From a virus, in IMG/VR virus record IMGVR_UViG_3300025122_006556, positions 1 through 26,663 of that record: a DNA stretch of 26,663 nucleotides; one strand, 5' to 3'. Below are positions 1 through 26,663 of this stretch, in pieces; positions within the stretch are counted from its first letter, which is position 1; every line of letters starts with the position of its first letter. The position numbers and the translations under genes were made by a program. The notes beneath the pieces are model-generated. The model did not search any database. It had not been told where the DNA came from and saw only the letters and a program-made list of their open reading frames with translations.

Positions 1-1896
1 CACGATTTGAAGCGTCGTTGGTGCTGAGGGTGTGATGTCGATTTCGATCATGATCCTATCACCCTTATCTTTTGTAAAGCCAGGTGCAAAATCACTAATA
101 TATGTCTTTTCTTCACTCACATTCACAGGAATTCGGCTATCGTCAAATGCCGCATAGGGAGATGAGAAACTTTTTGTGTCAGGAAGATAATCACCCACCA
201 CCCTCGATGTCTGTGATCCAAGCGAACCGGTGGCGCCTGTTCCTCCTTGAAACGCAGACCACCAGGTATAAGGTGAGATTGTAGCATCGGAGAAATCGTG
301 TGTAATAGTTGTATTACCCTTCAACCCCGGTGTAGTTTGGAACATATGGAATTTAGGAGGATCAACCGTACATGTAATTTTGCCATCATGTCCTGCCGAA
401 TCTTCAATACACCGCTTTAGCGAAATCATCGTTAGATTCAATCCATTCATTGGATGAGAAGAACTTACAAAGTGATTAGTCGGAAAATTTTCAACCACTG
501 CGGCAGTATATGTGCGACCAGTCCCATCGCTCGACGTCAGCGTTAACGTCTCACCTACTAGTGGCCCAGCCCCGAAAATTGCGGTGGTTTTAGCTTGTGA
601 ATTAGCAACATAAATATCGGGAACAGTGTTTGGTGTTGAAACGACACTATCAATATATCGACTACCAGACCTCAACAGCGTGGGATAATTAAACTGCGAT
701 CCGCTTAAAACAGGACCATAATCTATCATCAGTGCCTGATCGTCAAAAAATGGAGTTGATGCGTTCAGGCGACGTTGATCGGTTGATTTTGCAATTGTTG
801 GATAGGCATCACCTCCACACTGTATCTCGGGAGAAGTACGAGGTGGATTTGAAACGAAACCGCTATTAAATGATGTCTTGGCACGATCGTATAACTCACC
901 AACTTCCGCATGTGTGAGGGCGGTATCCCACCACGCGAATTCCCCGAGAGCGATGTTTCCACCTCCACCCGCGAGATCGGAATTACCGGCGTAAACGCGG
1001 GTGACCTTCTGGGCGACAAGAGGAAAGTCGGTGCCTCCAGGGGTGAAATGACCATCGGGAACACCAAGATCTTTCCCGTTAATATACAATTTGCGACCGC
1101 TCCAAGCGGCGACGTCATCGACGCCTGCGTCATTAAAATTTTCTACGGCAAGAACAATATGCATCCAGCCACGGAGCTCCGGGTATCTTATTACGCCTGC
1201 AGCTCCACAATTCCAAGTGTCAACGCGGAGGGTAGCTCCTAGATTATCTGCTAATGACAAATGAAATCCCGGCTCACCGGTTTTGCCCGCGACACCGCCG
1301 TCAACATCATACCAGAATCTCAAGACAGGTGTGCGGACCGCATTGTCATATGCAAACAACTGCACATCTTGATGGGGTAACGGACCGAACGGGATAGGGA
1401 CGGGCCAATTGTCAAGGAAGCGACACCACATAGAGACAGTAAATCCCTGGGCAACCCGCTTCAAGGCCGCTGGGGCGGACGCGCTGCCAACAGCGTCCCA
1501 AGTTTGTATAATGTTTTCTAGATATGTCTGAAAGCGCTGGGCATCTCCAACGGCAAGCACATCTTTTCTTGCATAATTTCTGCCACGCATCCACGACTCA
1601 TCAGGGAGTCGCGAGCTGGTAAGACTAATTCCGTCACCCTGAGTCCCCACCTGCAACGATCCGCTAATCGCAGTAGCATCCCAACCTCTGGGTGTTCCTG
1701 CAATAGGAACACCTATTATCTCGGTTGATTTTCCACCGTAAGAACTTCTCGCCTTGTTGGGAATTAAGGTATTGTTTTTTGGATATTTCGTCTCATCATC
1801 AAAACGATACCAGAAAATTAAACGATCGCGCGACACGTACGCACCGCGGTTTTCGTTTAAATCATAATCTCTTGATGCACGTCTATCTCTCTTCAT
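1..1896 (-). CDS. LamG-domain phage tail/adhesin protein, partial (3' end outside window)
   Basis: One uninterrupted frame runs from an ATG at 1896 to base 1 (632 codons) with no stop, so the C-terminus lies outside the window. The start overlaps the stop of the upstream LamG gene by an ATGA. Residues about 150-335 look like a concanavalin A/LamG jellyroll: an opening FTVSMWCRF strand, GWMHIVLAVENF, KLYINGKDLG and a closing ALGEFAWWDTALTHAEVGELY, the usual 'modest decoration, then hinge' pattern of LamG_3. Residues 449-554 are a second module beginning ETLTLTSSDGT and ending FQGGTG, shared with the neighbouring gene. LamG folds usually bind glycans, so a virion appendage or receptor-binding role is likely but inferred. 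The LamG-coding part is G+C rich (about 60% at 901-1020), unlike most of the window. Smaller minus-strand frames at 765-1133 and 1412-1712 are shadows of this gene. Confidence 0.85.
   Translation of the reverse strand, partial: MKRDRRASRDYDLNENRGAYVSRDRLIFWYRFDDETKYPKNNTLIPNKARSSYGGKSTEIIGVPIAGTPRGWDATAISGSLQVGTQGDGISLTSSRLPDESWMRGRNYARKDVLAVGDAQRFQTYLENIIQTWDAVGSASAPAALKRVAQGFTVSMWCRFLDNWPVPIPFGPLPHQDVQLFAYDNAVRTPVLRFWYDVDGGVAGKTGEPGFHLSLADNLGATLRVDTWNCGAAGVIRYPELRGWMHIVLAVENFNDAGVDDVAAWSGRKLYINGKDLGVPDGHFTPGGTDFPLVAQKVTRVYAGNSDLAGGGGNIALGEFAWWDTALTHAEVGELYDRAKTSFNSGFVSNPPRTSPEIQCGGDAYPTIAKSTDQRRLNASTPFFDDQALMIDYGPVLSGSQFNYPTLLRSGSRYIDSVVSTPNTVPDIYVANSQAKTTAIFGAGPLVGETLTLTSSDGTGRTYTAAVVENFPTNHFVSSSHPMNGLNLTMISLKRCIEDSAGHDGKITCTVDPPKFHMFQTTPGLKGNTTITHDFSDATISPYTWWSAFQGGTGATGSLGSQTSRVVGDYLPDTKSFSSPYAAFDDSRIPVNVSEEKTYISDFAPGFTKDKGDRIMIEIDITPSAPTTLQIV
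235..552 (-). repeat. Shared beta module, copy 2 (protein-level repeat)
   Basis: Residues 449-554 of the leftmost protein. It begins ETLTLTSSDGTGRTYTAAV, contains AGHDGKITCTV, then FQTTPGLKGNTTIT, and ends FQGGTG. The same order of motifs occurs at 2166-2471 in the adjacent gene (EIILTSSDGTAATYVAD, EGHAGKIKASF, YQAEPGYNGNTVIT, FAGGTG). The DGT...GNT.IT...F.GGTG pattern is one I recall from many phage structural proteins; its function is not established. Confidence 0.75.
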
Positions 1897-4091
1897 TTCT
1901 TTAACCCACCAAATGCTACCGAATCAATACCAAACACACTGTTTTCATAGCTCCAACCACAGTCAGCACTCTTTGCGTTGCGTGACGGAACACCCAAGCG
2001 ATCAGCCTTTGTAAATGTTACCTCTAACAAGTCCCGTATTTCTCTATTTGACACATAATAAAATGCATCTTCCGGTGATGTGGCATCTTCAAATGGTGCC
2101 AAACTTGCCGTGATATCAGTCATATAAGGAAGTTGTTTTACATAGGCATGCAGCGGTTTCCAAATTCCAGTCCCACCAGCAAAATTTGAAGCGGTAACAT
2201 TTGTGAGACTCGACGTGATTACAGTATTCCCGTTATATCCTGGTTCTGCTTGATACAGAGTTATTCGACCTGTGGACGGAGTCGCACCACCGTCGAAGCT
2301 TGCTTTTATCTTGCCCGCATGACCCTCGGGAGCATTTAGACAATACACCAACGTGACGTAAACACCAGCCATGGTGCCCGAATCGACGTCGAATATGTTG
2401 TTCTCCGGATCATCGTAGGTGTCGGCAACGTATGTTGCTGCGGTCCCATCTGACGACGTCAAAATAATTTCGTCACCAACAGCAGGAAAATCGTTCATTA
2501 ACAACGACCCGGTGGCCACCGCCGAAAGTGGTGCAGGTTCGTCATATTCTTCACTTGCCCCGATCATTTCGAATGGCTCAAGGGATGTCTGTCCCGGGAA
2601 ATAAAAATTACTAGAGGCAACTGATCGCTTATAAAAAACATCCTGCATCATGCCGGACGAAACTGATCCTCGCATGCCAGTGGGTTCGGGATCTTCTGCA
2701 CTACCAATAAATGTTGAGAATCCGGCAAGGGGTCTTCTCAGCGCAAACGGTTCAATTGCTCCATTAAAATCAAAGGGATCGATTGGTGATGGGTTCTCCA
2801 TGACCACCGGCCACGCCATCCTAAGTGGTTCTCCAATATAGATAGTGGGACTAAACTGGTCCATTTCAACAAAAGGATCACGCTCCACAAATAAATTTTC
2901 CAATCCATATGCTTGATGATTGAGTATATATTGGGGAACTTGCACAACTCTGAACGAATCTTCACCTATTAGTTGTTGATTGCTAGACGTTACGGTCGAA
3001 GCGATAGAGCTCGATTCAAATGTAATTGGTTGTGGCAGGCGTAAAGCATCGTCAAAGAAATCATTATTCTCTGGAGTGACGTTTATGAACCCATCGCTTG
3101 ATGACAAGAAAACTGCAGGACGGTCAGACCGGCCCATCTTAGGCGCCACAGACATTCCAAAACGCTCGAAGGTTGTTATATTGATACCTTGAAGCGTGGA
3201 CCCGTACGAACCCGTGTAAGGCGGAGTGACACTGCTCCCAATCAGGTCATAATTTCTGGTGGGTAGAAAAGCGCCAGTGCTACTGACTTCGTAGATTGCC
3301 TTAATCTCTTCCGCGGTGAGGATTGTATTCCAAACAGCAACATCCGACAGCTGGCCTTCAAATGCCCGGCTAGCGCTTCGACCACCTATACTCATCAGTG
3401 ACACTGTATCTCTGGTACCCAGTGGTATATCTACGATCATTTCAACCTCGGCACCGTCGACGTATCCTTTTGCCTGATTGTCTGATGATGACCCGTCATA
3501 CGTCACTGCAACGTGTACCCATGTATTTAAAGGAATCGTCCCGGTATCCTGTACCCAAGTATAGTTGACGCTATCCCAACTCACCCGAAACACCAGCTTC
3601 GCAAAACCTCCTGCTGTATTGCTCGTGTAAAATGCCGTTGTGGTCCAGTCAACCATGCGTCCATGATTACTTCCACCATCACCAGTTTTATAGATCCAGG
3701 CAGCTATTGTCACTTGGTTAGTACCGGTTGTACCTATAATAGCATCCCAGCCGGCGCCAATCTCTGCCATGGTATTCGTTCCATCGAACGTACAACTGGC
3801 GGCACCTTGCACATAGAGAGACTGCGATGGATATAGCGCTGTTGAAAACGCTGGACGATCGGTGGGATCGATGGCAAATGTTCCGTCACGACCATTTCCA
3901 CTGCTATCAAGCATGTCGCCATCGACAGTAGCTGCGATATCTTTGTTTAGTCGCCACCATCCCTGTAGGGATCCAGAACTCTCATATGGACCACTACCTG
4001 GCGTCTTATTTGTATGAACAGACGGAGAGAGACCGGCCCTGAACGAACCAGAAAAAAGACTATAACCGAATTTTCGAATGGCGTATGCCAT
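1893..4091 (-). CDS. LamG-domain phage tail/structural protein
   Basis: 732 residues. Residues about 45-270 form a clear LamG/concanavalin-like domain: SLQGWWRLN, DSSGNGRDGTF, VTIAAWIYKTGDG, LNTWVHVAVTYDGSS, AKGYVDGAEVE and FEGQLSDVAVWNTILTAEEI. A middle part (about 280-540) has no motif I recognise and is rich in PF-containing phrases. Residues 541-642 are the SSDGT/FAGGTG module shared with the next gene downstream, and the last 90 residues are unique. The ATG at 4091 directly follows the TAG of the 1152-residue tail gene, and the stop overlaps the next start (ATGA). No signal peptide is visible, as expected for a virion component. Probably a tail or baseplate appendage that binds carbohydrate; the target is unknown. 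Confidence 0.85.
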   Translation of the reverse strand: MAYAIRKFGYSLFSGSFRAGLSPSVHTNKTPGSGPYESSGSLQGWWRLNKDIAATVDGDMLDSSGNGRDGTFAIDPTDRPAFSTALYPSQSLYVQGAASCTFDGTNTMAEIGAGWDAIIGTTGTNQVTIAAWIYKTGDGGSNHGRMVDWTTTAFYTSNTAGGFAKLVFRVSWDSVNYTWVQDTGTIPLNTWVHVAVTYDGSSSDNQAKGYVDGAEVEMIVDIPLGTRDTVSLMSIGGRSASRAFEGQLSDVAVWNTILTAEEIKAIYEVSSTGAFLPTRNYDLIGSSVTPPYTGSYGSTLQGINITTFERFGMSVAPKMGRSDRPAVFLSSSDGFINVTPENNDFFDDALRLPQPITFESSSIASTVTSSNQQLIGEDSFRVVQVPQYILNHQAYGLENLFVERDPFVEMDQFSPTIYIGEPLRMAWPVVMENPSPIDPFDFNGAIEPFALRRPLAGFSTFIGSAEDPEPTGMRGSVSSGMMQDVFYKRSVASSNFYFPGQTSLEPFEMIGASEEYDEPAPLSAVATGSLLMNDFPAVGDEIILTSSDGTAATYVADTYDDPENNIFDVDSGTMAGVYVTLVYCLNAPEGHAGKIKASFDGGATPSTGRITLYQAEPGYNGNTVITSSLTNVTASNFAGGTGIWKPLHAYVKQLPYMTDITASLAPFEDATSPEDAFYYVSNREIRDLLEVTFTKADRLGVPSRNAKSADCGWSYENSVFGIDSVAFGGLKK
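2166..2471 (-). repeat. Shared beta module, copy 1 (protein-level repeat)
   Basis: Residues 541-642 of the 732-residue LamG protein. It pairs with the module at 235-552: both start E.x.LTSSDGT, have a G(H)GKI strand near residue 50, an EPG/TPG...GNT.IT strand and end F.GGTG. Only the protein pattern is shared; I do not see long identical DNA, so this is an old duplication or parallel acquisition rather than a recent copy. Confidence 0.75.
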
Positions 4092-7000
4092 CTAAAACCT
4101 CTTCAAAACACCAACCACCTGTTGGAGACCTAGATCAGTCTGTAAACCACGGCGATCATTCTCGCCAAGATAAATGTCCACCTGCTGATATTGCAGCTTG
4201 TTTCTTTCTAAAACATGCGATTCAATTACAAAATTCATACCTAAAAAATTCGTGCTATGCGACAGCATTCTCGCGATTAAAAATCCAATTGTTTCATCAA
4301 TCCACTTGTAAAAAGACAAGAGATTCTTGTAATTTATCTTATCGGTCAAACGCTTAAAATAAATTTCGCGGAGAGCAATGATATCTGGATAGTCTGTTGC
4401 ATAAAGTAGTTCGGGCGCACCAAGAGCATCGTTAAAGAAATCGAGTGTACCAAACAATAACATAATATCGTCATCAAGAGCTCGACAAGAGGATACCTCG
4501 ATCGAAAAACGAGTATCGTCAGTGACAGGTGTACCAAGAGGAATAGACGTGACAGGAGCTTTGAGCGCAGAAAATTCTTCGATATTTGAATCTTCAATAA
4601 AACTTAGAATTCGAATCTTGTTATCAGTACTCCGTTCATCAAATTTTGGCTCTAAAATACTAAAATTGAACTGTTCGGGCTTGAGAACCTGAATAGATGA
4701 TTTAAAGCCTGATCCAGACATGTGAAAATTATTTTGAGAATAATCGAAAATAACAATTTCACCTGCCGAATTTGATTGAGTCATTGCCTGATCACATTGT
4801 GCGTCCATGCGCATTCGTTCAAACGAACCCGTCTCCTTCGTAACAAAATTAAAATTAAGAAGTGGATCTGCAACCCCGACAGATTTAAAATTACGCACGT
4901 GCTCGAGGTTTTCCGCCAATGTCAAGTTCTTTGTCCATGCCCTGTAGCGTCCCATGGATCCTGTAAACAGCGTTGCTTTAGCGTGAGACGTAATCCCTGT
5001 AGCGTTTAACCCTGCATCATGTGAACTAAATGAACCAGTTCCAAACTGCAAAAACGAACCACTAATATTGGTAGAAACGCTACCCGACTGATAAAGATTT
5101 CCGGTGTGGAACGATGCTGTCATTGAGGCGTAGTTATAAGCAGTGAGATTTCCAAAGTTTTGTTTTCCTGCTCTTAAAAAATAGCTGGCCGTATAATCAC
5201 TCAAAATCTCTCGTCCAAATGTAACATGCCACACGTTACCATCGAAAATATTTGTCCCTGTTAACATTAACTCAATTGGCGCTTCTGGTGCGGGTGATGT
5301 AGCATCCCATGTGCCTATTGGGCGATGATATATTTTTAATGATCCAGTCATCTTCGAGTTGATTGGAGGATTTATTGCCAAACAATTTGCAATAACAGAC
5401 TCACCCGCCGATCCCGTAGTACAGACACGCCCGAGGCTCATCGTTGTTAAAAGAACCTGCTTTCTCGGTTTCACAAGAAATTCCGCGGTCCACGAACCAG
5501 ACGTGAAAAAACCATCCCATTCCAAATCAGAAATTCCGTGTGGTGGATAAAGCGATTTTTCAACCATTGTGCCCGCCGGGAATGGCACGCCGACCTCAAT
5601 GCGACTCCCACTTAAAAATGGACTATTAACAGCAGAACCGGACGAAAATGCCAGAAGCGTGCTAACCGCAGATCGATCCGTTCTTGTCTTGGTGAGTGAT
5701 AATGTTTTTGGACCACCATATTCTCTAAATCTAAACATATTTTCAGGAGCTATACCTGTAGCCCGAACAATCGACTTAACGGCATGGAGAGTTCCTTTAG
5801 ATCGAATTACGTCATTAATATTCATTAGAATACGACGCCAGATTTGAGCCTGCAAGTGCGCCAACGATGAATCAGTCGCACCGGGATCTGTTGTTATGTT
5901 TTGACCTCGCAAAAATTGCTGCACAGATGCACCCGAAAACATATTCGGAAGAACCAAACCATAATACTTGGCAAAAAACGGAATCATAATATCGGCAACA
6001 GTTCCGGTGTCGTCATAATCTAAGTGAAGCAAATTTCCAAATTGATCTATGAATAACTTAATTTCATCAAAAAACTTTGCCCACGTAAATAAAAGTGCTG
6101 CAATGAGTTGAGGGCTTCCAACTTTTCCGCCACCCGGAAAGTCAATGGTATAACTGTATAAATCACCAGTATTTGCAGCTTCGTTTAAATAGCCCTGGGC
6201 TTCTGCCTCTTCTATAAGATAATGTTGTGGAATGAGTTTCGTGATCAAATTTGGATTATTAACATCGTATACCGCAGCTGCACCAAGCAGTGAGGAGTTT
6301 AATGTTATAACATCAGGTTGTGAAGGAAAAAGCGTTGGATTGTAAAAAGGATCTTCATTAACCACTGGCACCGGAATCTGATCTTTATCACGCAAGGCAG
6401 TACTAAAATTTGTAATCTTGCCATGAAGAGAATTTCCTGAAGAATCTAAAACAACCGAATTATTACTATAGGAGCCGGTTGCTTCGTTAAACTTGTAAAA
6501 TGCCATAAGCGCCGGCTCAACATCGGTACTCCCTGATGCAACCTCTCGAATTTGTTCTTGATTTTTCTGTTCGCCATAAATTCTTACGTCATCTAGGGCT
6601 CCAGTTAATGAAGAAACAGGAGAAAATGTTGTAGACATTGTTCCCAGATAATGAGCACTGCCTGATCCCATATTAAAATTGGCACCCAAAAAATCAAGCG
6701 CACCAAAATCTGCCGTTAGAGAAGAAGACGCCGTAAGAACGCCATCTCTCCAAATCTGAAGGTATGGAAGTGTTCCAGCTGTCCGTGAAAATTGGCATGC
6801 ACAATGGGAAAACTTTTCGCCTTTCTCAAATGTAGCGCTTGCCGATATAGCCATACTTCCACTTGAGAGCAGAAAAACGAGCTCTCCTTGAGAAGAATCG
6901 GCCGATGCACTCATCGCAACCGTAAATCCGTGCGGAGGTTCTCCCGCGGATGAAGTCATTTTCTGACAAATAATTGAATTGGAGTTTATCTCTGTTGGGA

Positions 7001-7550
7001 GGTGAAGCCAAAACATAACCGAAAATGGACTCGTAGATAGATTAATCACCGGAATCCCGTCGCGGCGCTTTGAGATGGTCGGATATAAATCACCGGCACG
7101 GTCGACGATGGAAACATATGAACCTCCGTCAGAACCACCTCCGGCTGCTGCCCCCGAGAAATGTAAATACCCAATATATTTGGGCCACTGATCATAGAGA
7201 TATCGCTCATAACCTGTTAGCCCTTGCATAAACTCCTTGACTTCTTCCTTCGAGGAATCGAACGGAAAGAAATTAATCATGGTATCAAACGCAACGTTAA
7301 CCTTGCTTTGTGCAGAATCAAAAAATGTATGTTTTTCAAACCGCGTCCAATCAACCGGGAGTTGTTGAGTTGACTTGAAGGCTGTGCCAAACGAGTCCAG
7401 ATCAAGACTGCCGGTACCTAGATCAACTGATCCGGATAAAGACGCCAGACTTTCAAGTTCCACTCGCGATGATGGAGCAGCAAATTGAGTTACTGTGGCG
7501 GCACTAAACAGACCTGCGTTAGTTATTTCGCTAAATCTCTTTCTAGCCAT
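4092..7550 (-). CDS. Large tail/baseplate protein with two LamG-like domains
   Basis: 1152 residues. The N-terminal 130 residues (MARKRFSEITN onward, with LPVDWTRFEKHTFFDSAQSK) look like a virion-attachment segment. A first LamG-like domain lies at about 140-345 (PFSVMFWLHLP, LQIWRDGVL, GALDDVRIYGEQKN). A helical middle follows (TWAKFFDEIKLFIDQF, DIMIPFFAKYYGL, IWRRILMNINDVIRSKGT, AVKSIVRATGI). A second LamG-like region is at about 640-850 (SWTAEFLVKP, MGRYRAWTKNLTLAENLEHV). The C-terminal part (YFKRLTDKINYKNLLSFYKW, NFVIESHVLERNKL) is a pattern I recall from large phage structural proteins. Its place after gp6 and the DNRLRE-like gene matches that of T4 gp7/gp8, but no homology to them is claimed. 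The ATG shares one base with the upstream stop (TAATG). Likely a baseplate or peripheral tail scaffold carrying glycan-binding domains. Confidence 0.82.
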   Translation of the reverse strand: MARKRFSEITNAGLFSAATVTQFAAPSSRVELESLASLSGSVDLGTGSLDLDSFGTAFKSTQQLPVDWTRFEKHTFFDSAQSKVNVAFDTMINFFPFDSSKEEVKEFMQGLTGYERYLYDQWPKYIGYLHFSGAAAGGGSDGGSYVSIVDRAGDLYPTISKRRDGIPVINLSTSPFSVMFWLHLPTEINSNSIICQKMTSSAGEPPHGFTVAMSASADSSQGELVFLLSSGSMAISASATFEKGEKFSHCACQFSRTAGTLPYLQIWRDGVLTASSSLTADFGALDFLGANFNMGSGSAHYLGTMSTTFSPVSSLTGALDDVRIYGEQKNQEQIREVASGSTDVEPALMAFYKFNEATGSYSNNSVVLDSSGNSLHGKITNFSTALRDKDQIPVPVVNEDPFYNPTLFPSQPDVITLNSSLLGAAAVYDVNNPNLITKLIPQHYLIEEAEAQGYLNEAANTGDLYSYTIDFPGGGKVGSPQLIAALLFTWAKFFDEIKLFIDQFGNLLHLDYDDTGTVADIMIPFFAKYYGLVLPNMFSGASVQQFLRGQNITTDPGATDSSLAHLQAQIWRRILMNINDVIRSKGTLHAVKSIVRATGIAPENMFRFREYGGPKTLSLTKTRTDRSAVSTLLAFSSGSAVNSPFLSGSRIEVGVPFPAGTMVEKSLYPPHGISDLEWDGFFTSGSWTAEFLVKPRKQVLLTTMSLGRVCTTGSAGESVIANCLAINPPINSKMTGSLKIYHRPIGTWDATSPAPEAPIELMLTGTNIFDGNVWHVTFGREILSDYTASYFLRAGKQNFGNLTAYNYASMTASFHTGNLYQSGSVSTNISGSFLQFGTGSFSSHDAGLNATGITSHAKATLFTGSMGRYRAWTKNLTLAENLEHVRNFKSVGVADPLLNFNFVTKETGSFERMRMDAQCDQAMTQSNSAGEIVIFDYSQNNFHMSGSGFKSSIQVLKPEQFNFSILEPKFDERSTDNKIRILSFIEDSNIEEFSALKAPVTSIPLGTPVTDDTRFSIEVSSCRALDDDIMLLFGTLDFFNDALGAPELLYATDYPDIIALREIYFKRLTDKINYKNLLSFYKWIDETIGFLIARMLSHSTNFLGMNFVIESHVLERNKLQYQQVDIYLGENDRRGLQTDLGLQQVVGVLKRF

Positions 7551-9091
7551 TATTCCACCTTAAATCCCTGACCCACTCCCAAAAATATTTGATCTTGCCC
7601 ATAATCCTTCACAAGTAAATCAATAAGATAACTTCTGCCGGTAGGTAGCGACTGAGTTCTTAAATCAAAATACATTCCATCGGTATCGGAAGAAAGCTTT
7701 GTGCCATTGCTTGCAGTCTCAAATGGAATTACTTCTATTCCAGTATCTAGATCCCTAATTCGATAGTAAACCGATGTTAAAATTGTACTCTTTTTTCTAT
7801 AGGGAAGCTTATATGCTTTTTGAGTTTGCATCCCTCGATCTTCGACAAAAAATACAATTTTTAATATTTCGTCGGCCTGCATTTTAGAAGGCAAGGTAAC
7901 TGCTTTAAAAATTAAATCAGCGGGGCGAGACACATAGTTTGTCGAATTTGACCTCTTAATTTCTAAAGATCCTGTATGATAACCAACAGTCCCATCCGCC
8001 GAACCCCAAATTGCATCAAAAGTAACAGACCCGCTAGCGTTGATAAAATTAAGCAACTTTTCGTTTGACGAATTAACTGTTGAAGCATTAAACGATGAAA
8101 CAGCAAAAGACGCCGAATAAAGTCCGGTCACTGCCGTAGAATCAGTTCCACGACTTATTTGATGGGCTGTTATTTTTTGAGTCCAATCATCTAGTTCCAG
8201 GCATAGCGTCATACAACTATCACCGCTGATTTCAGTCGCTGCTGCTCCGGATAGAAAATTAGCCCGTGAACCTCGGACGAAATTATTTAAAAACAATGAT
8301 CCTGAGTGATCAAACACAAAATTAGCGGACGAATCACTAACACTGTCATTATAAAAAACGTGGAGTTGTGGTTTCTTAAGTGGGTTAGAAGATTGAAGGC
8401 TGGCAAAACGCTTAACAAATCTTGTTTTTGCATCCTGTTCTTCACTTCCTGTAAACGCCAATCGAAATCCATGATCTGGAATGGTGCCATCGAGAGTCGC
8501 CGATATTATTGTAGTAACATCAACAAATAAGTCTTCGTTTCCATAAACAAATTTTTGCTTGGGTGATAACGACTGAAGCGTTCCGTTTATCGATCCAGAA
8601 ACAATGTAATCTAAGTTGCTATCACCAAGTAAACCTCCCCCATTTGCGCCTGAAAGATTCCATAAAACCGCCGAACCGTTCGAGACAGACGCGGTTAAAA
8701 AATTTGCTGTGTCTAAATCGGAAAATAAAACCAAGTCTCTTCCCCACCCTTCATTAAAAGACTGTGAAAGTGGTGCGACGACAAGCGTAAAATTAGTTGG
8801 AGTTGCAGTACCGCCGACCAAATTTGACATTTTTAATTTTACTGCGAAATTATTAGAATTGAGATCGATAACCGAGCCAGTTAAATTCTTGAGTGGTTGG
8901 AGATCGAACTTGATCAATCCTCGGGAAATTTCTGCAGCACCGGTGGCACTGTTAATCATTGTTTCGTCGTACAATTTAAATAAATCTATTGTACCGGCCT
9001 GGCCTACGTTGGCATCAGTAGCTCGGAATTTCCCATCAATTATTTTGTTTGTAATATAGGTGTCTTTGCTAGCTGTATAGATCAAATACAT
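7550..9091 (-). CDS. DNRLRE-like beta-domain structural protein
   Basis: 513 residues. The N-terminus (YTASKDTYITNKIIDGK, NVGQAGTIDLFKLYDE, RGLIKFDLQPLKNL) follows the signature of DNRLRE/disaggregatase-related beta domains: a 'DTYI' strand, an 'N.G....L' strand and an 'R.LIKFDL' strand, then SFNEGWGRD in place of the usual 'W.EG' strand. Residues about 1-235 would be this domain. The rest (about 260-513) is beta-rich and unrecognised, with FFVEDRGMQTQKAYKLPYRK as its most distinctive part. It sits two bases downstream of the gp6-like gene and overlaps the next gene by one base, so it is very probably a baseplate or tail component. DNRLRE domains usually occur in extracellular adhesins; such a module here suggests surface binding, which is inference. 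Confidence 0.7.
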   Translation of the reverse strand: MYLIYTASKDTYITNKIIDGKFRATDANVGQAGTIDLFKLYDETMINSATGAAEISRGLIKFDLQPLKNLTGSVIDLNSNNFAVKLKMSNLVGGTATPTNFTLVVAPLSQSFNEGWGRDLVLFSDLDTANFLTASVSNGSAVLWNLSGANGGGLLGDSNLDYIVSGSINGTLQSLSPKQKFVYGNEDLFVDVTTIISATLDGTIPDHGFRLAFTGSEEQDAKTRFVKRFASLQSSNPLKKPQLHVFYNDSVSDSSANFVFDHSGSLFLNNFVRGSRANFLSGAAATEISGDSCMTLCLELDDWTQKITAHQISRGTDSTAVTGLYSASFAVSSFNASTVNSSNEKLLNFINASGSVTFDAIWGSADGTVGYHTGSLEIKRSNSTNYVSRPADLIFKAVTLPSKMQADEILKIVFFVEDRGMQTQKAYKLPYRKKSTILTSVYYRIRDLDTGIEVIPFETASNGTKLSSDTDGMYFDLRTQSLPTGRSYLIDLLVKDYGQDQIFLGVGQGFKVE

Positions 9092-9093
9092 GA

Positions 9094-10938
9094 TTACTCC
9101 ACAGTACCGCTAATATCGGCGCTTGGAAATTTGATTTCAAAAATGGCGCCGCGTGGTGGAATAATAAGTCCCTTAAATTTATTGGCCTCTAAATCAAACA
9201 CGTAATCGCTATAAGTTCTGCCCGACCTGGTACCTGAAATTGAATAAAAGAGCAAACTTTCCATCGCGAGAACCCCTGGAGTATTGATTATGACGTTAAT
9301 GATGTCGGCAACAACAATTGGTTGGTCAATTTGAAAGTACTTTCTTGCACTGGCGGCACCAACATTACGGGATACCGCAGCGGCCACCACTGATTTTTGT
9401 GCATTTGGAGTTGTCACTATCGAATATTCAATTCCGTAATTTACAATCACGGCATCAACTACGTCAATGGCGTCAGATATAAGCCTGTATTCGTTTAAAT
9501 ACGTTCGAAGATTTTTCTTTAATGAATCCGGAGCAAGACCAAGTTGGCCGCTTTTATTTTGTGACAAAATAAATAATTCGGTCGCAAGCGGATTTCGAAG
9601 ACTCTTTCGCAAACCTGCCCTATAAACCCGCCCGAACTCTGCCGGCAAAGAATAAAGACGGGCAAGTAAATCGTCTTGAGACACAATTCTTGACTGTTGA
9701 TTTCTGGTTGCGAAAATTTGGGTTCGATAATCTTCTAATGTCGGTGCGTTGGCTCCTCCTTGCGCGGGGGCGTCATTAGTGACATCTAAAGAATTCACAA
9801 CTGAAGCCTGTACAACCGGGGATGGAATCCCAGGGAAATCAATAATCATCGAAGGTACCGATGTAATAGTCTTCGCAGCGACGTTAGTTATGAGACCGCC
9901 ACCGTATCTATAGACAATTGTTAATGAGGTATTTGACGGAGAGATTCCCAAGGTCTTAGTCTTCATTAAATTTCGCGGATCAAGCGAAAACCTGGAAAGT
10001 GTTTCCCGGCCGTAGAGTGGCATTGCTAAAACAGACGGATCTGGAATCAAATCATCGTCTAGCGTTTCTTCATCACCGGATCCAAAGGTGAGAGTAGTTG
10101 TTCTTCGAGTAAAATCAACATCCCGAATATAGCGATATGGACATGCGGCAACTTCAATGGCGTATGGAACCTCCATATAATCAGAACCCAAATTTTTCGA
10201 ACGCTTGAAAACTGTGTTCTGTGTCAAATAATCCACTTCATAATATACGTTACCGGCAGTGTCCACAACTGAAATAATTTCTGAAATATCGGATTGCGAA
10301 AGGGTAATTTTCTTAAACGGAACCATCACTGTACACTTTACAGTTTGAGACGTTACTTTTCCGGCAAGTCCTAAAACCTCACGCGTTACGATATAAGTTG
10401 CTGGAGAACCGGCGGCCGAGGTTGTGGAAACCCAATAAGCTGATAACATATTCCCGTCAACATCCAGTTCGGCAAAATCCAAATCTTCTGCAGTTGAAAA
10501 TGTGGGTCCTTGATTCGATTTGGCCGACGTTCCTTCGCGTAAAACTGGAAGCGCGGAAGTCTGAGGCTGGTAAGAACCGTCACTGAGCTCTTCAGCTGGG
10601 ACCTCAATGAAAAACTTTAAAGTGACTACCGCCGGAGCCGCACCAGAAAATTTAACTCCAGCATTTCTTGCATGAGCAATAACGTTTGACGTTTCGATGG
10701 CGGTAACAGGATCTAATTCTTGAAATTGATGATCTAAAAAATATGACATACTATCGCCAACATACGCCGCAAGCTCTACAAACATCCCACCCAAAGATGC
10801 CTCGCTAAAATCGGCCATCTGCGCTGAAAAATAATTTTTGGCATAACCTGTTAAAGCAGACTTAAAGCCTACAAAATCTTTCGCAAGATAATTCTTATTC
10901 TGCTGTTTTATAATGTCTTTTTTTGTTTTAGTCGCCAT
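9094..10938 (-). CDS. Baseplate wedge protein, gp6/baseplate-J family
   Basis: 614 residues, close to T4 gp6 (660). Residues 43-73 (DFSEASLGGMFVELAAYVGD, then SMSYFLDHQFQE) are the typical N-terminal signature of this family, in which two subunits form the wedge core of a contractile-tail baseplate. GAAPAVVTLKFFIEVP around residue 100, the CPYRYIRDVDFTRRTTTL region near 270 and the baseplate-J style helix-strand region TLEDYRTQIFATRNQQSRIV near 400 fit the fold. The downstream domain with VVNYGIEYSIVTTPNAQKS fits the gp6 C-terminal half. A GGGAAA-type ribosome site (AATGGGAAAAACATG) precedes the ATG. It directly follows the gp25-like gene, the conserved order in contractile-tail clusters. Confidence 0.9.
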   Translation of the reverse strand: MATKTKKDIIKQQNKNYLAKDFVGFKSALTGYAKNYFSAQMADFSEASLGGMFVELAAYVGDSMSYFLDHQFQELDPVTAIETSNVIAHARNAGVKFSGAAPAVVTLKFFIEVPAEELSDGSYQPQTSALPVLREGTSAKSNQGPTFSTAEDLDFAELDVDGNMLSAYWVSTTSAAGSPATYIVTREVLGLAGKVTSQTVKCTVMVPFKKITLSQSDISEIISVVDTAGNVYYEVDYLTQNTVFKRSKNLGSDYMEVPYAIEVAACPYRYIRDVDFTRRTTTLTFGSGDEETLDDDLIPDPSVLAMPLYGRETLSRFSLDPRNLMKTKTLGISPSNTSLTIVYRYGGGLITNVAAKTITSVPSMIIDFPGIPSPVVQASVVNSLDVTNDAPAQGGANAPTLEDYRTQIFATRNQQSRIVSQDDLLARLYSLPAEFGRVYRAGLRKSLRNPLATELFILSQNKSGQLGLAPDSLKKNLRTYLNEYRLISDAIDVVDAVIVNYGIEYSIVTTPNAQKSVVAAAVSRNVGAASARKYFQIDQPIVVADIINVIINTPGVLAMESLLFYSISGTRSGRTYSDYVFDLEANKFKGLIIPPRGAIFEIKFPSADISGTVE

Positions 10939-10948
10939 GTTTTTCCCA

Positions 10949-11437
10949 TTATCCAGTTGCCAAAATGGTTATTACAACGCCATCTTGGATGATATTTGCT
11001 TTCGGAATAGAATATTTCACGCCGATTCTCACAGCTCCGAGTCCGGCCGTAGTTAAGCTTGGCACCCTTTCAATACTAAAAGTGACCAACTCAACAAAGG
11101 GCATATATTTCCCAACCGTAGTTCTAATTCTAGCCCCAACTTCAGAATCAAATGTCTCTGTACTCAATTCTGCAGTGAGCTCTTTTAAGTTTGCGCCAAA
11201 ATAGTATTGGCATGGTCGTTCGCCCCAGTTGGTTAATAATAAATTTTTCAAATTATCGCGGACCGCCTTCCGCGTCGAAGTATTCATGACAAAAAGGCCA
11301 TTTGTGCCCTGGCTAAGCTCCACAGGGGTTTTGACATTTATATTTACGCGCACAGGTGTATCAAGCCGCTCTTTCGCCCTAACGGTAGGAAGACGGTCAC
11401 CAACTGACGTAAAATCATATTCAACGATATCTGGCAT
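10949..11437 (-). CDS. Baseplate wedge protein, gp25/GPW family
   Basis: 162 residues, slightly longer than T4 gp25 (132). The core KAVRDNLKNLLLTNWGERPC (residues 57-76) followed by YYFGANLKEL matches the family pattern in which a conserved 'GER' turn precedes a short strand; GERP is at 72-75. The later strand FVELVTFSIERV also fits. gp25 is related to TssE of type VI secretion and links the wedge to the sheath and hub. A weak ribosome site (GTGGTGATTTATG) precedes the ATG. It lies 10 bases from the gp6-like gene, which is the usual partner. Confidence 0.9.
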   Translation of the reverse strand: MPDIVEYDFTSVGDRLPTVRAKERLDTPVRVNINVKTPVELSQGTNGLFVMNTSTRKAVRDNLKNLLLTNWGERPCQYYFGANLKELTAELSTETFDSEVGARIRTTVGKYMPFVELVTFSIERVPSLTTAGLGAVRIGVKYSIPKANIIQDGVVITILATG

Positions 11438-11483
11438 AAATCACCACAATTTAATTATTCACCAAGGAATTTTTGCAACGGTA

Positions 11484-12044
11484 CTATGATAAGAATCCTT
11501 CCCCTTCGCCGGTGCCCGGAAGACTTGAACCTACAACCACCGACGTTCCAACAATTGTTCCTGCCACAACGGCACCCCCGGTGAGGGTTACGTCGGTTTC
11601 TACTTCTGCCGTGAGGGCAAAAGTGTGAATTGCGGTCATCATATCGTTTGCAAGCGTACCAATTATGTCGTCAGCCTTTGCGTTTGAAGGTTCGCCGTCG
11701 GCTTTTGCATTTAAATACGCGTCTTCTATATCGCCCTTAAGCGTTTGGACATCACCTCCAGGAAACGTAATTTCGCCAGTTGCCGTAGTCGGTCCTGGCG
11801 AACTATAAACTCCGGACGGCATCGTCGTAAACTGTGGCGGAGCCATGGGTATAATTCCAGGACTTCCAACAGTTATGACCAACGCGGTCTCCATGTAGGT
11901 ATGAATTGCATCGCCGACCGCATCAGCGAGATCACCAATTATTATAGTGGCATCCGCATCTGCTGCTTCGCCATCAGCCCTGGCTGCTTCATACGCATTT
12001 TTAAGATCAGTGATTAATGTGGGGTGACCTGCTGATAACGGCAT
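11484..12044 (-). CDS. Small baseplate-region protein with two copies of an AIHTY repeat
   Basis: 186 residues and not assigned to a named family. It contains two helical repeats, at residues 9-58 and 101-150, matching each other and the single repeat in the gene just upstream: TL..D(L/I)..AY..A.(A/D).GE......II..LA......AIH(T)...TA.V.T. A proline/glycine-rich linker joins the repeats, and the C-terminus is low complexity (GTGEGEGFLS). The ribosome site AGAGGA nine bases before the ATG overlaps the stop of the upstream gene. Position between the hub gene and gp25 suggests a small virion component such as an adaptor around the spike; the PAAR-tip gene of T4 (5.4) lies in a comparable position, but no PAAR motif is visible here. 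Confidence 0.75.
   Translation of the reverse strand: MPLSAGHPTLITDLKNAYEAARADGEAADADATIIIGDLADAVGDAIHTYMETALVITVGSPGIIPMAPPQFTTMPSGVYSSPGPTTATGEITFPGGDVQTLKGDIEDAYLNAKADGEPSNAKADDIIGTLANDMMTAIHTFALTAEVETDVTLTGGAVVAGTIVGTSVVVGSSLPGTGEGEGFLS
11595..11744 (-). repeat. AIHTY repeat, copy 3
   Basis: Residues 101-150 of the 186-residue protein, beginning TLKGDIEDAYLNAKADGE and ending MMTAIHTFALTAEVET. It lies 276 bases downstream of copy 2 in the same gene. Confidence 0.8.
11871..12020 (-). repeat. AIHTY repeat, copy 2
   Basis: Residues 9-58 of the 186-residue protein, beginning TLITDLKNAYEAARADGE and ending GDAIHTYMETALVIT. Both this copy and copy 1 follow an MPL-type N-terminus, so the two genes share their starts as well. 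Confidence 0.8.
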
Positions 12045-12056
12045 CTTTTTTGTCCT

Positions 12057-12320
12057 CTACACCAAACCACCGGTGCCAACTCCCTTTCCTTTCGACGTTG
12101 TAGTTCCACCGAGTGTGTCGGATTGCTGAGTGTCGGATTCAATGGTTGTTGTCACTAAGGCGGTTAGCATATAACTATGAATGGCATTTGCCATATCTGT
12201 GGCAAGAGTTTGTATAATAACTGTAGCGTCAGCTGACGAAGATTCGCCAGAATCTCGGGCTTTTTTATACGCGGCCTCAATATCCATTTCTAACGTAGCT
12301 GTTGACGATCCTAATGGCAT
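12057..12320 (-). CDS. Small baseplate-region protein with one AIHTY repeat
   Basis: 87 residues: MPLGSSTATL start, one helical repeat (residues 9-58, TLEMDIEAAYKKARDSGE ... NAIHSYMLTALVTT) and a Gly/Thr/Ser tail ending GKGVGTGGLV. The same N-terminus, repeat and glycine-rich tail occur in the 186-residue protein just downstream, so the two are paralogs, the other with a duplicated repeat. The ATG directly follows the TAA of the hub gene, with GGAGAG as ribosome site. Function unknown; a small virion or baseplate assembly protein is the simplest reading of its place. Confidence 0.78.
   Translation of the reverse strand: MPLGSSTATLEMDIEAAYKKARDSGESSSADATVIIQTLATDMANAIHSYMLTALVTTTIESDTQQSDTLGGTTTSKGKGVGTGGLV
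12147..12296 (-). repeat. AIHTY repeat, copy 1
   Basis: Residues 9-58 of the 87-residue protein. Shared positions with copies 2 and 3 include TL...D, AY, GE, II, LA, AIH and TA.V.T. Confidence 0.8.
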
Positions 12321-13976
12321 TTACTCTCCAAAAATTCTCTCTGATTGAACCGTTGAAATGTCTGGTTTGTGAGTACTTTCTATTGCGGCCTTAAACTCTG
12401 TAGCCGCATCGAGGATAACCACGTTAGGATTTCCATAACCTGGACTCTTATTATCAATACAACCCTGCAAAAACGTACTAAAATCATCCATAAACGAATC
12501 CCACATAGCCTTAAGATCTGAATATCTCACATACGGTTCACTGCCTCCCTCGCCTGGACCTGCATCGCGGCCGCCATCGTCTCCAGGTCGGCCCAAAAAT
12601 ATCTTAGAACCGCTTATTTGAATCGTTCCGTCTGGAAGTAAGCACACTGTAGCAAGGTCATCATCTTTTATACCTTCTTTGACGAGGCGAATGCTTCCGT
12701 TAATTTCAGGGGCATCCTTCATATAAAGACCTTCGTCTTCTTTTCGGGCAATAATTCTAACCTCATCAGCCTTTACAACAACATATGCCGCGTCGTTGAT
12801 TGGCTCAATCGGAGCCTCAAAGCCGGTTGCCATGCGTTCATCTGCCCCAAGACCAGCAACAACAACATCAGACGGTTCTTCACGAGTGCCCTCTGTCGGG
12901 TCGACAACTTCGAGGCCGGACTCTCCAGGATTTCCAGGGTCGTACTCCGTGACATCCGACCAGGTAACTGCCGCTTCGGCAGCGAGTGAATTAATTCCAA
13001 AATTTATATCGCCACTTGTCTTTTGTGATACGTAAATGCGGGCGGCGTCTATCATAAAATCCGGATCTCCTTCCGCGGGTGGCGGAGGATCCAGCTCGTT
13101 TATCTTTGTATTTTTATTGTTTTCGATATAATCCCGCTTATTCATGGTTGTTGGAAATGCCGTAAACGCAGGAGCATCTCCATCTGCATCAGCAAGCGTA
13201 GGTTCTGCTGGCAAATAACGAGATCTACCTGCAACAATATCGATTGTTCCAGCAAACTCTAAAGGCGCAAATTTTACCGCATTACTCTGCTGACGTCCGG
13301 ACGGATCTTCGTCAGAATATTTCCATCCCCTATCTTGCCCGAGAGAAATTAATGCATTATTACTTCCTTGTATGACAAAATCGCCCACTCGTTTTGAAAA
13401 TCGCGGAACAGGTTGTGGAGAAAAATTTTTGTATGATTCACTTTCATCAACAAGAGCTTGAAACGGATCTAACCCTTCTTGTCGTTGCTCCTTTGTTTCT
13501 TTCATCAAACCGTCATTTAAAAATGCAGGTAAAACTTTGGCACCTCCCTTTTCAGATGTCGCAAGTGCCGTAACAGGATTTAGCGATCTGGGCCAATGTG
13601 TATAGTTGACGTCATCTGTAAGAATCGGGGTTGAAATTCTAGAAATCCAATACGTTGCCAATGGATCTACTTTTCCAATCTCGGGAGAAATTAGCCAAAC
13701 TGTTTCACCAGGTTTGATTGGAAAACACAGATGTGGAGGAAAAAACGGCAACACAAGAAAAGTAGTTGTCTTACCACCTTCCCCTGACCCTACCCGCCGG
13801 ACGATACAAGAATTTCTAGGAGCACGGTCAAATAAGCCATGTTGTTCTGGATCTAAGTTTTCCTTAAGCTGAGTCTTTTTCTCGAGATCATATAATCCAA
13901 TGTCATACAAAACTTCAACAACAACTCCCTTATTTAAAAGTAAGCCCCCTTGCGCGTTGCCTTTCAAAAATCCCAC
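12321..13976 (-). CDS. Baseplate hub/spike protein (gp5/VrlC-like OB-fold)
   Basis: 551 residues with a GTG start at 13976; GGAATAAAGCT precedes it. The N-terminal 125 residues (NKGVVVEVLYDIG, RNSCIVRRVGSG, TFLVLPFFPPHLCFPIKPGE, WLISPEIGK, YWISRIS, DDVNYTHWPRS) look like the OB-fold of phage hub proteins, and GDFVIQGSNNALISLGQDRG at 198-217 is a pattern I recall in proteins annotated as VrlC or gp5-like hubs of marine phages. A long variable region and a C-terminal section with PDGTIQISGSKIFLGR and SEPYVRYSDLKAMWDSFMDD follow. No lysozyme domain is visible, unlike T4 gp5. It would form or cap the central tube spike that reaches the host envelope. The order hub, small proteins, gp25, gp6 supports the call. 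Confidence 0.78.
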   Translation of the reverse strand: MGFLKGNAQGGLLLNKGVVVEVLYDIGLYDLEKKTQLKENLDPEQHGLFDRAPRNSCIVRRVGSGEGGKTTTFLVLPFFPPHLCFPIKPGETVWLISPEIGKVDPLATYWISRISTPILTDDVNYTHWPRSLNPVTALATSEKGGAKVLPAFLNDGLMKETKEQRQEGLDPFQALVDESESYKNFSPQPVPRFSKRVGDFVIQGSNNALISLGQDRGWKYSDEDPSGRQQSNAVKFAPLEFAGTIDIVAGRSRYLPAEPTLADADGDAPAFTAFPTTMNKRDYIENNKNTKINELDPPPPAEGDPDFMIDAARIYVSQKTSGDINFGINSLAAEAAVTWSDVTEYDPGNPGESGLEVVDPTEGTREEPSDVVVAGLGADERMATGFEAPIEPINDAAYVVVKADEVRIIARKEDEGLYMKDAPEINGSIRLVKEGIKDDDLATVCLLPDGTIQISGSKIFLGRPGDDGGRDAGPGEGGSEPYVRYSDLKAMWDSFMDDFSTFLQGCIDNKSPGYGNPNVVILDAATEFKAAIESTHKPDISTVQSERIFGE

Positions 13977-13980
13977 AGCT

Positions 13981-14346
13981 TTATTCCTTTTCCTTTATTT
14001 GCGCAAAAATATCTTCCGGACTAATCTTTGCAACCTGATCTTCGGCTTTTGAAATTAACTCAGCGAGTTTCAGTAGTTGTTCGTTTGACTTATTCATTCG
14101 CTCCAAATATTTGGTTAGAACAGGACCAATCGTCACATGTTCTGTCACACCGGCCTGCATTGTCGAGTAGGCCTCAGTAAATAACACACTTGCATTAAGC
14201 CTGTCTCGAAGTGCATTTTCGTAAATTTCTTTCCACAGGAGCTTTCTCTTATCAGTCGTTGAAGAAAGACCTTCTAGGAGTTCAGAAAATTCATTAATTT
14301 TTTTCTGTTGCTTTTCTTGTTGTTTTAACAACGCATCATAGCTCAT
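13981..14346 (-). CDS. Conserved helical coiled-coil phage protein
   Basis: 121 residues, almost entirely predicted helical and charged: KQQEKQQKKINEFSELLEGL, DKRKLLWKEIYENALRDR, NEQLLKLAELISKAEDQVAK. No catalytic motif or membrane segment. The pattern KRKLLWKEIYENAL...R and YLERM(N)KSNEQLLKLAEL is one I associate with short unnamed proteins beside phage sigma factors. Its ATG overlaps the sigma factor stop (ATGA), so the two are translationally coupled. A partner of the sigma factor or of RNA polymerase, in the manner of T4 gp33, is possible, but no sequence resemblance to gp33 is claimed; an assembly chaperone is the alternative. Confidence 0.75.
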   Translation of the reverse strand: MSYDALLKQQEKQQKKINEFSELLEGLSSTTDKRKLLWKEIYENALRDRLNASVLFTEAYSTMQAGVTEHVTIGPVLTKYLERMNKSNEQLLKLAELISKAEDQVAKISPEDIFAQIKEKE

Positions 14347-15056
14347 AACAATTCCTCATTTGTAATTTGGCGATACAGTCGTCTAATTGTTGACATTGAC
14401 GTTGATAATTGCTTGGAATTTAATCCAGATATCTCCCTAATATAGACATAAATCGCGCGCTTGTTGAGTAAATCGAGTTCGTCAATTTTGTCAAAAACTA
14501 TAAGAATAGCTTCTATACATTTTATATCATTTTGATTTTCTACCTGTTCCTGCAAAATTCGCAACATTTTTTGTATTTCCGCGCGGCGTTCGCGCTTAAT
14601 CATTACATCATCCGGTGCCGGTGCAGTTTGGTAATGAGCAATTGTATGACGATCAAATGCGTTGAATCCTGCTAACTCATGAATTGGATATGAATTATCA
14701 TAAACTTTCTTTCTTTTACGAGTGTTGAGTATTAACCAGTTTTTTGCCACAACATTGAAATATGAAAAAGCCTTTGTGCCACGAGAGCCATCAAATTTGT
14801 GAAGTGTTTCATACAAAAATGTAATACAGTCATTTTTTAATGCGTCGAAAGAATGTCGACCTTTTGCAAAGCCATAAATTAAAATAAGATTTTCTACCAG
14901 CTTATCAAATGCCGGTAAAATATCCTTTGTGTATAACGCGTCTTTTTCTTCTTGAGATTCTGCAATTTGCCATTTCTCAATTGCTATCTGCGTATCTTTG
15001 GTAAAGTATAGTTTGCTCTTTCCCTTTCTACGCTTGATTATTCTTTTCTTCATCAT
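14343..15056 (-). CDS. Phage RNA polymerase sigma factor (gp55-like, late transcription)
   Basis: 237 residues. A basic N-terminus (MMKKRIIKRRKGKSKLYF) leads to a sigma region 2-like core: HSFDALKNDCITFLYETLHK, FDGSRGTKAFSYFNVVAKNW, LILNTRKRKK. These correspond to the region 2.1-2.4 helices that bind the polymerase clamp and the -10 element. The C-terminal part (KRAIYVYIREISGLNSKQLS, TSMSTIRRLYRQI) resembles a helix-turn-helix like region 4, though weakly. The family is the phage late sigma group, of which T4 gp55 is the named example. It probably directs late transcription of the baseplate genes downstream. Both ends overlap neighbours by four bases. I leave the symbol empty because the likeness to T4 gp55 is by fold and role. 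Confidence 0.85.
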   Translation of the reverse strand: MMKKRIIKRRKGKSKLYFTKDTQIAIEKWQIAESQEEKDALYTKDILPAFDKLVENLILIYGFAKGRHSFDALKNDCITFLYETLHKFDGSRGTKAFSYFNVVAKNWLILNTRKRKKVYDNSYPIHELAGFNAFDRHTIAHYQTAPAPDDVMIKRERRAEIQKMLRILQEQVENQNDIKCIEAILIVFDKIDELDLLNKRAIYVYIREISGLNSKQLSTSMSTIRRLYRQITNEELL

Positions 15057-15361
15057 TCGCTTCGTTCCACATCGACATCTTCTTCCACCATCATATAATT
15101 CGCGACGGTAAGAATTGCATCACGACTGGCTTCAACATCTTCTAAAACTTTTCTAATTTGTGGACTGTCAAAAAATAACGGGATCTGCAAAATTTGATTT
15201 ATCGAATCGTATCTTTCGTCAAGTAAGTCCAGTGAACTTTCAATTGCTTCGGTCATCTGCAGGATCAATATGGCATGTTTAACATTGAAATAAAGTTGCG
15301 TGGCACATATCATTGCCAGACACACTACTCCACCAAGCAACCCTACTTCAAGACCTGTCAT
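15053..15361 (-). CDS. Single-pass membrane protein, unknown function
   Basis: 102 residues from the ATG at 15361, which overlaps the upstream glycosyltransferase stop (ATGA). An in-frame start ten codons earlier exists, but the overlap start fits the pattern of this gene block. One transmembrane helix is near the N-terminus (GLEVGLLGGVVCLAMICATQ, residues 3-22), followed by a helical cytoplasmic or periplasmic part: EAIESSLDLLDERYDSINQI and PLFFDSPQIRKVLEDVEASR. The stop overlaps the start of the sigma factor. I do not recognise a named family. Its place between glycosyltransferases and the sigma factor gives no clear role; membrane anchoring of the glycosylation enzymes or regulation of host envelope functions are guesses. 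Confidence 0.78.
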   Translation of the reverse strand: MTGLEVGLLGGVVCLAMICATQLYFNVKHAILILQMTEAIESSLDLLDERYDSINQILQIPLFFDSPQIRKVLEDVEASRDAILTVANYMMVEEDVDVERSE

Positions 15362-16518
15362 CCTGCGTGATCTCTCATTGCCGCATCCCACACGTCGGAA
15401 AGTGCTGCATGTGTGTGGGTTTTAAGTAGTGATTCCCGCAAATCCTTCGCCCACTTATTTGGCGTTTCTGATTTTTGTCGAAATTTTCTAATTTTCTTTT
15501 TAAAATCTTGTTCCTGAACTTCTGCCCATTTTGAATTTTCGACAAATATTTGACCATCTATTTTTCCAGAATCAACGGGTTGCAAATCATAATCAAGCTT
15601 TAACCACTTTCCTTGATTCAAGAAATCGCAATGACCTGACCAATTCGTTGCAATAACTGGCAGCCCGCTGGCGGCTGCTTCTAATAATGGTAATCCAAAA
15701 CCTTCACCTCGAGTTGGGGCCACGAGCGCCTTGATCGTAGGATTCAAGTAAAGACCAGCAATCTCATCATCAGTCATCGCACCGTGCAAAAGATAAATAG
15801 GTGGATGTTTACCTAGCTCATTGGCAACTTGTGACAAAATTCTCCGAACGACAGTTCGATCAAGCGTTGTATTACGCCCATGATTCGTTTTGAGTATTAT
15901 GCCAACATCCGGATCATCTGCAAACTCTTCAGATAACCACTTAAGAGCAAAAAACGTATTTTTTCTATCATGCATTGCATGTGTACCGGTGAGTTGCCCA
16001 AATATTAAAAAATTGATCGGAGTCCTTACGTCCATTTCAAATGGAGAAGCGGTGCCAGAAATAATACTGTCTGGAAACGACTCCGGAATTACAACAACAG
16101 GAACATGAAGTTTACCACTTCGAAAAAGAGTATCTTTAGTGTGATGTGTGGGCACAACAACTAAATTCATAGTATTACATGCATCGATCCACTGCGGATT
16201 ACAAATGTCTGTCTCAACACCAGCAGTTATTCCAACATTAAATGTTGCAAGATTTGGATCCCACTCATTAGGAAGCTGAATCTGGAATGACATGTCAAAT
16301 TTTCCATCGCCCTCAACAGCCGACGTTTCCATTATTTTTCCAGCAAGTCCGTCAAGAGCATCCGGATTAATATGCCACGGAGTTATTCCCCATGGTAAAA
16401 TTTGAGACGTGATGCGAATACTTGGATCACTCTTCTCGGATAGCCACCTAAATACCTGGCGCGAATGATTTCCATAACCACTAATTGACAAAAGCGGGCC
16501 TCTAACACAAATGTTCAT
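15358..16518 (-). CDS. Glycosyltransferase, GT4-like (GT-B fold)
   Basis: 386 residues. It transfers a sugar from a nucleotide donor to an unknown acceptor, with retention of configuration, if it follows the GT4 family. The N-terminal acceptor domain starts MNICVRGPLLSISGYGNHSR with the glycine-rich GYGNHSRQ loop. The C-terminal donor domain has the family signature GEGFGLPLLEAAASGLPVIA, with the E-x7-E pair at E272 and E280. DRKNTFFALKWLSEEF and PIYLLHGAMTDDEIAGLYL are typical of this group. The ATG overlaps the upstream stop (ATGA), and the gene is coupled on both sides. Donor and acceptor cannot be inferred. Confidence 0.88.
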   Translation of the reverse strand: MNICVRGPLLSISGYGNHSRQVFRWLSEKSDPSIRITSQILPWGITPWHINPDALDGLAGKIMETSAVEGDGKFDMSFQIQLPNEWDPNLATFNVGITAGVETDICNPQWIDACNTMNLVVVPTHHTKDTLFRSGKLHVPVVVIPESFPDSIISGTASPFEMDVRTPINFLIFGQLTGTHAMHDRKNTFFALKWLSEEFADDPDVGIILKTNHGRNTTLDRTVVRRILSQVANELGKHPPIYLLHGAMTDDEIAGLYLNPTIKALVAPTRGEGFGLPLLEAAASGLPVIATNWSGHCDFLNQGKWLKLDYDLQPVDSGKIDGQIFVENSKWAEVQEQDFKKKIRKFRQKSETPNKWAKDLRESLLKTHTHAALSDVWDAAMRDHAG

Positions 16519-17762
16519 TTTATTTCCTCACAAACTACTCGATTATATTTTGATTTCCAGTTTTTTAACATATCATTGAGCGAATCATGCCACAAGTCAA
16601 TTGTGCGCTGGTACGAAAATTCTTCCTGCACATAAGAACGAACCTTTAGGCTTAATTCTTTCTTTTCTTCGGGAGAAAGCCTATAGAGTTTTGTCAAACC
16701 CTCCCCAATAGCATCGGTAGTACAATAATCTTCGTAAATATAAGGTACGGTCTGAGAACCCACCAACGACGTCAAGTCCACATTTAATGCCACGCCGTTT
16801 TCGGTTCCATCTCTGTGATCGACAACTTGTCTCGTTAGACCTCCAGTTTTAACTGCTAAAATTGGGGTACCAGTCTGCATAGCTTCAAGAGTTGCGAGCC
16901 CAAAACCTTCTGCATAAGAAATATTCACGCAACAATCGGAAATATTGTGAAGCGTATTAATTTTTTCAAAATCGAGCCTATCTCTAGAAAAAACCACAGA
17001 ATCAGAAATTCCTAAATTGTCACAGATTGAAAATAAGTTTGGTCCTTCGGTATCTTCTGGATCGGTGTGTAGTAAAAGCGTTGCCCGGGTGCGCTCCCCT
17101 TCAATCGAATTGGCGTCAAGAAATTTTTTCCATCCAAAAAGTAAATCGCCGGGACGTTTTCGTCGCGCATTTCTATTCATCCAAAAAGCAACAAAATCAT
17201 CTTTTCGTTGATAGCCTAATGCCTTTATTTTTGCGTCCCGACAATCGGTTTCGGATAGAGGATGAAAAACTTCATCGGGAAGTGCGTGCGGAACAAAGTT
17301 TACTTTATCCGGAAATCGAGGGTGAAGCATTTCATATGTCAAATAACTATGACAATTAATTAAATCAGTTGCTTCATAATAGGGTGTATTAAACTCAGGA
17401 TATGGATAGTTATCCCACACATGCCAATACGCAATAGGACATATCTGGTGTATTTCGTCTTCTATTTCCCACAACCAAGTAAAAAACCTGGGATCAGTAA
17501 AAAGTAAAAGTAGATCAGGCTTTTCGGCAGCAAGGGTCTGCCTTATCAAGTCCCGATTTCCAAATCCATCAATCGGCTTAATTATAAAATCGTCATTCAC
17601 GTGGACGACGTCATAATTATTATGTTTTATGGCGGCCCCAAATTGGCGAATTGACCATTCACCCTTTTGAATCAAGCCGTTAATTAAATGACGACTTTGA
17701 ACGCCGACCCCAGACGTACTCAACGCGTGATCAGACAATAACAGTATTTTTTTCTTTTGCAT
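16515..17762 (-). CDS. Glycosyltransferase, GT4-like (GT-B fold)
   Basis: 415 residues. The N-terminal domain has MQKKKILLLSDHALSTSGVG with VQSRHLINGL, the acceptor-side glycine loop. The donor domain has RKRPGDLLFGWKKFL near residue 202 and the EGFGLATLEAMQTGTPILAV signature with the E-x7-E pair at E285 and E293. The ribosome site AGAGGA lies five bases before the ATG. It is the first gene after the longest gap in the window (61 bases) and the first of the five-gene coupled block ending in the coiled-coil protein. It is clearly a paralog by fold of the next glycosyltransferase, but with its own acceptor domain. Confidence 0.9.
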   Translation of the reverse strand: MQKKKILLLSDHALSTSGVGVQSRHLINGLIQKGEWSIRQFGAAIKHNNYDVVHVNDDFIIKPIDGFGNRDLIRQTLAAEKPDLLLLFTDPRFFTWLWEIEDEIHQICPIAYWHVWDNYPYPEFNTPYYEATDLINCHSYLTYEMLHPRFPDKVNFVPHALPDEVFHPLSETDCRDAKIKALGYQRKDDFVAFWMNRNARRKRPGDLLFGWKKFLDANSIEGERTRATLLLHTDPEDTEGPNLFSICDNLGISDSVVFSRDRLDFEKINTLHNISDCCVNISYAEGFGLATLEAMQTGTPILAVKTGGLTRQVVDHRDGTENGVALNVDLTSLVGSQTVPYIYEDYCTTDAIGEGLTKLYRLSPEEKKELSLKVRSYVQEEFSYQRTIDLWHDSLNDMLKNWKSKYNRVVCEEIK

Positions 17763-17823
17763 GCAATTCCTCTAATGCTTAGTGCTCGCCTAGAAAAATT
17801 ACTCCAAAAAGAAGAAACGTAAA

Positions 17824-18660
17824 TTATGTGCAGTACTTTGTGCCATAAAAGGGACAGTATTTACACGAATTTCTATTTTTCAAATAAAACCCCTTTCTAA
17901 CTGTTGACACCATACTTCTCAAAAGCTTTTCGACACGGTCTTCAGTCTTCGGTCCAACCGATACCTTGAATAGGTCGACGTGATCCTTCTTTGCCCCACG
18001 TTTAAGGAGAACAAAGCCACACCCAACATCTTTACAGTCTACATTATTCTTGGCACGCCAGAACTTTTTGTATAACGCAATTTGAGCCTGGACCAAAAAA
18101 TCCCTGCGCTTATAGTTATTCCACCCATAAGCCGGGGCTGTCTTCCAGTCTAACACCCACGTCTTCCTGCCGCCTCGATAATCACACTCTATAACTACGT
18201 CAATAAAGCCCTTAAACGACAGCTCGTCTCCGGGAAGTTTTTCATAAAGTTGTTCCTCGGCAGAAATAAGTGTCCAATTTGGAAAATTTGTCTCCAAAAA
18301 TTCTGGCACATGAACTACAGAGTTCTCTGCCCACTCTAACCAAGTCTCTAACGGTGGAAGAATGCGCGGATCTTCCCCTCGTGAGCGAGCTTTTGTAGTA
18401 AGTCGTTCAATGTACTCGGGCGTATCATATCCCCTTTCAATCCATGCCTTGGTAATATCCGCCTTCAGTTTTTCAACATTTAACTGGCGGGTCTTTAGAT
18501 ACTCTTCTAAACACGCGTGTAACAGCGTGCCATAATCTAAATATTGAGAAACGTCGTCTAAATCAGCACCATCAATGTACCTAAGCTTATGTCGGTACGG
18601 GCATTCCTTCCACGTTCTAATTTCTGAATAGGATACATGAGGTTTATTTGTTGGAAACAT
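17824..18660 (-). CDS. PD-(D/E)XK nuclease, Cas4/RecB-like, with probable Fe-S cluster
   Basis: 278 residues from the ATG at 18660; a TTG six bases earlier is in frame but less likely. Visible motifs: SYSEIRTWKECPYRHKLRYI (residues 10-29), YGTLLHACLEEYL with H48, GFIDVVIE with D154, DWKTA with D171 and K173, and QAQIALYKKF with Q191. These are the ordered motifs of the Cas4/AddB/RecB nuclease family. Four cysteines (C20, C266, C269, C277) match the split Fe-S cluster arrangement, one N-terminal and three in the C-terminal NSCKYCPFYGTKYC. The enzyme likely acts on single-stranded ends in phage replication, recombination or host DNA breakdown. It has no clear ribosome site. It lies between the sugar cassette and the glycosyltransferase-sigma block. 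Confidence 0.9.
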   Translation of the reverse strand: MFPTNKPHVSYSEIRTWKECPYRHKLRYIDGADLDDVSQYLDYGTLLHACLEEYLKTRQLNVEKLKADITKAWIERGYDTPEYIERLTTKARSRGEDPRILPPLETWLEWAENSVVHVPEFLETNFPNWTLISAEEQLYEKLPGDELSFKGFIDVVIECDYRGGRKTWVLDWKTAPAYGWNNYKRRDFLVQAQIALYKKFWRAKNNVDCKDVGCGFVLLKRGAKKDHVDLFKVSVGPKTEDRVEKLLRSMVSTVRKGFYLKNRNSCKYCPFYGTKYCT

Positions 18661-18665
18661 AATCA

Positions 18666-18693
18666 ATTATAATCACAAACTAAAAATTGTACA
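18666..18693 (-). promoter_or_regulatory. Putative sigma-70-like promoter ahead of the nuclease gene
   Basis: On the minus strand a perfect TATAAT (18666-18671) lies 16 bases after TGTACA (18688-18693), which agrees with TTGACA at four of six positions. Transcription would begin at or very near the nuclease ATG, giving a nearly leaderless message; the gene also lacks a good ribosome site. The stretch is A+T rich, so chance occurrence is plausible. Confidence 0.3.
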
Positions 18694-18706
18694 TTTCCGG
18701 TAGGTG

Positions 18707-19096
18707 TCAGTCGCCCTTGATTATCCTATGGCTATCGCTGTCGAAGTGTTGTGTTGAAAATTCAAAAAGTTCGGAATCTTCTAACGCATACATCTGATGT
18801 CGTAAACCGCGATACACATGAAAATTATCACCAGGATTTAAGATAAGTTGTTTTCCTTTTGTGATATCGTCGTCTTCAGAATAGTAGACAATCATTTTAC
18901 CGGACTGCAAATAAAATACTTCATCCTTTAACTTATGTTTGTGCCATGAGCAGCGCTTACCCTTCTTGAAGAAGAGAAGCTTACCACAATACTCTGGGCC
19001 ATTGCAGATCCAGCGCTCCCAACCCCACCCTTTTTCAACATGCTTCATTGGAAGTTCCGTGTTTCTTGGCAGAAATCTTTTTTCCTGTTCACTCAT
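18707..19096 (-). CDS. Cupin, mannose-6-phosphate-isomerase-like
   Basis: 129 residues forming a single cupin. The first cupin motif is WHKHKLKDEVFYLQSGKMIV, with H52, H54 and E59 as likely metal ligands; the second motif is PGDNFHVYRGLRHQM with H93 or H100. The N-terminal KHVEKGWGWERWICN and YCGKLLFFKKGKR are typical of small phosphomannose-isomerase-like cupins. A sugar isomerase or sugar-phosphate binding role fits the cassette, but many such stand-alone cupins have no known substrate. It does not resemble RmlC or the FdtA-type ketoisomerases in its core motifs. The start overlaps the HAD gene by eight bases. Confidence 0.85.
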   Translation of the reverse strand: MSEQEKRFLPRNTELPMKHVEKGWGWERWICNGPEYCGKLLFFKKGKRCSWHKHKLKDEVFYLQSGKMIVYYSEDDDITKGKQLILNPGDNFHVYRGLRHQMYALEDSELFEFSTQHFDSDSHRIIKGD

Positions 19097-19424
19097 TGTT
19101 CATACCTTCTTCAAAAAATTCGAGGTCGTGTACAGCCTTGTCATCGACGTAAATATCGCCTGCCGGCTTTCCTAAAAACAACTGATGGAATTTTACGCCC
19201 CAAGACTCAAGCTGAGTCTTTGTCATTTCATAAAATGCCGTGTGGGCGTATGCCGCTGAATTGCCAGATCTCCCCATGCCCCGGGCAGTTTGAAATATTA
19301 CTGTGTGGCCGGCATCGTAGAGCGCGTTAACCACCGTTATCCGCTTAGCAATTGGAGATGCATTGTCATAATCGCTATCACGACTATCACAAATTGTCCC
19401 ATCAATATCGAAAACGTATACCAC
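19089..19424 (-). CDS. HAD-superfamily phosphatase, small
   Basis: 111 residues with a GTG start at 19424 that shares one base with the upstream TAG. The three HAD motifs are present: FDIDGT with nucleophile D6 and acid D8, FQTARG with T46, and the K86 ... YVDDKA with D94-D95 motif. There is almost no cap domain, as in small sugar-phosphate or capsule-biosynthesis phosphatases. It would remove phosphate from a sugar-phosphate intermediate; the substrate is unknown. The partial protein at the right edge has the same YIDDKA ending, so the cassette carries two such enzymes. Confidence 0.85.
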   Translation of the reverse strand: MVYVFDIDGTICDSRDSDYDNASPIAKRITVVNALYDAGHTVIFQTARGMGRSGNSAAYAHTAFYEMTKTQLESWGVKFHQLFLGKPAGDIYVDDKAVHDLEFFEEGMNNE

Positions 19425-20278
19425 TACTCATCGTGCTCCGAAACAGCACCTTTTATACGACCCCAATCCAAGTCGGTCCTGACACTCATGTTTCTTTGCC
19501 ACACGGCGCCCAACACGTGAGCATCCATGTCGATATCATTACAAAAACCCATAAAGGCGTTTATGTCTTTTGGAAAACACTTTCCTCCAAATCCATAATC
19601 ACCATCGTGACCAGGCACATCAATATGAGAATTTCCAATCCGGCCGTCGGCCATAAAACCCTCCATTATCTTATCCCAATCGCAACCAATTTTAGACGCC
19701 ACTAAAAACATTTCGTTCATATACGAAATCTTAGTTGCGAAAAAACAGTTACACATATATTTGATAAATTCTGCGGAGGCTTCATCTGTTTCAATAACCT
19801 TTGTATATGGAAATCTATCATGGTAAAGCTCGGCCACCATTCGTGTATCGTCTGAATTACCACCAAGAACTATTCGAGACGCATTAATAAAATCTAAATT
19901 TGCCGATCTTTCAGTTAAAAATTCAGGATTAAACACAATTCGTAAATTGGGATACCTGTCCACGTACTGGGCGGTTGTCCCGGGAATTACTGTCGACTTT
20001 ATCACAAAAATAGTTTCATCGTATGATAAGTGGGATAAACTCACAATATCATTAAATACCGAATCTAAAATAGATAGATCAATTTTCCCGCCGGTTACGT
20101 GTTGCATGGGAGTCGGTACGGAAATAAAGATAAAGTTAGAACTGGCCAGCGTTTCTTCTAGCGTGTGAATTGATTTTCTTGGATCTTTGTCGAAAACTTT
20201 AACATTCGCATGCAGAGCAAATCCAGCTGCAATTGCCGAGCCAACAAATCCATTACCAATAATTCCAATATTTTTCAT
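19424..20278 (-). CDS. UDP-glucose/GDP-mannose dehydrogenase-like protein lacking the C-terminal domain
   Basis: 284 residues, versus about 390-450 for the family. The NAD-binding loop GIIGNGFVGSAIAAGF opens the protein, followed by FDKDPRK, SVPTPM, IKSTVIPGTT, FNPEFLTERSANLDF, KYMCNCFFATKISYMNE and the catalytic GFGGKCFPKD with C234. These cover the NAD domain and central helical domain. The usual C-terminal sugar-nucleotide-binding Rossmann domain is absent; the protein ends about 50 residues after the catalytic cysteine. It may therefore be inactive on UDP-sugars, act on a smaller substrate or need a partner. The stop is followed by one shared base with the HAD start, so no frameshift is seen that would restore a longer product. 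Confidence 0.85.
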   Translation of the reverse strand: MKNIGIIGNGFVGSAIAAGFALHANVKVFDKDPRKSIHTLEETLASSNFIFISVPTPMQHVTGGKIDLSILDSVFNDIVSLSHLSYDETIFVIKSTVIPGTTAQYVDRYPNLRIVFNPEFLTERSANLDFINASRIVLGGNSDDTRMVAELYHDRFPYTKVIETDEASAEFIKYMCNCFFATKISYMNEMFLVASKIGCDWDKIMEGFMADGRIGNSHIDVPGHDGDYGFGGKCFPKDINAFMGFCNDIDMDAHVLGAVWQRNMSVRTDLDWGRIKGAVSEHDE

Positions 20279-20280
20279 AA

Positions 20281-21123
20281 TTAAAGAGTCCTGATTGCAC
20301 TTATGACGTCTGCAGGTTCCGGATCAAACCCATCCACCATATGTGATTTGACACAAAATGGATTCCAGGTATTTTTATATCTGGCAAAATTTTGGCGAGG
20401 ATTACTTGTCCACCATACCTGGGGACATCCTGAGAGGGCTGCAAGATGCAGGGGACCTGACGAAGGACCGACTATACACTTTGCAGAACGCATTAAACCT
20501 GTAACAAACTCAAGCTCCATACCACGATAATCAGTTGCACCTTCGATCAACAGCGAACTGTTTTCTTCTCCAATACATGCAACAGTAAAATTTGATTTGA
20601 GTACTCGCGCAGTGTCATTCCACTTTTGTTGATTCCAGTTATCTATTTCTCTAATTTTTCTATTTCTGGCATGAATTAATATATCAGCGCGTTGGCCTTG
20701 AGAATCACCTTGGTACACCCGGTATTCGGGGATAATTTCGCCGACGCTTTGAATCGATACGGGGGCGCGCCAGTGATCATAGGGTGGATTTCCAATCTTT
20801 GTGGGACCAATCCAATCCCATGTATACGAGCGCAAAACATCCAGTGAAACTGTTGCGGTAAGAAATTCCTGGGCGTTAAAATTCGTCACCGCAGTGTTTG
20901 TGTGCGAATCCACTATTCCCGATGAGTCCGGAGCAAAAGGAACATAGATATTGCAGAAATCCGAATAAAGATAAGAATTTCCTGGACGACTTATTACAAC
21001 ACAAAAATCATATCTTCTAGAAAGTGATCTACAATAAGCTTGCCACGCAAATAGCTCCCAACCAAACTCGCCAACCCATGGCCCAAAAATAACGCCTTGC
21101 TTATTCAACGATGCTTCATTCAT
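20281..21123 (-). CDS. GT9/heptosyltransferase-like glycosyltransferase
   Basis: 280 residues. The C-terminal donor region has IVGPSSGPLHLAALSGCPQV (residues 217-236), the signature of GT9 and related GT-B enzymes, in which the serine/histidine pair binds the nucleotide sugar. The N-terminus (GVIFGPWVGEFGWELFAWQA) is an unusual variant in which a GEFGWEL replaces the usual glycine-rich GD.ill loop. A central ADILIHARNRKIREIDNW marks the domain boundary. The ribosome site is weak. GT9 enzymes commonly add heptose or other sugars to lipopolysaccharide core, which would fit modification of host envelope, but the acceptor cannot be read from sequence. Confidence 0.75.
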   Translation of the reverse strand: MNEASLNKQGVIFGPWVGEFGWELFAWQAYCRSLSRRYDFCVVISRPGNSYLYSDFCNIYVPFAPDSSGIVDSHTNTAVTNFNAQEFLTATVSLDVLRSYTWDWIGPTKIGNPPYDHWRAPVSIQSVGEIIPEYRVYQGDSQGQRADILIHARNRKIREIDNWNQQKWNDTARVLKSNFTVACIGEENSSLLIEGATDYRGMELEFVTGLMRSAKCIVGPSSGPLHLAALSGCPQVWWTSNPRQNFARYKNTWNPFCVKSHMVDGFDPEPADVISAIRTL

Positions 21124-21160
21124 TCATTCATACCATACAACTTTTAAAAAACATGTACAA

Positions 21161-22039
21161 TCACGCAAGTGACAGGATTCCCGCAATGTGAACGATTTGC
21201 TTTGCCCAATTATCCCTGCTGTACTTTTGCACCTCGCAAAAACCGGCATTTGCAATTTCACTGCAAAGTTTCGGATTTGACAAATAGAAATCAATCTTTG
21301 AATTGAGATCGTCGATATCTTTGTAGATTACCAAATGTTTTCCATCGTCAAACATTTCCTCTCTCCCTTCCCAGTCGTCTGAAAGCAGAAAACCTCCGGC
21401 ACCCAAAATCTTGTAAATGCGATCAGAGGCTCCCGATGTCGTACAAAAATTTAAATTAATCTTACTTCGACTTACGATTTCAGAATGAACCTCACCAAAC
21501 GCATCAGAAAAAACGGAAACGTTACGTGAAACACGTGATAATCTCTCAGCTCGATCGCTGTGCAAACTGCCGATAAACGAAATGTCAATATTTTTCTCTA
21601 AATCTTTTGGGTATTCTAAATTAGAATCAAAACCATCTGGCACCTGGAACGTGTTTTTGTTATAGCTTTTTGCAAAATGCATTACATTATTCTTGTCACA
21701 GCAAACAAAATGAGAAATACTTGTCATGTCAATAAATTCTTGTGTTTGAAACGTTTTTAATGGATCTGGAAACCAGTAACAAACTTGAGCTGTCTTTTTA
21801 CATTCTCGAAAAACATCCAAAGAAATGGTATTACATTTTGCGAAAATAACAAGATCTGCATTGTTGTGTCTGCACATGTCCACCAATTCCAAATCCCGAT
21901 TTTGAACTCCTATTCTAGAAGCCCGGATTCGATAGTTGTATCGAATAACGGTATGACCTAATTTTTCAAGTCCAACAGCCTGGGACGTATTTGACGAAAC
22001 ACCTCCCGCGTCAAAGACTGCAACAAATAGAATCTTCAT
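21161..22039 (-). CDS. Glycosyltransferase, CgeB/DUF3880-like (GT-B fold)
   Basis: 292 residues from the ATG at 22039, chosen because GGAGGA ends seven bases before it; an in-frame ATG eighteen bases upstream has no such site. The N-terminal MKILFVAVFDAGGVSSNTSQ and C-terminal ASDRIYKILGAGGFLLSDDW with EGREEMFDDGKHLVIY match the glycosyltransferase group often named CgeB or glycosyl transferase group 1-like. FQVPDGFDSN and DISFIGSLHSDR are typical inner motifs. Donor and acceptor are unknown. Confidence 0.82.
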   Translation of the reverse strand: MKILFVAVFDAGGVSSNTSQAVGLEKLGHTVIRYNYRIRASRIGVQNRDLELVDMCRHNNADLVIFAKCNTISLDVFRECKKTAQVCYWFPDPLKTFQTQEFIDMTSISHFVCCDKNNVMHFAKSYNKNTFQVPDGFDSNLEYPKDLEKNIDISFIGSLHSDRAERLSRVSRNVSVFSDAFGEVHSEIVSRSKINLNFCTTSGASDRIYKILGAGGFLLSDDWEGREEMFDDGKHLVIYKDIDDLNSKIDFYLSNPKLCSEIANAGFCEVQKYSRDNWAKQIVHIAGILSLA

Positions 22040-22046
22040 TATTATT

Positions 22047-22052
22047 TCCTCC
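22047..22052 (-). promoter_or_regulatory. Ribosome binding site that fixes the start at 22039
   Basis: GGAGGA on the minus strand, seven bases before the ATG of the CgeB-like glycosyltransferase. It is the strongest Shine-Dalgarno match seen in the window and overrules the earlier ATG at 22057. Confidence 0.75.
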
Positions 22053-22062
22053 ATCAAAAATG

Positions 22063-22770
22063 CTAACCATACATGATCCCATAATCAAATTTAGCTTGCT
22101 CTAATTTATTCGTAAATTGCCCTTTATCGAAAACGCCATTGCCTGCATAATGAATAATGTGTGAATCAAATCGATTTGGATTTCCATTCCAAGGCTCAGA
22201 AAACATTGTCATATGATTCCAGCGATAAGAAAGCTGTTTAACCTTGACGTCGTATTTTTTAATTAGATAACCGATGTGTACGTCATCGGTACCCCACTCG
22301 GTAAAATATTGATCGTTAATTGGGCGGTAAATTTTTCGATGCTCCCGAGAAGTTACAAAAACGCCAGTGTTTATATATCCTTGGTTCCAATCGATAAACC
22401 CAAATTGCTTTTGTGCTTCAACGAGACACTGTCTCCGCCACTGCTGCCGAGAGCCAACGTCTTCATAAATTGTTCCAACATGATCAGCTGGTACGTGTTC
22501 AAAAAGATTGGGACAATCTGGAGTGAGCAGCATGTCGTTATCGAAATGAATAATTCGATCATACTGTTCATGCAAGTTATAGTGTTCCATAATGCGGTAC
22601 TGGTAAACTCCATTACCGATACCACCACTTGCTTCGGGAACATTTAGGGATTCACCTAATACCTCAAAATCGGCTCCATATCGATGAGCATATTTTTCTA
22701 ATATTGGATGAGTCAGCTCGGCCCAATCGCTGACAGTCTCATCTGACCTGGTGGTTACTAACAGCTTCAT
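22063..22770 (-). CDS. GT-A fold glycosyltransferase (GT8-like)
   Basis: 235 residues from the ATG at 22770, chosen because AGGAGA lies six bases before it; a longer frame reaching 22854 overlaps the previous gene and adds 28 unlikely residues. The N-terminus MKLLVTTRSDETVSDWAELT is followed by YDRIIHFDNDMLLTPDCPNL, in which D77-N78-D79 is the metal-binding DxD motif, and GYINTGVFVTSREHRKIY, the 'N.GV' motif of GT8-like and related nucleotide-diphospho-sugar transferases. SHIIHYAG near the C-terminus supplies the usual third metal ligand histidine. Transfers a sugar to an unknown acceptor. Confidence 0.82.
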   Translation of the reverse strand: MKLLVTTRSDETVSDWAELTHPILEKYAHRYGADFEVLGESLNVPEASGGIGNGVYQYRIMEHYNLHEQYDRIIHFDNDMLLTPDCPNLFEHVPADHVGTIYEDVGSRQQWRRQCLVEAQKQFGFIDWNQGYINTGVFVTSREHRKIYRPINDQYFTEWGTDDVHIGYLIKKYDVKVKQLSYRWNHMTMFSEPWNGNPNRFDSHIIHYAGNGVFDKGQFTNKLEQAKFDYGIMYG

Positions 22771-22776
22771 TTTTAT

Positions 22777-22782
22777 TCTCCT
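22777..22782 (-). promoter_or_regulatory. Ribosome binding site that fixes the start at 22770
   Basis: AGGAGA six bases before the ATG of the GT-A glycosyltransferase, directly after the stop of the nucleotidylyltransferase gene. Confidence 0.7.
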
Positions 22783-22783
22783 A

Positions 22784-23503
22784 TTACTCGTTGTATAGCA
22801 GCATGTTTGTTGCATGATACGAACCCATAGTACCAGCATCAGCCCATCTGTCATTTAAAACGGCAAAATCACAACTATTTTTTTCTATAAAAACATTATT
22901 GATCGTTGTTATCTCGTATTCTCCCCGAGCCGAAGGAGATGTCTCCTCGATAACGTCAAAAACTTTGTTTGTGTAGAAATAGATACCCACACATGCTAAA
23001 TTAGTCTTTGGTTTTTTTGGTTTTTCTTCAATTTTGACTATTTTGTCATCATTGAAAATTCCAACTCCATATCTGGTTGGGTCAGAAACATGTTTAAAAA
23101 ATAACATACAATCATTAGTACTGTTTAAAAACGTCTCAATGAGAGGAGCTAATTTCTCTTTAAAAATATTATCTCCCAACACCACAACACAAGACGATGT
23201 GCCGACGAATCCTCTACACAACCTCAGTGCGCCGGCGATTCCATCAGGACGATCCTGAACCTTGTACGTAAATGAACACCCATATTCTGCTCCACTCCCA
23301 AGAAGCGACATAATACTTCCACAATGTTCTACACCTGTTACAATCATAATATCTTTAATACCTGCACTGACGAGTGCTCGAATTGGATGATATATCATTG
23401 GTTCTCCGCCAAGCGGAAGAAGATGCTTATTTGTCACTTTCGTAAGCGGAAGAAGTCTACTCCCTAATCCTCCGGCCAAAACTATACCCTTAATATCTTT
23501 CAT
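22784..23503 (-). CDS. rmlA: Sugar-1-phosphate nucleotidylyltransferase, RmlA-like short form
   Basis: 239 residues from the ATG at 23503, which overlaps the end of rmlB by 14 bases. It would join dTTP (or another NTP) to a sugar 1-phosphate, the first step to dTDP-sugars. The nucleotide loop LAGGLGSRLLPLTKVTNKHL (residues 9-28), YKVQDRPDGIAGAL, VVLGDNIF with metal ligand D111, KIEEKPKKPKTNLACVGIYF and ARGEYEITTINNVF are all present in order. It lacks the extra C-terminal helices of E. coli RmlA (about 290 residues) and so belongs to the short group. The neighbour RmlB supports a dTDP-glucose product. Confidence 0.88.
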   Translation of the reverse strand: MKDIKGIVLAGGLGSRLLPLTKVTNKHLLPLGGEPMIYHPIRALVSAGIKDIMIVTGVEHCGSIMSLLGSGAEYGCSFTYKVQDRPDGIAGALRLCRGFVGTSSCVVVLGDNIFKEKLAPLIETFLNSTNDCMLFFKHVSDPTRYGVGIFNDDKIVKIEEKPKKPKTNLACVGIYFYTNKVFDVIEETSPSARGEYEITTINNVFIEKNSCDFAVLNDRWADAGTMGSYHATNMLLYNE

Positions 23504-24443
23504 GATACCACTCAACTGTTTTCTTTATTCCTTGATCGAACGCAACCTTAGGAGTCCAATTTAATTTTTCCACAATCTTCGTATTATCGATCGCATAACG
23601 ATAGTCATGCCCTGCTCTATCTTTAACATGCTCAACACAGTTGGCAGACTGCACACCAAGCTCATCGCAAATAATTTCAATAACATCAACATTTCTTTTT
23701 TCACAATTTGCACCGATACAATATGTTTCGCCTAATTCTCCGGTGGTCAATACCGACCAGATGCCATCGCAGTGATCTTGCACATAAATCCAATCTCTGA
23801 CATTCGTGCCGCTTCCGTAGAGAGGAATCTTCTTTCCGGCTAAGATCGAATTTATTATTATCGGAATCAATTTTTCGTTATGTTGTCTTGGTCCATAATT
23901 GTTAGAACAGTTAGAAATTGTCGCGGGTAATCCATAAGTGTGAAAATATGCTTTAACTAGAAAATCAGAAGATGCCTTTGATGCTGAATATGGATTGCGT
24001 GGATCATAAGACGTTAATTCATGGAATTTTCCTGAATTTCCTAATTCGCCATAAACCTCATCGGTCGAAACATGATGAAATCTCTTTACCTTTAATTGAC
24101 GAGCCGCCCTGAGCAAATTAAATGTGCCCACTATGTTGCTTTCTATAAACGCAGAAGGATCCAAGATGGAATTGTCAACATGACTTTCGGCTGCCAAGTG
24201 AACTATGTGGGTAATTTCATGACGCGTCAAAACATCAAGTACACGATGAGAATCACACAAATTTACGTTCTCAAAAATATATTTTTCATTATGTACAAAA
24301 TCGCTGGTATTCTCAAGATTTCCAGCATATGTGAGAGCATCTAAGTTCACAACTTTAGATACCTTACTTTGCTTTGTACGCAAAATCATCTCTATAAAGT
24401 TAGACCCTATAAAACCACAACCACCTGTAACCAGCAAATTCAC
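23490..24443 (-). CDS. rmlB: dTDP-glucose 4,6-dehydratase
   Basis: 317 residues with a GTG start at 24443; AAGGA lies 11 bases before it. It converts dTDP-glucose to dTDP-4-keto-6-deoxyglucose using NAD. Short-chain dehydrogenase fold: NAD loop TGGCGFIGSNF (residues 6-16), NLDALTYAGNL, HLAAESHVDNSI, HVSTDEVYGE with T127-D128-E129, PYSASKASSD with Y152 and K156, and NNYGPRQHNEKLIP. The T-D-E triad separates dehydratases from plain epimerases. The protein is slightly shorter than E. coli RmlB (361) but complete. RmlC and RmlD are not in the window, so the product is probably not simply dTDP-rhamnose unless the host supplies them. Confidence 0.93.
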   Translation of the reverse strand: MNLLVTGGCGFIGSNFIEMILRTKQSKVSKVVNLDALTYAGNLENTSDFVHNEKYIFENVNLCDSHRVLDVLTRHEITHIVHLAAESHVDNSILDPSAFIESNIVGTFNLLRAARQLKVKRFHHVSTDEVYGELGNSGKFHELTSYDPRNPYSASKASSDFLVKAYFHTYGLPATISNCSNNYGPRQHNEKLIPIIINSILAGKKIPLYGSGTNVRDWIYVQDHCDGIWSVLTTGELGETYCIGANCEKRNVDVIEIICDELGVQSANCVEHVKDRAGHDYRYAIDNTKIVEKLNWTPKVAFDQGIKKTVEWYHERY

Positions 24444-24457
24444 GATAGTTTCATTCC

Positions 24458-25798
24458 TTAAATTTCTTTTTTGGCATTTTTAACATTTGCGCCAATTGGT
24501 GTCGATGTCGTTTGCTTTTCTAATTCTCTCATGTCACCAAAACCACCAGACTGTGAAGAATCTTCCTGTCGTTCGCAAAGCAATAAATCATACTTTGTTT
24601 TGAAATACGCTTGCTGTGCCTTCAATTCAATATTCGTAAAGTGCTCCGTACACCAAAATTCATTAGAATACTCGTCGGCAGTTTCCCAATTCACGTCTTT
24701 ATGAAGCTCAGGATCATACAGTGCTGTACCAGGATATGGGCACAAAATTGTAAATCCTACCACATCTGGTTGAATTTCGTCTATTAGCTCTTCAGTCAAT
24801 AATAGATCAGCCCTGGTTTCATTGGGCATCCCGAATAGAAAAAATCCTCTCCTCTCAACACCGTGTTTTTTAGCCCATGCAAAAACTCTTCTTATTGTTT
24901 TTACCTGTAATCCTTTGCCTATATCCCGCAGAATTTTATTACTGCCACTTTCACATCCTACATTAACTTGGTGACACTGAGATTTCTTTAACCACTCAAA
25001 CATCTCCTCATTCGCAAAGCTGGCATGAATTAAACACTCCCACTCAGTTGTAATACCACGGTTTATTTTTTCTTTGCAAAATTCAATCACAAACTTAGCC
25101 GATATATCAAAAGTAGCATCAACAAACTTAAAGTAATTTAAATCCAGCTCTTTTATAACGTGCTCAATTTCATCACAAAGTTCACTCACATCGCGGGTTC
25201 TAATTGGATTATTTCTTCTATTAAATCTTCCTGTAACAATTCGCTCGGCACAGAATGCACAATTAACTGGACACACTCTATTACACTGAAACGACGCAAT
25301 TCTCTTTCCGTTCATTGATTCGCATAAATCCACGGTCCTAAAATTCTTAATGATCGTTCTATCAGGCCATGGGAGGTCTTGCATGGCCGGCTTAGTTCCT
25401 TGCACAATTGGATCGGTATTTCCATTAACGATATCTAAAAATACCTCTTCACCCTCGCCAATAACCACCTGATCCACAAATGGATGTGCAGCACATTCCT
25501 CCGGAAGAGCCGATGGATGAAAACCACCAAACACCGTGCGCGCTTTTGGGTTTTTATTTTTTATAGACTCGGCAAGCCTCAATGCATGAGGCCAAGCGGG
25601 AGACGTACAAGAAAAACCAACAACGTCTGCATCAGCGCAGGCGTCTATTATTGTTTTGTCGGTGTCAAAATTTCCTTGAAAGCATTGCAAATCAAGATCG
25701 TCCACAAAATACTTTTTCAAATATGATGCAATAAAACCAAGCCCAATTGGCTCCCATATATTTTCATAATATGGTTGTACTAATATAACTTTTTTCAT
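24458..25798 (-). CDS. B12-binding-domain radical SAM enzyme
   Basis: 446 residues. The N-terminal 125 residues form a cobalamin-binding-like domain (VVGFSCTSPAWPHALRLAES, TVFGGFHPSALPEE, VVIGEGEEVFLDI). The radical SAM core starts with CNRVCPVNCAFC, whose C176-x3-C180-x2-C183 binds the 4Fe-4S cluster; KFVDATFDISAKFVIEFC and VNVGCESGSNKILRDIGKG follow, then RRGFFLFGMPNETR. Family members methylate, cyclise or rearrange unactivated carbons in natural-product and sugar pathways. The substrate here may be a nucleotide sugar, judged only by neighbours. Start overlaps the aminotransferase stop (ATGA). The C-terminal 40 residues are Ser/Gln-rich and unusual. Confidence 0.88.
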   Translation of the reverse strand: MKKVILVQPYYENIWEPIGLGFIASYLKKYFVDDLDLQCFQGNFDTDKTIIDACADADVVGFSCTSPAWPHALRLAESIKNKNPKARTVFGGFHPSALPEECAAHPFVDQVVIGEGEEVFLDIVNGNTDPIVQGTKPAMQDLPWPDRTIIKNFRTVDLCESMNGKRIASFQCNRVCPVNCAFCAERIVTGRFNRRNNPIRTRDVSELCDEIEHVIKELDLNYFKFVDATFDISAKFVIEFCKEKINRGITTEWECLIHASFANEEMFEWLKKSQCHQVNVGCESGSNKILRDIGKGLQVKTIRRVFAWAKKHGVERRGFFLFGMPNETRADLLLTEELIDEIQPDVVGFTILCPYPGTALYDPELHKDVNWETADEYSNEFWCTEHFTNIELKAQQAYFKTKYDLLLCERQEDSSQSGGFGDMRELEKQTTSTPIGANVKNAKKEI

Positions 25799-26424
25799 CT
25801 ATTTGCCTCTGTGTATATGGTATATTGTGATAAATCTTGATATTCTAGGGCGATGTCTTCATTATTATCACCTATGGCCGACATCAACACAACTCCTCTA
25901 GCGGCTATCTCTGGAAGCATATAGTAATTCCACCCGAGCATGTCGAAGCTCTCCACGCTGTGATCGACCGGGCGGCGGCCAAAATATCTTGCTCTCTTCA
26001 GCCATTCGTAAGCTTCTTCATTGTCAGTTAAAATCATTCCACCCTTTCCAAGCTTTAGAAATTTGTGTGGACCACTAAATGACAAAACCTGAAGCTGTTT
26101 CGGGCGATACATTCCCCGTTTAAAGGTTAGTGCACTGTCCCAAATTGGAAATGGCTCTAGCTTATATTCGCCCTTTAACGTTGTTCCAACAATTGCCGAA
26201 TGATTTTTTTCGAATTTGACCTTATTGCCGGCATGAATAATTGCACATGGTACCGACATAAATGTTCTACATGGAATTGTAATCTCTTCATCTTTAAGTT
26301 TTAGATATTTCATGCATAAAAATAGTCCATTTGTCGCATTGTCCACAGCGATACCATATTTTGCGCCGCAATATTCGGCGATGGTTTCTTCAAATAGATG
26401 TGTCACTTCATATGCATTATGCAT
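25795..26424 (-). CDS. Short DegT/DnrJ/EryC1-type aminotransferase
   Basis: 209 residues from the ATG at 26424 (a TTG two codons earlier is in frame), versus about 370-400 for the family. The opening FEETIAEYCGAKYGIAVDNA and NGLFLCMKYLKL is the family N-terminus; EITIPCRTFMSVPCAIIHAG is the next strand; PIWDSAL holds the PLP-ring aspartate; SFSGPHKFLKLGKGGMILT holds the catalytic lysine (K121). The section between 'AGNKV' and 'PIWDSAL' is much shorter than normal and most of the C-terminal domain is missing. Key residues remain, so it could work as a minimal enzyme or dimer, or be a degraded but uninterrupted gene. It would transfer an amino group to a keto sugar such as the RmlB product. Confidence 0.85.
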   Translation of the reverse strand: MHNAYEVTHLFEETIAEYCGAKYGIAVDNATNGLFLCMKYLKLKDEEITIPCRTFMSVPCAIIHAGNKVKFEKNHSAIVGTTLKGEYKLEPFPIWDSALTFKRGMYRPKQLQVLSFSGPHKFLKLGKGGMILTDNEEAYEWLKRARYFGRRPVDHSVESFDMLGWNYYMLPEIAARGVVLMSAIGDNNEDIALEYQDLSQYTIYTEANR

Positions 26425-26426
26425 TT

Positions 26427-26663
26427 TCAAAATACCCTTTTTAATATCTCGATCCAGTTATTTTTAAATTCAATGGCTTTATCATCAATATAAAATTTGG
26501 CGCGCGGTTTTTCAGCGGTCACTTTGCTAACAAATTGGGCCATATTGTGTTCTTTTAACCATTCCCATATTAATTCAGTTCCAGTTTTTCCGTTAACGAG
26601 GCCTCGATCTGGTTTTGCTTTACAAGTATAGACAATTATAGTATGTTCTTTGGAGAGTCGCTC
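26427..26663 (-). CDS. HAD-superfamily phosphatase, partial (5' end outside window)
   Basis: Reading the minus strand from 26663, one open frame of 78 residues ends in TGA at 26427, two bases before the ATG of the aminotransferase. The segment has IIVYTCKAKPDRG, the HAD motif II region with a threonine, then EKPRAKFYIDDKAIEFKN with the motif III lysine and motif IV Asp-Asp. The nucleophile DxD must lie beyond the edge. It resembles the small HAD gene at 19089-19424 (KPAGDIYVDDKAV). A sugar-phosphate phosphatase of the same cassette is likely. Confidence 0.75.
   Translation of the reverse strand, partial: ERLSKEHTIIVYTCKAKPDRGLVNGKTGTELIWEWLKEHNMAQFVSKVTAEKPRAKFYIDDKAIEFKNNWIEILKRVF

Follow-up and report, generated by a model that had tools for sequence, protein, structure and literature searches.

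A possible repeat-built cap for the central spike, encoded beside the spike gene in a group of environmental phages

The window analysed here, a 26,663-base IMG/VR virus record taken at its full length, encodes two small proteins, A and B, in the 'slot' between the genes for a spike and for a gp25-like baseplate protein, all read from the minus strand. Together A and B carry three copies of one small unit, predicted to be helix-helix-strand-strand. The reading tentatively preferred, with slightly less than an even chance of being right, is that they form a virion part that caps the trimeric spike at its distal (C-terminal) end, mostly as a homotrimer among the relatives and as a pseudo-trimer here; evolution would sometimes have fused the three units into one or two chains. 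A broader proposal is more doubtful: that the proteins belong to a non-PAAR tip family that passed from homotrimer to obligate pseudo-trimer, perhaps twice, giving a single asymmetric tip on each threefold spike, with a helical dock that exchanges modules, tail-fibre-like ones among them.

Two genes and three repeats in the spike-gp25 slot

Both genes are confirmed as open reading frames (Table 1), and their repeats align with scores above those of all 2000 shuffles: 138 for A against the first repeat of B (best shuffle 51), 136 for A against the second (best shuffle 70) and 100 for the two repeats of B against each other (best shuffle 62). The preliminary description, made from the letters of the DNA, thus saw correctly that two adjacent genes hold three copies in all, that A and B share an MPL start and that the copies in B, beginning at T9 and T101, lie 92 residues apart. 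It had set a 50-residue repeat beside a glycine-rich tail. A does have this tail, and B ends in one (GTGEGEGFLS), but it makes the second strand of a predicted hairpin within the repeat, so that the unit is better put at about 85 residues.

Table 1. Positions of the slot genes, their repeats and the adjoining baseplate genes in the window
Feature	Position	Strand	Remarks
gp6-like baseplate wedge protein	9094..10938	-	PHROG 6 E 7.4e-13
gp25-like sheath initiator / wedge protein	10949..11437	-	Pfam PF04965 (GPW_gp25) E 1.6e-7; PHROG 261 E 2.8e-9
gene B	11484..12044	-	186 aa; holds repeats 2 and 3 of the three
repeat 3 conserved core	11592..11768	-	about B residues 93-151
repeat 2 conserved core	11868..12041	-	B residues 2-59
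gene A	12057..12320	-	87 aa; holds repeat 1 of the three, with two helices, a first strand and a second strand rich in Gly/Thr
repeat 1 conserved core	12144..12317	-	A residues 2-59
spike protein (gp45/gpV/gp5-like)	12321..13976	-	putative OB fold at the N-terminus, then predicted strands and, at the C-terminus, a helical hairpin with the end RIFGE
spike C-terminal helical hairpin	12321..12530	-	residues about 485-542 plus RIFGE end

Gene A starts immediately after the stop codon of the spike gene. Both A and B have ordinary starts with a Shine-Dalgarno-like sequence ahead of them, and both stop at TAG, as do other genes of the window. Fusion of A to B, which lie in the same frame, by recoding of TAG was rejected on three grounds: TAG terminates other genes of the window, B has its own Shine-Dalgarno-like sequence, and a relative, L003, has TAA at the corresponding point (L numbers denote loci).

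The location of the pair, with the spike gene upstream and gp25 downstream, is as originally described. The upstream gene is most likely that of the spike, to judge from a predicted structure. The AF2 model of the whole spike is weak overall (pLDDT 55), with much of residues 10-116 at 70-85, and was used for the N-terminal and C-terminal parts only, being too weak beyond them. Among the structural matches of the putative N-terminal OB part are chains from the baseplates of A-1(L), P1, Bas63 and Mu (the Mu spike being gp45), with Z scores of 5.4-6.2 that lie below a clear level. Strands of the type DGTIQISGSKIFLG come next, and then the predicted helical hairpin. In the A-1(L) spike, by contrast, the strands give way to a terminal loop (PMC10966104); the spike of the window has the hairpin as its end, and the gene for a slot protein comes after it.

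Neither A nor B has a significant match in Pfam, PHROG or NCBIfam, in agreement with the earlier view that they belong to no named family, and among 54 slot proteins compared with named families there are only isolated matches in one or two members, none of them in A or B. No match to PAAR or DUF4150 (Pfam) was found among the window proteins at E values up to 1 or among the 54 slot proteins at E values up to 0.01. The PDB holds no sequence relative of the repeat by these searches: the best single-sequence E value is 1, the family profile matched no phage chain, and its matches near 0.005 are transporter chains, read as low-complexity chance. A match to the hydrophobic-surface-binding family HsbA (E 0.022, below cut-off) and others to TFX_C, a glutamate transporter and glycerate kinase are likewise considered chance or low complexity. 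A tblastn search of 50,697 records of the GenBank phage collection with single- and double-repeat proteins gave nothing credible, and so no carrier among cultured phages was found. Microcystis phage Mel-JY01, Flavobacterium phage immuto and LR756508 have the corresponding region, with slot proteins that bear no visible resemblance to the repeat. No description of such a tip turned up in a literature search.

Copy number and descent of the repeats

To find relatives, IMG/VR was scanned three times and bacterial genomes once with the gp6-like neighbour as bait; this gave about 200 loci, duplicates included, and a profile of the repeat added more. The first relative, L003, has a matching gene pair of 87 and 201 aa. 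An iterated HMM built from single-repeat slot proteins recovers the unit of about 85 residues, including its Gly/Thr-rich part. The carriers are a little-known group of mostly marine phages.

Copy number was counted at 66 distinct loci that share this gene order, have an intact slot and carry the spike gene upstream of it. The slot holds a single repeat at 44 of these, two repeats at 7 and three at 15. The two-repeat loci comprise five with one repeat in each of two genes and two with both in one gene, while the three-repeat loci comprise nine with the 1+2 arrangement of the window and six with a single gene. Among these 66 loci there is no total above three, nor does the order 2+1 ever occur. 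The gap between the spike gene and the slot has a median of 1 base.

Some loci depart from the common form. At L082, with its near copies L146 and L194, gp25 lies only 81 bases past the spike gene and there is no slot gene; these phages may have no cap or may encode it elsewhere. The three-repeat slot protein of L195 (positions 1709-2902) has short WD-rich repeats (DVDWSVDWTVVWDD...) inserted between repeats 1 and 2, an insert absent from its relatives. The position-1 proteins of L138 (3361-3822) and L128 (738-1247) are unusually long, 153 and 169 aa, that of L138 having an extra C-terminal part (KVKNALWRSSNRKDDEGEILRSVGNGMFEVKFKDSIEIL...) after the repeat.

In a tree of the individual repeats, positions 1, 2 and 3 cluster by position across phages, far beyond what is seen in shuffles. 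A groups with position 1 of L093, L213, L003, L212, L009 and L011, with weak to moderate support, and the two repeats of B group with positions 2 and 3 of the relatives; position 3 of the window's clade forms a supported group (98 SH-aLRT). By this sequence comparison, the three positions are orthologous between phages, and best supported as such for the third. On the gp6 tree, the three-repeat state requires at least five changes and the switch between 1+2 genes and one three-repeat gene at least three; gene boundaries therefore shift while the total is kept at three. Transfer of the cassette may lie behind some changes to three repeats, for example in L212, whose pair is near that of L003 (71% in the best segment) but which lies elsewhere on the gp6 tree.

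At L075, L090, L128 and L195, positions 2 and 3 group together (95 SH-aLRT), which suggests a second, separate triplication; in a second tree the grouping is weaker (81/88) and takes in a long single-repeat branch. A single triplication for all three-repeat loci is the less favoured history, since the trees favour two, and the AU test does not reject it (p 0.07-0.17).

The end of the spike as a candidate partner

Distances between slot proteins track those between spike ends, taken as the last 75 residues (with gp25 and gp6 given, partial r 0.68 and p 0.002), so that slot type and spike-end type go together. The N-terminal (OB) and middle parts of the spike add nothing, and gp25, the neighbour on the other side, gives a partial r of 0.09. 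The correlation is mostly between types. The core group alone gives a weak one, with a partial r of 0.24-0.25 (p 0.004-0.01), or of 0.23 (p 0.07) in a second analysis. Slot and spike end are adjacent, and exchange of the two as a cassette, without contact, could add to the correlation. Contact between the slot protein and the spike end is a reasonable reading of this co-variation, though not a forced one. The placement 'between spike and tube' originally proposed is not favoured, as the family follows the C-terminal end of the spike and not gp25.

The contents of the slot also vary by fusion and replacement. L126 is the sister of L032 on the gp6 tree, and the spike ends of the two are very much alike. 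The L032 slot holds a plain 80-residue protein; in L126 the helical unit, which aligns with that of L032 at a score of 96 (shuffle maximum 61), runs on into about 360 further residues. The first third of this extension matches both a tail fibre protein of a Bradyrhizobium phage (2e-9) and the structural protein PHROG 697. That the unit is joined to a tail-fibre-like module suggests a site at the distal end of the spike. In L122 the slot is taken by a pentapeptide-repeat protein (1.5e-22). Such variability is easier to reconcile with an exposed tip than with an internal adaptor. At none of the relatives' loci was the slot unit seen fused to the spike itself. At L125, a slot domain with collagen-like and tail-fibre parts was marginal (E 0.035) and was left uncounted. 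Long, very hydrophobic, Pro-rich proteins of about 280-520 aa occupy the slot at L021, L028, L030, L035, L117, L161-L163, L168 and L073; they have no HMM relation to the repeat and are possibly membrane-active partners of the spike.

Possible roles of A and B, and the genes around them

The packing of three repeats was predicted with the natural three-repeat protein of L011 (265 aa), with ten sequences in the alignment. The AF2 model (pLDDT 74, pTM 0.71) has the helix-helix-strand-strand (HHEE) arrangement three times, once per repeat, with the three repeats packed as one body. Foldseek and VIA searches of solved structures gave no convincing match. VIA finds a loose match of the helices to a designed six-helix barrel (Z 6.2) and alignments to single-chain beta barrels that cover all three repeats (Z about 4-5), values too low, with a model of moderate confidence, to indicate a shared fold or kinship. 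If the model is right, these barrel-like matches fit three helix pairs and three hairpins closing into one pseudo-threefold body. PAAR-fold chains are absent from the Foldseek and VIA matches listed for the model, from which their exclusion does not follow. BFVD contains an unnamed viral protein of 207 residues that is predicted to be arranged in a similar way (E 1.4e-8; TM 0.79, scaled by its length).

In a contractile tail, the tip of the spike enters the cell first. Under the preferred reading, the cap would sit on the trimeric central spike at its distal (C-terminal) end, with the spike hairpin as its docking partner. Most relatives would make a homotrimeric cap from three identical copies of a single-repeat protein; the window and 14 other distinct relatives would use three diverged units, either as 1+2 in two chains or as 3 in one. 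From this we infer for A and B a presence in the virion and a 1:1 stoichiometry, one chain of each giving one pseudo-threefold cap per spike trimer. When the sheath contracts, the cap would enter the cell envelope ahead of the spike, in the fashion of a PAAR tip. The preliminary description rightly saw a duplication in a baseplate setting with a link to symmetry, but its pseudo-dimer is not supported: relatives conserve a total of three (as 1+2 or 3), where most phages have one, which points to a pseudo-trimer. Counting against a simple trimer are the seven loci with a total of two repeats.

Those totals can also be explained by a homotrimer on the spike axis in which extra repeats form stacked layers, three of them making a longer tip. 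Stacking accounts equally well for totals of one, two and three, and more simply for the two-repeat loci, but it sits poorly with the L011 model, where the repeats pack together and the barrel-like matches extend across all three of them, with the lack of any total above three and with the excess of three over two (about twofold over distinct loci, relatedness still included); it is unlikely, though worth keeping in view. A role outside the virion, as a chaperone that helps to fold or assemble the spike in the manner of T6SS accessory proteins, which load spike tips, is a shade less probable again. The gene's place right after the spike gene and its small, variable product would suit a chaperone, and DUF2169-type accessory proteins adjoin T6SS spike genes (PMC11883445), whereas the tail-fibre-like fusion in L126 and the pentapeptide-repeat protein in the L122 slot favour a structural tip.

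Quite improbable is a general symmetry adaptor, a trimer-to-hexamer link between the spike or hub and the tube or wedge, even though the genes sit between spike and gp25 and totals of 1, 2 and 3 each divide six, so that a six-unit ring is possible. Known adaptors of this kind, such as the gp27-like hub, are separate proteins, which counts against it; in the T4 gp27-type hub, an internal domain duplication reconciles threefold and sixfold symmetry. Unlike that hub, the A/B family totals three rather than two and tracks the distal end of the spike, not gp25 or the N-terminal OB part, and the L126 fusion to a fibre-like module would need free space. Just as improbable is that A and B are some other baseplate part, or the outcome of neutral duplication without meaning for symmetry. 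The family is unnamed and the evidence for its location is indirect, which suits such a view; against it, the total of three is kept despite moving gene boundaries, and the positions stay distinct.

The proposed cap resembles the PAAR tips (T4 gp5.4, T6SS VgrG-PAAR, eCIS PAAR) in being a small protein encoded near the spike gene that would top a trimeric spike. One gp5.4 tip sits on each gp5 trimer of T4, at 3:1 by SEC-MALS (PMC7600766), and a single chain thus matches a trimer; a similar match is proposed here. PAAR proteins carry extensions (PMC8651086), as the L126 unit carries an extra domain. Unlike them, the slot family has no PAAR match and comprises one to three repeats per slot, each predicted as helix-helix-strand-strand rather than as the short PAAR cone. 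DUF4150 (PIPY) PAAR-like tips also occur beside T6SS spike genes, together with DUF2169 accessory proteins (PMC11883445, in the part available), and are similar in being non-PAAR proteins adjoining a spike gene; A and B differ in having no Pfam match and in a repeat architecture, which that part of the source does not mention for DUF4150 tips.

No PAAR tip is seen at the usual place in this group of environmental phages. The slot family suggests instead a small, exchangeable dock at the spike end, and its series of one, two and three copies provides natural material for testing how a symmetric ring comes to be made of unlike subunits. For annotators it offers a handle on a recurrent unknown gene in a large group of uncultured phages.

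Further genes of the window deserve mention. Upstream of the spike, positions 14343-15056 encode a protein of 237 aa that weakly matches a late sigma factor (PHROG 234, E 0.028); L005 and L008 have similar proteins in the equivalent position, and thus a conserved regulator may sit in the baseplate cluster. Downstream, two large structural proteins (1893-4091 and 4092-7550) have LamG-type (Laminin_G_3) domains (8.6e-19 and 1.8e-10) and are candidate host-binding parts. A large glycan and sugar-nucleotide cluster (15358-26430) adjoins the tail genes, with group 1 glycosyltransferases at 15358-16518, 16515-17762 and 21161-22057, and with UDP-glucose dehydrogenase-like, nucleotidyltransferase, GDP-mannose 4,6-dehydratase-like and B12-binding radical SAM proteins.
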